From positions 56,453 through 120,452 of the forward strand of contig CANRWO010000003.1 of NCBI GenBank assembly GCA_947643615.1: a stretch of 64,000 nucleotides of DNA. Direction: 5' to 3'. Positions 1-64,000 of the stretch are shown in pieces. Each line of letters begins with the position of its first letter. The stretch's first letter is position 1. The position numbers and the translations under genes are program-made. The notes beneath the pieces were generated by a model that saw only the letters and a list, made by a program, of their open reading frames with translations, was not told the origin of the DNA and made no database searches. This DNA is from an uncultured Lachnospiraceae bacterium. Its GTDB lineage: Bacteria > Bacillota > Clostridia > Lachnospirales > Lachnospiraceae.

Positions 1-88
1 GCCTTTTTGAAATGATTTGCTCCTTATTCTGCTTTGTGTGATCGATTTCATTCGTGTAATTATAATACACACAAGGTAAAATATTGTA

Positions 89-117
89 AATTGGCAAAAT
101 ACATAATTTTGCCAATT
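89..117. terminator. Strong AT-rich inverted repeat followed by a T run, terminator-like
   Basis: aattggcaaaat-loop-attttgccaatt followed by attattttttg. Confidence 0.5.
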
Positions 118-229
118 ATTTTTTGTAAAAATTAGTGAAATCGTTTTCATCCCTCGATTTCGCATTCCATTCCTCCCGGACAGTCCCCTTTTTGCATGGG
201 ATTGCACAAAATGCGGAAGTATCCGGCCG

Positions 230-440
230 TGCTCCGCTTTAGAGGCTAACTTCCACTGTACGGGCCTGCGCATAAAAAAGAGTGCTTTGCACTCTTGCGA
301 GATTTGCTTCGCAAACTCGTGAATGCATGCGTCTGACGACGCAGTTTCCTATAAGGTAAAAAAGCGCCGCCTGCGGCGCTTCGAAGAATGCTTCGCATTC
401 TTCCCCAGCCAGGACGCAGTTTCCTATAAAATAAAAAACA
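230..440. repeat. Cluster of short palindromic hairpin modules with a direct repeat
   Basis: aagagtgctttgcactctt, gcgagatttgcttcgcaaactcg, aagcgccgcctgcggcgctt, gaagaatgcttcgcattctt; 'gacgcagtttcctataa' occurs twice. Confidence 0.6.
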
Positions 441-468
441 CACCTGCCGGGGAAATATCCGGCAGGTG
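441..468 (-). terminator. Terminator downstream of the hemerythrin gene
   Basis: cacctgccgg-ggaaatat-ccggcaggtg; on the minus strand followed by tgttttttatttt. Confidence 0.7.
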
Positions 469-480
469 CGCGCGCATTGT

Positions 481-1314
481 TTATTTATTTACAGGTATCT
501 TCTTGTCCGTATATAAGATATGGTTGATCAGCCATCCCAGCAAGAACTCAAGCAGCTCCTGGAGATACTCTTCCGGGTTATCTTCCACATCACTTAAATT
601 GATATTTTCCAGCTTATCAATAAAAGCTTCATGGGCACGCTTCTGCACATCAAACCCGTCATACCTGATATCCGCCATATACTCCTCTTCGTCCCCGAAG
701 TGTTCCTTGGTATAAGCTTTCAATTCATCCAGTATTTCCATAATTTTGTCATAGCCGGAAGAGGCATCCAGGGATTTCACCAATCGGTTGGCCCTGCCCA
801 CAATCTCAAACAAGGTCTCATGCTCCTTGTCGATCAGGTCTATGCCGGTGAGATATTCCTCCGTAAACTCGCAGGGGTTCTCCCTGACCATCCACTCTTC
901 CAGAGGGGGCAGTTTCCCAATCATGATATCACTGCTCAAAATATGGCGGTAAAGCCATTTTGCCAAAAAGGACACAAGATCCGTCAGCACACGCTGCTGG
1001 CCCTCTTCCTCTTCTATGTTTGCTAAATCCAAACTCAGAATTTTATCCCGGAAGAACGCATGCTGCGCACGTTGAAGGATCAGCTCCGGATCCCGTATCT
1101 GAACCATGTATGCTTCTTCATGGTCAAAATGTACTTCCGCATAGCGGTCAAGCTCCGTGAGGATGTCTTTTATCTGCTGGTAGTAATCACTGTGATAATC
1201 CGTAGCCGCAAGCTGATAAGCTTTGTTCAGCAGCTCAAACAAATGGCGGTGCTCTCCGTCAAGCTGTTCTATCCCTGTCAGACAGTCATCCGTAAACTCA
1301 AACATGAATTTCAT
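481..1314 (-). CDS. Tandem two-domain bacteriohemerythrin
   Basis: Two copies of the hemerythrin pattern: GEHRHLF/HFDHEE/HILSSD and KEHETLF/HFGDEE/HILYTD. Confidence 0.9.
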   Translation of the reverse strand: MKFMFEFTDDCLTGIEQLDGEHRHLFELLNKAYQLAATDYHSDYYQQIKDILTELDRYAEVHFDHEEAYMVQIRDPELILQRAQHAFFRDKILSLDLANIEEEEGQQRVLTDLVSFLAKWLYRHILSSDIMIGKLPPLEEWMVRENPCEFTEEYLTGIDLIDKEHETLFEIVGRANRLVKSLDASSGYDKIMEILDELKAYTKEHFGDEEEYMADIRYDGFDVQKRAHEAFIDKLENINLSDVEDNPEEYLQELLEFLLGWLINHILYTDKKIPVNK

Positions 1315-1365
1315 CCTCCTGAAATAACTTCACTTACCGATGCATCGCTTTCGCCGGAAATCTGC

Positions 1366-1710
1366 CTATTTGCCGCCTCCGGCGACATTCCCGTCTGTAT
1401 TTGCAGTCCCACCCGCCTGCGCGGTCTCATTTGTATTTGCGTTCACATTCTTATGGGGGGATTGCCCTACGATCTCAATGCCCCTGCTCACAGCCACTGT
1501 GACTTCAATATCCCTCTGCATCTGGTTCGATTCAAAACGATACAGCACCTTACCTTTCAAAGATTGTACATATTGCGCCGGCAGGCGGTTCAGCGCATAG
1601 GTGGCGATATCCATCCGGCAGTTCTCACATTTGCAGTAGTCCGTGCCCGGCCACAACTGGTCGATCTTTCTCAATACCGTTTCTTCCATTAAATTTATCA
1701 GTTCCGTCAT
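1366..1710 (-). CDS. Late competence ComFB-like protein
   Basis: MTELINLMEETVLRKI...CKCENCRMDIATYALNRLPAQYV resembles the ComFB family. Confidence 0.75.
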   Translation of the reverse strand: MTELINLMEETVLRKIDQLWPGTDYCKCENCRMDIATYALNRLPAQYVQSLKGKVLYRFESNQMQRDIEVTVAVSRGIEIVGQSPHKNVNANTNETAQAGGTANTDGNVAGGGK

Positions 1711-1877
1711 ACCCTTACCTCATAAAATAGCTTGCTCACAATAAAACTACTGTTAACAGTATAAAACATTTTTACGGCAGATACAAGACGCAATGTTTAA
1801 ATGTGTTTTTGCCCGGGCACGAAAACAATACCTTTCACTCAACCGCAAAAGACTTTTGAAAAGATTTTCAATCGCTA

Positions 1878-3275
1878 TTACAATTTTACCTCCGGCAGCT
1901 TTGCGATGGCTTCCGCCAGCTCTTCGTCCGTGGGGATATAATCACTCATTTCCCCGTCATTGTATTTCTGGTATGCAACCATGTCAAAGTAACCCGTACC
2001 GGTTAAGCCGAATACAATATTCTTCGCTTCCCCTGTCTCCTTACATTTCATCGCCTCATCAATGGCAACCCTGATGGCGTGGCTGCTCTCCGGCGCGGGA
2101 AGGATGCCCTCGACTCTGGCAAATGTCTCCGCCGCTTTAAATACCTCCGTCTGTTCCACGCTTCTGGCCTCTAAAAGTCCCTGGTCATACAGCTCGGAAA
2201 CCGTTGAGCTCATGCCATGGTAACGAAGGCCTCCCGAATGGTTTGCAGAAGGCATAAATCCGCTTCCCAGGGTATACATTTTGGCAAGCGGGCACACTTT
2301 CCCCGTATCGCAGAAGTCATAGGCATATACTCCTCTTGTCAGGCTGGGGCAGGAAGCAGGCTCCACTGCGATCATCTTATAATCCGCTTCCCCTCTTAAG
2401 ATTTCCCCTGCAAAAGGGGAAATCAGTCCGCCCAAATTGGATCCGCCTCCGGCACAGCCGATAATGATATCCGCCTGAATGCCGTACTTATCCAAAGCGG
2501 CCTTTGTCTCCATGCCGATGATAGACTGATGGAGCAGCACCTGTGAGAGCACCGACCCCAGCACATAACGGTATCCTTCCTGGCTGGTTGCCGCTTCCAC
2601 CGCCTCCGAGATGGCGCACCCAAGGCTTCCTGTGGTTCCCGGGAATTCTTCGTTAATCTTACGTCCTACATTCGTATCCATGGAAGGGGAAGGTGTCACT
2701 TTTGCCCCGTAAGTACGCATCACTTCACGCCGGAAGGGTTTCTGCTCGTATGAACATTTTACCATGTAAACCTGGCAGTCTAAATCGAAATAGGAACAAG
2801 CCATAGAAAGCGCCGTCCCCCATTGCCCCGCGCCGGTTTCAGTGGTGACGCCTTTTAACCCCTGTTTCTTAGCGTAATACGCCTGTGCGATGGCAGAATT
2901 CAGCTTATGGCTCCCCGATGTGTTATTTCCCTCGAATTTATAATAGATATGGGCAGATGTCTGCAGCTTCTCTTCCAGGCAATACGCCCGTACCAAGGGC
3001 GACGGACGGTACATTTTATAAAAATCCCGGATTTCCTGGGGTATGTCAAAATAAGGCGTGGTGTCGTCCAACTCCTGTTTCGCAAGCTCACGGCAGAAAA
3101 TACCGGAAAGCTCCTCCTCCGTAATGGGTTGCAAAGTCCCGGGGTTCAGGATCGGCGCCGGCTTCTTCTTCATATCCGCACGTACATTGTACCACTGCTT
3201 TGGCATTTCCCCTTCTTCCAAATAGATTTTATAAGGTATCTTTTTCTCCATGCTGCTCCTCATTCTTTCCATCAA
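1878..3275 (-). CDS. trpB: Tryptophan synthase beta chain-like, TrpB2 type
   Basis: PLP lysine context EGNNTSGSHKLNSA, ETGAGQWG, CAGGGSN; long N-terminal TrpB2-type region. Confidence 0.88.
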   Translation of the reverse strand: MMERMRSSMEKKIPYKIYLEEGEMPKQWYNVRADMKKKPAPILNPGTLQPITEEELSGIFCRELAKQELDDTTPYFDIPQEIRDFYKMYRPSPLVRAYCLEEKLQTSAHIYYKFEGNNTSGSHKLNSAIAQAYYAKKQGLKGVTTETGAGQWGTALSMACSYFDLDCQVYMVKCSYEQKPFRREVMRTYGAKVTPSPSMDTNVGRKINEEFPGTTGSLGCAISEAVEAATSQEGYRYVLGSVLSQVLLHQSIIGMETKAALDKYGIQADIIIGCAGGGSNLGGLISPFAGEILRGEADYKMIAVEPASCPSLTRGVYAYDFCDTGKVCPLAKMYTLGSGFMPSANHSGGLRYHGMSSTVSELYDQGLLEARSVEQTEVFKAAETFARVEGILPAPESSHAIRVAIDEAMKCKETGEAKNIVFGLTGTGYFDMVAYQKYNDGEMSDYIPTDEELAEAIAKLPEVKL

Positions 3276-3376
3276 TATCTTTCTTTCGATATCTTTTTTT
3301 CGACATCTTTCATTGATTACTTTCTTTTATTTATCCGTTGTTCTATAGCGGCTCCGGGCATGGCTGCCCCGGCAGG

Positions 3377-3592
3377 TCATCTGCCTGGACTCCCCTCAGC
3401 CGCCAGTCCGTATATCTCATACATGGAAAGCATATTCTGGTACATCATCTTCCGTGACAGCATCTGCTGGTAAGTAACTGTCTTTACTTTCCCCTCCGAC
3501 TTCATCTTATCCATCTTGGATAAGATGTCTGCATATTCCTTCTGCACTGCTGCCAGCATCTTCTCAAATGCTTCCAACCTGCCGTTTTCCAT
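3377..3592 (-). CDS. Small hypothetical protein
   Basis: 71-aa ORF in a same-strand run just downstream of the 3596-3940 gene. Confidence 0.5.
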   Translation of the reverse strand: MENGRLEAFEKMLAAVQKEYADILSKMDKMKSEGKVKTVTYQQMLSRKMMYQNMLSMYEIYGLAAEGSPGR

Positions 3593-3595
3593 ATA

Positions 3596-3940
3596 TCATT
3601 CCCTCTCCGTTACCGTTACGCAGACCGTATCGCCGGGCTGTTTTCCTATTTTGGAGCGGATATCCTTCCGTATGCCAATGATATAGCAGACACTGCCATC
3701 CGCATTTTTAACGCCCATATTTACAATGCTGCCATCGTAAGGTTCCCCGTCAAAGGTAACATGGGCCTTCACCCTGCCTTTGCCAAATTCCGTCCTGATA
3801 TCATAGGGAAAGGCCACATATGCGCCGCCCTTCCCTTCCGCTTCATAGATCAGGGATTCATATTCATAAACTTGCCGGTCCAGGTCCAATCCCCCCTTCC
3901 CTGCTGTGCGGAAAAGGCACAATTGCCCTGCCATGCTCAC
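3596..3940 (-). CDS. DUF1905-like protein
   Basis: YEYESLIYEAEGKGGAYVAFPYDIRTEFGKGRVKAHVTFDGEPYDGSIVNMG pattern. Confidence 0.75.
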   Translation of the reverse strand: MSMAGQLCLFRTAGKGGLDLDRQVYEYESLIYEAEGKGGAYVAFPYDIRTEFGKGRVKAHVTFDGEPYDGSIVNMGVKNADGSVCYIIGIRKDIRSKIGKQPGDTVCVTVTERE

Positions 3941-4505
3941 ACATTATGTTCCACACGGATATGATCATACTTCCGGTACATTTCAATGGCCTCCGAGAGA
4001 TTGTGATACCCCATCAATACCCTTTCCTTGGCGCCGTCTGCCAGTTCCATGCAAAGGTAGTAATTGGTCTGCCTCTTGGAACGTTCTTTTTCGCTGTGTA
4101 TCCGGACGATCTCTTTATTTTCCACCACTATGTTTTTAAATTCATGGCTGAACGTCCACGGGTCTCCCACCCATATATCATCAATCTTCCGGGCAACGTC
4201 AAACCCATGGTCAAGCTGCGCCATTGTGACTTCCGGGTGCTTCTCCAGAAAACGATCCACCTTTTTGCTCACCGGGTTGGCAAGCTGCTTGAAAAAATAA
4301 ACAGGGCGACCAGGAGTATAAACAACCCTATGGCCGATAAACCATATATATTGCCCAAAGATTCGTCCAATATGGGCGTCAGTCCCTGTAATGCCAGGAA
4401 CGCTGAGGGCGCGTACTTCCATAAAAGGACTCCCGCCATTAACAGACACCCCAAAAGGAGGAACCCTGTGCTCATCCATGCCTTCTTCGTCAACTTTTTT
4501 ACCAT
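3937..4505 (-). pseudogene. Membrane protein gene split by a frameshift at a 6-T run
   Basis: N-terminal TM part in ORF 4269..4505 and soluble part in ORF 3937..4479; frames overlap at the A6/T6 run 4292-4297; adding one T joins them (LFIF-FKQLANPV). Confidence 0.6.
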
Positions 4506-4603
4506 TGCTTTCCTTCTCCTTCGTTATCCTACTTTACCGAACATGTCTGCAAAGCACATCCCGCAGGCGTATGTCACAAACATATTCGAAAGCATTATAA
4601 CAC

Positions 4604-4641
4604 AAACCATGCAAAAAAGAAATTATTTTTGCATGGTTTTT
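4604..4641. terminator. Bidirectional terminator-like hairpin
   Basis: aaaccatgcaaaa-agaaatt-attttgcatggttttt. Confidence 0.65.
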
Positions 4642-4900
4642 AACTCTTTATTCCGGAAGCATACTCCGGTTCAACCCGATATAGGCAAGCAGGATGTACA
4701 CCGCATAGATCAGGAAGAACAATCCCAGCGCCGGGCAGACAGATATCCAATATAATAAGATCCGGGCAGGCTTCCGCAGCCTTTCGGGGAATCTCCGTAA
4801 AATCCGTCACCGCCACGGGGCAATATCCCTCGTTTCCCAACAAAAGCTCCAGCTCTTCACGAATGGCACGGTCATCCTCCACAATCATAATTTTCTGCAT
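4640..4900 (-). pseudogene. Truncated response-regulator receiver domain fused to a hydrophobic tail in another frame
   Basis: MQKIMIVEDDRAIREELELLLGNEGY...PDLIILDICLPG is a receiver N-terminus and then stops matching the family. Confidence 0.65.
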
Positions 4901-5044
4901 TTTGTTCTCGTCCCTTTGTTCCCCTAATTTCCGTCTTCAGCGGAAGCACCAAGGTCTTTTGTCCTCCCCTGTCCATAGAATGACAGGGCCGGCAACGCGG
5001 ATCATGTGAAAAAATATCTATTATTTGGCAAATATACCACAGCA

Positions 5045-5061
5045 TACCATAGCGTATGGTA
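5045..5061. promoter_or_regulatory. Perfect 7-3-7 palindrome, operator-like
   Basis: TACCATA-GCG-TATGGTA between the RR stub and the MATE gene. Confidence 0.4.
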
Positions 5062-5197
5062 AAAATCAATGATACCCAGGGAAGCTTCCAATGCCCAAAA
5101 CGGTTCCGAAACGCCTGAAACTGTGGTATACTGATAGCAGCATACTAAAACACTCCGGAGGGGGGAGAATGCAAAACGGAAAGGGAATGGATACACT

Positions 5198-6583
5198 ATG
5201 GAAAACAAAGAAAAAACAGAACTATTTGAAAAAATGCCCATCCCAAGAGCAGTAATGACGTTGGCGGTCCCCACCATCCTGAGCTCACTTGTCATGGTCA
5301 TTTATAATCTGGCCGACACCTACTTCGTGGGAATGCTGAACGACCCGGTGCAAAACGCTGCCGTCACCCTGGCCGCCCCTGTGCTGCTGGCCTTCAACGC
5401 TGTCAACAATCTCTTCGGCGTAGGCTCCTCCAGTATGATGAGCAGAGGCCTGGGGGCCAAAGACTACGACACCGTCTACCGGAGCTCCGCCCTGGGATTC
5501 TACTGCGCGCTGATCTGCGGGTTATTGTTCTCGGCCCTGTATACTGCTTTCCACACTCCCCTGCTGGCCATGCTGGGGGCGGACAGCCTCACCGTTTCCG
5601 CCACCGGCGATTACTTGAAATGGACGGTCACTTTCGGGGCCGCCCCCGCTATCCTGAACGTAGTCATGGCCTATCTGGTACGCGCGGAAGGTTCCTCCCT
5701 CCATGCCAGCCTTGGCACCATGAGCGGATGCCTGTTGAATATTATACTGGATCCCATCTTCATCCTGCCATGGGGATTGGATATGGGCGCAGCCGGTGCA
5801 GGATTTGCAACGTTTCTGTCAAACTGCGTTGCCTGCATATACTTTTTTGTCTTATTGTTTATAAAACGCGGACATACTTATGTCAGTATACGACCTTCCC
5901 TGTTCCGCTTCAAAAAAGCCATCGTCCTGGGGATCTTCGCAGTGGGGATCCCTGCGTCCATCCAAAACCTGTTGAATGTGACGGGCATGACTGTGTTAAA
6001 TAACTTCACCGCTTCCTACGGCGCTGACGCCGTGGCAGCAATGGGGATCTCCCAGAAGATCAACATGGTCCCCATGCAGATAGCTTTTGGCCTTTCCCAG
6101 GGCATCATGCCCCTGATCAGCTACAATTACGCCAGCGGTAACGTAAATCGTATGAAGAAGACCCTTACCTTCACCATGAAGATCAACCTCACCTTCATGG
6201 CCACCCTCGCTGCCGCCTACTATTTGGGGGCGGAATTCCTGATCACACTCTTTATGAAGAATCCGGCAATTGTGGCATATGGCACGAAATTCCTCCGGGG
6301 GTTATGCCTGGGAATGCCTTTTCTGTGCATGGACTTCCTCGCCGTGGGTGTGTTCCAGGCCTGCGGCCTGGGCCGGAAATCCCTGGTCTTTGCCATCCTG
6401 CGGAAAATCGTCCTGGAAATCCCGGCACTGTTTCTCCTGAATCATCTCTTCCCGCTGTACGGGTTGGCCTACGCGCAGCTCACGGCGGAGGTGATCCTGG
6501 CTGCCGCAGCCGTTGCCGTCCTGTTGAGATTGTTCCAAAAGCTCCGGCGGGAGCAGGACGCTTCCGTCAATTCTGCCTCCTGA
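5198..6583 (+). CDS. MATE family efflux transporter
   Basis: 461 aa, 12-TM style; MTLAVPTILSSLVMVIYNLADTYFVGML and GLSQGIMPLISYNYASGN motifs. Confidence 0.93.
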   Translation: MENKEKTELFEKMPIPRAVMTLAVPTILSSLVMVIYNLADTYFVGMLNDPVQNAAVTLAAPVLLAFNAVNNLFGVGSSSMMSRGLGAKDYDTVYRSSALGFYCALICGLLFSALYTAFHTPLLAMLGADSLTVSATGDYLKWTVTFGAAPAILNVVMAYLVRAEGSSLHASLGTMSGCLLNIILDPIFILPWGLDMGAAGAGFATFLSNCVACIYFFVLLFIKRGHTYVSIRPSLFRFKKAIVLGIFAVGIPASIQNLLNVTGMTVLNNFTASYGADAVAAMGISQKINMVPMQIAFGLSQGIMPLISYNYASGNVNRMKKTLTFTMKINLTFMATLAAAYYLGAEFLITLFMKNPAIVAYGTKFLRGLCLGMPFLCMDFLAVGVFQACGLGRKSLVFAILRKIVLEIPALFLLNHLFPLYGLAYAQLTAEVILAAAAVAVLLRLFQKLRREQDASVNSAS

Positions 6584-7541
6584 TCTGTTCGCCCCTGACA
6601 GGCGCATAACGTGCCAGGCAAATGTCGTCAAGGTTCTCCCTGTGCATATCCACCGCCGTGATCTGGTGGTTATCATAGGTGGTATAGTAGTAGATCCCTT
6701 TATCCGCATTACAGCAGCATGTGAAAATAGTGATCTCATACTTGCCGTCGCTCAGGTCACAGCATCCCCTCTGCTGGTCTACAGCGCCGAGGATGTGGAA
6801 AAACTGGCTGACGCTCTCGGATTCCGAATCCCCGGAAACGGAATTCATTTTAACAAAAGCCGCCCTGATAAAACGGGACTGGGAAGACAGATCCCCGGGT
6901 AACCCCAATGCCCCCATGCCACGGCTGTATGCGGATAACTGCAGTTTATCGCAGAAATGGTTTTGTGGTTCCCTTGGAGATAAGTTCATGTAGTTATTCA
7001 GCTGGAACATCTGCTCATTAAAGGGAGGGTTATTCGTTAGTATCCCTACCGGGTTGTCATATACTTTGACACCCCCTTCCACAGATTCCACCGTGACAGC
7101 CTCGTCCCGGTCCGCAATGATCCAATGGAGCTGTGCCACCGGAAGCTTTTCGCTGAAAGAAATGTTGGTAAGGTTAATTCTCTCCAGCAGCGCCCTGGCC
7201 TCTTTTACGGATCCGCACTTCCCCAGGATCCAGGGAATGAACTCAAACTGCGCCAGATTATCCTTATCCGGCATGGGGTTCTTATAATTCGCATTCCCCA
7301 CAAAGTTCAAGCCGGCCATACCCAACCCCTTCTCATTCACCGCCTCATAATAAAGGGGGCACTCTTCCTCCACATGGGCCATACCGATCATGGCATAATG
7401 TTTTGCCATGATCCCCATATTGCGGAAGCGGAAGGGATAGTTGCGGGGCGTCACCGTTATCTCGTCCCCATAAGAAAATTCATAGTCCAAGGTTCTGCCA
7501 AAGTAGAAATCTTTTGTCTTGTATGTTGCCGCTGTACACAT
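6567..7541 (-). CDS. Choloylglycine hydrolase / bile salt hydrolase family (Ntn hydrolase)
   Basis: MCTAATYKTKDFYFGRTLDYE start (Cys2 nucleophile), ITVTPRNYPFRFR, LTNNPPF, SRFIRAAF; start chosen at the internal Met so that Cys is residue 2. Confidence 0.9.
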   Translation of the reverse strand: MCTAATYKTKDFYFGRTLDYEFSYGDEITVTPRNYPFRFRNMGIMAKHYAMIGMAHVEEECPLYYEAVNEKGLGMAGLNFVGNANYKNPMPDKDNLAQFEFIPWILGKCGSVKEARALLERINLTNISFSEKLPVAQLHWIIADRDEAVTVESVEGGVKVYDNPVGILTNNPPFNEQMFQLNNYMNLSPREPQNHFCDKLQLSAYSRGMGALGLPGDLSSQSRFIRAAFVKMNSVSGDSESESVSQFFHILGAVDQQRGCCDLSDGKYEITIFTCCCNADKGIYYYTTYDNHQITAVDMHRENLDDICLARYAPVRGEQIRRQN

Positions 7542-7703
7542 CAAATTACCTCCTTCATTGGAACAAATCATACGCAAGATGATCTGAGTTCCCGAAATGA
7601 TGGCTGATTACCCGCAGGACGCATTATCAAACATGCACCGAGCCGGTTCCCTATACATAAAGTATGCCACAGAAACCATAAAATATCGCCTGGCACACCG
7701 CTT

Positions 7704-9200
7704 TTATTCCGGCAGATATCTCTGATACAATGCAACCTGGTCCCTGATACAGATCCAGGCGCTGTCCGACCCTGCCGTCACACAGATATATTCCCTTCCG
7801 TCATGGTCCGATGCCAGGCTGGCCGCACAGTTTTTAGACTGATCCACGTACCCTGTCTTAGCGCACAATACCTCTCCGTGGGTATCCCTATCCTCTATCC
7901 TGCGCAGGAACAAGTTAGAGATATCGATCCCCCCGGGATGTTCCGCCGTGGACGTTGTCACATAACGGTGTTCCGAAAGTACCTTTCGGCAGAATTCGTT
8001 GTCCGCAGCTTCCTTCAAGATGACCGCCATATCATAGGGCGTGCTGTAATGGTTTTCGTCGTACAGGCCTATACAATTTGTAAAATGAGAGGTTTCCGAC
8101 AATCCCAGTTCCACCAGCTTGTCGTTCATCATATCCACAAATGCCTCATGGGAGCCTGCCACATATACCGCCAACCCAAGAGCGGCGTCCGCCCCTGACT
8201 TCAAAGCCGTACCGTAGAACAAATCTTCCACGGGTATCACTTCGCCAACCTCAAACCCTACATTGCTGCAGTCATTTACGAAGCTGTAGTCGGTAATATC
8301 AATCGTCATGGTAAAAGTGCCGTCCATATCCGTTATATGCTCCGCCGCCACCAGCACCGTCAATATCTTCGTCATGGAAGCCGGGTTGATCCGGCTCCAT
8401 CCGTCTCTCTGGGCCAGTACTTCACCGCTCCCTACATCGATCATGATGCCGTGGGGACTGCTGATCTCTCCGCCGAAACCGTCGGTATGCTCCGTGGTAC
8501 CCGCCTGGAATACCTGCCGCGGCGCATCCGGCAGCACCGACACCACCGCGGAGGCTGCGTCCGACGGTATAACGGCCGCGGAAAATCCCCCTGCCTGCGT
8601 GTAAACCAGGGTTTTTGAAAGGGCGTCGGCTACGAAGTCCTCCGGTTTAGTGCCCCCGCTGCCGGACAGGGAACCGTCCCCGGCAGCGGAGCCAAGGGTA
8701 TCTCCCTTTCCGGACGCAACGCCCTCCTCCGGACGCAATGCCTTAAGGATACCCGCGGTTAAGAGAAAGAGGCACAGAACCGCAGCAACTGCCATAGCCG
8801 GCACCCCATATCGGAACATCAATTCCCGCCGGCGTTTCTCCCTTTTCATTTCTTCGATTCTCTTCCTGCGTCTTCGCCGCCTTTCCTGTTCCTCTCTTTC
8901 CTCCTCACTCAACTCCGTTTCCCGAAGAGGTTCTTTCGGCATGTCTGTTGCCCGGAAAGGTTGTCTGACCCGGCCCGTTTCCCGGAAGGGTTCTCCCACC
9001 TGACCCGTTTCCCGGAAAGGTTGTCTGACCCGGCCCGTTTCCCGGAAGGGTTGTCTGACCTGACCCGTTTCCCGGAGGGGTTCTATGCCCCGCCCTGTTG
9101 CCCGGAAGGGTTCTTCCGGCCTGCTATCCCGGCGCTCTTCCTTCCGGATGCTTAATTCTTCCGTATACATAAAACTCCTTTTTTCCACACTTCCAATCAT
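7704..9200 (-). CDS. D-alanyl-D-alanine carboxypeptidase (serine-type) with repeat-containing cytoplasmic N-terminus
   Basis: SMTK (SxxK), KSGADAA, KTG motifs; single TM; N-terminal decapeptide repeats. Confidence 0.88.
   Translation of the reverse strand: MIGSVEKRSFMYTEELSIRKEERRDSRPEEPFRATGRGIEPLRETGQVRQPFRETGRVRQPFRETGQVGEPFRETGRVRQPFRATDMPKEPLRETELSEEEREEQERRRRRRKRIEEMKREKRRRELMFRYGVPAMAVAAVLCLFLLTAGILKALRPEEGVASGKGDTLGSAAGDGSLSGSGGTKPEDFVADALSKTLVYTQAGGFSAAVIPSDAASAVVSVLPDAPRQVFQAGTTEHTDGFGGEISSPHGIMIDVGSGEVLAQRDGWSRINPASMTKILTVLVAAEHITDMDGTFTMTIDITDYSFVNDCSNVGFEVGEVIPVEDLFYGTALKSGADAALGLAVYVAGSHEAFVDMMNDKLVELGLSETSHFTNCIGLYDENHYSTPYDMAVILKEAADNEFCRKVLSEHRYVTTSTAEHPGGIDISNLFLRRIEDRDTHGEVLCAKTGYVDQSKNCAASLASDHDGREYICVTAGSDSAWICIRDQVALYQRYLPE
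8901..9110 (-). repeat. In-frame 30-bp tandem repeat, about 7 copies
   Basis: PFRATGRGIE/PLRETGQVRQ/PFRETGRVRQ/PFRETGQVGE/PFRETGRVRQ/PFRATDMPKE/PLRETELSEE. Confidence 0.85.
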
Positions 9201-9254
9201 GCCGCCAAGAGGACCACAGACATCTCTCTAAACGGCACAAACAATCCCAGGAAA

Positions 9255-9944
9255 CTACAGGTCCCGGGAGTCTGTTATCTCTTGCAAAGCTTCTTTGAAT
9301 CGCATATAGCGTTCCCAAAACTGCACATAAAAATCCTGCCCTGTCCCATATTCCGCCATATAAAAAATCTTGAGGAGGGCCATGTTGGCCTGCTTTGCCA
9401 CCGCTTCGTCCCCGCAGTCTCCCACAAGCGCTTCCAGCTCATTCAAAAGGGAATGCCACCGGCAGATAAATTCATGGTACTTTTCCTGCTGTGGCGTGTC
9501 GATCCATTTGCTGACTTTTACCTTTGACCGGTTGCCTGCCGAACATTCATGGGTCTGGAGGATGTATTTATAATCGCCGTCCTGGTAATACCTGCCCAGC
9601 GGAAACAGTCTGCATATTCCCGGCCTGAATTCATGGATACCACAGCGTCCATGGCCGTCCAGGAATACGCAGGCCTCCTCCTGCCCCGACATGCTCAGGT
9701 TTGGCAGAATACAGCCGTCAACCACATTTAATTCCGCTGCACCCTCCTGCAGTAAAGCTTCAAATCCTTTTCCCAACCCCGTTTCCAACCTGTACACGTC
9801 ATAGGGGTCGAGGATAACCGATTTGCCCATGCCACGGCAGCAGTCAGAGCATCCGCCGCATCCATGGCAATCTGCTTTCACCATATCGTTTCTGCCGTAT
9901 AACCGTCCGTCTGAAATTTCCGCAAGGCTGACATTTCTCTTCAA
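9255..9944 (-). CDS. YkgJ-type cysteine cluster protein
   Basis: CHGCGGCSDCCRGMG...CGIHEFRPGICRLFPLG. Confidence 0.88.
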   Translation of the reverse strand: MKRNVSLAEISDGRLYGRNDMVKADCHGCGGCSDCCRGMGKSVILDPYDVYRLETGLGKGFEALLQEGAAELNVVDGCILPNLSMSGQEEACVFLDGHGRCGIHEFRPGICRLFPLGRYYQDGDYKYILQTHECSAGNRSKVKVSKWIDTPQQEKYHEFICRWHSLLNELEALVGDCGDEAVAKQANMALLKIFYMAEYGTGQDFYVQFWERYMRFKEALQEITDSRDL

Positions 9945-9985
9945 GATTTAATTCCCCTTTTCACCTGATATTGCAGACTGGTGCC

Positions 9986-10876
9986 TCAAAATCCATATTT
10001 GTCCACAAGACGCCTGTATTCATCCTCCGTGACAGGGATGATCCCGCCATGCCGTTTCTTCGTGTATCCCATATCAAACTCACTGTCATCCAATATCCTG
10101 AATTCTCCGCCGGCAAGGTCGTCCGTCACCAACGGCAGATACCCCTTCTCGGAAGCAAACCTGTCTACAATAAGGCACCATTTCCTGCTGTCATTAAACC
10201 GGAAAATCTCAGGCCCTTCTACCCCGTACAACCCATCCAGCGTGGCAGACCTTACCTCCTTAAAATCCTCCGGGTGCAGCGTTTTGCTGAAATCGATGCA
10301 AATTACCTTAATGGTCTCATCTTTTGTATAACGGTAATACCCCTGTTCCGTATGGATGATAGTGCTGTCTATCACATGGTTTTCCTTTTCCATAAAGACA
10401 AAGGGATCCGTGAAATTCTCAAAGTCCGTGGTATAAGAAGCATATATTTTCTGCTTCCCATCCACCATGGAGGCCCAGAATACAAGTACTGCATCCTTCT
10501 CCGCGTCATAAATCGCCTCAGGCGCCCAAACACAGCCTGCCCCTTCCACCCCTATGGTATGGGGTTTTGGCCCCTGCCAATTTACCAGATCCTCAGATTT
10601 CCACACAAGGATATCCCTGCTCCCGCCGTATTGTGCCGTTTCCCAGCCTTTTCCCGACTCAATCCTCAAATCTGTGGCAATCAGGTAAAACATATCCTCC
10701 GTGCGGATCAAAAAAGGGTCCCTGGCCCCCTTCTCACCCACGTCACTCCTTAAAACTGGCCTTCCTTCCGTCAAATCACGCCAATGTAACCCATCACGGC
10801 TTACGGAAAAATAAATCTGTTCCCCGTCCTTCCGTTCACTGGTAAAATGTGCGAATAAATATCCCGTATACTCCAT
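9986..10876 (-). CDS. GH43-like five-bladed beta-propeller glycosidase
   Basis: ARDPFLIRTEDMFYLIATDL, WAPEAIYDAEKDAVLVFWAS, GVEGPEIFRFNDSRKW. Confidence 0.78.
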   Translation of the reverse strand: MEYTGYLFAHFTSERKDGEQIYFSVSRDGLHWRDLTEGRPVLRSDVGEKGARDPFLIRTEDMFYLIATDLRIESGKGWETAQYGGSRDILVWKSEDLVNWQGPKPHTIGVEGAGCVWAPEAIYDAEKDAVLVFWASMVDGKQKIYASYTTDFENFTDPFVFMEKENHVIDSTIIHTEQGYYRYTKDETIKVICIDFSKTLHPEDFKEVRSATLDGLYGVEGPEIFRFNDSRKWCLIVDRFASEKGYLPLVTDDLAGGEFRILDDSEFDMGYTKKRHGGIIPVTEDEYRRLVDKYGF

Positions 10877-10926
10877 CTGCCCTCTCGCCCTTTCGTCGTC
10901 TCTTTTGTTGCTTCCTAATATTGATC

Positions 10927-11083
10927 CCCTTAATCTTTCCCCTTGTTATTTCTCCTGCTCTGTCTTCTTGTTGTTTCCTCTTGTTATTTCCCCTTAGTCT
11001 TTCCTCTTGTTCTTTCCTCTTGTTATTTCCTCTTGTTATTTCCCCTTATTGTTTCCTCTTAGTCTTTCCCCTTGTTCCTCTTA
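10927..11083. repeat. Intergenic 13-bp degenerate polypyrimidine minisatellite
   Basis: Roughly a dozen units of (t/c)cttgttatttcc variants in tandem. Confidence 0.8.
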
Positions 11084-11159
11084 TGCTTCTGTGCCGGCCA
11101 TTTTCCGCAGGGCTGCCCCTTCATTTCAGCGTGCTTGCCCCCTGAGGCAGTCTTCCCTC

Positions 11160-12257
11160 TTAAAGCAGGCCTGATGAAGCATGCTTCTTTTCCATGATTT
11201 CCCTCAGGCTCTGGGAATAAGGGGCCCTGGCCACGCCATACTCTGTGACGATACCGGAGATAAGGTCATGTGCCGTAACGTCAAAAGCCGGGTTATAAAC
11301 TTTTACGCCTTCCGGGGCCATCCTCTCTTTATACCACATTTCCGTCACTTCCCGATCCGGCCTCTCCTCGATCCTGATCTCCGCGCCGGTGGGCGTCTCC
11401 ATATCTATTGTGGAAGTAGGCGCACAGACATAAACCGGAACACCATAATGCTTTGCCACCGTAGCTACCACGGAGGTGCCAATCTTATTGGCTGTGTCAC
11501 CGTTTGCCGCCACACGGTCGCAGCCTACGAACACCGCCTGCACCAACCCCCTGGACATCACATTGGCGGACATGTTGTCACAGATCAGCGTCACATCCAC
11601 CCCCGAAGAGTGAAGTTCAAAGGCGGTGAGCCGTGCCCCCTGTAAAAGAGGCCTTGTCTCGTCCGCATAGACACGGAATCCATACCCCTTTTCGTGCCCC
11701 AGATAAATAGGCGCCGTAGCCGTGCCGTATTTCACCGCCGCAAGCTTCCCTGCATTGCAGTGCGTCAGTATCCCGTCGCCGGGTTTTACCAGTCCTAACC
11801 CATTCTCGCCTATTTTACGGCAGACTCTGATGTCCTCATCCCTGATATCCAAAGCTTCCCGGCGCAGAGCCTCTCTTACCTCCGCAACCGATTTCCCTTC
11901 GTCCCTGCCTGCCTTCAGAGCCACGGCTTCCATGCGTTTCAGCGCCCAGGAAAGGTTTACTGCCGTAGGCCTGGAGGAGTCCAGATAGTCCTTATATTCA
12001 CGGAACCTGTCATAAAAATCTCCGAAATCCTCCTCCTGGATCTGTTTCGACAACACATAAATTCCCATGGCCGCAGCCACACCAATGGCAGGGGCCCCGC
12101 GTACCTTCAACAGATAGATGGCATCCCATATATCCTGGGCCGTCTTCAAGGATATCAGCTCTGTCCTGCCGGGGAGCAGGGTCTGGTCAATAATCACCAC
12201 AGCGCTCTTTTCGTCGTCCAAGGCAACCGTATCGTATTCCATAATATTGTTTTCCAT
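11160..12257 (-). CDS. mtnA: S-methyl-5-thioribose-1-phosphate isomerase
   Basis: LKVRGAPAIGVAAAMG, THCNAGKLAAVKYGTATAPI, GCDRVAANGDTANKIGT. Confidence 0.94.
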   Translation of the reverse strand: MENNIMEYDTVALDDEKSAVVIIDQTLLPGRTELISLKTAQDIWDAIYLLKVRGAPAIGVAAAMGIYVLSKQIQEEDFGDFYDRFREYKDYLDSSRPTAVNLSWALKRMEAVALKAGRDEGKSVAEVREALRREALDIRDEDIRVCRKIGENGLGLVKPGDGILTHCNAGKLAAVKYGTATAPIYLGHEKGYGFRVYADETRPLLQGARLTAFELHSSGVDVTLICDNMSANVMSRGLVQAVFVGCDRVAANGDTANKIGTSVVATVAKHYGVPVYVCAPTSTIDMETPTGAEIRIEERPDREVTEMWYKERMAPEGVKVYNPAFDVTAHDLISGIVTEYGVARAPYSQSLREIMEKKHASSGLL

Positions 12258-12290
12258 AGAGTTTCCCACACCTTTCCGTAGCACACTCTG

Positions 12291-12773
12291 CTACCTGATA
12301 ATATCCGCAAATTCTGCCCCTGCGGCCCTGGCCAGATCCTGAGGTGAGAGTTCCAGCTGGGAACCGACCCTGCCTCCGCTGACAATCATCTTATCCAGCA
12401 TCCGGGCAGTGCTGTCTATCCTGGTGACATACTGCTTCTTCATCCCCACTGCCGTACAGCCGCCCCTGACATAACCGGTGACCATGTTGATGTCCTTCAC
12501 ATGGATCATCTCCACACTTTTCTCACCCACGCTTTTGGCCGCCGCCTTCAAATCCAATTCCTCCGCAACAGGGACCACGAACACATAATAATTTTTGCTG
12601 TTCCCAACCGTCACCAATGTTTTATACACTTTCTCATATGGCAGCGAAAGCATGTCCGCTATCTGCAGTCCGTCTATGAATTCATCACATTCGTAAGTGT
12701 ATTGTTGAAAAGGGATCTTCATGCTTTCCAAAATTCTCATGGCATTTGTCTTTACTTCTTTTTGTTTCGCCAT
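12291..12773 (-). CDS. ybaK: YbaK/EbsC family aminoacyl-tRNA deacylase
   Basis: KVYKTLVTVG, GYVRGGCTAVGMKK, VSGGRVGSQLELSPQDL. Confidence 0.9.
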   Translation of the reverse strand: MAKQKEVKTNAMRILESMKIPFQQYTYECDEFIDGLQIADMLSLPYEKVYKTLVTVGNSKNYYVFVVPVAEELDLKAAAKSVGEKSVEMIHVKDINMVTGYVRGGCTAVGMKKQYVTRIDSTARMLDKMIVSGGRVGSQLELSPQDLARAAGAEFADIIR

Positions 12774-12949
12774 ATCTACCTCCCTGCGCCTTCCTTGTCA
12801 ACACTTTACCATACCGACAGGAAATCAAGCACAAACAGGACGACCATTTGATTTCACCCGGCAAGGCAACGAAAGAATCAATAAATTTGAACAATTTATT
12901 TTACCATATATCCCCGTTTTAAGCTACGTTTTATTCGTTCAAAAAATGG

Positions 12950-12978
12950 TTTACAAAATCCGGTTCCTTTGGTATACT
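12950..12978 (+). promoter_or_regulatory. Sigma-A type promoter for tyrS leader
   Basis: TTTACA - 17 nt - TATACT. Confidence 0.65.
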
Positions 12979-13014
12979 GATTTCACAATTTATATTCAAG
13001 TGATTGATTTAGAA

Positions 13015-13400
13015 AAGCAATGACAAGAACAAGTAACACACGGTGGAACGTACAGAAAGCTGCCGGCCGATGAGAGGCGCATGGGAAGCAGTGTGTGAAT
13101 ACATCTTTGAGCTTCGCACCAAATGCTGTTTTATCGTTACCCCACGAATTAAGGTGGTTTTATGGACAGTTAGTAGGCTGCGACGGTTCCTGCATCCGTT
13201 ATCGTGCTAGAGTATAAACCCGACGGATTTTATCTGTCCGGCAGTACTTCCCCTGCCCAGCCGATTGAGCGGGGTTGCCGGGAATATCTGTCCGAGAGGC
13301 TGTACTTGAAGAGGCCGCCAGGCGTGAGCCTGGCAGTAAACATTAGGTGGTATCACGAGACGTTATGCTCTCGTCCTTTTGAAGGACGGGAGTTTTTTGT
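13015..13400 (+). ncRNA. T-box leader, Tyr specifier
   Basis: T-box taggtggtatcacgag (13344-13360); specifier loop GAA-TAC-A (13100-13102); terminator ctctcgtccttttgaaggacgggagtttttt; tyrS follows. Confidence 0.9.
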
Positions 13401-13461
13401 TTTCGTTTTCATTGTGCATCTTGATCAATACCTTGCAAAATCGAAGGGAGAAAACAGAACA

Positions 13462-14700
13462 ATGGAAAAACAAAACACAGAGCAGGTAAGAGCAATGGCA
13501 GAACACCAGATGAGAATCATTAAACAAGGCGCCGCCGATCTCATCGGAGAAGCGGACCTGAAGGAAAAACTGGAAAAGAGCATTCTCACCGGGATCCCCC
13601 TGAACATTAAATTTGGCATGGACCCCAGCGCCCCCGACCTGCATCTGGGGCATGCAGTTGCCCTGCGTAAGTTAAAACAGCTTCAGGACCTGGGGCATAC
13701 TGTCATTATCATTGTGGGTGATTTCACGGGAAAAATTGGCGACCCTACGGGAAAGAGCAAGGGCAGGAAGGCTTTGACAGATGCCGAAGTATTGCGCAAT
13801 GCCCAGACCTATCAGGAACAGGTATTCCATATCCTGGACAGGGAGAAGACCGTAGTCCGTTACAATGGCGAATGGCTGGAGCTGCTGCAGTTGGACCGGA
13901 TACTCAAGCTTGCTTCCACCATCACTGTGGCAAGAATGTTGGAGCGGGACGATTTCCAGACCCGCTTCCGCAACAATATGCCTATCGGACTGCACGAATT
14001 CTTTTACCCCCTTATGCAGGCCTATGATTCCGTGGAAATAGAGGCTGACCTGGAACTGGGCGGCACGGACCAGACCTTCAATATCCTCATGGGCAGAAGC
14101 CTCCAGAAAGAGATGGGCCAGGAACCCCAGGCAGCATTGTTCATGCCCATTTTGGAGGGGACGGACGGAGTGGAGAAAATGAGCAAAAGCCTTGGCAATT
14201 ACATCGGTATCTACGAAGATGCCAGGAATATGTTCCAGAAGGCCATGCAAATACCCGACGGCATGATCCTTAAATATTTTGAGCTGGCCACTGATATTTT
14301 GCCGGAAGATCTGGACCGGATCAGGATATCGCTGGACAACGGCTGCAATCCCAGAGATGTCAAACTGCATTTGGCGGAAACAATCGTCTCGTTATACCAC
14401 ACCCCTCAGGAAACGCAGGAGGCAAAGGAATTTTTTATCCAGGCTTTTTCCAAGAGAGAGATTCCCCACCAGGTAGATACCCTGTCCGTTCCCCGCGAAC
14501 AGGGACGGCTGTCAGAATATATCCAACTCCTGGTTTCCGCAGGTTATGCCCCAAGCGGAAGTGAGCTCCGCAGGATGGTAGCCCAGGGCGGGGTCAGCAA
14601 AAACGGGAACCGGATGGAAAGCGTGGACGAAATAATAAACTCCGGGGATGTGCTGAAAATTGGGAAACGCAAATTTGTTAAAATAACAAATCAGCTGTAA
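13462..14700 (+). CDS. tyrS: Tyrosine--tRNA ligase
   Basis: KFGMDPSAPDLHLGHAV, TVIIIVGDFTGKIGDPTGKS, KMSKSLGN, C-terminal S4 domain; ATG at 13462 in the longer ORF. Confidence 0.95.
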   Translation: MEKQNTEQVRAMAEHQMRIIKQGAADLIGEADLKEKLEKSILTGIPLNIKFGMDPSAPDLHLGHAVALRKLKQLQDLGHTVIIIVGDFTGKIGDPTGKSKGRKALTDAEVLRNAQTYQEQVFHILDREKTVVRYNGEWLELLQLDRILKLASTITVARMLERDDFQTRFRNNMPIGLHEFFYPLMQAYDSVEIEADLELGGTDQTFNILMGRSLQKEMGQEPQAALFMPILEGTDGVEKMSKSLGNYIGIYEDARNMFQKAMQIPDGMILKYFELATDILPEDLDRIRISLDNGCNPRDVKLHLAETIVSLYHTPQETQEAKEFFIQAFSKREIPHQVDTLSVPREQGRLSEYIQLLVSAGYAPSGSELRRMVAQGGVSKNGNRMESVDEIINSGDVLKIGKRKFVKITNQL

Positions 14701-14719
14701 ATTGAGCTGCAAGGCTATG

Positions 14720-14800
14720 CGGAGGAATTGTTGAACAAAATTGCGGCAAGATAGAGGCCAAGGCTGCGGCATAGTACAGCAATTTCGTTCAATCGGTGTG
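14720..14800. repeat. Imperfect long inverted repeat
   Basis: ttgttgaacaaaattgc ... gcaatttcgttcaat flanking a ~30-nt G/C-richer interior. Confidence 0.45.
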
Positions 14801-14825
14801 AACTAACAACATTGTGTTAAAACCC

Positions 14826-14849
14826 AGGCTCGGCCTCTCGGCCGAGCCT
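14826..14849 (-). terminator. Terminator downstream of the dipeptidase
   Basis: aggctcggcc-tctc-ggccgagcct; minus strand followed by tgggttttaa. Confidence 0.65.
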
Positions 14850-14863
14850 GCATATATTTGGGG

Positions 14864-15949
14864 TCATGCTAATGTATCCCTGTACACTCTAAGAACATTT
14901 TTCCAGAAAATATGATCCAGCTGGCTCTCGGAGAACCCTGCCCTGCGCATTCCTTCCCAGAGAGCTTCCATTCCCTCCGCCCCTGGGATTTCCTCATAAG
15001 TGCTGATGCCGTCAAAATCACTTCCCAGGCCCAAAACCTCAATACCCCCCACATTGGCAATGTGCTTAGCATGGCGTGCCACTGACTCAATAGAGCCGTG
15101 GTTTTCCACTCCTACCGGCTTCTCTTCCAGGAAGTCAGCACAATAGTTAAGTCCCATAACGCCTCCACGTTCCGCCAGCTTCCGTATCATGTCGTCCGTC
15201 ATGTTCCGCACGCAGGGGCAGACGCTCCTGGCATTGGAATGGCTTGCCACAAAGGGTTTCCCTGTCACAGCCAGGACATCATAAAATCCTGCGTCTGAGA
15301 GATGGGAAACATCGGGAATAATGCCCAGGCGTTCCATCTCCGACACAAGCTCTTTTCCTCTTTCCGTCAATCCCCCGGTACTGTTGCAGGTACGGTTGAA
15401 GGCCTCAAATGCAGTTTGCGCCTCATTCCGCTTCCGCTCATATTCCTCCGTGCCCGGCTCGCACTTTTTCCAGGCTTCCTTTGCCTCCGAAGCCCTCTTC
15501 CCAAGCTCCCGGTCGAAATTAGGTGACCCGATCTCGTTGGGGAAATTCCATGTCAGCGTGATCATGCGCACACCCATTTCGTACAGCCTTCTAAGCTTCT
15601 CCGCCTCACCCTTGCAGACAGCGCCTTCCTCCACGGTCAGCATGGCAGACAGCTTTCCCGCCGCCTCGTTGGCGGCAATGTCTGCATAACAAAGCACCGG
15701 CGCTAAAATATCCTGATTGCGTTCCAGCTCCTTTTTATAATATCGGTACAGCTTACAAACTCTTTCCCAGGGATCCCCGTCACAGTCCAGCTCCACGAAC
15801 AGGGCGAAATTCTGGAGAAGGTAGTGGCTGTCACGCATACGCTGCAGATCCAGATGGCGTCCATTCCTGCGCAGCTCTTCCGCCTTTCCCTGCTCTTCCA
15901 GGCAGAGCAGCTTGTAAACAGTATCACAGTGCATATCAATAACTTTCAT
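14864..15949 (-). CDS. Membrane dipeptidase (peptidase M19)
   Basis: MKVIDMHCDTVYKLL, TLTWNFPNEIG, DVSHLSDAGFYDV, SHSNARSVCPCVRNM, GLGSDFDGI. Confidence 0.93.
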   Translation of the reverse strand: MKVIDMHCDTVYKLLCLEEQGKAEELRRNGRHLDLQRMRDSHYLLQNFALFVELDCDGDPWERVCKLYRYYKKELERNQDILAPVLCYADIAANEAAGKLSAMLTVEEGAVCKGEAEKLRRLYEMGVRMITLTWNFPNEIGSPNFDRELGKRASEAKEAWKKCEPGTEEYERKRNEAQTAFEAFNRTCNSTGGLTERGKELVSEMERLGIIPDVSHLSDAGFYDVLAVTGKPFVASHSNARSVCPCVRNMTDDMIRKLAERGGVMGLNYCADFLEEKPVGVENHGSIESVARHAKHIANVGGIEVLGLGSDFDGISTYEEIPGAEGMEALWEGMRRAGFSESQLDHIFWKNVLRVYRDTLA

Positions 15950-17003
15950 ATACTACCGCATGCTCCTTCAAAAAATTTTTCCAGATATCAATATACTGCG
16001 CTTTCAAATGCACTCCGTCAAAGGTATAGGAAGCTTCCATCCCGCCGGTGTCATCACAGATTTCCGGATTCACATCCAGATAAAAGACCCTCTCGTTGTC
16101 TGCCAACTGCGAAAGCGCTTCATTCCTCGCCTCAATCCCCTCGTTGTTGATATAGTCCCCCTGCTGGGAACGCTCAGTTGTCACCTTGATGATCCCCTGG
16201 ATATAAAGAATGGCATCCGGCTGCAGCTCCAGCAAATGGTCCACCGCCTCTTTATAAGCAGCCACAAAGCTCTCCACCGTTCCCGTGCCCATCTCGTTGA
16301 TGCCGATCATGAGATAGATCTTGGCATAGGATTTCTGTAAAAGCGCCTCCTCCACCGATATCTTCTTTCTCTGCCCCTCAACCGCCACAATTTCCGAATC
16401 AAACAGTTTATACACAGTCAAGCCTGTGGAAGCATAAAAATCCGCCGTCTCCTCCAACCCGCCGTATTCGAACATGCCCACTGTCCGGGAATCACCGATG
16501 AACACGGCATCCGCAAAGTAATCATCCTCCACCGTATGGTACACCAAGCCGCCGTCGGAACCTTCCGTCTCCGGTGACACTCCTTGGCCCGCCGGATTCC
16601 CTGTTTCCGGCGCCTCCGCGGGGTCTCCTGTGGGCGCTGCCACATCCCCTTCGGGCATTACCGGATTTCCGCTCTCCGATTCCCCGGTTCCATCTTCTCC
16701 GGGCAGGGCGGAACCGTCTGCCCCGGATACGGTGATTCCCTCTGTACCGGATACGGTGGATCCGTCCGCACCCGATACCGTAATACCGTCCGTGCCTGAT
16801 ACCACATTCCAAAATAGGTCTTCTTCCGCCCTGACATTGCCTGCCTGGCGAAGGTCCTGTTTGATCCCCTCATACCAGCTTTTTATCTGTCCCAGAGGTT
16901 TCGCATAGACCTGCCACTGATCCACCACCGACAGATATATAATGCCTGCCGCGACCCAAACGATCATGTATCTCCATTTTCTCCACCATTTCAAAATTAT
17001 CAC
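15936..17003 (-). CDS. SGNH/GDSL-like hydrolase, membrane anchored
   Basis: VFIGDSRTVGM, IYLMIGINEMG, FDGVHLKAQYIDIW; N-terminal TM and low-complexity linker. Confidence 0.82.
   Translation of the reverse strand: MIILKWWRKWRYMIVWVAAGIIYLSVVDQWQVYAKPLGQIKSWYEGIKQDLRQAGNVRAEEDLFWNVVSGTDGITVSGADGSTVSGTEGITVSGADGSALPGEDGTGESESGNPVMPEGDVAAPTGDPAEAPETGNPAGQGVSPETEGSDGGLVYHTVEDDYFADAVFIGDSRTVGMFEYGGLEETADFYASTGLTVYKLFDSEIVAVEGQRKKISVEEALLQKSYAKIYLMIGINEMGTGTVESFVAAYKEAVDHLLELQPDAILYIQGIIKVTTERSQQGDYINNEGIEARNEALSQLADNERVFYLDVNPEICDDTGGMEASYTFDGVHLKAQYIDIWKNFLKEHAVVYESY
16689..16805 (-). repeat. In-frame 24-bp repeat in linker
   Basis: VSGTDGIT/VSGADGST/VSGTEGIT/VSGADGSA. Confidence 0.8.
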
Positions 17004-17017
17004 CTGTTCCTTATACG

Positions 17018-18412
17018 CTAAAAATCCCGATACATAAACGGATTCTGTCCCTCAACCTGTAATCTCCAAACACAGATCCAGAAGAGTATGATCAGCAAAA
17101 GCATCCCCGGCAGACGGTCTTTCAGCTTGCGGAAAAGCTTCTCCACAGCCGGCGTACAGGCTAATCCACCTACTGCCAGCAAAACGCCGTAATTCATAAG
17201 CGCTTTCCTCCAGTCACCTGTGCCGACACGAATCCCTTCTGTCACACCAAACATCCTGCCCAGGTACATCTCAAGCTGGGACAGATCAGTAATGGCAAAG
17301 CACATCCAGCTAATGACGATCACAAACCACAGATAGAAATGGGGAATTACCTTCAGGATCCCCCAGGAAAACAATTTCCCCATGCCCAGCCGTCCTAATT
17401 GCCTCTCCATAACGATCAAAAACCACAGCATCATTCCCCAAATCAGGAAATTCGGGGTACTGCCATGCCAAACCGCCGTCAACAGCCATACACACAGCAG
17501 ATTGAACAAGGTACGCCATTCGCCCTTCCTGTTCCCACCCAAAGGAACATAGACATAACGGCAGAACCATTGTCCCAGCGTCATATGCCACCTGCGGTAA
17601 AAATTTCTGACGGAGCTTGCCATATAGGGATTCTTGAAATTCGACGGCAGAGAGAAACCCAGCATCTGCCCCAGACCGACAGCCATAAGAGAATATCCGT
17701 TAAAGTCGAAATACAGCTTCATAGAATAGGCAACGGCGGCAATCCACGCAAGGGGTGTGGAAATACTTTCAAATCCAGTGACCTGGACTTCCCTCCACAA
17801 AATTCCCAGGCGGTCCGCCAATAAAACCTTATATACAAGGCCCAGTGTAAAGATCTCAAGTCCGGCCTGTATGTTCTTTGCAGAAAATTCTCTTTCGTAT
17901 AATGCCCCCCGTACCTCCCCATATCGTGAAATGGGGCCGGACAGCAGCTGCGGGAACATGGCAATATATGCCGCCAACCGCAGAAAGGAGGTCTCTTTCG
18001 TCTCTTCACCCTTATAAACATCAATCAGATAAGAAAGGATCCGGAAAGTGTAATAGCTGATGCCCAAAGGCAACCCACCCGCTCCGATCCCGCTCTTAAA
18101 CACTGCAAGTACTCCGATATTTCCCACCACAGCCACAGCCAGCAGGATTTTTCTTTTGTATTCAAAATTTTTTTTCTTTTGTTTTTTATCCTTACCCTTC
18201 AGCCTTGCCCCTCTTGCCAGGTGCAACCCCAGAAAATAATTTACTGACACGGAAACAATCAGCAGCCATAAATATTCTGGCTCCCCAAAAGCATAGAAAA
18301 CCAGGCTGCCTGTCAGCAGTACAAAATTTTTCATATAACGGGGAGTCACACCATACAGAAGCAGAAACAGCGGCAGAAAACAGAGTAAGAATTCTATACT
18401 GCTAAATTCCAA
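17018..18412 (-). CDS. MBOAT family O-acyltransferase (AlgI/DltB-like)
   Basis: FFPQLLSGPISRYGEV, FDFNGYSLMAVGLGQMLGF, NFYRRWHMTLGQWFCRYVYVPLGGNRKG, LTAVWHGSTPNFLIWG. Confidence 0.93.
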   Translation of the reverse strand: MEFSSIEFLLCFLPLFLLLYGVTPRYMKNFVLLTGSLVFYAFGEPEYLWLLIVSVSVNYFLGLHLARGARLKGKDKKQKKKNFEYKRKILLAVAVVGNIGVLAVFKSGIGAGGLPLGISYYTFRILSYLIDVYKGEETKETSFLRLAAYIAMFPQLLSGPISRYGEVRGALYEREFSAKNIQAGLEIFTLGLVYKVLLADRLGILWREVQVTGFESISTPLAWIAAVAYSMKLYFDFNGYSLMAVGLGQMLGFSLPSNFKNPYMASSVRNFYRRWHMTLGQWFCRYVYVPLGGNRKGEWRTLFNLLCVWLLTAVWHGSTPNFLIWGMMLWFLIVMERQLGRLGMGKLFSWGILKVIPHFYLWFVIVISWMCFAITDLSQLEMYLGRMFGVTEGIRVGTGDWRKALMNYGVLLAVGGLACTPAVEKLFRKLKDRLPGMLLLIILFWICVWRLQVEGQNPFMYRDF

Positions 18413-18546
18413 GAATTATCACATCTTTCATCGCTTCTATATCTCTATAGTATCGTTTTAGCTGTCCTATTACAACAAAAATTTTCTTAATTTTACCTAA
18501 CAATTTTTTACAAATTTATTGCAAATCATTCCGGTTATGTTAAGAT

Positions 18547-18700
18547 AAAAAAGCGAACAAGTTCGCTTGCGAGTTTGCTCCGCAAACTCGGGTTCCCAAT
18601 CGCCTGGCGGCTCGGTTTTCTTATTGTAAAAAACGAACAAGTTCGCTTGCGGGTTTTGCTCCGCAAACTCGGATTCCCAATCGCCTGGCGGCTCGGTTTT
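18547..18700. repeat. Two near-identical ~73-bp direct repeats containing nested hairpins
   Basis: aaaaaa(g)cgaacaagttcgcttgcg(a/g)gttt(t)gctccgcaaactcgg(g/a)ttcccaatcgcctggcggctcggtttt at 18547-18619 and 18628-18700. Confidence 0.9.
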
Positions 18701-18748
18701 ACAAGCCCGGTTTTACATAAAGGGTAATGGTTTGGAGGAATATTAGGG

Positions 18749-19351
18749 ATGAACAGCAAATTTTTTGACCTGAAAAAAGAAAAACAGGACCGGATGATCA
18801 ACGCGTCCCTGAAAATCTTTGCCCTTCAGGGGTACCGCCACGCCAGCACCGACGATATCGTAAAGGAGGCCGCCATCAGCAAAGGGTTGCTGTTCCATTA
18901 CTTTGGAAGTAAGCTGGGAGTGTATACTTTCATCTACGATTACAGTGTACGCTATATGAACCTGGAGCTGAAATCCAGTGTGGACTCTGAAGAGAGCGAT
19001 ATGTTCCTGCTCATAAAGCAGACGGAAGCGGCGCGCATGCACGCCATGCGGGGTTACCCCTACATGCAGCAGTTCCTCAACCGCTCCATGTCCGAGGATG
19101 TAAGCGAAGCGCTGCTTGCCATTGAGGCAAAGCGAAACGTCTTAGTGGACACCTATGAAACCATCTGCCGGCAGATGGACTTCTCCTCGCTTCCGGCAGG
19201 GACGGACGGAGAAAAGCTCCGCAAAATGCTGGACTTCACCATCAAGGGGCTGATGACGGAACGTTTTCAGGACGCCTCCTTCCAGCCGGAAATGCTGTAC
19301 GAAGAGATTTGCTGTTACCTGGATATGGTCAGGCAGCTGGTATACCGCTGA
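18749..19351 (+). CDS. TetR/AcrR family transcriptional regulator
   Basis: RMINASLKIFALQGYRHASTDDIVKEAAISKGLLFHYFGSKLGVYTFIYDY. Confidence 0.92.
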   Translation: MNSKFFDLKKEKQDRMINASLKIFALQGYRHASTDDIVKEAAISKGLLFHYFGSKLGVYTFIYDYSVRYMNLELKSSVDSEESDMFLLIKQTEAARMHAMRGYPYMQQFLNRSMSEDVSEALLAIEAKRNVLVDTYETICRQMDFSSLPAGTDGEKLRKMLDFTIKGLMTERFQDASFQPEMLYEEICCYLDMVRQLVYR

Positions 19352-19383
19352 AGCTTGTCTGAAAATGCCATATCCCAATGTGC

Positions 19384-20145
19384 CTATTTGCTCATTTTAT
19401 AGTCCGGGTCCGCAGGGTACCCACCCTTCAGTTTCTGCATTCCCCGCTGGATAGCATCCTTGGAATTTTTCCAATCCGCATCCTTATTTTTATAGTCAAA
19501 TTTTTCTACCATCCAGGCTACGTCTTCCGCCACACGTTTCATATTGTCCTCCATCAATGGCAGCACAACGGCATAAAAGCTTTCTCTGTCCTTATCAGAA
19601 AGTTTTCCGTCCGCCGCCTGGCAGAGGTCGCCTAAATGGGCCAGGCAAAACCCCTTGCTGCTCTTTATCTTGTCCCGGAATTCACCGTCCTGTTTCCAGA
19701 GATAAAAGAAAGTATCCAGATACCTGGCATAAGTATCCTTGTATTGCCCACAGATATAGCAGGATTCCTCCTTTTCTTTCACCCACATGCCGATGGCATT
19801 GCTGCCCTCCGCAGCTTTGCGGAATTTATTCATCAGGCTGCTCTTACCCGGTTTAAATGCGGCAAAAGTCTTCTGCATCTCCCCGATCATCCGCTGGTAA
19901 TGCGTTTTTAAGATCCATGCGTTGCCCAGGGTGTTGCCGTAATCGAACATTTTCTGGAAATGTTCCCTGCAGAACCCCGCCTTATCCGTCATTTCCCTGA
20001 TGTCCGCTTCCATATAGGAAGAACCGCTGCCCAGCACAAAGTCCAGCAAATCCTGCTGGATGCTCCTCTCAATAAAGCAAAAGGGGCATTCATCTCCTGC
20101 GTTGACCGCATCATTTAAGGGGATCGTATACAACTGTTCTTTCAT
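19384..20145 (-). CDS. DUF6062-like protein with duplicated CxxC / CxxxH motifs
   Basis: CPFCFIE...FCREH and CYICGQY...FCLAH. Confidence 0.75.
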   Translation of the reverse strand: MKEQLYTIPLNDAVNAGDECPFCFIERSIQQDLLDFVLGSGSSYMEADIREMTDKAGFCREHFQKMFDYGNTLGNAWILKTHYQRMIGEMQKTFAAFKPGKSSLMNKFRKAAEGSNAIGMWVKEKEESCYICGQYKDTYARYLDTFFYLWKQDGEFRDKIKSSKGFCLAHLGDLCQAADGKLSDKDRESFYAVVLPLMEDNMKRVAEDVAWMVEKFDYKNKDADWKNSKDAIQRGMQKLKGGYPADPDYKMSK

Positions 20146-20335
20146 AATTATTTCCGCACCTTTCCCGCATGGGTCCTAACCATGCTTTTATAATGATTGC
20201 ACCCCCGCAGAACCGATATTTCGGACTTTGGACGGTATAGGATTTATCAAAATTTTATACATATTCCCTTTTCAAATGCACAAAATTGTATTAGAATATT
20301 GGTATAATAAACCAACCGAAAGGAGTCGCCCGCTT

Positions 20336-20677
20336 ATGGCAAAAAAATTTGGTAAATTCCTGCTATTGACCGCTGCAGTAGGTACTGCTGCCGCTGCCGC
20401 TTACTACTATATGCAGAAAAAGGACGCTGCAACCGATATACCTGAAGATGATGATTACGACGATTTCAGCGAGGATTTGGATGAAAACACCGAGTCCTCC
20501 AGAAATTACGTGGCCCTGAACCCTGATACAAAGGCCGAGGCTCTGGGAGAGGATGCCGACAAGAAAGACACTTTTACCCCTCTCTCCGAACAGATCAATA
20601 AGACAGAGGAAACGGTGGAAAAATTTTTTGACGAGGATGATCCCTCCGAAGAAGAATCTCCTGCCGGCAATAATTAA
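20336..20677 (+). CDS. Small membrane-anchored acidic protein
   Basis: MAKKFGKFLLLTAAVGTAAAAAYYYMQKKD then acidic tail; RBS-like aaggag upstream. Confidence 0.6.
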   Translation: MAKKFGKFLLLTAAVGTAAAAAYYYMQKKDAATDIPEDDDYDDFSEDLDENTESSRNYVALNPDTKAEALGEDADKKDTFTPLSEQINKTEETVEKFFDEDDPSEEESPAGNN

Positions 20678-20700
20678 CCCCCGGTAATCCAAACTGTTAA

Positions 20701-20760
20701 AAACATGGAAATGTACAACGGTACAATGACCTGTATCTAAAGTACATTTTCATGTTTTTT
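20701..20760 (+). terminator. Terminator
   Basis: aaacatggaaatgtac ... gtacattttcatgtttttt. Confidence 0.55.
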
Positions 20761-20779
20761 ATTTTATCACACAACCGGC

Positions 20780-22213
20780 CTAAAGCCACGCCTTTTCCAA
20801 CCTCTTCATCCCCTCAGCGATCTGCTCCTGTGTCATACCTCCAAACCCGATAAGCACCGTGGCTCTTCTGTGAAACTCCTCCACTATGCTTTCAGACAAA
20901 CCATATACTCTTACCCCTTCCCGCTCTGCCCTCCCGAGCAGCTCTTCCTCGGCCACATCCTCCCTGGATGTGAGGATCAGGTGCAACCCTGTGTTCTCCC
21001 CCGAAACCTCAAATTTGTCCCGAAAGGGTTCCAGGCACCGAAGCAGCAGTTCCTGCTTTGCCCTGTATATTTTCCTCATCTTATTCAAGTGGCGCTCAAA
21101 GTATCCGTCCCTGATAAATTCATTCAGGATCCTCTGGTCGATCCTGGACACAGTGCAGGAATAGAAGGAGCACTCCCTTCTGTACCGCTCCAAAAGGGCC
21201 TGCGGGAGCACCATAAAGCTGACCCGGATGGCCGGTGCGATAGCTTTGGAAAAGGTCCCGATATAGATAACCTTGCCCTGTTTGTCCGACGCCATAAGGG
21301 CAGGGATGGGTTTCCCGCAATACCGAAACTCGCTGTCGTAATCATCTTCGATGAGATACCGGCCCTCCCTTCCCGCCGCCCATTTCAGCAGTTCCATCCT
21401 GCGGCCAATGGGCATCACGATCCCCATGGGGAACTGATGGGAGGGCATCACGTATGCCGCACTGGCATTTTCCCGGACCAGGCAGTCTGTCCGCATTCCG
21501 CACTCATCCATATCCACCGTCACAATATCATAAGCAAAGGAATGAAAAATCCGGTAAGTTCGGATGTACGTAGGATTCTCCATGGCAATGCGCACCTGCC
21601 GCCCCAATATTTTTTCCAACAGCATCAGCAGATAGTCATTCCCTGCGCCCACAATGATCTGTTCCGGTTCACAGTTCACCCCACGGGAAGAATGTAGATA
21701 TCTGCTTACGGTCTCCCGCAGGTCGTAATCTCCCTGGGCCTCTCCCCTGGCAAAGAGCTCGCTGTTCCCATAGGTAAGGATATTCCTGGTAATCTTCCTC
21801 CAGACGCCAAATGGAAATCCGGACATATCAATCTCATGAGGGGAAAAATTATAATTGCATTCTACTTTTTCTCCCTCCGCATTTCCGTCGGAAATACTAT
21901 AAGCATCTGCGGAAGGCCTATCCACTTCTTCCCGGTCTGCCGGCTCTTCCATGCAAAGCAGCCCTTCCATGGCACAGACAAAATATCCCCTGTAAGGCCG
22001 GGATTCTATATAACCTTCACTGAGAAGCTGCCCGTAAGCGTACTCCACCGTGCTGCGTGCCACCTGCAGGTACTCCGCCAAAGAACGCGTAGAGGGAAGC
22101 CGCTCTCCTGCAAGCAGCTTCCCATCCCTAATCTCTGTCTTAATATAATCGTATATCTGCTCATACAAGCGCCTGCTGCCGTCTGTATGAAGCTCAATGG
22201 CCATATCATACAT
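20780..22213 (-). CDS. MocR-type regulator (GntR HTH + aminotransferase-like domain)
   Basis: N-terminal LYEQIYDYIKTEIRDGKLLAGERLPSTRSLAEYLQVARSTVEYAYGQL; C-terminal DDYDSEFRYCGKPIPAL...YIGTFSKAIAPAIRVSFMVLP. Confidence 0.93.
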   Translation of the reverse strand: MYDMAIELHTDGSRRLYEQIYDYIKTEIRDGKLLAGERLPSTRSLAEYLQVARSTVEYAYGQLLSEGYIESRPYRGYFVCAMEGLLCMEEPADREEVDRPSADAYSISDGNAEGEKVECNYNFSPHEIDMSGFPFGVWRKITRNILTYGNSELFARGEAQGDYDLRETVSRYLHSSRGVNCEPEQIIVGAGNDYLLMLLEKILGRQVRIAMENPTYIRTYRIFHSFAYDIVTVDMDECGMRTDCLVRENASAAYVMPSHQFPMGIVMPIGRRMELLKWAAGREGRYLIEDDYDSEFRYCGKPIPALMASDKQGKVIYIGTFSKAIAPAIRVSFMVLPQALLERYRRECSFYSCTVSRIDQRILNEFIRDGYFERHLNKMRKIYRAKQELLLRCLEPFRDKFEVSGENTGLHLILTSREDVAEEELLGRAEREGVRVYGLSESIVEEFHRRATVLIGFGGMTQEQIAEGMKRLEKAWL

Positions 22214-22218
22214 AAATC

Positions 22219-23064
22219 TTATTTGGTGTTTTTCAACTGGAGCATGATTTGTTCCTTCAAATCCCTCGCCTTATCCTTCATACGGTTGTTGGCAGTAGTG
22301 GAGGTCAGGATGGAAGCTACCATACGGCTTGCCACATCAAATTTCTTCAAATGGGCCGCCAGGACACCCAGCAGATAGTCAACGGTGACTTCATCCATGC
22401 CGCACATGGGAAAGCCTTCGCTCTGACGTGCTTCCGCAAATCCATTGTATGCGTTTTGGATGTATTCCTCTTCCTTTGCCTTAAGCTCAGCCAACAGCTC
22501 CGGAGTGCCTTTCTCCGTATCAGTCACGGATTCCCGGTACCCTCTCATAAGCCAAGCGCTCTTTAAGCAGATGTATGCTTTCTCACTGGCCCGGCCATGC
22601 TTTACCACAGCATTGACTAATGCAAGCTGATATCTGTCCACAGCCTCTTCGTAACTGTAAACCTCTCCCTTATAGTCAGGAATCTTTACCTTGGAGCTAA
22701 TCGCTTCCTTGATCAGCTTGGCCTGGGCGCCGGTCAGGTTGGGGAAGAACCTGGAAAGAGCCGTATAACCGCAGGAAGGGCATAAAATCGCATCATATTT
22801 TACCGAATCAATACCTTCATGCCGGGGCCTCAGATCCTGATCCGATCCGATCAGCTTGGCCTTACCCGATTTCATAATCTTAGCAGTGAGATCCCCGTCG
22901 CAGCAAGGGCATTTAAAAGCCTTGTCATAAATCAGATCTTTCTCCTCGACCTTAACCGGCTCCTGGGTTTTTTTCTTTGCCTCCGCTTTCTCACCCTCTC
23001 CGAAAATATCCATATTCTCCAGGCCATTAAGACCTAATCCGCCTAATCCGGATAATAAACCCAT
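22219..23064 (-). CDS. DUF2225 family protein
   Basis: CPCCDGDLTAKIMKSGKAKLIGSDQDLRPRHEGIDSVKYDAILCPSCGYTAL. Confidence 0.82.
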   Translation of the reverse strand: MGLLSGLGGLGLNGLENMDIFGEGEKAEAKKKTQEPVKVEEKDLIYDKAFKCPCCDGDLTAKIMKSGKAKLIGSDQDLRPRHEGIDSVKYDAILCPSCGYTALSRFFPNLTGAQAKLIKEAISSKVKIPDYKGEVYSYEEAVDRYQLALVNAVVKHGRASEKAYICLKSAWLMRGYRESVTDTEKGTPELLAELKAKEEEYIQNAYNGFAEARQSEGFPMCGMDEVTVDYLLGVLAAHLKKFDVASRMVASILTSTTANNRMKDKARDLKEQIMLQLKNTK

Positions 23065-23198
23065 AATTCTCTCCTCCATTCCGTTGCCCCGCGGCAATAC
23101 GTTTCTTCTCTATCCTTCAGCGCTTTGCGCATCCGTGCCAAATTGATATGCTTTATTTCCTTTGCTTCATTTATGCTTTATCTTTGCATCATTCCGCC

Positions 23199-24881
23199 TT
23201 ATTCGCTTTTGGGCAAAACGAAAGAGCTTTTCAGCGATACGATCCTGTTGAATACCGGGGCGCCGGGTTTCGAATCCTTCACGTCCACACAGAAAAATCC
23301 CTGCCTTACAAACTGGAACCGGTCGTATGCCCCGGCCTCCGCAAAAGCAGGCTCCAGCCTGCAGTCCTTTAAGACCTTTAATGAGTCGGGATTCAGGTAC
23401 AACTCCCCCTCTTCGCTGTAAATAGCGCCCTTTTCATCCGCCATGGCTTCGTCGATCAGGTTCTCATAAAGTCGGACCTCCGCCTTTATCGACTGTTCGG
23501 CCGCCACCCAGTGAATCGTTCCCTTCACTTTTCTCCCGTCGGGACTGTTCCCTCCCCTGGAAGCGGGATCATAAGTACAGTGCACTTCGGTAATTTTGCC
23601 CTGCTCATCCTTTACACAGCCGGTACATGTGACAAAATAGGCGTTCATGAGGCGAACCTCGTTGCCGGGAAACATGCGGAAATACTTCTTGGGCGGCTCC
23701 TCCATGAAATCCTCCCGCTCTATATAAAGTTCCCTGCCGAAAGGCACCTGCCTGGAGCCAAGCTCCTCGTTTTCAGGATTGTTCACGGCAGTGACCATCT
23801 CCGTCTGCCCTTCCGGATAGTTGTCTATTACCAGCTTAACGGGATCCAGGACCGCCATATAGCGGGGCGCCTTAGGTTTCAGGTCCTCCCGGATACAATA
23901 TTCAAGCGCCGCAGAGTCCGCAACCGACTGTGCCTTGGACACGCCGCACAGCTCCACAAACATACGAATGGACTCAGGCGTGAACCCCCTCCTCCGCAAA
24001 GCGGCAATGGATACCAGCCTAGGATCGTCCCAGCCGTCCACCTTTCCGTCCAGAACCAGCTTCTTGATATACCGTTTCCCGGTCACCACGTTCTTCAGGT
24101 ACATCTTGGCCTGTTCGATCTGCTTCGGGGGACAGGGATATTCCAGCTCCCTTACCACCCAGTCATAGAGCGGCCTGTGGTCTTCAAATTCCAGGGTACA
24201 CACAGAATGGGTGATTCCCTCGATAGCGTCTTCAATGGGATGGGCAAAATCATACATGGGATAAATGCACCAGGCGTCACCGGTATTATGGTGTGTCATA
24301 TGGGCCACACGGTAAATAACGGGATCCCGCATGTTGATGTTGGGGGATGTCATGTCTATATATGCCCGCAGTACCTTCTCGCCGTCAGCATATTTGCCAT
24401 CCTTCATTTCTTCAAACAATCGCAGATTTTCCTCCACGGAACGGTTTCTGCCGGGATCTTCCTTTCCGGACTCCGTGAAGGTTCCCCTGTACTCCCTGAT
24501 CTGTTCCGCGGACAGGTCGGACACATAAGCTTTTCCCTTTTTGATCAGTTTGACTGCCGCCTCATACATCTGCCCGAAATAATCGGAGGCAAAAAACAAC
24601 CTGTCCTCCCAGTCGGCGCCCAGCCAACGTACATCCTCTTTTATGGATTCCACAAACTCAATATCCTCTTTGGTGGGATTGGTATCGTCGAACCGCATAT
24701 TGAACTTTCCGCCATACTTCATGGCAAGCCCGTAATTCACAAGGATTGACTTTGCATGCCCTATGTGGAGATAGCCGTTCGGCTCCGGGGGGAACCGGGT
24801 CTTGACCGTGTCATAGACTCCCTCGGCTAAATCCCTTTCTATAATTGTCTCAATAAAATTTTTTGATTCTACTTCACTCAT
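23199..24881 (-). CDS. glnS: Glutamine--tRNA ligase
   Basis: [46 protein letters not shown], GlnRS-type C-terminal anticodon-binding barrels. Confidence 0.93.
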
Positions 24882-24984
24882 CTATATGATCCCATTCCTC
24901 AATTTATTTGCTGCTTACCTGCTGCGGTATAGACGCCGTTTTCCGCATGAATAACATTCTCCCTCACGGATAGCGTTATTATAA

Positions 24985-25323
24985 TCATAACACACCTGAC
25001 TGTGCCTTCGCAAGCAATTCTTCCGGCGTATAGACAGAAATTGCATACTGCTCCCCGAATGTCCGCAGCCTGGGAGAGCAGATCACGATCAGGTATTCAG
25101 ACTCCCGCAGCGCTTCCATGATATTGCCTTCCAGGCTGTTGGTCAGGGGCAGTTCATCCCTGTCCCGGAAAACCCGGGTGATCCGGGTCCTACCCTCAGT
25201 CCTTCCGGAAAACTTGCCGGGTAAACGAAAAGCCTCCATCTGCCGATGAAGGTTCTCCGCTGCGAATTTATCCAATTCCGTATGACGGTAGCTTATAAAC
25301 GCATCATACCTGTATTTCATCAT
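24985..25323 (-). pseudogene. Truncated TIR-domain protein
   Basis: MMKYRYDAFISYRHTELDKFAAENLHRQMEAFRLP...RVFRDRDELPLTNSL...SEYLIVICSPRLR then unrelated tail; 112 aa. Confidence 0.7.
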
Positions 25324-26830
25324 AACTCCTCATAAAGAGATCCCGTTCCACCACATATATGTCATGGCAGTCGTCACAGCGGACCGCAAGATAATCACCC
25401 GGCCTGCCTGACATATATCTATCCTTATCCCATGCCGTGAAAACTTTCACCCCTTTATCTAAGGGCCTGGCATAAATATGCACTTCCCCGGTGGGCACAC
25501 ATAATTTTGCGAACTCTGTCAGGGACAGGTTTTTCCCGCTTTCCCGGTTCTTTATGGTAGGGGAATACTCTGCAGCCGCCAAAGTTTCGGACTCATTATA
25601 TGGCTTGTCCAGGACCCTGTATGATTCCATAAATTTCTTACGGCGGTTGGGATATACTTCCCCCTTAATGCCGATCATGATATAAAGGTCTTCCTCCACC
25701 GTCAAATCGATATCTCCCTCCAACGTACGGATGGTTATCGGCGTGCCTACCGGCAGAACCTCTCCGGCCTTCACATAACCCATGGGAATTTTCCGTTTCA
25801 GATAGGGTTGCATAGCAGTCAGGTCAACCTCATACTTCTCGGCATAAATCACTTCAAAGCTGTCGAAATACTCTGTCATACGGTTGTTGAAATACCCTTC
25901 CGTATGCATGGTAGGAAATTTTTCTTCATAGCGGCGCAGGCTGATAAAGCCTCCTGCCTTTTCATAATGGCCTCCCCCGGAACCCATGCCCTCCGCCAGG
26001 TACGAGGCCAGCTCGCTGGCGTTCACCTCCCTGATACAGCTTCGGACCGAAAACTTGTAACCGTCGTCCGCCTCATTAAAGACCACACAGGTCTTTACCG
26101 CATCCACCTGAAGCAGGAAATCACTGATCAACCCCAAAATATTGGGGTCACAGGGTTGGGATTTGATGACTGCGAACTCATAGTCATCATTGTAACTGTA
26201 CCGGATCAGTGCAATACCGGCAATCTCCAGTTCTTTCAGGGAAATATTAGAGTTCCTGAACAGTGTGATCAAGGTGTTATTCACCGGAAGCTCATCAATC
26301 ATATCCATGTCCAGCGGATTGTGCAGCTCTGAGAACTGGTTGGTATCTGAGTACAGCCCATAGTACAGCGCCGTGCCCAATCCCTTTTCGTCATCAATCT
26401 CATATCCCTCTTCCACCAGCATTTTCCAAACCAAAGTGGCACAGCTTCCCAGTTCCGGGTGGATTTCCGTCCATTCCCCGGCTTCCGCTTCCGCCTGATG
26501 GTGGTCAATTACAGCCACATAGTCTGCCGCCAGTTTCGTCACATTACCCGCGCCGTACTGGCAGTCCACCGTGACCAGAAGTCCACACGGCTTCTCCCAC
26601 ACTGCCTGTTCCACAGGAATATACTCCACCGGGAGGTTCAGCTTTTCTACCATAAGCTTCAGATTGGACTTCTGGATTCGGTTCCTGCCGCTGTACACCA
26701 GCCGCACCTGTTTCTTTTTGCTTTGGAAAAAGCAGTACAGGCCATAACCGGATGCAATGGTATCTGCATCCGGGTTGTCATGGCATTGAATTGTTATAGG
26801 ATTAAATTGTTCCAGGTCTGAAAGTCTCAT
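25304..26830 (-). CDS. DHH/DHHA1 phosphoesterase with C-terminal extension
   Basis: HDNPDADTIASGYGLY, VTVDCQYG, VIDHHQAE, YYGLYSDTNQF, GSGGGHYEKAGGF, plus ~170 C-terminal residues. Confidence 0.87.
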   Translation of the reverse strand: MRLSDLEQFNPITIQCHDNPDADTIASGYGLYCFFQSKKKQVRLVYSGRNRIQKSNLKLMVEKLNLPVEYIPVEQAVWEKPCGLLVTVDCQYGAGNVTKLAADYVAVIDHHQAEAEAGEWTEIHPELGSCATLVWKMLVEEGYEIDDEKGLGTALYYGLYSDTNQFSELHNPLDMDMIDELPVNNTLITLFRNSNISLKELEIAGIALIRYSYNDDYEFAVIKSQPCDPNILGLISDFLLQVDAVKTCVVFNEADDGYKFSVRSCIREVNASELASYLAEGMGSGGGHYEKAGGFISLRRYEEKFPTMHTEGYFNNRMTEYFDSFEVIYAEKYEVDLTAMQPYLKRKIPMGYVKAGEVLPVGTPITIRTLEGDIDLTVEEDLYIMIGIKGEVYPNRRKKFMESYRVLDKPYNESETLAAAEYSPTIKNRESGKNLSLTEFAKLCVPTGEVHIYARPLDKGVKVFTAWDKDRYMSGRPGDYLAVRCDDCHDIYVVERDLFMRSYDEIQV

Positions 26831-26879
26831 AAACTTCTTTTTTCCTTCCCAGCACTACAGCGAACATTGCAGCATTCAA

Positions 26880-28058
26880 TTAATGGTGGAACAGCCTGAT
26901 GCCGGTAAACGCCATCACCATCCCGTATTTGTCACAGCATTCTATCACTGCGTCGTCCCGCACGGAACCGCCGGGTTGGGCAATATATTTCACGCCGCTC
27001 TTATGTGCCCTCTCAATATTATCGGAGAAAGGGAAAAAGGCGTCGCTTCCCAGCGTCACATCCTGCATCCTGTCCAGCCATGCGCGCTTTTCCTCCCAGG
27101 TAAATACAGGAGGCTTAACCTGAAATGTACGCTCCCATACTCCGTCCGCCAGGATATCCTCGTATTCGTCTCCCATATAGACGTCAATGGCATTATCCCT
27201 GTCCGCCCTGCCCAGTCCGTCTACGAACTGCAGTCCCATCACCTGGGGGGACTGGCGCAGGAACCAATTATCCGCCTTCTGGCCTGCCAGCCTGGTACAG
27301 TGGATACGGGACTGCTGGCCTGCCCCGATACCGATCGCCTGGCCTCCCTTTACATAACACACGGAATTGGACTGGGTATATTTTAATGTGATCAGTGCGA
27401 TCTTCATATCAATCAGCGCTGCCTCAGGGATCTCCTTATTCTGTGTCACAAGATTAGAGAGCAGGTCGCCATTGATATCCAGCTCGTTCCTGCCCTGTTC
27501 GAAAGTAATTCCATACACCTGTTTTTTTTCTACCTCGGCAGGCGTGTAGGAGGGGTCGATCCGGATCACATTATAGTTCCCCTTCTTCTTCGCTTTCAGC
27601 AGCTCCATTGCTTCCTCCGTATAGCCGGGGGCAATCACACCGTCGGATACTTCCCTTTTGATCAGCCTTGCGGTATCTGCGTCACAGACATCCGACAACG
27701 CGATAAAATCGCCGAAGGAAGACATTCTGTCCGCGCCTCTGGCCCTGGCATAAGCACAGGCAAGAGGGGAAAGCTGGCCCAAATCATCCACCCAGTAAAT
27801 CTTGGCCAGGGTATCGTCCAGGGGAAGTCCCACCGCCGCTCCGGCAGGGGATACATGCTTAAATGACGTAGCCGCAGGGAGGCCTGTTGCCTCCTTCAGT
27901 TCCTTTACCAGCTGCCAGCCGTTAAAGGCATCCAGGAAATTAATGTATCCCGGCTTGCCGTTCAGCACGGTAACAGGCAGCTCACTTCCGTCCTCCATGA
28001 AAATGCGGGAAGGTTTCTGATTTGGATTACACCCGTATTTTAATTCCATTTCTTTCAT
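26880..28058 (-). CDS. Standalone AICAR formyltransferase (PurH transformylase domain)
   Basis: ELKYGCNPNQKPSRI, ATSFKHVSPAGAAVG, KYTQSNSVCYVKGGQAIGIGAGQQSRIHCTRLAG, DAFFPFSDNIERAHKSGVKYIAQPGGSVRD; no MGS-like IMP cyclohydrolase domain. Confidence 0.9.
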   Translation of the reverse strand: MKEMELKYGCNPNQKPSRIFMEDGSELPVTVLNGKPGYINFLDAFNGWQLVKELKEATGLPAATSFKHVSPAGAAVGLPLDDTLAKIYWVDDLGQLSPLACAYARARGADRMSSFGDFIALSDVCDADTARLIKREVSDGVIAPGYTEEAMELLKAKKKGNYNVIRIDPSYTPAEVEKKQVYGITFEQGRNELDINGDLLSNLVTQNKEIPEAALIDMKIALITLKYTQSNSVCYVKGGQAIGIGAGQQSRIHCTRLAGQKADNWFLRQSPQVMGLQFVDGLGRADRDNAIDVYMGDEYEDILADGVWERTFQVKPPVFTWEEKRAWLDRMQDVTLGSDAFFPFSDNIERAHKSGVKYIAQPGGSVRDDAVIECCDKYGMVMAFTGIRLFHH

Positions 28059-28106
28059 GCTCTGCTCCTATCTCATGTATTTTTCATCTTGCTGGTTTCA
28101 ACCCTG

Positions 28107-28814
28107 TCAATGGTTCTTATTGACGATCCTGGTCTCATATTTCCCTGTCTCAATATCTATGTACCTGACAAACAGAGAAACTTTATTCTCTTCATTGAGA
28201 CTATTCCAGATCATCTCCGTGAAAGCATCGATATCCCGGTCTATTGCCACCTCTTTCGGCTCACCCCGGAAGCTGGGCAGAGGATTCCCGTCATGCATGT
28301 ATGTATGGATAAACCGCCCCTCTCCCGCCTTAGGGTTCTCATAGGCGAATGTATTGCGGATACAGGTGGATGGATCCCCGTTATTGCTCTTTAAAATGGA
28401 CATGGCGTAATTATAATTTCCGCCCTCTATATGCATAATACCTGAAATACGGGGAGTGTAATTAGGCCCGTCGGGTTCAAACTCCCTGCTGCGGAGGGAC
28501 TGCTCAAAAGTAAGCTGCCTGTCCATCCCTTCATAAATGGTATCTGTCTGGTCGCCGTTCGTGACAATGGTCTTGTTTCCAAGTACACGAACCGGGGCAT
28601 AAATGACCAGGCTGGGGTCTTCCAGTTTGGCGGGGTCGAAGGCCTGGGTGCGGATCCCCTCCCCCTCTGTCACAAAAATACGGTTGCGGCTGTTAGAACT
28701 CCTTCCCATGATAAAATATGCCGTGACTGCCTGTTTCCCGTCCGCAGACCTCCCGATGACGATTCCCCTTCCGGGGTACGCATTGCTTTTTAATTCCTGT
28801 TCCAGTGATAACAT
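28107..28814 (-). CDS. PurO-type IMP cyclohydrolase
   Basis: YPGRGIVIGRSADGKQAVTAYFIMGRSSNSRNR, PNYTPRISGI resemble the PurO/IMP_cyclohyd family. Confidence 0.83.
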   Translation of the reverse strand: MLSLEQELKSNAYPGRGIVIGRSADGKQAVTAYFIMGRSSNSRNRIFVTEGEGIRTQAFDPAKLEDPSLVIYAPVRVLGNKTIVTNGDQTDTIYEGMDRQLTFEQSLRSREFEPDGPNYTPRISGIMHIEGGNYNYAMSILKSNNGDPSTCIRNTFAYENPKAGEGRFIHTYMHDGNPLPSFRGEPKEVAIDRDIDAFTEMIWNSLNEENKVSLFVRYIDIETGKYETRIVNKNH

Positions 28815-28944
28815 ACTTTTCCTCCGTCTTGTAAGGAACCGAGTCCCTTAGTAAAGCTTATCATTGTGGTTTTCTATTAAAAATCTTACACGGTTTGCCT
28901 CAAATATGCAATACTTTTCAGTAGAAATACAAACGTTACAAAAG

Positions 28945-28979
28945 CCGGGCGCGTCTCCCATGCAGAGAGACGCGCCCGG
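28945..28979 (-). terminator. Terminator downstream of guaB
   Basis: ccgggcgcgtctc-loop-gagacgcgcccgg; minus strand followed by cttttgtaa. Confidence 0.75.
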
Positions 28980-28999
28980 ACTGCTTTCACATGCTTTTA

Positions 29000-30623
<1,624 letters not shown>

Positions 30624-30787
30624 TAAGAATTTTCACGAATTATGGCACATTCTTCGGGATGCAAAAAGGCGCATGGTTTACGTTACCGTTCCACGCACCT
30701 TTACCAACCTATCTTTCAGGCGCCGTATGCCTGCGGCACCTTCCTCCCCTTCTCAACCATCCGGCAGGCAGATAAGCGCATTGCCCC

Positions 30788-31303
30788 CTAATCGTTAAAA
30801 ATCTTCCTGGGAGCCGCATTTCTCATGACCTTGACCATCTCTTCGGAGGGACTTAAGAGAATCTTCTCACCGCCCTCATAATACATGACAAAACGGCGGT
30901 CCGGCTGCAGCTCTTCGCCGATACTGTAGTCCTTCACCTTGACATTGTCCCTTCTTCCGAAATTGTCCAAATGATAGCTTTTCACAGGCGCCAGAATTTC
31001 AATCCTGTCCAGGCTGTAGGTGGCAACCCTCTTCCGTTTGGACTTTGCCATCACCTTGTCCACCACGATTTCTTTGTCCAAATAGAGATATTCATACTCA
31101 ATCTCCGTAAGCCAGCTGGAAAAATAAGCGCCCACGCCGAATACCACCGCAGGGATAAATGCCAGCGGAAATACAAACATAAAAACGGCAAGGAGCACCG
31201 TCAGCGAAATCAATAAAACCCTTACAAATTTCCACACAGCAGAAGACTTTGCCTGGACCAGGCATTCCACATATACGTCACTCATTTTTTTCCTCCATTC
31301 CAA
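30788..31303 (-). CDS. DUF6106-like membrane protein
   Basis: MSDVYVECLVQAKSS..., two TM segments, EYEYLYLDKEIVVDKVMAKSKRKRV. Confidence 0.65.
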   Translation of the reverse strand: MEWRKKMSDVYVECLVQAKSSAVWKFVRVLLISLTVLLAVFMFVFPLAFIPAVVFGVGAYFSSWLTEIEYEYLYLDKEIVVDKVMAKSKRKRVATYSLDRIEILAPVKSYHLDNFGRRDNVKVKDYSIGEELQPDRRFVMYYEGGEKILLSPSEEMVKVMRNAAPRKIFND

Positions 31304-31423
31304 AACATCCTTTCCTTTAGCGTTTTCGCTTTTCGGCAGGATGATTTCTCACATTATTTTAATAAAGCTGCCACTCTTCTAATATATCTCAAAATAGGCC
31401 AAGTTGCAAGACGGGGATTCAAA

Positions 31424-31453
31424 CAGGCCACCCCAATTTAAGGTGGCCTGTTT
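31424..31453 (-). terminator. Terminator downstream of the MCP gene
   Basis: caggccacc-ccaattta-aggtggcctg. Confidence 0.6.
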
Positions 31454-31593
31454 TCTATTTTATTTTTCTATATCTGATTTCCGCGGGTCTTTTGTTGTGT
31501 TTCACCATCGGTATGATATGGTTTGTCCCTGCTGTTTCAAACACCATCTCATTCCCGACAGATTGCCGCCAACTCTTTTGGTTTCTCTTTTTG

Positions 31594-33564
31594 CTATTGC
31601 CTGAGCAGCTCAAATCCCCCCACAAGCTGGTTCAGTACCGACGCCTGGTTGGAAAGTTCCTCACTGATGGCGGCGCTTTCCTCGGCAGTAGCGGAATTGG
31701 ATTGCACCACATCGGAAATCTGGCTGACGGCCTGGGTAACCTGGCTGATGGAACCGGTCTGCCTCTCTACCGCCTCCGTCATCATATCCATCTGCCCTGT
31801 GGCCTGTTCGGCCAATTCCACCACCTGCGCTACGGAGGAAGTGACATTCGTTACGGCCTGCCCGCCATTGCTGACAGCCTCCATGGAACGCTGGATCAGT
31901 TCCATAGTCGCCTTTGCGGACTCGTCGGATTTCGATGCCAGCTCCCGGATCTCGTCCGCCACCACTGCAAAGCCTTTCCCGTCCTCTCCGGCCCTGGCGG
32001 CTTCCACAGAAGCGTTGAGGGATAAAATCTTGGTCTGAAGGGCAATACCTTCTATGGTGTCAATAATTTGCTTGATCTCATTTGATGTGGCGGTAATCAT
32101 TCCCATGGCCTGATTCAAGTCGTCAATATTCCTCTTGCTTTCCAGAAGCTGCGCCTGCGCCCCATCCATGGCCGTTTTAGTCTTATCCGACAATAGGGCG
32201 GTCCTCTTGGCATCCCTGTCAATATCCTGGAGGGTAGCGGATAATTCTACCACTGCGCTGGCCTGCTCTGTGGAACCCTGGGAGAGGGCAGTGCTGGAAG
32301 CGGCTACTTGGGCGGAACCGCTGGAAACATGGGCGGAAGCCTCGGCTATACCACCCAGGGTCTGGTTCAGCTTCTCGCTGATAGTCTGTAAATCCTCCTG
32401 GAGCGTCCGGAAATCACCCGGATAATGGTCCGGCACGCTGCCCTTGGTCAGATCCCCGTTGGCAATACTGCTGAGGATGGCTCCGATCTCTGCCAGCATG
32501 ACCCTGAAATTCTCCACCAAGTGAGCGGTGGAATCGGAAAGAATCCGGGTTTCATCCTTTGCCGCCACCTGGGGCAGAGGACTCTTAAGGTCGCCCTCGG
32601 AAAGGGCATGGAGACGCCTGGCGCACTTAACGATAGGATCCGTGATGGAGCGGCAGACAAATGCAGAAATCAGAATAACCAAAACACACAGCGCCGCCCC
32701 CACTGCCAGCTGGACATTATTGCCCACATAGGCATAGTGCAGAAATTCATCCTCACTGATCGTCACACCCACACTCCAGCCATCCGTGCCGGAAATGGGG
32801 GCGTATCCCTGAATATAATCCGCATGATCCCCGGGATAAGTGTATCTTCCCACTCCCCGCTCCCCGGCAATCATTTTCTGTTCAATGGAACCCAGTTCCT
32901 GAATATATTGGTCGTTGGGATTTTGGGCCATTTCCCGGATCAGGTTTTCCTGGCTCAGCACTTCCTCTTCCTCCAGGGCGGCAATGGTAGTGCCCTCCTT
33001 ATCCAAAATATAAGCATCCCCGTCTTCTCCAATCTGTATCTCACTGATGATCGACTGCAGAAGGTAGGTATCGCACTGGAAATACACCACCCCCTGGACC
33101 GCACCGTCCACCGTCACCGGCGCGGACACCACCATATACATATCATTTCCCTGCATATACGGAGCGGATATATAACTCTCCCCCTGGAGGGCTGCCTGGA
33201 AAAAAGGTTCCCCGGATATGTCCGTCCCATTGGCCGCGTCATATCCCCGGACATCTGCCATCCCCCCGGACCGCATATAATATTCTTCCACCTTCGTCTG
33301 CAGGAAAGCCTGCTTCTCGGAAGCCGTCACCTCCGGAGAAGTGATGACGGGGGAAGAAGCAATTTCCGAAATCGTCAGGGTGTAGGTTGCAATCATGTTC
33401 TGGGCAGCCAGGGCAGCCAGATCCGTGGTTTCAATCAGAGTCTGTTCAATGGCTGCCATAGTAGAATTACGGGAAATCATTGTGCTCAGCGCCACATTGA
33501 CAAAAGAGACGCCCAAAGTCGCCAAAATGACCAGTATCATAATTTTTGTCTGAATCTTTTTCAT
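31594..33564 (-). CDS. Methyl-accepting chemotaxis protein with Cache-like sensor
   Basis: TM-Cache-TM-HAMP layout; [34 protein letters not shown]. Confidence 0.92.
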
Positions 33565-33706
33565 CTTTCTTTTCCGCAACGGTTCCGCAGCGGTGCCTCC
33601 TTTTTCATTGATAGGCTCCCGGAATCTGTTTATGCCTGATTTTACGGGAATTTTTCTGGTGCGCCGAAACAGTATGGCGCAGCGCAACACATGCTTTTAA
33701 ACTCCT

Positions 33707-35479
33707 CTATGAACAGCTGGCCAAGTCGTAATACAAACCCCTCATGGCCATCAGTTCTTCATGGGTCCCTTCCTCCGCAATCCCCTGGTTGCTGATATAG
33801 AGGATACGGTCCGCGTTCCGCACCGTGGACAGGCGATGGGCCACAATGAAGGCCGTCTTATCCTTGAGCAGAACCTCCAGGGCCTCCTGGATCAGCAATT
33901 CCGTCTCCGTATCTATGGCGCTGGTAGCCTCATCCAGGATGACCACGGAAGGATTCTTCAGGACGATCCGTGCAAAACTGATCAATTGTCTCTCCCCTGC
34001 GGAAAGACCGCTGCCCCGCTCCTCCAGCACATGGCCGTATCCGCCGTTTAATCTTTGGATAAACTTATCAGCGAAGATCATCCGGGCCGCCTCCTTACAC
34101 TCCTCGTCGGTGGCATCCCATCTTCCGTACCGGATATTGTCCAATATGGTCCCTTTAAAGATAAACGGATCCTGCATCAGCACGCCCACTTCCGAGCGCA
34201 GGGAGTATAAGCTGGCATCCCGGACATCCACGTCATCAATCTGGACGCTGCCCTCCCGGACATCATAGAAACGGGTCAGCATACTGATCACCGTAGTCTT
34301 TCCCGCCCCCGTAGGCCCTACCAGTGCAATGGTCTCCCCCGGTTTCACATGCAGCGTAAAATGCTTCAGGATATTCACGTTTTCCTCATAGCAGAAAGTG
34401 ACATCCTGGAAATCCACCTTACCCCTGACATTCTTAAGGACCACCGGATTTTCTTTATCATGGATCTCCACCGGATAATCAATGGTGTCAAAGACCTGTT
34501 CCAAGTTGGAGCTGACCTGAGCCAACTCCTGGATAATGGTCGAAAGCTGCGCCAGGGGATCCTGGAAGGCTCCCATATAACTGGTGAACGTGATCACCAT
34601 GCCCGCCGTGATGCCCACATCCCCACCCAGGATCAGCGCCAAAGCCACTCCAAAGATACACAGGATCCCGAGATGCCAGAAAAACTGAACCACCGGACTG
34701 TTCAGCCGGGAACGCTTAACGATATCCCACCACATACTCATGCTCTCCTCATGGACCTGGCGGTAAATATCCTGGTTAATGGTGATCCGGTTGTAATTCT
34801 TTACGATCTGCTCTCCCATAATGGACTCCACCAGGAAAGCAGTCCTGTTGGAATTCTTGATCCGATGGGCCGCATACATTTTCCGCAGGTAGGAGCGGAG
34901 CCAGAAAATCAGGGCCATCATAGGCACCACCGCAGCAAATACGATCAATGTCAGCATGGGGCTCAGAGAGACCATAAAGACCGTTACCACCACCAGCTTT
35001 ACTATGTAAATGGCAAACATCATAACATAATTGGAAAAAAAGTCCGCCAACCCATTAATATACTCTGTCACCCGCACTACGATCTTACCGTCCGGCCGAT
35101 TGTCAAAGTAATCGAAAGACAGCTGCTGCAGCCTTTCGAAAATATCCGTGCGGATCCGGGTAATGATATTTAATCCCATCCGCCCCATGCTCCTGGCCTG
35201 GACAAAGGTGGACAATATCTCCACTGCGGCAAGCAATGCCAATCCGCCGCCCACCAGGGCCAGCTGCCGGTTATCCTTTTCTACCACCACCTGGTCCACA
35301 ATGTACTTCAGCAGCCTGGGCGGAAGCAGGGATACCACTGACGCCACCAGCATCATGCAGCTCACCAGGATCAGGAGCCGCCTGTATGGGAGAATATACG
35401 TCAGTGTACGCCACAACTGCCGCATATCAACCTTTTTTTCTATTTTTTCATCCTCAAAAAAAGTATTTCGTTTCGCCAT
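33707..35479 (-). CDS. ABC exporter half-transporter (canonical Walker B)
   Basis: GPTGAGKTT, GSGLSAGERQLI, VVILDEATSAID. Confidence 0.93.
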   Translation of the reverse strand: MAKRNTFFEDEKIEKKVDMRQLWRTLTYILPYRRLLILVSCMMLVASVVSLLPPRLLKYIVDQVVVEKDNRQLALVGGGLALLAAVEILSTFVQARSMGRMGLNIITRIRTDIFERLQQLSFDYFDNRPDGKIVVRVTEYINGLADFFSNYVMMFAIYIVKLVVVTVFMVSLSPMLTLIVFAAVVPMMALIFWLRSYLRKMYAAHRIKNSNRTAFLVESIMGEQIVKNYNRITINQDIYRQVHEESMSMWWDIVKRSRLNSPVVQFFWHLGILCIFGVALALILGGDVGITAGMVITFTSYMGAFQDPLAQLSTIIQELAQVSSNLEQVFDTIDYPVEIHDKENPVVLKNVRGKVDFQDVTFCYEENVNILKHFTLHVKPGETIALVGPTGAGKTTVISMLTRFYDVREGSVQIDDVDVRDASLYSLRSEVGVLMQDPFIFKGTILDNIRYGRWDATDEECKEAARMIFADKFIQRLNGGYGHVLEERGSGLSAGERQLISFARIVLKNPSVVILDEATSAIDTETELLIQEALEVLLKDKTAFIVAHRLSTVRNADRILYISNQGIAEEGTHEELMAMRGLYYDLASCS

Positions 35480-35521
35480 TGCCTTACACCCCAGCTCCCC
35501 TCTGCCCGCTTTGGCAGACAC

Positions 35522-37339
35522 TCAATCCGACTCCCGGTCAATCCGTACCTCATCCGCCTGCTGTTCCTGCTGTACCTGGTAGATATGCGCAAAGCTTCCC
35601 CCCTGCTCCATCAATTCCCGGAAGGTCCCTCTCTCCGTGATCCGGCCGTCCTTCATATAAATGATCTCGTCACAGTCCACCACGGAAGAAAAACGGTGGG
35701 CCGTGATAATCAGCGTCTTCTCCGAAAAATGGTCATGAATGTTCTTCAGCACCACATGTTCCGTATTCACATCCAGCGCGGAAGTGGAGTCATCCAGCAC
35801 AAAGACAGGTGCGTTTTTCAGAAATGCCCTGGCAATGGATACCCTCTGCTTCTGCCCGCCGGAAATCCCCAACCCCCGCTCGCCCACAATGGTTTTATAG
35901 CGTTCAGGCAGGGCGTCGATAAACTTTGCCGCCTGGGCGTTGGTGGCGGCTTTGGTCACCATGCGTTCGTCAATATCCGCCCGGCTGAAGGCAATATTGG
36001 ATTCAATGGTATTGGAAAAGAGGAATACGTCCTGGAATACATAAGAATACATCTTACGCAGATTTTCCAGGCTGAACTCCTTGATATCATGCCCGCTCAC
36101 CGTAATCTGCCCTGACGTTATGTCACAGACCCGTACCAAAGTTTTCAACAGAACGCTCTTCCCTGATCCGGTCTCCCCCACGATCCCAAGCTTTTTGCCA
36201 TAGGGGATGCTGATGCTAATGTGCTTTAAAATCTCTTGCCCGTCTATCTCCACAGACACATCCTTCATCTCGATGTCCGGCGTATCACAACGCAGCGTTG
36301 CCTCCTTATCCTCCGGTACCCGGCTTTCCTTCTCCATAAAACGCTTCAGGGCCAGTCCGGCTATGGTCTGCTGCTGCATATTAAATATATGGTTGTTGAT
36401 TCCCGTAATATTGTTCATAAACCGCATGACATAGGTGGAGGAAGCCAATATGTACCCCACTGTAAGGCGCCCCTGTATGACCAGCGCCGCCGCGATCACG
36501 ATAGTGCTGATATAGGCGATCTGCTTTATGGTGTTAAAAGTCAGGTCAAATTTAGATGACAGCCTGATCTGTTTCATCCGCGCCTCCAGGAAATCCGTAT
36601 TTGCCCTGGCGAATTTTTCCTTCTCCAAAGCCTCGTTGTGGAAGGACCGGACAATACGTACCGCAGCAATGTTCTCCTGGGTGGTCAGGTTCATCTCCGA
36701 GCTTTTCTTACGGATATCCCTGAAATTTTCCCGTGCCCTGCGCTTAAAATTAAGTACTGTCTTCACCAGGAAAGGCATCAGGATCACCGGAATGACCAAA
36801 AAGGATATATCAATCCCCGCAATCAGCGTCAGGGTCATTATCAGCATGAATATGGAATCTCCCAGGTAAGGGATCCTGTGGGAAAACAGCTCCTTGAACA
36901 TAATCGTATCGCTGTTCAATATCTGCAGCAGCTCACCGGAATTGTACTCGGCAATGGTGGCCGAATCCAGCTCCATGAGCTTCCCGTATGTCATATATCG
37001 AAGCTTGGTCTCCAGGTTCAGGCCGATCCGCTCCTGCATCAGGTCACGTACATAGATCAGCACAATACGCAGAAGAATCAATAACCCGTATACCGTCGCA
37101 ATGGAAAAGAACAGCTCCAGGGTATGTGGCTCCCCGAAGCGGCCCGTAAGGAGAAAATGGAAGATTCCGCCGCTTTTTTCCCCCACCTCACCCTTTTGAA
37201 TCACGAAATCAATTAAGATCCCTGTCAAAAGAGGCAGAAGCAGTTCTGCCAAGACCCCCAGGAAGCTTAATGCCTCCGCCAGGACCGCCACCGGCATATT
37301 TTTTTTGAAATACTGATATCCGAACTTTAGTGTTTCCAT
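35522..37339 (-). CDS. ABC exporter half-transporter (atypical Walker B Asp-Asp)
   Basis: GETGSGKSV, LGISGGQKQRV, VFVLDDSTSALD. Confidence 0.93.
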   Translation of the reverse strand: METLKFGYQYFKKNMPVAVLAEALSFLGVLAELLLPLLTGILIDFVIQKGEVGEKSGGIFHFLLTGRFGEPHTLELFFSIATVYGLLILLRIVLIYVRDLMQERIGLNLETKLRYMTYGKLMELDSATIAEYNSGELLQILNSDTIMFKELFSHRIPYLGDSIFMLIMTLTLIAGIDISFLVIPVILMPFLVKTVLNFKRRARENFRDIRKKSSEMNLTTQENIAAVRIVRSFHNEALEKEKFARANTDFLEARMKQIRLSSKFDLTFNTIKQIAYISTIVIAAALVIQGRLTVGYILASSTYVMRFMNNITGINNHIFNMQQQTIAGLALKRFMEKESRVPEDKEATLRCDTPDIEMKDVSVEIDGQEILKHISISIPYGKKLGIVGETGSGKSVLLKTLVRVCDITSGQITVSGHDIKEFSLENLRKMYSYVFQDVFLFSNTIESNIAFSRADIDERMVTKAATNAQAAKFIDALPERYKTIVGERGLGISGGQKQRVSIARAFLKNAPVFVLDDSTSALDVNTEHVVLKNIHDHFSEKTLIITAHRFSSVVDCDEIIYMKDGRITERGTFRELMEQGGSFAHIYQVQQEQQADEVRIDRESD

Positions 37340-37704
37340 GCTTTCCGCTTCCGCTCCTTGCCCTGCCCTGTCTTCTGTCCCTGTAAACCCATGCAGCTAT
37401 TGCTTCACAATCCTTTCGACATTATCCCCTACCGCCAAAGAAAAGTCAACCCTGTACGGCCGGATAATTTCTCTATTTTTATGGCCGATTTTTATAATCG
37501 GATATTTTATCCATTTTTTAGATTCTGGTAATTTCCCATTTATTGACAATAATAGCAAAAATACTTATTATGTATCATATATTCTTTACAAAAAACGGAT
37601 AGACTCTATTCATCTCCCGCAGGGGCAAAAGCATAGTCCGCGATCACGGGGACTTGCCACAATCACAAAATTGACAGATAGCAATCAGAAAGGCGGACAA
37701 ACAT

Positions 37705-38457
37705 ATGGCAGTTATGGATGAATTCAAGGAAGAACGGGAAGCGTTAAAACATGGGACACCCAAGCAGAAATTTACTTATTTTATGGATTATTATAAATGG
37801 TACGTGATCATTGCCGTGTTAGTAGTAGTGGTAGGTTCCTACACCATATATGAGATAGCCAACAAAAAAGAAACGGCTCTGTATACCATTCTGCTGAACG
37901 CAATGGAACTGGACGCGTCGGAGTACAACGCCGGTTTTGCGGAAGCTGCAGGGATCGACACCGACACTTATCAATTGCTCTTTGACGCCAGCACAAGAAT
38001 TGATATCAACTCCATGGACGAGTCAACCATGGCAAACTCCCAGAAACTGATGGCGCACCTTGCTGCCGGGGAACTGGATATCATGATCACCGACACAAAC
38101 TCTATCACAAATTATTCTTACCAGGACGATTTTTTTACTATGGAAGAACTGCTCACCCCGGAACAGTACGAGCGGTACAAGCCTTACTTCTATTATATAG
38201 ACAAGACTACCATGGAAGAATGGCATGAATATATCTCCGACCCTGATAACCTGATGCTGGAGATTTCTTTCGATTTTCCCGACCCCAGGAAACCAGAGGA
38301 AATGGATGCCCCTGTGGCGGTAGGGATTTTCCTGGATGAAAGCGAAGCAATCAGAAACTGCTATCGTTTCAGTAGTGAAGATGTGGTCTTCTCCGTGTTC
38401 GTCAACTCCTCCCGCAGGGAAACCGCACTGCAATACCTGGAGTATCTGATGCCGTAA
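37705..38457 (+). CDS. Membrane-anchored extracytoplasmic protein of unknown function
   Basis: Single N-terminal TM (YYKWYVIIAVLVVVVGSYTIYEIA), 250 aa. Confidence 0.65.
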   Translation: MAVMDEFKEEREALKHGTPKQKFTYFMDYYKWYVIIAVLVVVVGSYTIYEIANKKETALYTILLNAMELDASEYNAGFAEAAGIDTDTYQLLFDASTRIDINSMDESTMANSQKLMAHLAAGELDIMITDTNSITNYSYQDDFFTMEELLTPEQYERYKPYFYYIDKTTMEEWHEYISDPDNLMLEISFDFPDPRKPEEMDAPVAVGIFLDESEAIRNCYRFSSEDVVFSVFVNSSRRETALQYLEYLMP

Positions 38458-38527
38458 ACCCATAGATTATAGGCGCGGCGCAGGCTTTCCTTATTCAAAT
38501 GCCCCTGCTTTTTACAGTAATCCTCCA

Positions 38528-38606
38528 TGTCAGAGCCGTTCCCTGCGATGGCACGCGTCGGAAATCTCAAATTTCCCACTGCGGTCAAGGCAATCCCCGG
38601 CTCTGA
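38528..38606. repeat. Nested inverted repeat, possible structured or mobile palindromic element
   Basis: gtcagagccg ... cggctctgac enclosing ggaaatctcaaatttcc. Confidence 0.45.
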
Positions 38607-38743
38607 CTTAAATTAACGATTACATTATTCCTGTTTTCCCCGGGATGTGCGTCACACTTTATGGGATGTAAGTCCCAATTGGAGAAGCGTAGTGGGACCA
38701 TGGTGGCCAAATTGGGGCGCTGCAGGCCGCCAAGATACAGTCC

Positions 38744-40177
38744 TTATCCCAGCAGTTCTTTCAGCAGCCTGTTCACTCCGGCAGGATCGGCCTTGCCTTT
38801 CATAGCTTTCATGGTCTGCCCCACCAGGAAACCTATGGCTTTCTCCTTGCCGTTTTTATAGTCTTCCACGGATTGGGGGTTAGACGCAATGACTTCCTCA
38901 ACCGTTCCGCGCAGGGCGCTTTCGTCGGTGACGGTTTTTAATCCCTTTTCCTCTACATACCTTTCAGGATCCACATCTTCCCTGAACATGACTTCAAATA
39001 CCTCCTTGGCAACGGTTGAATTGATCGCCTTGCTCTCGGTCAGTGCAATGAGTTTCCCCAGGTTCTCCGGCGAAAAGCGGATGTCTTCGGAATCCAGCTC
39101 CTCTTCTTTCAGCAGCCTCAGCGTCTCCCCCATAAGCCAGTTGGATACCTTCTTGGGCTGGCTGCCCAAAGCCACGGTGGCCTCAAAAAGATCCGCCATG
39201 TGCTTGGACCCGGTGATAATCTCAATGTCGTAATCGGGAAGCTCATATTCCGACTTATACCTTGCCATTTTCTCCGTGCGGAACTCCGGCTGCCTGGCCC
39301 GGAGTTCTTCCAGGTACTCCTCGCTGATGCCCACTGGCGTAAGGTCCGGATCCGGGAAATAGCGGTAATCCTGGGCATCCTCCTTGGAACGCATGGCATA
39401 GGAGGTTTCCTTGGCATCATCCCAGCGCCTGGTCTCCTGCACTACGGCCTTCCCCTCCTCCAGGAGGCCTATCTGCCGCTCTCTCTCCCCCTGGATGGCT
39501 CTGGCAATGGCACGGAAAGAGTTCAGGTTTTTCATCTCGGTGCGGGTCCCGAACTGCTCCGCCCCCACCTCCCTTACAGACAGATTCACGTCCACCCTCA
39601 TGGAACCTTCCTGCAGCTTACAGTCGCTGGCCCCCAGGTATTGGATAATCAGGCGTAGCTTCTCCAGATAGGCTATAACCTCCTCAGCGCTGCGCATATC
39701 CGGCTGGGACACGATCTCAATGAGAGGTACCCCGGAACGGTTATAGTCCACCAGGGTACAATCCTCCCATTCGTCATGGATCAGTTTCCCCGCGTCTTCC
39801 TCCATGTGGATCTCATGGATCCCCACCTTTCTGCTGCCACCCGCCGTTTCTATCTCCACATACCCGTCCCTGCAGATGGGAAGGTAGAGCTGGGAAATCT
39901 GGTAATTTTGCGGATTATCGGGATAAAAATAATTTTTCCGGTCAAATTTGCAATAACGTGTGATATTGCAGTTTGTAGCCAACCCTACAGACACCGCATA
40001 CTCCAAAACCTTTTTGTTCAACACAGGAAGAGAACCGGGCATTCCGGTGCATACCGGGCAGGTGTGGGTATTGGGCCTGCCCCCAAAAGAGGTGGAACAG
40101 CCACAGAAAATTTTCGTCTTAGTGGCCAGTTCCACATGGACTTCCAAGCCAATAACGGTTTCATATTCTTTTGCCAT
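38744..40177 (-). CDS. gatB: Asp-tRNA(Asn)/Glu-tRNA(Gln) amidotransferase subunit B
   Basis: YETVIGLEVHVELATKTKIFCGC, NRSGVPLIEIVSQPDM, RTEMKNLNSFRAIARAI. Confidence 0.96.
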   Translation of the reverse strand: MAKEYETVIGLEVHVELATKTKIFCGCSTSFGGRPNTHTCPVCTGMPGSLPVLNKKVLEYAVSVGLATNCNITRYCKFDRKNYFYPDNPQNYQISQLYLPICRDGYVEIETAGGSRKVGIHEIHMEEDAGKLIHDEWEDCTLVDYNRSGVPLIEIVSQPDMRSAEEVIAYLEKLRLIIQYLGASDCKLQEGSMRVDVNLSVREVGAEQFGTRTEMKNLNSFRAIARAIQGERERQIGLLEEGKAVVQETRRWDDAKETSYAMRSKEDAQDYRYFPDPDLTPVGISEEYLEELRARQPEFRTEKMARYKSEYELPDYDIEIITGSKHMADLFEATVALGSQPKKVSNWLMGETLRLLKEEELDSEDIRFSPENLGKLIALTESKAINSTVAKEVFEVMFREDVDPERYVEEKGLKTVTDESALRGTVEEVIASNPQSVEDYKNGKEKAIGFLVGQTMKAMKGKADPAGVNRLLKELLG

Positions 40178-41634
40178 TACTTTTCCCCCTCCCCTCTGCT
40201 CTGTTCAAAGGTATATGCGGCACGGATCAGCTTCTTCTCCTGGAAACAGTCTCCCATCAGCTGCAGGCCTATGGGCAATCCTTTGCCATCCCTTCCGCAG
40301 GGAACGCTGATGCCGGGCAGGCCGGCCAGGTTCGCAGAAATTGTATAAATGTCCCCCAAATACATCTTCATGGGATCGGATAGGCTCTCTCCCAGCTTCG
40401 GCGCAGTAGTAGGAGCCACCGGGCCAAGGATGAGATCGTATTTTTCAAAGGCCCGGTCAAAAGCCTTTTTCATCATCGCTTTCACTTTCAAAGCTTTTAA
40501 ATAATAGGCGTCATAATAACCGGAACTGAGCACAAAGCTTCCCAGCATGATACGGCGTTTCACCTCCGGGCCGAAGCCTCCGGAGCGGGTTTTCTTATAC
40601 ATCTGGTGCAATCCCTCCGCATCCTCCGCCCGATATCCGTATTTAATACCGTCAAACCGCTCCAAATTGGAGCTTGCCTCCGCTGCGGCTATGGTGTAAT
40701 AGGTAGGGATTGCATATTCCACCAGGCTCAAATCAAACTCTTCCACCACAGCGCCCTGAGCCTTCAGCAGCTCCGCCGCCTGTAGTACCGCCTCCCTCAC
40801 CTCCGGGTCCAGGCCTTCCCCGAAGTAATCCCCGGGAATGCCGATGCGCATTCCCTTTACGTCGTTTATCAACCCGCTGGTGAAGTCCGTGTCCTCCCTC
40901 CTGACGGAAGTGGAATCCTTTTCGTCATGGGAGGCAATGGCCTCCAGGACCGCCGCGCAGTCCTCCACCGTCTTTGCCAACGGCCCAATCTGGTCCAGGG
41001 AGGAACCGTATGCCACCAACCCGTAACGGGATACCGTTCCGTAAGTAGGCTTCATCCCTACTATGCCGCAGTAAGATGCCGGCTGACGGATAGAGCCGCC
41101 GGTATCGGATCCCAGGGCAAAGAAGCATTCCCCTGAAGCAACCGCCGCCGCGGAACCACCCGAGGAGCCGCCGGGAACATGCTCCGGGGCATGGGGGTTC
41201 CTGGTCGCGCCATAATAGGAGGTCTCTGTGGTGGAACCCATGGCAAATTCATCCATATTGGTCTTACCGATCAGTACCGCTCCCGCTTTCTCCAGGTTTA
41301 TGACGGCTTCCGCAGAATAGGTGGGAACAAAATTCTCCAGGATCCTGGATGCGCAGGTAGTCAGCATCCCTTCCGTACAAAGATTATCCTTTACCGCCAC
41401 AGGCACTCCCGCCAAAGGCCCGGTGAGCTCCCCCGCCTCGATCCTTTTCTGGATCTTAGCCGCCTTTTCCAAAGCTGCGTCCTTATCTACGGTTATATAA
41501 CAATGATTTATGTCCTCCCGTTCCCCAATCCGCCCAAACACCGCCTCCATAGCTTCCACTGCGGTAGTCTTTCCCGCTTTAATGGCAGCTCCAAGAGCTG
41601 TGGCAGACAGAGATAACAGATGTTCTTTTTCCAT
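40177..41634 (-). CDS. gatA: Asp-tRNA(Asn)/Glu-tRNA(Gln) amidotransferase subunit A
   Basis: Amidase signature GGSSGGSAAAVASGECFFALGSDTGGSIRQPASYCG; KDNLCTEGM. Confidence 0.96.
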   Translation of the reverse strand: MEKEHLLSLSATALGAAIKAGKTTAVEAMEAVFGRIGEREDINHCYITVDKDAALEKAAKIQKRIEAGELTGPLAGVPVAVKDNLCTEGMLTTCASRILENFVPTYSAEAVINLEKAGAVLIGKTNMDEFAMGSTTETSYYGATRNPHAPEHVPGGSSGGSAAAVASGECFFALGSDTGGSIRQPASYCGIVGMKPTYGTVSRYGLVAYGSSLDQIGPLAKTVEDCAAVLEAIASHDEKDSTSVRREDTDFTSGLINDVKGMRIGIPGDYFGEGLDPEVREAVLQAAELLKAQGAVVEEFDLSLVEYAIPTYYTIAAAEASSNLERFDGIKYGYRAEDAEGLHQMYKKTRSGGFGPEVKRRIMLGSFVLSSGYYDAYYLKALKVKAMMKKAFDRAFEKYDLILGPVAPTTAPKLGESLSDPMKMYLGDIYTISANLAGLPGISVPCGRDGKGLPIGLQLMGDCFQEKKLIRAAYTFEQSRGEGEK

Positions 41635-41655
41635 TTGCTTCCTCCTGCCCCTTTC

Positions 41656-41949
41656 TCAATCAAAAGTTTTCGGGACCACAAACATACTGTCCCTGGCATC
41701 CGGCGCATTCTGCAGCATGCTGCCGCTCCTGTCCCCGTTGGTCACCACATCCTCCCGGAATACGTTCTGTACCGGGAACACATGGGACATGGGTTCCACC
41801 CCAGTGGTATCCAGCTCATTCAGCTTATCGATATAGTCCAGCATCTCGCCCATGGACTTCTTGGCCGCCTCCTTTTCCTCACCGGATAACTCCAGCTTGG
41901 CCAGGATACCCACATATTCAATTGTTTCGTCATTTATCAGATTTGCCAT
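41656..41949 (-). CDS. gatC: Asp-tRNA(Asn)/Glu-tRNA(Gln) amidotransferase subunit C
   Basis: [25 protein letters not shown]...[22 protein letters not shown]. Confidence 0.92.
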
Positions 41950-41977
41950 ATCATCCCTCATTTCTGTACTGCCTATA

Positions 41978-43729
41978 CTAATCCCGAATTTTAATATGCA
42001 CCTCCCGCAGCTGCTGCTCGGTGACGTCATTAGGAGCGCCGCACATCAGGTCCTGGGCGGATCCGCTCATGGGAAATGCTATGACTTCCCGGATGTTCTC
42101 CTCCCTACGCAGCAGCATCAGCATACGGTCTATGCCCGGCGCCATACCCGCGTGAGGGGGCGCCCCAAACTGGAACGCCTGATAGAGCGCCCCGAATTTA
42201 CTCTTCAGGGTTTCTTCGTCATATCCGGCAAGCTCAAAGGCCTTTACCATGATGTTTATGTCATGGTTGCGGACTGCGCCGGAAGAGAGTTCTATGCCGT
42301 TGCATACTATGTCGTACTGGTATGCCAGTATCTCCAGCGGATCCTTGCCCTCCAACGCTTCAAGGCCGCCCTGGGGCATGGAGAAAGGGTTGTGGGTAAA
42401 GCCGATCTGCTTCGTATCAGGGTCAAGCTCATACATGGGGAAATCATTTACATAACAGAACCGGAATGCGTTTTCTTCCACCAGGCCAAGTTTTTCCCCC
42501 AGCTCGTTACGGATCTTTCCGGCATAAAAGTTCGCCCTTTCTTCTTTATCCGCAATAAAGAAAATGGTATCCCCGGCCTCCAGCCCCGCCAACTCTCTTA
42601 GCTTTGCCTTACCCTCTTCCGGGATAAATTTATCAATAGGCCCCTTATAAGTAAGGTCGCTGTCAACCTCCAGATAGCCAAGCCCTCCCATCCCCAGGGA
42701 AGTGGCGAAACCAAGCAGCTTTTCATGAAAACCTTTGCTCATCTCCGCATGTACCCTGATGGCCCGGACCGTCCTGCCGATAAAGGGTTTAAAACTGCAC
42801 TTCTGAAAGAAATCCGTCACATCTATGATGCGCAAGGGGTTGCGCAGATCCGGTTTGTCACAGCCGAACTCCAGCATTGCCTGCCTGTAGCTGATAACGG
42901 GGTAAGGCCCTTCCGTCACTGATGCGCCTGCCGGGGCAAATTCTTTAAACGCTGCAGAAAGCACTTCTTCCCCCACCCGGAACACATCCTCCTGGGTGGC
43001 AAACCCCATCTCAAAATCCAACTGGTAGAACTCTCCTGGAGAGCGGTCCGCCCTGGCATCCTCGTCCCGGAAACAAGGCGCCACCTGGAAATAGCGGTCA
43101 ATACCCGATGCCATCAAAAGCTGCTTATACTGCTGGGGCGCCTGGGGAAGGGCATAGAACTTTCCCTTGTATTTCCGGGAAGGCACAATATAGTCCCTGG
43201 CTCCCTCAGGGGATGAGGCGCAGAGGATAGGCGTCTGGATCTCCACAAACCCAAGCTCTGTCATCTTTTTCCTCAGAAAGGCGATGACCTGTGAGCGGAA
43301 TAATATGTTATCCCGTACCTTGGCATTCCTCATATCCAGATAACGGTACTTTAAACGGATATCCTCCCTGGTCTCCCTGGAAGTCATAATCTCAAAGGGC
43401 AGCTGTTGATACACTTTCCCCAACACCGTAATCTCCTGCGCCTCCAGTTCAATGGTACCGGTTGGAATCCTGGGGTTATAGGTTTCTTCGTCGCGTTTTT
43501 CCACCGGGCCCAGGATGCTGATGCAGGTCTCTTTTACAAGTCCCTTTAACAGCTCCGCCTTGCGGATGACTACCTGGAGCACACCGTACATATCCCTCAG
43601 GTCGATAAAGGACACGCCTCCATGGTCACGTATGCTCTCCACCCAGCCGGCAACACGGAGGGTTTCTCCGATATGGCGCTGGCTGATCTCTTTCGTCGTA
43701 ATGTCTCTGTACTGGTTCCTTACTGTCAT
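41978..43729 (-). CDS. aspS: Aspartate--tRNA ligase (bacterial type, GAD insert)
   Basis: [62 protein letters not shown]. Confidence 0.95.
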
Positions 43730-43894
43730 AATCCACCTCTTTCCCGCTGCCGCCTGGGGAGAAATCCCCGGGGCAGGCAAGCGCCTTGGTGTCTCCGACT
43801 TTTCCTTACGAGTTCGCGTTGCTCGTCATAAGCTCTTGGGCCCTTCCGCTCATTCTCTCATGGCGGCTGTGCCCAAGTACTTCTGACTCTGCTC

Positions 43895-44235
43895 ATTCGC
43901 GCAAATAAGTCCCGAGACACAGTTTACTGCATCCCGGGACGAATAATTGTAATTATCCGCGGTACCACCCGCATTGAAACGCCGCGCCTTCCAACAAAGG
44001 CGTAACTCGGCAGTTCCCTCTCTCGCACTTAACGCATGCAACGTGCTGCCCTAATAAGCATCCGTACCGTATTGCAATCATCCATACGCAATCAGTACCT
44101 GCCTTTCAAACAACCTGCTCCGGAGTGTTCCCTTTATCAGCTTCCGCGGTTGGCGCTCTCAGTCGGTGACGCCGTCTTCCTGTCGTTTCCCCTGACAAGA
44201 GTCTCCTTCATAGCATTTTCAATATGGAAACCATG
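43895..44235 (-). ncRNA. T-box leader upstream of aspS-gatCAB, candidate Asn (AAC) specifier
   Basis: Minus strand GCGGGTGGTACCGCGG (43957-43972); terminator GTCCCGGGA...TCTCGGGAC (43909-43940); specifier at 44127-44129. Confidence 0.9.
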
Positions 44236-44321
44236 CTACCACACTTTTTTTGTCTTGGCAAGAGCATAAATAAAAATTTTCCCTTTTGGAATGACCGCAC
44301 CAATCGCATAGCCGGGCACCG

Positions 44322-45722
44322 CTACTTGATCCATCCCCAGGTAATGGCAAGGAACTCCCCGCAGTAATACATTCCCCGCAGCCAGATAAACGCCGTGATC
44401 CCCCACAGCATCCATGCCAGGTCTTTCCTCACGCATAACACCTTCTTTGCCAGGGACAGGATCACACAGATCAACAGCAACATAGTCCCGAAGGTAGCCC
44501 TGTCGGGGTAATGGGGGGAAAGCGCCATAGCGCCCCAGGAGAGCAGTGCGCACAGAAGCAGCAATCCATTTCTCCGCCCCAGCTCCTGTTTCAGGACTCC
44601 CATGCACAGCATTGCCATAAATCCCAATACCAAAAGAACAGGAAACAGATGTACCGCCACCGCACCGCTCTCCGCATAACCTCTCAGAAAGCACTGCCAC
44701 AGGAAGCCATACTCATTGCTCTCCACCCGTGCGCTGCGGACAAAGTTTCCCGGCGCCACAATGACCAGGATACTTCCCGCCAGGCACCCTATATTTCCCA
44801 GGATCATCCACAAAGACAGCCTGCGTCCCTCCCTGGCTGTCAGAACAATTACTGCAAGGCTCAACAGCCATACCGCAGGCCCCATATTCTCATTACTCCA
44901 GCCTGCCAGGACACTCAGCGGAAGAATCCACAGCACAATCCCCGGCAAAGGCTTCGGCAGGAGGAAAGTCTCCCCTCCCGATTGGTTTTCTTCAGGAGCC
45001 GCCATGTGCTCTGCCCCAGCTATCGTATTTCCCGCCGAATTCTCCGCTCTGCCCCCCGGGGCAGTCCTGCCACTTCCCGCCTCGGCCCCTGGGACGGACT
45101 CGCGTCTTCCTACACCGGCCCCCGGAACGGACCCGCGTCTTCCTACACCGGCCCCCGGAACGGACTCGCTTCTTCCTACACCGGCCGCCTTACCAACTGG
45201 AAAAATTGTCCTGGCCCCCGGAAACAGCTTTCCCTTATCCGGCAATTCCCTTAGATAGCACCATGCAAAGAGAAGGATAAAGACTGTAATATACAGATAA
45301 TTAGCGGCTCCAGCCTGCCAGAACATGCTCATCTTCCAGTTGGCATTCAGGCCCAGCATCAATGCCAACGCCGCCCAGAATGCAGGCAGCTTTTTATTTT
45401 GCGCCACCACACAGGCCACGGCGGCCAAAAGAAATGTCACAGTCACATTCAGGATATCCGCCCCACGCTCCCCCAAAAGCAGCGTGAGCTGCAGAATACC
45501 ATGGGTAATGCTTCTGCCGCCCCAATTGTTATAATGCCAGACCTGGCTCTTTACAATGTCGGCAAAAGAGGTGATAGGGGTCTCGTCCGAAAGCATGGTA
45601 GAATACCACAAATCGTCCATCATAAAAGGGACCGCTCTGTGGGTCTTATATAGGACCAATATGGTTACTACAGTCAAAACGCATGTTATTATTAAAATAC
45701 CCTTCCGTGGCCTCATTCTCAT
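44322..45722 (-). CDS. DUF6056-like polytopic membrane protein (glycosyltransferase-like)
   Basis: PFMMDDLWYSTML, NNWGGRSITHGILQL, NANWKMSMFWQAGAANYLY, WSNENMGPA. Confidence 0.75.
   Translation of the reverse strand: MRMRPRKGILIITCVLTVVTILVLYKTHRAVPFMMDDLWYSTMLSDETPITSFADIVKSQVWHYNNWGGRSITHGILQLTLLLGERGADILNVTVTFLLAAVACVVAQNKKLPAFWAALALMLGLNANWKMSMFWQAGAANYLYITVFILLFAWCYLRELPDKGKLFPGARTIFPVGKAAGVGRSESVPGAGVGRRGSVPGAGVGRRESVPGAEAGSGRTAPGGRAENSAGNTIAGAEHMAAPEENQSGGETFLLPKPLPGIVLWILPLSVLAGWSNENMGPAVWLLSLAVIVLTAREGRRLSLWMILGNIGCLAGSILVIVAPGNFVRSARVESNEYGFLWQCFLRGYAESGAVAVHLFPVLLVLGFMAMLCMGVLKQELGRRNGLLLLCALLSWGAMALSPHYPDRATFGTMLLLICVILSLAKKVLCVRKDLAWMLWGITAFIWLRGMYYCGEFLAITWGWIK
45080..45185 (-). 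repeat. In-frame 33-bp tandem repeat, about 3 copies
   Basis: cccggaacggactcgcgtcttcctacaccggcc repeated; protein GVGRRGSVPGA units. Confidence 0.85.
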
Positions 45723-45854
45723 TCCCGTTACCTCTTTTACCCTGAACTGCCCACCGTATGGCTTCCTTCACTCTTAAGGGTTCCCCCTGCCAAATAAGCC
45801 AAACCTTATTTTATTTCTTGGATGTTTGCAGGCAAAGCCGTTGTCTTTAATAAA

Positions 45855-47075
45855 TTACACCTGTATTGTTTTAATCCTGCCCACAGCTTCCACCGTATTC
45901 TCATAGCTTCCAAACGCCGTGAGCCTGAAGTAACCCTCGCCGCTGGGGCCGAAGCCGGAACCGGGCGTTCCCACCACGTTTCCTTTCTCCAACAAATAAT
46001 CAAAAAATTCCCAGCTGCTCATCTTTCCGGGGGTCTTCAGCCAAATATATGGCGCATTGACACCGCCGGACACCGTGAAGCCGGCTTCTTTCAACCCATC
46101 ATAAATATATCGTGCGTTATTCATATAATAAGCGACCTGTTCCCTGAGCTGTGCCCTGCCTGCCTCAGAGTAAACCGCCTCCCCTGCCCTTTGAACGATA
46201 TAAGGCGCGCCGTTGTATTTTGTGCCATGTCTTCTGGCCCAAAGGGAATGAAGCGCCACTCCCCCGCATTTCAGCTCCTTCGGAACCACGGTAAATCCAA
46301 GGCGCACGCCGGTAAATCCGGCATTTTTGGAAAAGGAACGCATTTCAATGGCACAGGTTTTGGCGCCCTCGCATTCGTAGATGCTGTGGGGGACGTCTTC
46401 CTCTGAAATATATGCTTCATATGCAGCATCATACAGGATTACCGCGCCGGTTTTGTTGGCATAGTCCACCCACTGCTGCAACTGTGGTTTTGTCACGGTA
46501 GCTCCCGTAGGGTTGTTGGGAAAACACAGGTAAATCAAATCCGGCGTTTCCCTGGGAAGCTCCGGCACAAAGCTGTTGTCTGCCGTGCAGGGCATATAGA
46601 TCACATTGCTCCAGGTCCCTGCCCCCGGATCATACACTCCTGTGCGCCCCGCCATGACATTAGAGTCCACATAAACCGGATACACCGGGTCACAGACGGC
46701 AATTTTATTGTCCAGGCTGAAAATCTCCTGGATATTACTGCAATCGCATTTTGCGCCGTCAGACACAAAAATCTCATCCGCAGAAATATCACATCCCCGC
46801 ACCCGGTAATCATTCTCCGCAATCGCACTTCGCAGAAACTCATAGCCAAGGTCGGGGGCATACCCACGAAAGCTTTCCGCCTTTCCCATCTCATCCACCG
46901 CATTGTGCAAAGCCTCCGTAATGGCAGGCGCCAGCGGCTGGGTCACGTCACCGATTCCCAGACGTATGATCTTTTTATCCGGATGTTCTGCGCTGTAGGC
47001 GCTGACTTTTTTCCCGATAGTGGAAAACAGATAGCTGCCGGGAAGCTTCAAATAGTTTTCGTTTACCTTGGCCAT
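45855..47075 (-). CDS. dapL: LL-diaminopimelate aminotransferase
   Basis: [65 protein letters not shown]. Confidence 0.95.
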
Positions 47076-47087
47076 AATTCTTCCTCC

Positions 47088-47963
47088 TCACCATTCCCCT
47101 TCAAACACGGTCTCTGCAGGACCGGTCATATATACAAGGTTCTGTTCTCTGTCCCATTCAATCTGCAATTCCCCGCCTAACAGCTTCACCGTCAGGCTTG
47201 TATCCGTCAGGCCATTCAGCGCACAGGCCACCGCCGTGGCGCAACAGCCTGTCCCACAGGCCAGGGTCTCACCGGTTCCCCGCTCCCAGACACGCATAAA
47301 TACATGCTGCCTGTCCAAGACTTCCACAAACTCGGTATTCACCCGTTTCGGGAAAACGCCATGCTGCTCAAAAGCAGGGCCTATATGCCCTATATCCAGC
47401 TCCTGGACATGATCCATAAAAACAACGGCATGGGGGTTTCCCATGGATACACAGGTCATATGGTATTGCGCTCCGTTCACTTCAATAGGGGCATTTATTA
47501 CAGCGCACGTTGCACTGCTTCCCGTAGCCTCTCCGGGCAGATTCACGGGAATCAATTTGGGATCCAATATGGGACTGCCCATATTTACCCTCACCCTTTT
47601 CACCGTCCCTCTGTCCCATGGGTGCTGTCTCTCTATGGCCATACTGAGGTATTTGATCTGCCCCGCGCTGACCACGCTGATATGCTCCGAATCTGTCAGT
47701 CCCTTGTCATAGACATATTTTGCCACACAGCGGATGCCATTGCCGCACATTTCCGACCTGGTGCCGTCCGCATTGTACATTTCCATCTCAAAATCCGCTT
47801 CTTCCGCAGGATTGATAAAGATCACACCGTCGCTCCCCACACCGAAATGCCGGTCACTGAGCCTCCTTACCAATTCCGCCTTGTCCTCTGCAGGTATCCT
47901 CTCCTGAGAACCGTCAATATAGACATAATCATTCCCACACCCCTGCATTTTCGTAAATTTCAT
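47088..47963 (-). CDS. dapF: Diaminopimelate epimerase
   Basis: MQGCGNDYVYID, NADGTRSEMCGNGIRCVAKYVYD, ERGTGETLACGTGCCATAVA. Confidence 0.96.
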   Translation of the reverse strand: MKFTKMQGCGNDYVYIDGSQERIPAEDKAELVRRLSDRHFGVGSDGVIFINPAEEADFEMEMYNADGTRSEMCGNGIRCVAKYVYDKGLTDSEHISVVSAGQIKYLSMAIERQHPWDRGTVKRVRVNMGSPILDPKLIPVNLPGEATGSSATCAVINAPIEVNGAQYHMTCVSMGNPHAVVFMDHVQELDIGHIGPAFEQHGVFPKRVNTEFVEVLDRQHVFMRVWERGTGETLACGTGCCATAVACALNGLTDTSLTVKLLGGELQIEWDREQNLVYMTGPAETVFEGEW

Positions 47964-48461
47964 GAATCAATGATCCTCCTTCCTAAATCCGCCCCACTGA
48001 GCCTCATTGCAGCTATCTTCCATGCCTCCATCATAGACAGCGCCATAGGGGTGGTTTCCGCTATACTCGTACCGCTGTCCATACTGCATTTACAGATATC
48101 TGTGGGTTTCCTCTCGCCATATGGTTCCGCGCCATCAAAAGCTCCTTCACCGCCTTGATGCCGTCCTCCTCATTGCCCACCCCGGGATCCTTTTGGGTAT
48201 ACATATTCATAATGCAGACCAGCCTCCCATACAATAATATTGACCCATCAATCCTTACTGCAAGGGAAGATCACTGAAAACTGCAAAAGTTCTTTTCATA
48301 TTAATAAGGGCAGTTCTCACCTATGTAGAACGCCCTTGTCCCATAGCCATAATAACAACCACAGCGGCGCCTTGTCAATCATAAATCGCGTATATTTTCC
48401 GAAATCCCCTCATATATTTTATAAAGAGAATAATACGGATACATATTTAAGGGGAATAAGG

Positions 48462-48962
48462 ATGAGCGCTAAGACAAAAATTGTTGTACTTCACATGAAA
48501 GAATTAATTTATACTGGTATCTTCGCCCTTCTGGGAATCTTGTTCATCATCCTGCTAGTGATGATGTTCCTGCCCGGCAAAGAAGAAGAAAGCAATCTGC
48601 CTGATGAAGAAGTCACCGCTACCGTGGGGCCCGTTTACATACCCGGTATTTATACCACTGAACTGATTCTTGGGACCCAGACCATCGATGTGGAAGTTAT
48701 CGTGGATAAAAACACCATCACTTCCATCCGCATGGTAAACCTGAATGAAGCCGTGACCACTATGTACCCGCTGCTGGAGCCTACCTTTGATACTATCTGC
48801 CAACAGGTATATGAAAATCAGGCCCTGGATCAGGTCACTTATACTTCCGAAAGCAAGTATACCTCCCTGGTGCTGCTGGAAGCCATACAAAACTCCCTGA
48901 ACAAAGCCACCATAAAAGAAACACCCGCACCTTCCGCATCGCCTTCAGCTGCCTTGCAGTAA
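48462..48962 (+). CDS. Membrane-anchored protein, FMN-binding-like fold possible
   Basis: Single N-terminal TM; PGIYTTELILGTQTIDVEVIVDKNTITSIRMVNLNEAVTTMYPLLEPTFDTI. Confidence 0.55.
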   Translation: MSAKTKIVVLHMKELIYTGIFALLGILFIILLVMMFLPGKEEESNLPDEEVTATVGPVYIPGIYTTELILGTQTIDVEVIVDKNTITSIRMVNLNEAVTTMYPLLEPTFDTICQQVYENQALDQVTYTSESKYTSLVLLEAIQNSLNKATIKETPAPSASPSAALQ

Positions 48963-49017
48963 TGGCAGGCAGGAGGGACTGCCGGATCGCACAATATAAT
49001 ATGGCGTGTTTGTCAAA

Positions 49018-49043
49018 ACACCCCCGGAAATGACCGGGGGTGT
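49018..49043. terminator. Convergent terminator hairpin
   Basis: acacccccgg-aaatga-ccgggggtgt. Confidence 0.7.
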
Positions 49044-49053
49044 CTTTCTGCCG

Positions 49054-50967
49054 TTATTGCAATTTTTCCACTTCCGCCAGCCATAGCGAAGCGCTGGCAT
49101 CTGAGGGCATGCGCAGATCCCCTCTTGGGGATACCGCCACGCTTCCCACCTTGGGCCCGTCCGGCAGGCAGGAGCGCTTAAACTGCTGCGCAAAAAAACG
49201 CTTATAAAAATTCTTCAGCCATTTCAGAATGACGGCTTTGTCATACTGCCCTGCAAAAGCCATCTGGGCCACGCGGTAAATCTTTGCAGGAGGAAAACCT
49301 CCCCGGAGCATATAGTATAAAAAGAAATCGTGAAGCTCATAAGGGCCTACAAGCTCTTCCGTCTTTTGGGCAATCTCACCGTCCACCGGCGGCAGGAGCT
49401 CCGGACTGACAGGCGTGTCCAGCACATCCCCCAATACCCGGGACAGCTGGCTGATGCCGCAGGTATCTGCATAATATTTTACAAGGTGGCGCACCAGCGT
49501 CTTGGGTACTCCCGCATTTACGCCATACATGGACATGTGGTCCCCGTTGTAAGTCGCCCATCCCAGCGCAAGCTCGGACATATCCCCTGTGCCGATGACC
49601 AGGCCGCTTTCCCTGTTTGCGATATCCATCAGCACCTGGGTACGCTCCCTGGCCTGGGCGTTCTCATAGGTCACATCATGGTTCCCCGGGTCCTGGCCGA
49701 TATCCCTGAAATGAATATCCACGGCCTCTTTGATGTCCACCTCTTCCAGCGTAACGCCCAGAGTCCTTGCCAGTTCACAGGCATTATGATAGGTTCTGTC
49801 GGTAGTTCCGAAACAGGGCATAGTCACCGCAATGATTCCTTTCCTGTCCAATTGCAGCATATCAAAAGTCCTTACCGTGACAAGCAGGGCCAATGTGGAA
49901 TCCAATCCGCCGGAAAGTCCCACCACCGCCGTCTTAAGGCCGGTATGCACATACCGCTTCTTCAGGCCATAGGATTGGATGGACAGAATCTCCTCACACC
50001 TGCTGTTCCGCATTGCCTCATCGGAGGGCACAAAGGGCATACTGTTAAAAGTACGCACCAGCGGCGTCTCCTCCACCCTCAGAGTAAAGGGAACCATAGC
50101 ATATGTTGCCTGGGGTTCCTTTCCGAAGGTTCCCATCCGCCGCCTCTCCGACAAAATCCTCTGTATGTCAATATCTTCATAAAGCGTTTCGCATTGGAAT
50201 GTTTTCACCTGCGCCAGGATCGTCCCGTTTTCCGCAATCAGGTTATGCCCGCCGAACACAAGATCCTGAGTGGACTCCCCCTCCCCCGCTGAGGTGTAGA
50301 TGTAACCGCAGATCAGCCTGGCGCTGCCGGACTTCACCAGCAGCTCCCGATACTCATCCTTTCCGATGGTCTCGTTGGAAGCCGACAGGTTGGCAATCAG
50401 AGTGGCCCCCTTCAGCGCATGGTCTGTGCCGGGAGGGTTCGCTACCCACAGATCTTCACAAATCTCACATCCCACCGTCAACCCCTGCACATTTTCACAA
50501 GCAAACAAAATATTGGTTCCGAAGGGGATGTTCTTCCCGTTATAAGTAAATTCTGCCGGCTCCCTGTTTCCCTCAGCAAAATGGCGCCCTTCATAAAATT
50601 CCGCATAGGAAGGCACATTTGCCTTGGGCACCATACCCAACACTTCCCCGTCCCAAAGCACTGCCGCTACATTATAAAGCCTGCCGGCCCTCTCCATGGG
50701 CAGGCCCACCATGACCAGGGCATCCTTACCTTCTGTAGCCTTTGCCACTGCCAAAAGCTGCTCGGAAGCCTCGTCCAGCAAAGCGGACTGCATAAACAGA
50801 TCACCGCAGGTATATCCCGTGAGGCACAGCTCGGGAAACACAATAACCTTTGCCCCCATGCCGTACGCCTCTTCCAGCCTTTCGCAGATCACTCCCGCAT
50901 TGTAAGAAGGGTCTGCCACCCTGATCCTGGGCGTTACCGCCGCCACTTTGATAAAACCATGTTTCAT
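49054..50967 (-). CDS. nadE: NAD(+) synthase, glutamine-hydrolysing
   Basis: N-terminal nitrilase domain (VFPELCLTGYTCGDL, CEICEDLW) + VVGLSGGLDSTLALLV, GTGDMSELALGWATYNGDHM. Confidence 0.96.
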   Translation of the reverse strand: MKHGFIKVAAVTPRIRVADPSYNAGVICERLEEAYGMGAKVIVFPELCLTGYTCGDLFMQSALLDEASEQLLAVAKATEGKDALVMVGLPMERAGRLYNVAAVLWDGEVLGMVPKANVPSYAEFYEGRHFAEGNREPAEFTYNGKNIPFGTNILFACENVQGLTVGCEICEDLWVANPPGTDHALKGATLIANLSASNETIGKDEYRELLVKSGSARLICGYIYTSAGEGESTQDLVFGGHNLIAENGTILAQVKTFQCETLYEDIDIQRILSERRRMGTFGKEPQATYAMVPFTLRVEETPLVRTFNSMPFVPSDEAMRNSRCEEILSIQSYGLKKRYVHTGLKTAVVGLSGGLDSTLALLVTVRTFDMLQLDRKGIIAVTMPCFGTTDRTYHNACELARTLGVTLEEVDIKEAVDIHFRDIGQDPGNHDVTYENAQARERTQVLMDIANRESGLVIGTGDMSELALGWATYNGDHMSMYGVNAGVPKTLVRHLVKYYADTCGISQLSRVLGDVLDTPVSPELLPPVDGEIAQKTEELVGPYELHDFFLYYMLRGGFPPAKIYRVAQMAFAGQYDKAVILKWLKNFYKRFFAQQFKRSCLPDGPKVGSVAVSPRGDLRMPSDASASLWLAEVEKLQ

Positions 50968-50997
50968 ATAATCCCATGCCTTTCCGCAACCGGTCCG

Positions 50998-51876
50998 CTA
51001 TTTGCTTCTGCGGTATAATTGTTTCAAATCATCCATATAAAATTTGTAATCTTTATCACAAAAATGACAATTAACGGTAATCCCCTGGCCTTCGTCTATC
51101 ATCTCCTGCAATTCTTTCCTGCCAAGGCTGACCAACGCCTTTTCCACACGTTCCTTACTGCAGTCACAGATAAAAGCCGTGGGCATGGTATCGGTCACCT
51201 CCACGGAGAAACCGTCCAAAACCATCTCCAGCATCTGCTCCGGGGTATTCCCTTCATCCAGCATGACCGTTACGGGACGGATCTTTTTCAGGTTCTCCTC
51301 CAGACGCTCAATCACCGCATCCTCCACAAAAGGCATCAGCTGTATGATAAAACCGCCTGCCTGACGCACGGTATTGTCACGCTCCATAAGCACGCCCAGT
51401 CCCACGGACGAGGGCACCTGCTCGGAAGTGGCAAAATAATAGGTCAGGTCTTCCGCAATCTCACCGGTCTGAAGTAAAGTCTGCCCTGCATAAGGCTCCT
51501 TTAACCCCAAATCTTTGACCACGCTCAAAATTCCGCTTCCTACCGCCCGTCCCACATCCAGCTTGCCGGCGGCGCTGGCAGGCAAGATCACATCCGGGAT
51601 ATTTGCATATCCCTTGACCTTCCCCCGGGAATCGGCCGTCACGGTAAGTCCCTGCACAGGGCCGTCCCCCCTGACCTGTAACGTCAGGATATCCTTTTCT
51701 CCTTTTAACATACTGCCCATCATGGCTCCGGCACATAAAAGCCTGCCCAATGCCGCCGTTACCACAGGACTTGTATTATGCGCCGCCCTGGCTGTCTCCA
51801 CGGTTTCCCTGGCAGTGCAGGCAAAGGCCCTGATTTGGGCATTTGCAGCAGTAGCTCTCACAATGTAATCTGTCAT
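50998..51876 (-). CDS. hslO: Hsp33 redox chaperone
   Basis: DYIVRATAANAQIRAFA, CDCSKERV...CHFCDKDY zinc motif. Confidence 0.94.
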   Translation of the reverse strand: MTDYIVRATAANAQIRAFACTARETVETARAAHNTSPVVTAALGRLLCAGAMMGSMLKGEKDILTLQVRGDGPVQGLTVTADSRGKVKGYANIPDVILPASAAGKLDVGRAVGSGILSVVKDLGLKEPYAGQTLLQTGEIAEDLTYYFATSEQVPSSVGLGVLMERDNTVRQAGGFIIQLMPFVEDAVIERLEENLKKIRPVTVMLDEGNTPEQMLEMVLDGFSVEVTDTMPTAFICDCSKERVEKALVSLGRKELQEMIDEGQGITVNCHFCDKDYKFYMDDLKQLYRRSK

Positions 51877-52053
51877 ATCCGTTCCTGTTTTGGTTCCTTT
51901 CCACAGTTCATCCGTATTCACTCCGGCACTCTATCCGGTCAGAAATTGAAGCCTGAAACTGCCTGTTCCGTACCGCTGCGTCGTTAAAATATCTAACCGG
52001 ATGGCGCAGCATATGTTCTTTTATTATACTTCTCCCTTTTCCGAAAAGTATTC

Positions 52054-52479
52054 TCAATGAATAGCACACAGGTTAGAATGAATATATTCTCTTACCAAAT
52101 CCCAAAAAGCTTCATAATCATTATGCAGCGCCGTCCGGCTTTGCAGTCCCGCTATTTTTTCTTCATAATCGTCGCTTTCAATATCTAATTGTCTTGCCTC
52201 ATGAAGAATACGTGCTTCATCCAAAGCCCCGCAGTTTATTAAAGCACTCTGTATTTCCCCGCACATTTCAGACATGCCGCCTTCTAAAATCCCTTCTAAC
52301 CCATCCATCTGCAATTCCGTATCATAATCTATTACATAAATTACATCCCGAATAAACGGGGGATATTTATGTAAAATTTTCCTGACTTCCGGCTCATTGT
52401 ATATTCCGGCCATAGCCTGTAAAAAATCATCGTCACTCCGATTCTCTCTATCAGCCAGTGCCTTATCAATAAAATTCAT
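52054..52479 (-). CDS. DUF4375/DMP19-like small protein
   Basis: ALADRENRSDDDFLQAMAGIYNEPEV...DYDTELQMDGLEGILEG. Confidence 0.55.
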   Translation of the reverse strand: MNFIDKALADRENRSDDDFLQAMAGIYNEPEVRKILHKYPPFIRDVIYVIDYDTELQMDGLEGILEGGMSEMCGEIQSALINCGALDEARILHEARQLDIESDDYEEKIAGLQSRTALHNDYEAFWDLVREYIHSNLCAIH

Positions 52480-52633
52480 CCTGTCTCTCCTATAAGACCT
52501 ACCCGTTACAGTTCACCTGTAATGTCATTCGTTTACCCCTTTTATATTTGAAAACTATTATATAAATCTATGAATAATGCGGCATTTCTCGATATAAATG
52601 ATTGAGCGGGCTTCCTTCATTAACGATTTTGGT

Positions 52634-53425
52634 TCACTTTCCCTGCTCCTGCGCCACAATATAGATTCTCTGGCTCTCCCCAGTCACTTCTTCTCCCGTA
52701 TCCGCATCCTTTATCTCCAAGACCTTCATTCCTGCGCACTCCACCAACGTTTTCATCTGCTCTGCCCGATACCCTCTCTGGTAATGCGTCTCCGTAATTT
52801 TTTCAAACAGGCTGCCTTCCCGGCTTATGAAAAGGGTCAAATCGTACTCGTTGATCTCACTCTCCGGATCGTAAAAGTTCTCCCAGATAAAGCTGCAATC
52901 CTCCCGGTTTTCCGCTATAACGGTATCACCGATCACCTTTTCGTACTTATATACCGTGTTAAAGTCAAAAATAAAAATTCCCTTGGGATATAAATAATTA
53001 TTTACCAGAGAAAAAACGGCGGACAGCTCTTCCTCTTCCAAAATATAATTTAAGGAATCGCAGACGCTGTACACCGTCCCCACCGTGCTGTACAGCTCCA
53101 GTTCCCGCATGTCCTGGTTCAGATAGAGAATGGAATCCCCCTTCTGCGCTCTTTTTTCCATAGCCACATTCAACATATCCCCGGAGACATCCACCCCAAT
53201 CATGTCATATCCTTTGCGGTACATCAGCTCTGTCAGCGTGCCTGTGCCGCATCCCAGATCCAATACCAGGTTGCGCTCCGAGTCCAATTTGTCCTCCGCA
53301 TCCCGCACAGGCTCCGACACGCCGTATTTTCCTATCAGCTCATGCAGCCTCTCACTCCACTGGCCATATGGCACATTATCCATAAGCTCGTCATAAACTG
53401 CCGAAAAATCCCCATATGCATCCAT
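52634..53425 (-). CDS. Class I SAM-dependent methyltransferase
   Basis: VLDLGCGTGTLTELMYRKGYDMIGVDVSGDML. Confidence 0.9.
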   Translation of the reverse strand: MDAYGDFSAVYDELMDNVPYGQWSERLHELIGKYGVSEPVRDAEDKLDSERNLVLDLGCGTGTLTELMYRKGYDMIGVDVSGDMLNVAMEKRAQKGDSILYLNQDMRELELYSTVGTVYSVCDSLNYILEEEELSAVFSLVNNYLYPKGIFIFDFNTVYKYEKVIGDTVIAENREDCSFIWENFYDPESEINEYDLTLFISREGSLFEKITETHYQRGYRAEQMKTLVECAGMKVLEIKDADTGEEVTGESQRIYIVAQEQGK

Positions 53426-53479
53426 TTTAACCGCTTCCTCCATGCCGCAGCCCATATCCGGAGGGGAAATGCCCACTCA

Positions 53480-54343
53480 TTATTCCCCTAACTTCATAGC
53501 CACGGAAAAACCTACCACCAATGCAGCCGCGCCGGCCACTAAGTGGGCAATCATCACTGCGCCCATGCCGCTCAGGGTTGCAAAGCCTCCCATAAGCGCA
53601 ATGGCAACGGGTGACGCCACCACCAGGCCGATAATCGCCCAATATGCATACAGCGGATATTTTTCAAAGATAACCTCCACCAACTTTGCAACTGCGAAAA
53701 TCCCTGCCACCACACCGATGCCAAAGGGAGCCAGAATGCCGATTCCGGCAAGAATCCCGTCCATGTCAAAGCTGGTAAGGGCCTCGATGAAATCCGTAAT
53801 AGCGCTTAGTACAGGCTGATAAAACCCCATCAGCATCAACACCATGGAACCGCTGACACCAGGAATTACCATGGTGGCGGAAGCAATCACTCCCACTATA
53901 AAAAGCTTCAGCACATTCACCACCCCAAAAGACAGATCAGCAGCCGCGCCTTCTGTACCGCCAAAGGCAGCCATCCCTACAACCAAGGCAAAAAATGCCA
54001 GAGCCGCAATCAAATGGCCTGCCCGAATCTTATTTCCTTTTACATTTTTCCACATAATAGGCAGGCTGCCGAGGATCAGGCCGATAAACAGTAGGTTGGC
54101 CTCCACCGGAAAGCTTTCAAACAGCCATTCCAACCCGAAAGCGCTTGCAATAATGGCGATTCCCATGCCAATGGCAATGGGGAAAAGAAATTTGACACTT
54201 TCCTTAAACTCACTGAAAAGATGCGTGATGCAATGGATCAGCTTGTCATAGATGCCCATGGACACCATCATGGTTCCGCCGCTGACACCGGGGATAATAT
54301 TTGCAATACCGATTAACATACCTTTTAAAATACTTTTGACCAT
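53480..54343 (-). CDS. DUF368 membrane protein
   Basis: KGMLIGIANIIPGVSGGTMMVSMGIYDKLI and second VIPGVSGSMVLMLMGFY repeat. Confidence 0.92.
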   Translation of the reverse strand: MVKSILKGMLIGIANIIPGVSGGTMMVSMGIYDKLIHCITHLFSEFKESVKFLFPIAIGMGIAIIASAFGLEWLFESFPVEANLLFIGLILGSLPIMWKNVKGNKIRAGHLIAALAFFALVVGMAAFGGTEGAAADLSFGVVNVLKLFIVGVIASATMVIPGVSGSMVLMLMGFYQPVLSAITDFIEALTSFDMDGILAGIGILAPFGIGVVAGIFAVAKLVEVIFEKYPLYAYWAIIGLVVASPVAIALMGGFATLSGMGAVMIAHLVAGAAALVVGFSVAMKLGE

Positions 54344-54384
54344 AAAAAACCTCTTCTCCATTCTATATTTATTCGTTTCAACTA

Positions 54385-55446
54385 TCAACCGGCTTCCGCC
54401 AGAAATCCTTTCAGAAATGCAATCAGTCGATCCATCTGTTGATCCGTACCGATTGTGATTCGCACGGAATTGTCCACCCTTGGCTTGTTCCAATAACGCA
54501 CATAAATATCCGCCTCCCTGAGAGCCTTGAAAATTTTCTCCCCGGGTACCGTCTTATGGGATGCGAAAATGAAATTTGCCCTGGAGTCCGGAAATACAAA
54601 CCCCAGCTCCGTCAACTCTCTCTTGACCCGCTCCCTGGTATCTACGATTTTCGATGTAACCGACTTAAAATAAGCGTCATCCCTGATGGCTTCCACGCCC
54701 AAAAGCTGGGAGGGATAATTCATGGTATAGGAATTAAAGGAAAACTTCACGTCATTTAAGTACCCGATCAGCTTCTTGCTGCCGATACAGAAACCAACCC
54801 TTAAACCGGCCATGGAACGGGACTTTGAAAAGGTCTGCACCACCAGCAGATTCTCATATTTTTCCAGCAGGGATAATGCGCTGACTCCGCCGAAGTCCAC
54901 ATAAGCCTCATCTACGATCACCACCACATCCCGGTTCGCCTGTATGATCTCCTCCACCGTTTCCAGGCTTTCTGCAAGGCCCGTGGGGGCATTGGGGTTG
55001 GGAAAGACCACGCCGCCGTTAGGCTGCCGGTAATCCTCCGGCCGGATATGCCAATCATGGTCCAACGCGCAGGTACGGTAAGGAATCCTGAAAAGCTCCG
55101 CCCACACATCATAAAAAGAATAGGTGACATCCGGGAATAGAATAGGCTGGCTGCTGTTAAAAAAAGTCATGAATGCCATTGCCAGCACATCGTCAGACCC
55201 CACTCCCACAAATACCTGCCCGGGTTCCACGCCGTAATATTCCGCCAGCGCATCCACAAGCGGCGCCGTGTTGGGATCCGGATATAACCTCAGCGCGCCG
55301 CAGTCCATCTGCGCTGCCAGCTTCTGTACGCCGGGCGCCGGAGGATACGGGCACTCATTCGTATTTAACTTTATTATACCCGGTTTATTGGGTTGTTCAC
55401 CGGCCACATATGGCACTACTTTCCGTACATTATTCTCCCATTCCAT
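54385..55446 (-). CDS. hisC: Histidinol-phosphate aminotransferase
   Basis: IKLNTNECPYPPAPGV, VGVGSDDVLAMAF, VDEAYVDFGG, FSKSRSMAGLRVGFCIG. Confidence 0.93.
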   Translation of the reverse strand: MEWENNVRKVVPYVAGEQPNKPGIIKLNTNECPYPPAPGVQKLAAQMDCGALRLYPDPNTAPLVDALAEYYGVEPGQVFVGVGSDDVLAMAFMTFFNSSQPILFPDVTYSFYDVWAELFRIPYRTCALDHDWHIRPEDYRQPNGGVVFPNPNAPTGLAESLETVEEIIQANRDVVVIVDEAYVDFGGVSALSLLEKYENLLVVQTFSKSRSMAGLRVGFCIGSKKLIGYLNDVKFSFNSYTMNYPSQLLGVEAIRDDAYFKSVTSKIVDTRERVKRELTELGFVFPDSRANFIFASHKTVPGEKIFKALREADIYVRYWNKPRVDNSVRITIGTDQQMDRLIAFLKGFLAEAG

Positions 55447-55588
55447 GACAACCTCCATGATTATCCTGACCTATCATTTCACAGGAAATGCCATGCCGCA
55501 GTTCCGCCGCAACTCAAATCCTGATGAAAAATGCTGCATAAAACAAGCTGCTTTTGTACTATAGCCAAAGCACATCCGCGGCTCAGGC

Positions 55589-56608
55589 TTAGATTTCCGA
55601 CCTCCGCCGTTCCAGGTCCCGGCGGTAATTTTCCGCCTGTTCCCGGCAGCCGAGAGCCTGATAGCACCGGATCAGTCCCTCCAGGCCGATTTCACCACCG
55701 CATGCGCGCTGCAGGGCCGGCTGTGTCTCGTACACCGCATTGTAATACCACAGCGCAGCTTCCTCATAGTCCTCCGCCTCCTCGTAAAACATTCCCAGTT
55801 CACAGCAGATTTCAGAGCATGCGCCCATTGCCAGCGCTTTAGACGTATATTTGCAAAAGGCCCTCATATCTTTATCCAGCCTGGCCGCCCTGGCCACCAC
55901 ACAATACGCTTCCAGCATCTCGTCACCGCTTCGGTTTTCATCCGCTGCAGACTGCTGGAAAAAAACCGATGCCCGGGCAAGATCCTCCTGGTCTCCTGCC
56001 ATCAGCAGCTCCCTGGCATACATATTGTGGAGCCTGCGGGGCAGACGGTAACCCTCTGAGACATGCCTGTGGAAATTGGCAAGGTCTCGCTTTGCATGGC
56101 TGCTTTCCGGCAGATGCATAATGACCACATCGCTGTCATACACCACCGGGTCCAGCCTTACCGTCTCATGGATGGGTTCCGTCCATACGAATTCACGCAG
56201 CCTCTTAAACAGCTTGGGACGGTATTCTTCGTCGAAATTGTACACCGTACCGAACCTCATTTGATTGGCATACTTCATCTGGACAATCTCGATCTCCGGC
56301 AGCATAGCCTCCTTCATCACCCGAAACCTCTGCCTGTTCTCCTCATCCAGGACTTCATCCGCATCGGCAGAATAGATATATTCCTGTGTGGCCTTGGAAA
56401 ATGCAAAATTTCTCGCCGCGCTGAAGTCATCTATCCATGGGAAATCAAAAATCCGGTCCGTATACTTTCCGGCAATGTCCTTTGTCCTGTCCGTAGAACC
56501 CGTATCCACAATGATGATCTCTTCACAGAGGTCAGCCACGCTGTCCAGGCACCTGGCCAGGATCTTTTCTTCATTTTTCACTATCATACAGAGGGAAATC
56601 GTAATCAT
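55589..56608 (-). CDS. Glycosyltransferase family 2 with C-terminal TPR-like region
   Basis: ITISLCMIVKNEEKILARCLDSV, IIIVDTGSTDRTKDI, YIYSADADEVLDEENR. Confidence 0.9.
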   Translation of the reverse strand: MITISLCMIVKNEEKILARCLDSVADLCEEIIIVDTGSTDRTKDIAGKYTDRIFDFPWIDDFSAARNFAFSKATQEYIYSADADEVLDEENRQRFRVMKEAMLPEIEIVQMKYANQMRFGTVYNFDEEYRPKLFKRLREFVWTEPIHETVRLDPVVYDSDVVIMHLPESSHAKRDLANFHRHVSEGYRLPRRLHNMYARELLMAGDQEDLARASVFFQQSAADENRSGDEMLEAYCVVARAARLDKDMRAFCKYTSKALAMGACSEICCELGMFYEEAEDYEEAALWYYNAVYETQPALQRACGGEIGLEGLIRCYQALGCREQAENYRRDLERRRSEI

Positions 56609-56667
56609 AGTCTACCCTTGCCTCTCCTCTTTTCAATAGTAAACCTGGTGTACTGTACCGCATTACG

Positions 56668-57390
56668 TCACAGCACCTTCGATAAGAATTCCTGCAGCCT
56701 GGGACTCTTAGGATGGCTGAAAAATTCTGCGGGGGTGTTCTCTTCCATAATATTACCTTCGTCCATAAATAATACCTTCGTCCCCACTTCCCTGGCAAAT
56801 CCCATCTCATGGGTCACCACCACCATAGTCATGCCGCTGTCCGCAAGCTCCTTCATCACTTCCAGCACTTCTCCCACCATCTCCGGATCCAGGGCAGAGG
56901 TAGGCTCGTCAAATAACATAACTTTGGGATTCATGGCAAGGGAACGCACAATGGCGATTCTCTGTTTCTGCCCGCCGCTGAGGGAACTGGGATAGGCATC
57001 CGCCTTCTCCTCCAACCCCACACGGCGCAGAAGCTTCAAAGCATTCTCCTTAGCCTCCTCCTCCGTCATCAGCTTCAGCTTCACGGGAGCAAGGGTTATA
57101 TTATTCATAATGGTCAGATTGTTAAACAAATTAAAATGCTGGAACACCATTCCCATATGGCGGCGCACTTCGTCAATGTTTACTTTGGGATCGTTAATCT
57201 TCTGTCCGTCAAACCATATTTCACCGCCAGTGGGAGTTTCCAGCAAATTCAGGCAGCGCAGGAACGTGCTTTTACCGGATCCGGACGGCCCGATCACCAC
57301 AATCTTTTCCCCGGGATGGATATGGTAGTTGACACCCCTTAACACTTGATTCTCTTCAAATTGTTTGTACAATTCCTTAACGATTATCAC
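56668..57390 (-). CDS. Amino-acid ABC transporter ATP-binding protein
   Basis: [53 protein letters not shown]. Confidence 0.95.
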
Positions 57391-58072
57391 TTCTGCGCAT
57401 CCTCCTTTCCAGCCTGTCCAGCAATTTTGTCAAAATCTTTATAATCACAAAATATATAACGGCAGCGCCGATCATAGGGGTGAAAAAGTCATAGGTCTTA
57501 GATGCGATCTGGTTCGCTACCCTCGTCAGGTCGGAAAGTCCCACATAACCCACAATAGCCGTCTCCTTCAGCAAAACGATAAACTCGTTTACCAGCGGCG
57601 GCAGGACATTTTTAAATGCCTGGGGAATCACGATGCTGCACATAGTCTGGAAATTGGACAACCCCAACGAGCGCCCTGCCTCCGTCTGCCCCTTGTCCAC
57701 AGCCAGGATGCCGGCACGGATGATCTCCGCCACATATGCGCCGGAATTGATCCCAAAGGAAAGGCCTGCAATCAGGACTCCGTTCTTGCTGCTTGCGAGA
57801 ATGGCGAAATACATGATCATCACCTGCAGCACGGACGGCGTCCCCCGGATAATATCTATGTATATATTGGCAATATGCGCCAATATCGTCTTCTTCCCGT
57901 TTTTTCTCACGGAAATTTTCATAAATGCGGCTACCGTACCGATGATGACCCCCAGGACTGCCGCCATGACAGCCACCTGCATGGTGATCCCCAGGCCTTT
58001 CAGGTATAACATCCACCGGTCACCGGTGAGAAATGCCGCCGTAATTTTCCTGATCAATTCAGATTGTTCCAT
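57377..58072 (-). CDS. Amino-acid ABC transporter permease
   Basis: [63 protein letters not shown]. Confidence 0.94.
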
Positions 58073-58216
58073 CCCTAACCTCCCTGTACCCTGACAAGCG
58101 CTGCCGGCCCCGGCAGCCAACGCACAGTCTATTAATTATTTTCCACAACCCAACAAGTACTATCATACCAAAAAGAGGATAATGGCACAACCATTATCCC
58201 CAAAAAATAACAGAAA

Positions 58217-59104
58217 TCAGTATCCCCGCACTTCTTTCCGCAGAGCGGCATAATCCTTATAACGCGCATCCGCACACTTCCGCATACGGGAATTTACAAT
58301 ATCGGTTTCCCCGCATTTCAGTGCTGCCCGGCAGACGCAGGCGGCGATATCCACAGAGTTAGGAGCCATCTCCTCACAACGCATCACAGCATCAAGCGCC
58401 TCCCTGTGGCGGTTTTGGGCAGTGTATACCTGGTGTAGCATAAAAAGGGGACGTATATCCCGGGGACTGGATTTTTGCGCCTCCGACAGGAATTGTTCCG
58501 CTGCCGCCAGTTTATTGATCTTCATATAGAGACTTGCAGTCTCCATCAGGGCAGGAAAATAGCCTTTCCTCAGAGATACCGCTTTCTCACCGTAAGAGAT
58601 AGCTTCCTTGGTGTAACCCATCTCTTCCCTGCAGATCTCCCTGCAGTAAAGTATGGCCGCCTGTTCCTCCGGGATATAGCAATCTTCCAGCAGCTTGATG
58701 CATTTCTCGTCCGCCTCGGAATAAAGCTTGTTTTCTATCAAATGCAGGATATGGGTCATAGCCTCGCGGAGCTCCGTATCCAAAACAAAATAGTCACCTA
58801 GGAAAAGCTCATCCCTTACGTTTTGCCTCTTCCTCTCATACTCTATTTCACTGACCGTTTCGGGTGCGGACTTGATAAGCCTGCAGACAAGCACTATGAG
58901 GAAAAAGATACATACGATGCCTGTCACAATGGCCTGAAGTGAAAATAAGGTGCTGGTTCCGTCCATCCCTTTCCACACTCCCCAGACAAGCCAGGCAATC
59001 CCGCAAATGGCAGCTATCAAAACAAGTGCTACTACAATCTGGGCGCTATAGGCCACCTTCCTGGTGGCATGCCTATTCTCTTCCGCGCTCTTCTCCCTTT
59101 TCAT
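58217..59104 (-). CDS. TPR-containing membrane protein
   Basis: Two TM segments followed by TPR-like helices (AISYGEKAVSLRKGYFPALMETASLYMKINKLAAAEQFL). Confidence 0.75.
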   Translation of the reverse strand: MKREKSAEENRHATRKVAYSAQIVVALVLIAAICGIAWLVWGVWKGMDGTSTLFSLQAIVTGIVCIFFLIVLVCRLIKSAPETVSEIEYERKRQNVRDELFLGDYFVLDTELREAMTHILHLIENKLYSEADEKCIKLLEDCYIPEEQAAILYCREICREEMGYTKEAISYGEKAVSLRKGYFPALMETASLYMKINKLAAAEQFLSEAQKSSPRDIRPLFMLHQVYTAQNRHREALDAVMRCEEMAPNSVDIAACVCRAALKCGETDIVNSRMRKCADARYKDYAALRKEVRGY

Positions 59105-59195
59105 TTGCTGTCTCTCCTGTTATCCTCAGATCATTTCCCCCGGATAACCCTGCGCCCTTTCCATAAATGCCAGGATAACCCATATATTGCTGTTA

Positions 59196-59972
59196 CTACT
59201 GGATATACTCCGCAACCAGAGCGTCAAAAGTGCCGTCAGCCTTCAGTTCCGCCAGCGCCGCGTTTACTTTTTCCACCATTTCGCTGCCCTTGGGAAGCGC
59301 AATGGCATAAAATTCAGGTTCAAAGCCAAACTGTGCGCCGTCTATGATCTCCACCTGCCCGGAGAACTGCTCCTCAAAAACCTCCGCGGGATTCTTGTCA
59401 ATAATGACCAGGTCAACCCTGCCATTTATCAAATCGTTCACCGCATCCAATGCCTTGTTATACGTCTTTACATCCGCGCCGGTAATCGACTCATCGGCGA
59501 TAGTGTGTCCGGTAGTGCCAAGCTGCACACCGATGGTCTTATTCTCCAGGTCAGCTGCTGCTGCAATCTCAGAGCCTGCAGGGACTACTACAAACTGAAC
59601 TGCCTCATAGTACTCGTCGGAGAAATCCACCTCTAACAGACGCTCCTCCGTAATACTCATACCTGCAATGGCCGCATCAATTTTTGTGCCGATGGCAGAG
59701 ACAAGGGAGCCGAACTCCATATTCTCCATCTGCACATCCATACCCATCTTGTCCGCAACTGCTTTGATCAGAGCCACATCAAAACCATCCGGCTCCCCGT
59801 TATCCCCTACATATTCAAAGGGAGGGAATTCCGCATTGGTCCCTACCACCAATACAGGCCTGCCGCCTGCCGCCTGGGAATCCGCATTTGCAGGGGTATC
59901 TCCTGAACCGCAGGCTGTCAGCCCTGCCACACACAGAACTGCTGCCGTCAACAATGCCACTAACTTTTTCAT
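59196..59972 (-). CDS. Amino-acid ABC transporter substrate-binding lipoprotein
   Basis: MKKLVALLTAAVLCVAGLTACGSG lipobox; PVLVVGTNAEFPPFEYVGDNGEPDGFDVALIKAV. Confidence 0.94.
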   Translation of the reverse strand: MKKLVALLTAAVLCVAGLTACGSGDTPANADSQAAGGRPVLVVGTNAEFPPFEYVGDNGEPDGFDVALIKAVADKMGMDVQMENMEFGSLVSAIGTKIDAAIAGMSITEERLLEVDFSDEYYEAVQFVVVPAGSEIAAAADLENKTIGVQLGTTGHTIADESITGADVKTYNKALDAVNDLINGRVDLVIIDKNPAEVFEEQFSGQVEIIDGAQFGFEPEFYAIALPKGSEMVEKVNAALAELKADGTFDALVAEYIQ

Positions 59973-60031
59973 AATATTTTCCTCCAATCCGCTATGCTTA
60001 CTACCGCATACCTGCATCAATATAGCATTTT

Positions 60032-60547
60032 TTAATTGAAAAAGCAACCTATATTTGCATAAATATGCATTCTGTAATTCATAAACGATATTGCCGGACA
60101 ATTACCTGTATGTATTACGGCAATGTGTAACCCAAACGCCACACTAATATATGGAAGAAACGCCACCGGATGCCTGAGATTTCCGTCCCTGGCAATGTTG
60201 CGCCTGAAAAGCTGCACCGGAAAAAGCAGCATAAGCGCCAGGAGCATCAGTTTCAGATAACCCCTAAACCCCATTCCCAGCGCAGCCTCCGCTATGGCAC
60301 AAACACAGAACGCATAGCAATCCGCCTTACCGTACATACGGGAAAACATCCACATCTGAAGCGCCATAAAAAGGGCCAGCTGCCACAGCACCTCCGCCTT
60401 CCCCGGGCAAAGGCTCTTCCACAGCAGTCCGCCGGCTGCCAGGCCGCCGAACCACCAGGTGAAATTATATACCCTTTGGCTCCTGAGATCCGTGATGCAG
60501 CCGAATAGCAGACTGCACCACAGAATGCCCCATAACACCGCCCTCAC
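60032..60547 (-). CDS. A24-type prepilin peptidase-like protein
   Basis: FGCITDLRSQRVYN (first catalytic Asp context) and GKADCYAFC (second Asp, GxxD-like); polytopic. Confidence 0.7.
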   Translation of the reverse strand: MRAVLWGILWCSLLFGCITDLRSQRVYNFTWWFGGLAAGGLLWKSLCPGKAEVLWQLALFMALQMWMFSRMYGKADCYAFCVCAIAEAALGMGFRGYLKLMLLALMLLFPVQLFRRNIARDGNLRHPVAFLPYISVAFGLHIAVIHTGNCPAISFMNYRMHIYANIGCFFN

Positions 60548-63500
60548 CGGAGCCTGGTGCGGAAATCATCCAAGACCGTTCCGCTTACCTCTACAACACT
60601 GAGTTCGGGATATTTCTCCAGCTTCCTGTCACCCTTGTACGCCCTCACGGTGACCGTATATTCCCCATTTGCGGGAGTGTATAAAGGGATCATAAATTGC
60701 ACCTCCTCTTCCTGACAATACTTTGGACTGCCTGCATATTCGATCCGCCGGTTCAATCCGGGATCCTGTTCCGCCATTTCCGGTGGAAATTCTATCTCCA
60801 CATAGTCGGGATACCCCCATGCCGAAATATGCAATACACCGCTTTCCCCATTTTGGAACACAGGGGTATGAGGTGACAGGATTCTCTCTACCTGAGCCGT
60901 CAACCCAAATTCCGTGGTTTCTCCGGCCACACTTATTTCATTTCCCACATTGTCCGCCGCATAGGCCACTGCCGTGAAATCCCCGGAGAACAACGGATCC
61001 GCCGCCGTCAGCTCCACCTGTATCAATCCCCCATCGTCAGGTAATATCTTCCTGCTGCAATTATTGTCCGTATTATAGACCATCAGATAGAAATCCCTGA
61101 CACCGCTTAGCTCATCCGCGGCGGTAAGGCTTAAAACCGGGGCATTGACCCTCCGGTCGATAAGAGGCAGGTTCCGCAGGAGATCCATCCCGCTGATCAC
61201 AGGCGGTTCCCCGTCGCCGATCAATACCAGCCCATGCCGTTGGTCTTCTTCCTGTGCCGAATAAAACATACTCCCCATCCATTGGGCCCCCGCCCGGGGA
61301 TATACTTCTACCCTTTTTCCCGATGCGGCTTCTTCCAATGTGTATTTCTGAGTGACCGAGAGGATACGGTTCCTGTCCTCACGGAATGCCTGCGTATAGG
61401 GATAATACGCCAGATATGTCTCATTTTCTGCTGAGAAATCCAACAGCCTGTCCGGGACCCTCAGCTCTCCGGGCGAGATTGCCTGATTCCGGACGGAGAT
61501 ACGGCTGCAAACGGGAACCGGGTCCTCCCGTTCCCGGGAGACGAAAAGGGCGTGGTTGATCTGATAACGATCTGTTGCCCTACCGTCAATATATCCCCGA
61601 TACCCCAGTGTAAACGGCGTTGCCCCATCACTGCGGACATACCAGCTGCGCTCCCCTGCGGGGTAAATATTATCCCCATCCGCCGCAATGGTAAGCGGCT
61701 CCGTGTGCAGAGGCCTGGCCGCCGCATCGGCATCCAGGAGGACATGGACGGTTTCGCTTATATTTCCGGCCACATCCACCGCAGCAATATGCAGATAGCA
61801 GGCCTTGTCCCCAACCTCCACCGCCAGTTCCGGCGCCTTTGTATATTCTGCCCCGGCTGTTGCCTCTGTATCTTCCATCTCGTCCACACAACAATAATAC
61901 CCCTTTACTCCCGATACCAGCGTGTTCACTGTTTCGTTGGAGCGGCATAAAGCCTGGCCGACACCGGCAAAATAGGATTCCGCCATATGGTAATATGCCG
62001 TTCCACGGTCTTCCGGCTCCTCCCATGTCACCAGGACCATGCCTGCTGCCAACCCTTCCTTTTTTATGGATTCCATAGCCACCGGGTCAGGCGCTTCCAG
62101 GTCTGTGGCCCGGACACCCTCCAGGCTGTGCCCATCCGTAAACCCCACGGATATGGACTGCATTCCGAAGCTGCCGTCCCCCTTTTGGGTTCCCGGTTGT
62201 TTTGTATAAGAATACGCATACTCTTCATTTACATAACTGCTGCCGCCATAGGAAGGACTGGATGCGATCACCTGTCCCTCCGCCATGCCGCATACGGTCT
62301 CCCGTCCGCCCCGAAGATTTACTTCCGTGATCATGGCATTCACAGTGTCATGGGAAATGGCAGACCCTCCCCTGGACAGGGCCTCCACGTAAATTCCCGT
62401 GACACCCGCCGGGATATCTATGGTGTAATTGAGGAGCACCCCTGTTTCAACACATCCTACACTCCTGACAAAAAATAAAGGCGTGTTTTCCAAATGATAC
62501 CCCGTATCACCCGTAGCCTGAAAAGCACGTTCCGGGAAAAGAGGATAATCTCCCCCGGTGCCGTTCCCTCCAAGCTGCACCACAGGGGCCCCTTCCATGC
62601 TCTTAAATTCTCCCATGACCCTGGATGTGCCGTTGTCGCCCCTGACCGACCAATACTTTGTATGCCCTCCGTTATCCTGTCCATCCTCATCCTTTTCCGG
62701 CAGCATCCACACAAATTCCGTATGGAACCGGGGGAAAAGCAGGTTGGTACCGTCCTGCCGCCATGCCCTCTCCTGCCTGTCAAGGATCTCCCGTTTCAGC
62801 ACGCCGCTGTTATGGAGGAGACCGCTTAAATCCCGGCTGAAAAAGCATCTTCCGTCCTGGTCATATATCCGCAGGCAGGAGTCCTGCCACAGCTCACCAT
62901 TCCTGCAGATCTGCTTCCAGAGCACCGCCTGTACGTCGGCAGAAGTGTTCCCTCTCACCGGAATCGGATTGGCCTTGTTCCCAGCCATCCGCAGGACATA
63001 CTGGTAGCACCGATCACATTCATAATCCTCCGAATCGTGCCCGATGGCCACATGATAGTCTATTTTGTGGGAAAGCAATGCTCCCTCCAGGCCATTATAT
63101 GAAGAATCCCGGTAACAGGAATCCTCATGCCGATGCACGATCCGTTCTCCTGCGGCGCCGCCTCTGTAACCGCCTCCCCCTCCGGCGCCTCCGGATCCGC
63201 CGCCATATCCCGTTCCAAGCAGGCCGCTCTGGCTTCCCCCGGCTCCGCCTGCCCCTGCTTCGGTGGCCCCGCCGCCTCCTCCGGCAACCAGCAGCACACC
63301 TTTCCGATCCGAAGTGACTACCGTACAGCCTCCTCCGTCCGTATACATATCTCCTTTGCCGCCCCCGTTATATCCGTCCGTTCCGCCCACCGTATATGTC
63401 AACGTTTCTCCGCATTCCAGCCAGAACACAGCCGCAGCGCTTCCGCCCTGCCCGCCGGCATGGCTGCCGTAACTGCCTCCCTGGGCCCCGGCAGCCGTCA

Positions 63501-63768
63501 AGGTATACAAGCCGGCATCCTTCACGGTAAAGGTTCGGGGACTTCCCTCACAGGAACCTGCCACCGTCTCTGTTTTTTCTTTACCTATCTCCTCCGCACG
63601 GTAAATCTTATCCCAGTTTTTCCCGTCCGTGCTTTGGTACAACAAATACCATTTGTCCTTCCCGTCTGTCTGCTCCCAGGAAAGATCCACCGCCCCTTTC
63701 CCGCCGTTGGCCTGATAATTGTCCTCCCCACGGAGCCTCAGGTCCACCCATTGGGCATACAGTGTCAA
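60544..63768 (-). CDS. Large surface protein: InlB-type repeat remnant + ALK/LTK-like glycine-rich domain + Ig/Fn-like C-terminal regions
   Basis: LYAQW motif, FTVKDAGLYTLTAAGAQGGSYGSHAGGQGG...VLLVAGGGGGATEAGAGG; coding continues upstream of the TTG at 63768 without an ATG. Confidence 0.8.
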   Translation of the reverse strand: MTLYAQWVDLRLRGEDNYQANGGKGAVDLSWEQTDGKDKWYLLYQSTDGKNWDKIYRAEEIGKEKTETVAGSCEGSPRTFTVKDAGLYTLTAAGAQGGSYGSHAGGQGGSAAAVFWLECGETLTYTVGGTDGYNGGGKGDMYTDGGGCTVVTSDRKGVLLVAGGGGGATEAGAGGAGGSQSGLLGTGYGGGSGGAGGGGGYRGGAAGERIVHRHEDSCYRDSSYNGLEGALLSHKIDYHVAIGHDSEDYECDRCYQYVLRMAGNKANPIPVRGNTSADVQAVLWKQICRNGELWQDSCLRIYDQDGRCFFSRDLSGLLHNSGVLKREILDRQERAWRQDGTNLLFPRFHTEFVWMLPEKDEDGQDNGGHTKYWSVRGDNGTSRVMGEFKSMEGAPVVQLGGNGTGGDYPLFPERAFQATGDTGYHLENTPLFFVRSVGCVETGVLLNYTIDIPAGVTGIYVEALSRGGSAISHDTVNAMITEVNLRGGRETVCGMAEGQVIASSPSYGGSSYVNEEYAYSYTKQPGTQKGDGSFGMQSISVGFTDGHSLEGVRATDLEAPDPVAMESIKKEGLAAGMVLVTWEEPEDRGTAYYHMAESYFAGVGQALCRSNETVNTLVSGVKGYYCCVDEMEDTEATAGAEYTKAPELAVEVGDKACYLHIAAVDVAGNISETVHVLLDADAAARPLHTEPLTIAADGDNIYPAGERSWYVRSDGATPFTLGYRGYIDGRATDRYQINHALFVSREREDPVPVCSRISVRNQAISPGELRVPDRLLDFSAENETYLAYYPYTQAFREDRNRILSVTQKYTLEEAASGKRVEVYPRAGAQWMGSMFYSAQEEDQRHGLVLIGDGEPPVISGMDLLRNLPLIDRRVNAPVLSLTAADELSGVRDFYLMVYNTDNNCSRKILPDDGGLIQVELTAADPLFSGDFTAVAYAADNVGNEISVAGETTEFGLTAQVERILSPHTPVFQNGESGVLHISAWGYPDYVEIEFPPEMAEQDPGLNRRIEYAGSPKYCQEEEVQFMIPLYTPANGEYTVTVRAYKGDRKLEKYPELSVVEVSGTVLDDFRTRLR

Positions 63769-64000
63769 ATCCGTCCCGGGGACGATGCTGTCCCCGGGGG
63801 CCCCCGCCGGAAGCTCAAATCCGGGGTCGTAGTACCACCCCCCAAAGGAGCTGCCCTGTTTCTCCGTAGCCGGAAGGATGATACTGTCATACTCGTAACA
63901 TGCTGTCAGTCGATCACTCTCCCCCTCCGCGGATTCATAGCTATAAACTCCTCGTATAATAAGTTTGTAAGCAAGAAAAACAGCTTACAGACTTATTCTT

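What the first reader, a model, noticed from the sequence alone, without database searches (positions are those of the whole stretch)
60032..63985. Glycine-rich surface protein coupled to a prepilin peptidase
The large protein and the A24-type peptidase overlap by 4 nt (translational coupling). The surface protein has an InlB-type LYAQW repeat, a glycine-rich domain like the ALK/LTK receptor glycine-rich region (PF12810-like), and an unusual HRHEDSCY...CDRCY segment. The peptidase suggests this is the end of a Tad/type IV-like pilus locus that continues beyond the window, with the giant protein as a possible tip adhesin.
Basis: partly seen in the sequence, partly recalled or inferred. Interest (0 to 1): 0.6.

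Follow-up and report, generated by a model that had tools for sequence, protein, structure and literature searches.

The report
Tad-pilus operon with giant modular adhesin
The window ends inside the last two genes of a conserved pilus operon of gut Lachnospiraceae whose signature is a giant secreted protein, probably the sticky tip of the pilus, and in this genome that gene has been cut in two by a jumping gene.

Summary
A glycine-rich protein of over 1,100 aa (60544-63954, -) overlaps a divergent A24-type prepilin peptidase (60032-60547, -) by 4 nt. The window ends at the contig end. The rest of the locus is on contig C14 of the same genome: TadA ATPase, TadB, TadC, a small pilin-like protein, two TadE-like proteins, CpaB, and the first ~376 codons of the giant gene. 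An IS110-family element splits the gene. In 54 of 54 evaluable relatives (Lachnospiraceae, mostly Acetatifactor) the order is TadA-TadB-TadC-pilin-TadE1-TadE2-CpaB-GIANT; the peptidase follows in 63 of 65. Across 138 genomes of the genus, 99 of 107 with this TadA carry the giant, against 1 of 31 without. The giant has a Sec-type signal, conserved N- and C-terminal domains (C-terminus RTRLR), InlB repeats, an ALK/LTK-like glycine-rich domain, a hypervariable segment and beta-sandwiches; short forms lack the middle. Best reading: a Tad pilus variant in which a PilY1-like secreted adhesin takes the place of the pilin-type TadG tip. Tip location and ligand are inferred. The pilin lacks Glu5, so a one-substrate secretion machine is the main rival. 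In passing: this IS110 family inserts into Shine-Dalgarno sequences.

The parts
60032..60547 (-). Divergent A24-type (TadV/CpaA-like) prepilin peptidase, 171 aa; candidate catalytic Asp20 (TDLRSQRVYNF) and Asp76 (YGKADC)
   Evidence: PF01478 below cut-off (13.6 bits; 14.6 bits); 6 of 14 relatives match PF01478, best 3.7e-4; both Asp invariant in 14 relatives; directly after the giant in 63 of 65 loci
60544..63954 (-). C-terminal ~1,136 aa of the giant secreted protein (ORF called 60544-63768 from TTG; homology runs up to the IS110 junction)
   Evidence: 71% identity to L041 residues 377-1512; AlphaFold2 mean pLDDT 79
63745..63909 (-). InlB / Listeria-Bacteroides repeat (PF09479 type), LTACYEYDS...LYAQWV
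   Evidence: PF09479 in L041 5.6e-10, 2 stretches; coordinates
63142..63546 (-). Glycine-rich domain resembling the ALK/LTK glycine-rich region
   Evidence: Profile hits to scd-2, ALK and LTK; pLDDT mostly 88-96
62254..63141 (-). Hypervariable segment (includes HRHEDSCY and CDRCY); best candidate for the ligand-binding part
   Evidence: About 30% median identity between relatives whose flanks have medians of 45-53%; low pLDDT inside
60880..62253 (-). Tandem beta-sandwich (Ig/FN3-like) domains
   Evidence: AlphaFold2 strands; Foldseek hits to adhesin extender repeats, ICAM-5, FN3 and PrgB Ig domains
60547..60879 (-). Conserved C-terminal domain ending ...DDFRTRLR; proposed docking end
   Evidence: Shared by long and short forms; 51 of 66 giants end exactly in RTRLR and 6 more in a one-residue variant
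63953..64000 (-). End of an IS110-family element (non-coding, hairpin-bearing end) that interrupts the giant gene; 2-bp core AG/CT at 63951-63952
   Evidence: Same 53-54 bp start contigs C35, C83, C112; partner end on C14; IS110 transposase in copies elsewhere

Best explanation
The finding is the 3' end of a nine-gene Tad (type IVc) pilus operon. TadA powers, and TadB/TadC form the membrane platform for, assembly of a filament of the short pilin-like protein, with the two TadE-like proteins as minor pilins, CpaB as extracytoplasmic conduit, and the coupled peptidase as processing enzyme. The giant protein is exported by Sec, folds outside, docks through its conserved C-terminal domain (ending in RTRLR) on the minor-pilin tip, and presents the glycine-rich and hypervariable modules on a beta-sandwich stalk as an adhesin. 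It would work like PilY1 on type IVa pili, in place of the pilin-anchored TadG/KilN tip. Shown by computation: gene content and order, co-occurrence, domain make-up, Sec-type N-terminus, hypervariability, and interruption by an IS110 element in this genome. Inferred: filament assembly, tip location, docking end, ligand binding.
For: Operon completed on C14. TadA: T2SSE 1.3e-15 and best NCBIfam hit the TadA family 5e-26; TadB and TadC each one T2SSF domain; CpaB with SAF domain. Order conserved in 54/54, peptidase next in 63/65. Co-occurrence 99/107 against 1/31 genomes. N-terminal hydrophobic signal, no other TM-like stretch, no LPxTG. Hypervariable middle between conserved ends. Adhesin-type folds; viral fold hits include phage tail and host-specificity proteins. 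[quoted passage not shown] other Tad tips use pilin-fused large domains (PMC12075869, PMC12607857).
Against: The small pilin-like protein lacks Glu5 and matches no Pfam pilin family; the window peptidase is below the PF01478 cut-off; no TadZ next to TadA here. The giant also keeps a conserved N-terminal domain with CxxC pairs, so which end docks is uncertain. There are no interaction or localisation data. In this genome the gene is interrupted.
Confidence: 0.58

Rival explanations
1. One-substrate secretion machine: the Tad-like apparatus builds a short pseudopilus that pushes the giant, already exported by Sec, through the cell wall, as pseudopili do for type II secretion substrates. The giant is a released or wall-bound exoprotein.
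For: The pilin-like protein lacks Glu5 and its core is near-invariant in relatives; one large exoprotein gene always sits in the operon; the giant has no anchor motif.
Against: Modular, hypervariable, glycine-rich and InlB/Ig make-up is typical of adhesins; TadA/TadB/TadC/CpaB and two TadE-like genes are as in pilus loci; the 99/107 co-occurrence fits either reading.
Confidence: 0.2
2. Ordinary surface protein: the giant is a cell-wall adhesin co-transcribed with the pilus genes but not a part of the pilus.
For: Sec-type signal and no pilin module; InlB and Ig repeats occur in many surface proteins; short forms exist.
Against: No sortase motif or other wall anchor found; position between CpaB and the peptidase kept in all evaluable loci; close co-occurrence with this TadA.
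Confidence: 0.15
3. Decaying locus: in this genome the operon is non-functional because the IS110-family element disrupts the giant gene.
For: Split at codon 376/377 between C14 and C3 with element ends on both sides.
Against: The other genes of the operon are open here, and giants without this interruption are found in about 99 other genomes of the genus. It concerns this strain only.
Confidence: 0.07

Closest known systems
Tad (type IVc, Flp) pilus loci, including the canonical Tad locus on contig C66 of the same genome
   Same: TadA ATPase, separate single-domain TadB and TadC side by side, small pilin, TadE-like proteins, CpaB/RcpC, A24-type peptidase
   Different: No TadZ next to TadA and no TadG-like pilin here; pilin core GIDGILVTVGL lacks Glu5, whereas the C66 pilin reads EEDGMGTVE; giant Sec-exported protein added; TadA only 29% identical to the C66 one
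PilY1/PilC tip proteins of type IVa pili
   Different: No sign of the PilY1 beta-propeller; the giant consists of beta-sandwiches, glycine-rich and InlB modules; the machine is Tad, not T4aP
TadG/KilN/CpaL tip pilins of Tad pili
   Same: Large subunit with variable domains proposed at a Tad tip together with two smaller minor pilins (PMC12075869, PMC12607857)
   Different: Those are pilins anchored by a pilin-like module; the giant has a Sec-type signal and no pilin helix
ALK/LTK glycine-rich domain and phage proteins with similar domains
   Same: Glycine-rich domain with shared non-glycine pattern; viral fold hits
   Different: Only one module of a ~1,500-aa multidomain protein; no kinase or receptor context

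Membership tests
Tad (type IVc) pilus system | TadA/CpaF-type secretion ATPase | tested here: met
   T2SSE 1.3e-15; best NCBIfam hit the TadA family (5e-26, below its curated cut-off); own C14 copy 91% identical to L041
Tad (type IVc) pilus system | Two separate, adjacent, single-T2SSF-domain platform proteins (TadB, TadC), as described in PMC6668835 | tested here: met
   PF00482 3e-6 and 4.3e-7 in neighbouring genes; both in 54/54 loci; PMC6668835 read
Tad (type IVc) pilus system | Flp-type pilin with class III leader and Glu5 | tested here: inconclusive
   Small protein with basic N-terminus, Gly and one hydrophobic helix in the loci, but no Glu5 and no Pfam pilin match
Tad (type IVc) pilus system | TadV/CpaA prepilin peptidase with two catalytic Asp | tested here: met
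   D20 and D76 invariant in 14; PF01478 matched by 6 of 14, the window protein itself below cut-off
Tad (type IVc) pilus system | CpaB/RcpC | tested here: met
   SAF domain 3.5e-5; CpaB model only 0.008
Tad (type IVc) pilus system | TadZ/CpaE | tested here: inconclusive
   None upstream of TadA on C14; PF16968 gives nothing over cut-off, but neither does it in the Caulobacter control
PilY1 family | C-terminal PilY1 beta-propeller domain | tested here: not met
   No Pfam match in the window ORF; model is beta-sandwiches; no PilY1 structure among the PDB hits shown
TadG/KilN tip pilins | N-terminal pilin-like module | tested here: not met
   The only strongly hydrophobic stretch is an N-terminal Sec-type signal
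Sortase-anchored surface proteins | LPxTG motif plus C-terminal TM segment | tested here: not met
   No LPxTG and no C-terminal hydrophobic stretch in the complete relative
ALK/LTK-type glycine-rich domain | Sequence-profile match to the glycine-rich region | tested here: met
   E 3.6e-8 to scd-2, 5.6e-7 to ALK; a part played by glycine composition cannot be ruled out, and PF12810 is not matched

The most novel reading that the evidence does not exclude
A distinct lineage of Tad machines in Lachnospiraceae, with a pilin lacking Glu5, that carries a Sec-exported, non-pilin, module-swapping giant tip protein: an independently evolved counterpart of PilY1 for Tad pili that diversifies its host- or glycan-binding segment between species.
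Probability: 0.35. Interest if true: 0.7.

Novelty: new variant of a known kind. Interest (0 to 1): 0.52.

Why it matters
How gut bacteria such as Acetatifactor and its relatives attach to mucus or host cells is poorly known, and what sits at the tip of Tad pili in Gram-positives is an open question. A nine-gene operon with an always-present, hypervariable giant protein gives a named candidate that can be tested in a species with a complete genome (Lachnospiraceae bacterium GAM79). If the giant is the tip, Tad pili would have a PilY1-like solution besides pilin-type tips.

Tried and rejected
Pfam on the window giant alone gave no family, and no PF12810. The conserved N-terminal domain (short form, pLDDT 94) found no convincing solved relative. 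A complete 1,074-aa protein was rejected: the ORF starts at an internal TTG and the relative has 1,512 aa. A self-splicing intron restoring the reading frame was considered for the interrupting element and set aside: ends and transposase are IS110-type and a 2-bp core fits. A restart of the C-terminal piece at the ATG after the element was rejected: that ATG is out of frame and meets a stop. The TadZ profile search was uninformative. Literature searches for this system in Lachnospiraceae/Acetatifactor and for IS110 at Shine-Dalgarno sites found nothing relevant in the held open-access library; subscription papers were not searched.

Full report
Place and completeness. The window is G000:C3:56453-120452 and its right edge is the end of contig C3. 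The giant ORF (60544-63768 from TTG) is open further upstream; homology to the closest relative first found (L041, 1,512 aa) begins at window position ~63954 and covers its residues 377-1512 at 71% identity. The first ~376 residues are on contig C14:54-1160, near TadA at C14:4999-6180. So the gene is split exactly between two contigs.

What splits it. The last ~48 bases of the window also start contigs C35, C83 and C112, and C14 begins with a different non-gene stretch. Copies of the same end in viral contigs are followed inward by an IS110-type transposase (PF01548 5.9e-25, PF02371 5.9e-22), and the other end of one copy (L167) resembles the C14 stretch. The junction GGGA[AG] ... [AG]GAGTTTATAG fits a 2-bp core insertion. 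The giant is therefore interrupted in this assembly; the ATG after the element is out of frame.

The operon. On C14, reading toward the giant: TadA (L063:4996-6273), TadB (4041-5012), TadC (3191-4135), a 78-aa pilin-like protein (2876-3112), two TadE-like proteins (about 2523-2879 and 1976-2563), CpaB (1172-1855), giant N-terminus (42-1184). In relatives, Pfam gives T2SSE, T2SSF, T2SSF, SAF, PF09479 and Peptidase_A24 in that order. A scan of 84,980 species with a profile of the giant returned 66 loci, nearly all in records titled Lachnospiraceae genera or Acetatifactor (a few MAG titles name other groups, probably mislabelled). Profiles built from the first 19 loci found all seven upstream genes in order in 54 of 54 loci with enough upstream sequence, and the peptidase directly downstream in 63 of 65. 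Some of these 66 loci are the same genomes as those used for the profiles. In 138 genomes of the genus, this TadA is in 107 and the giant in 100; comparing the two lists, 99 have both, 8 TadA only (one of these, G014, has a giant without the N-terminal domain), 1 giant only (59% complete), 30 neither. The E-value limits (1e-80, 1e-25) and incomplete genomes make these counts approximate.

The giant protein. It starts with a Sec-type signal, has no other TM-like stretch and no LPxTG. Order: N-terminal domain with a conserved CxxC (59 of 59), one or two InlB repeats, glycine-rich domain, hypervariable segment, beta-sandwich domains, C-terminal domain. 51 of 66 end exactly in RTRLR and 6 more in a one-residue variant. 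Long forms have ~1,330-1,600 aa; short forms of ~446-716 aa keep N- and C-terminal domains and drop the middle. Where C-terminal parts are 40-60% identical, the hypervariable segment is at a median of about 30%, while the glycine-rich part stays above 50%. AlphaFold2: window part pLDDT 79, short form 94. Foldseek: tandem Ig/FN3 adhesin-type domains with low global TM-scores, so domain type only. The glycine-rich domain matches ALK-family receptors by profile.

The pilin and peptidase. The small protein is almost invariant around GIDGILVTVGLCIIALLLCVVMKDSL. The canonical Tad pilin of the same genome on C66 reads EEDGMGTVEIIL with Glu5, so the focal pilin differs; three divergent relatives read GDKAIVVEVGL. 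The peptidase keeps two Asp but scores below the PF01478 cut-off; three better A24 peptidases exist elsewhere in the genome. Processing of the focal pilin is therefore not settled.

How it works. By analogy with PilY1, a secreted protein with a conserved C-terminal part that binds minor pilins and a variable distal part (PMC7541494), and with Tad tip complexes built from large minor pilins (PMC12075869, PMC12607857), the giant is most likely the tip adhesin. It is not a member of PilY1 (no propeller) nor of TadG/KilN (no pilin module). The secretion-machine and independent-adhesin readings remain open.

Novelty. No description was found in the held library. It is a new variant of the Tad kind, not a new kind.

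Noticed in passing
window 63953-64000; L063:1-52; starts of L007, L008, L009; L139-L172: An IS110-family element inserts almost only into Shine-Dalgarno sequences: all 33 distinct insertion flanks begin with the AG core, most read AGGAG, and about 30 have a start codon at normal spacing downstream; the element end (..TATTATACG) then rebuilds a GAGGAG ribosome site. A bridge RNA programmed for AAGGAG is a possible reason; not tested.
   Followed up: partly
L178 (G000:C66), about 8800-18790: A separate, canonical Tad locus in the same genome (A24 peptidase, TadZ-like, TadA, TadB/TadC, Flp pilin with Glu5, TadE/F/G-like), useful as an internal comparison.
   Followed up: partly
L179 (G000:C1:96000-112000): A third TadA/TadB/TadC-like set with CpaB- and TadE-like genes next to DNA methyltransferase genes and conjugation-type proteins, probably in an integrative element.
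   Followed up: no
window 60547-60561 and C-termini of relatives: The exact C-terminal pentapeptide RTRLR in 51 of 66 giants has no explanation; it could be a docking or sorting signal.
   Followed up: no
L046:1964-2998, L048:6349-7131: In some relatives an extra lipoprotein-like gene with CxxC motifs sits between CpaB and the giant.
   Followed up: no
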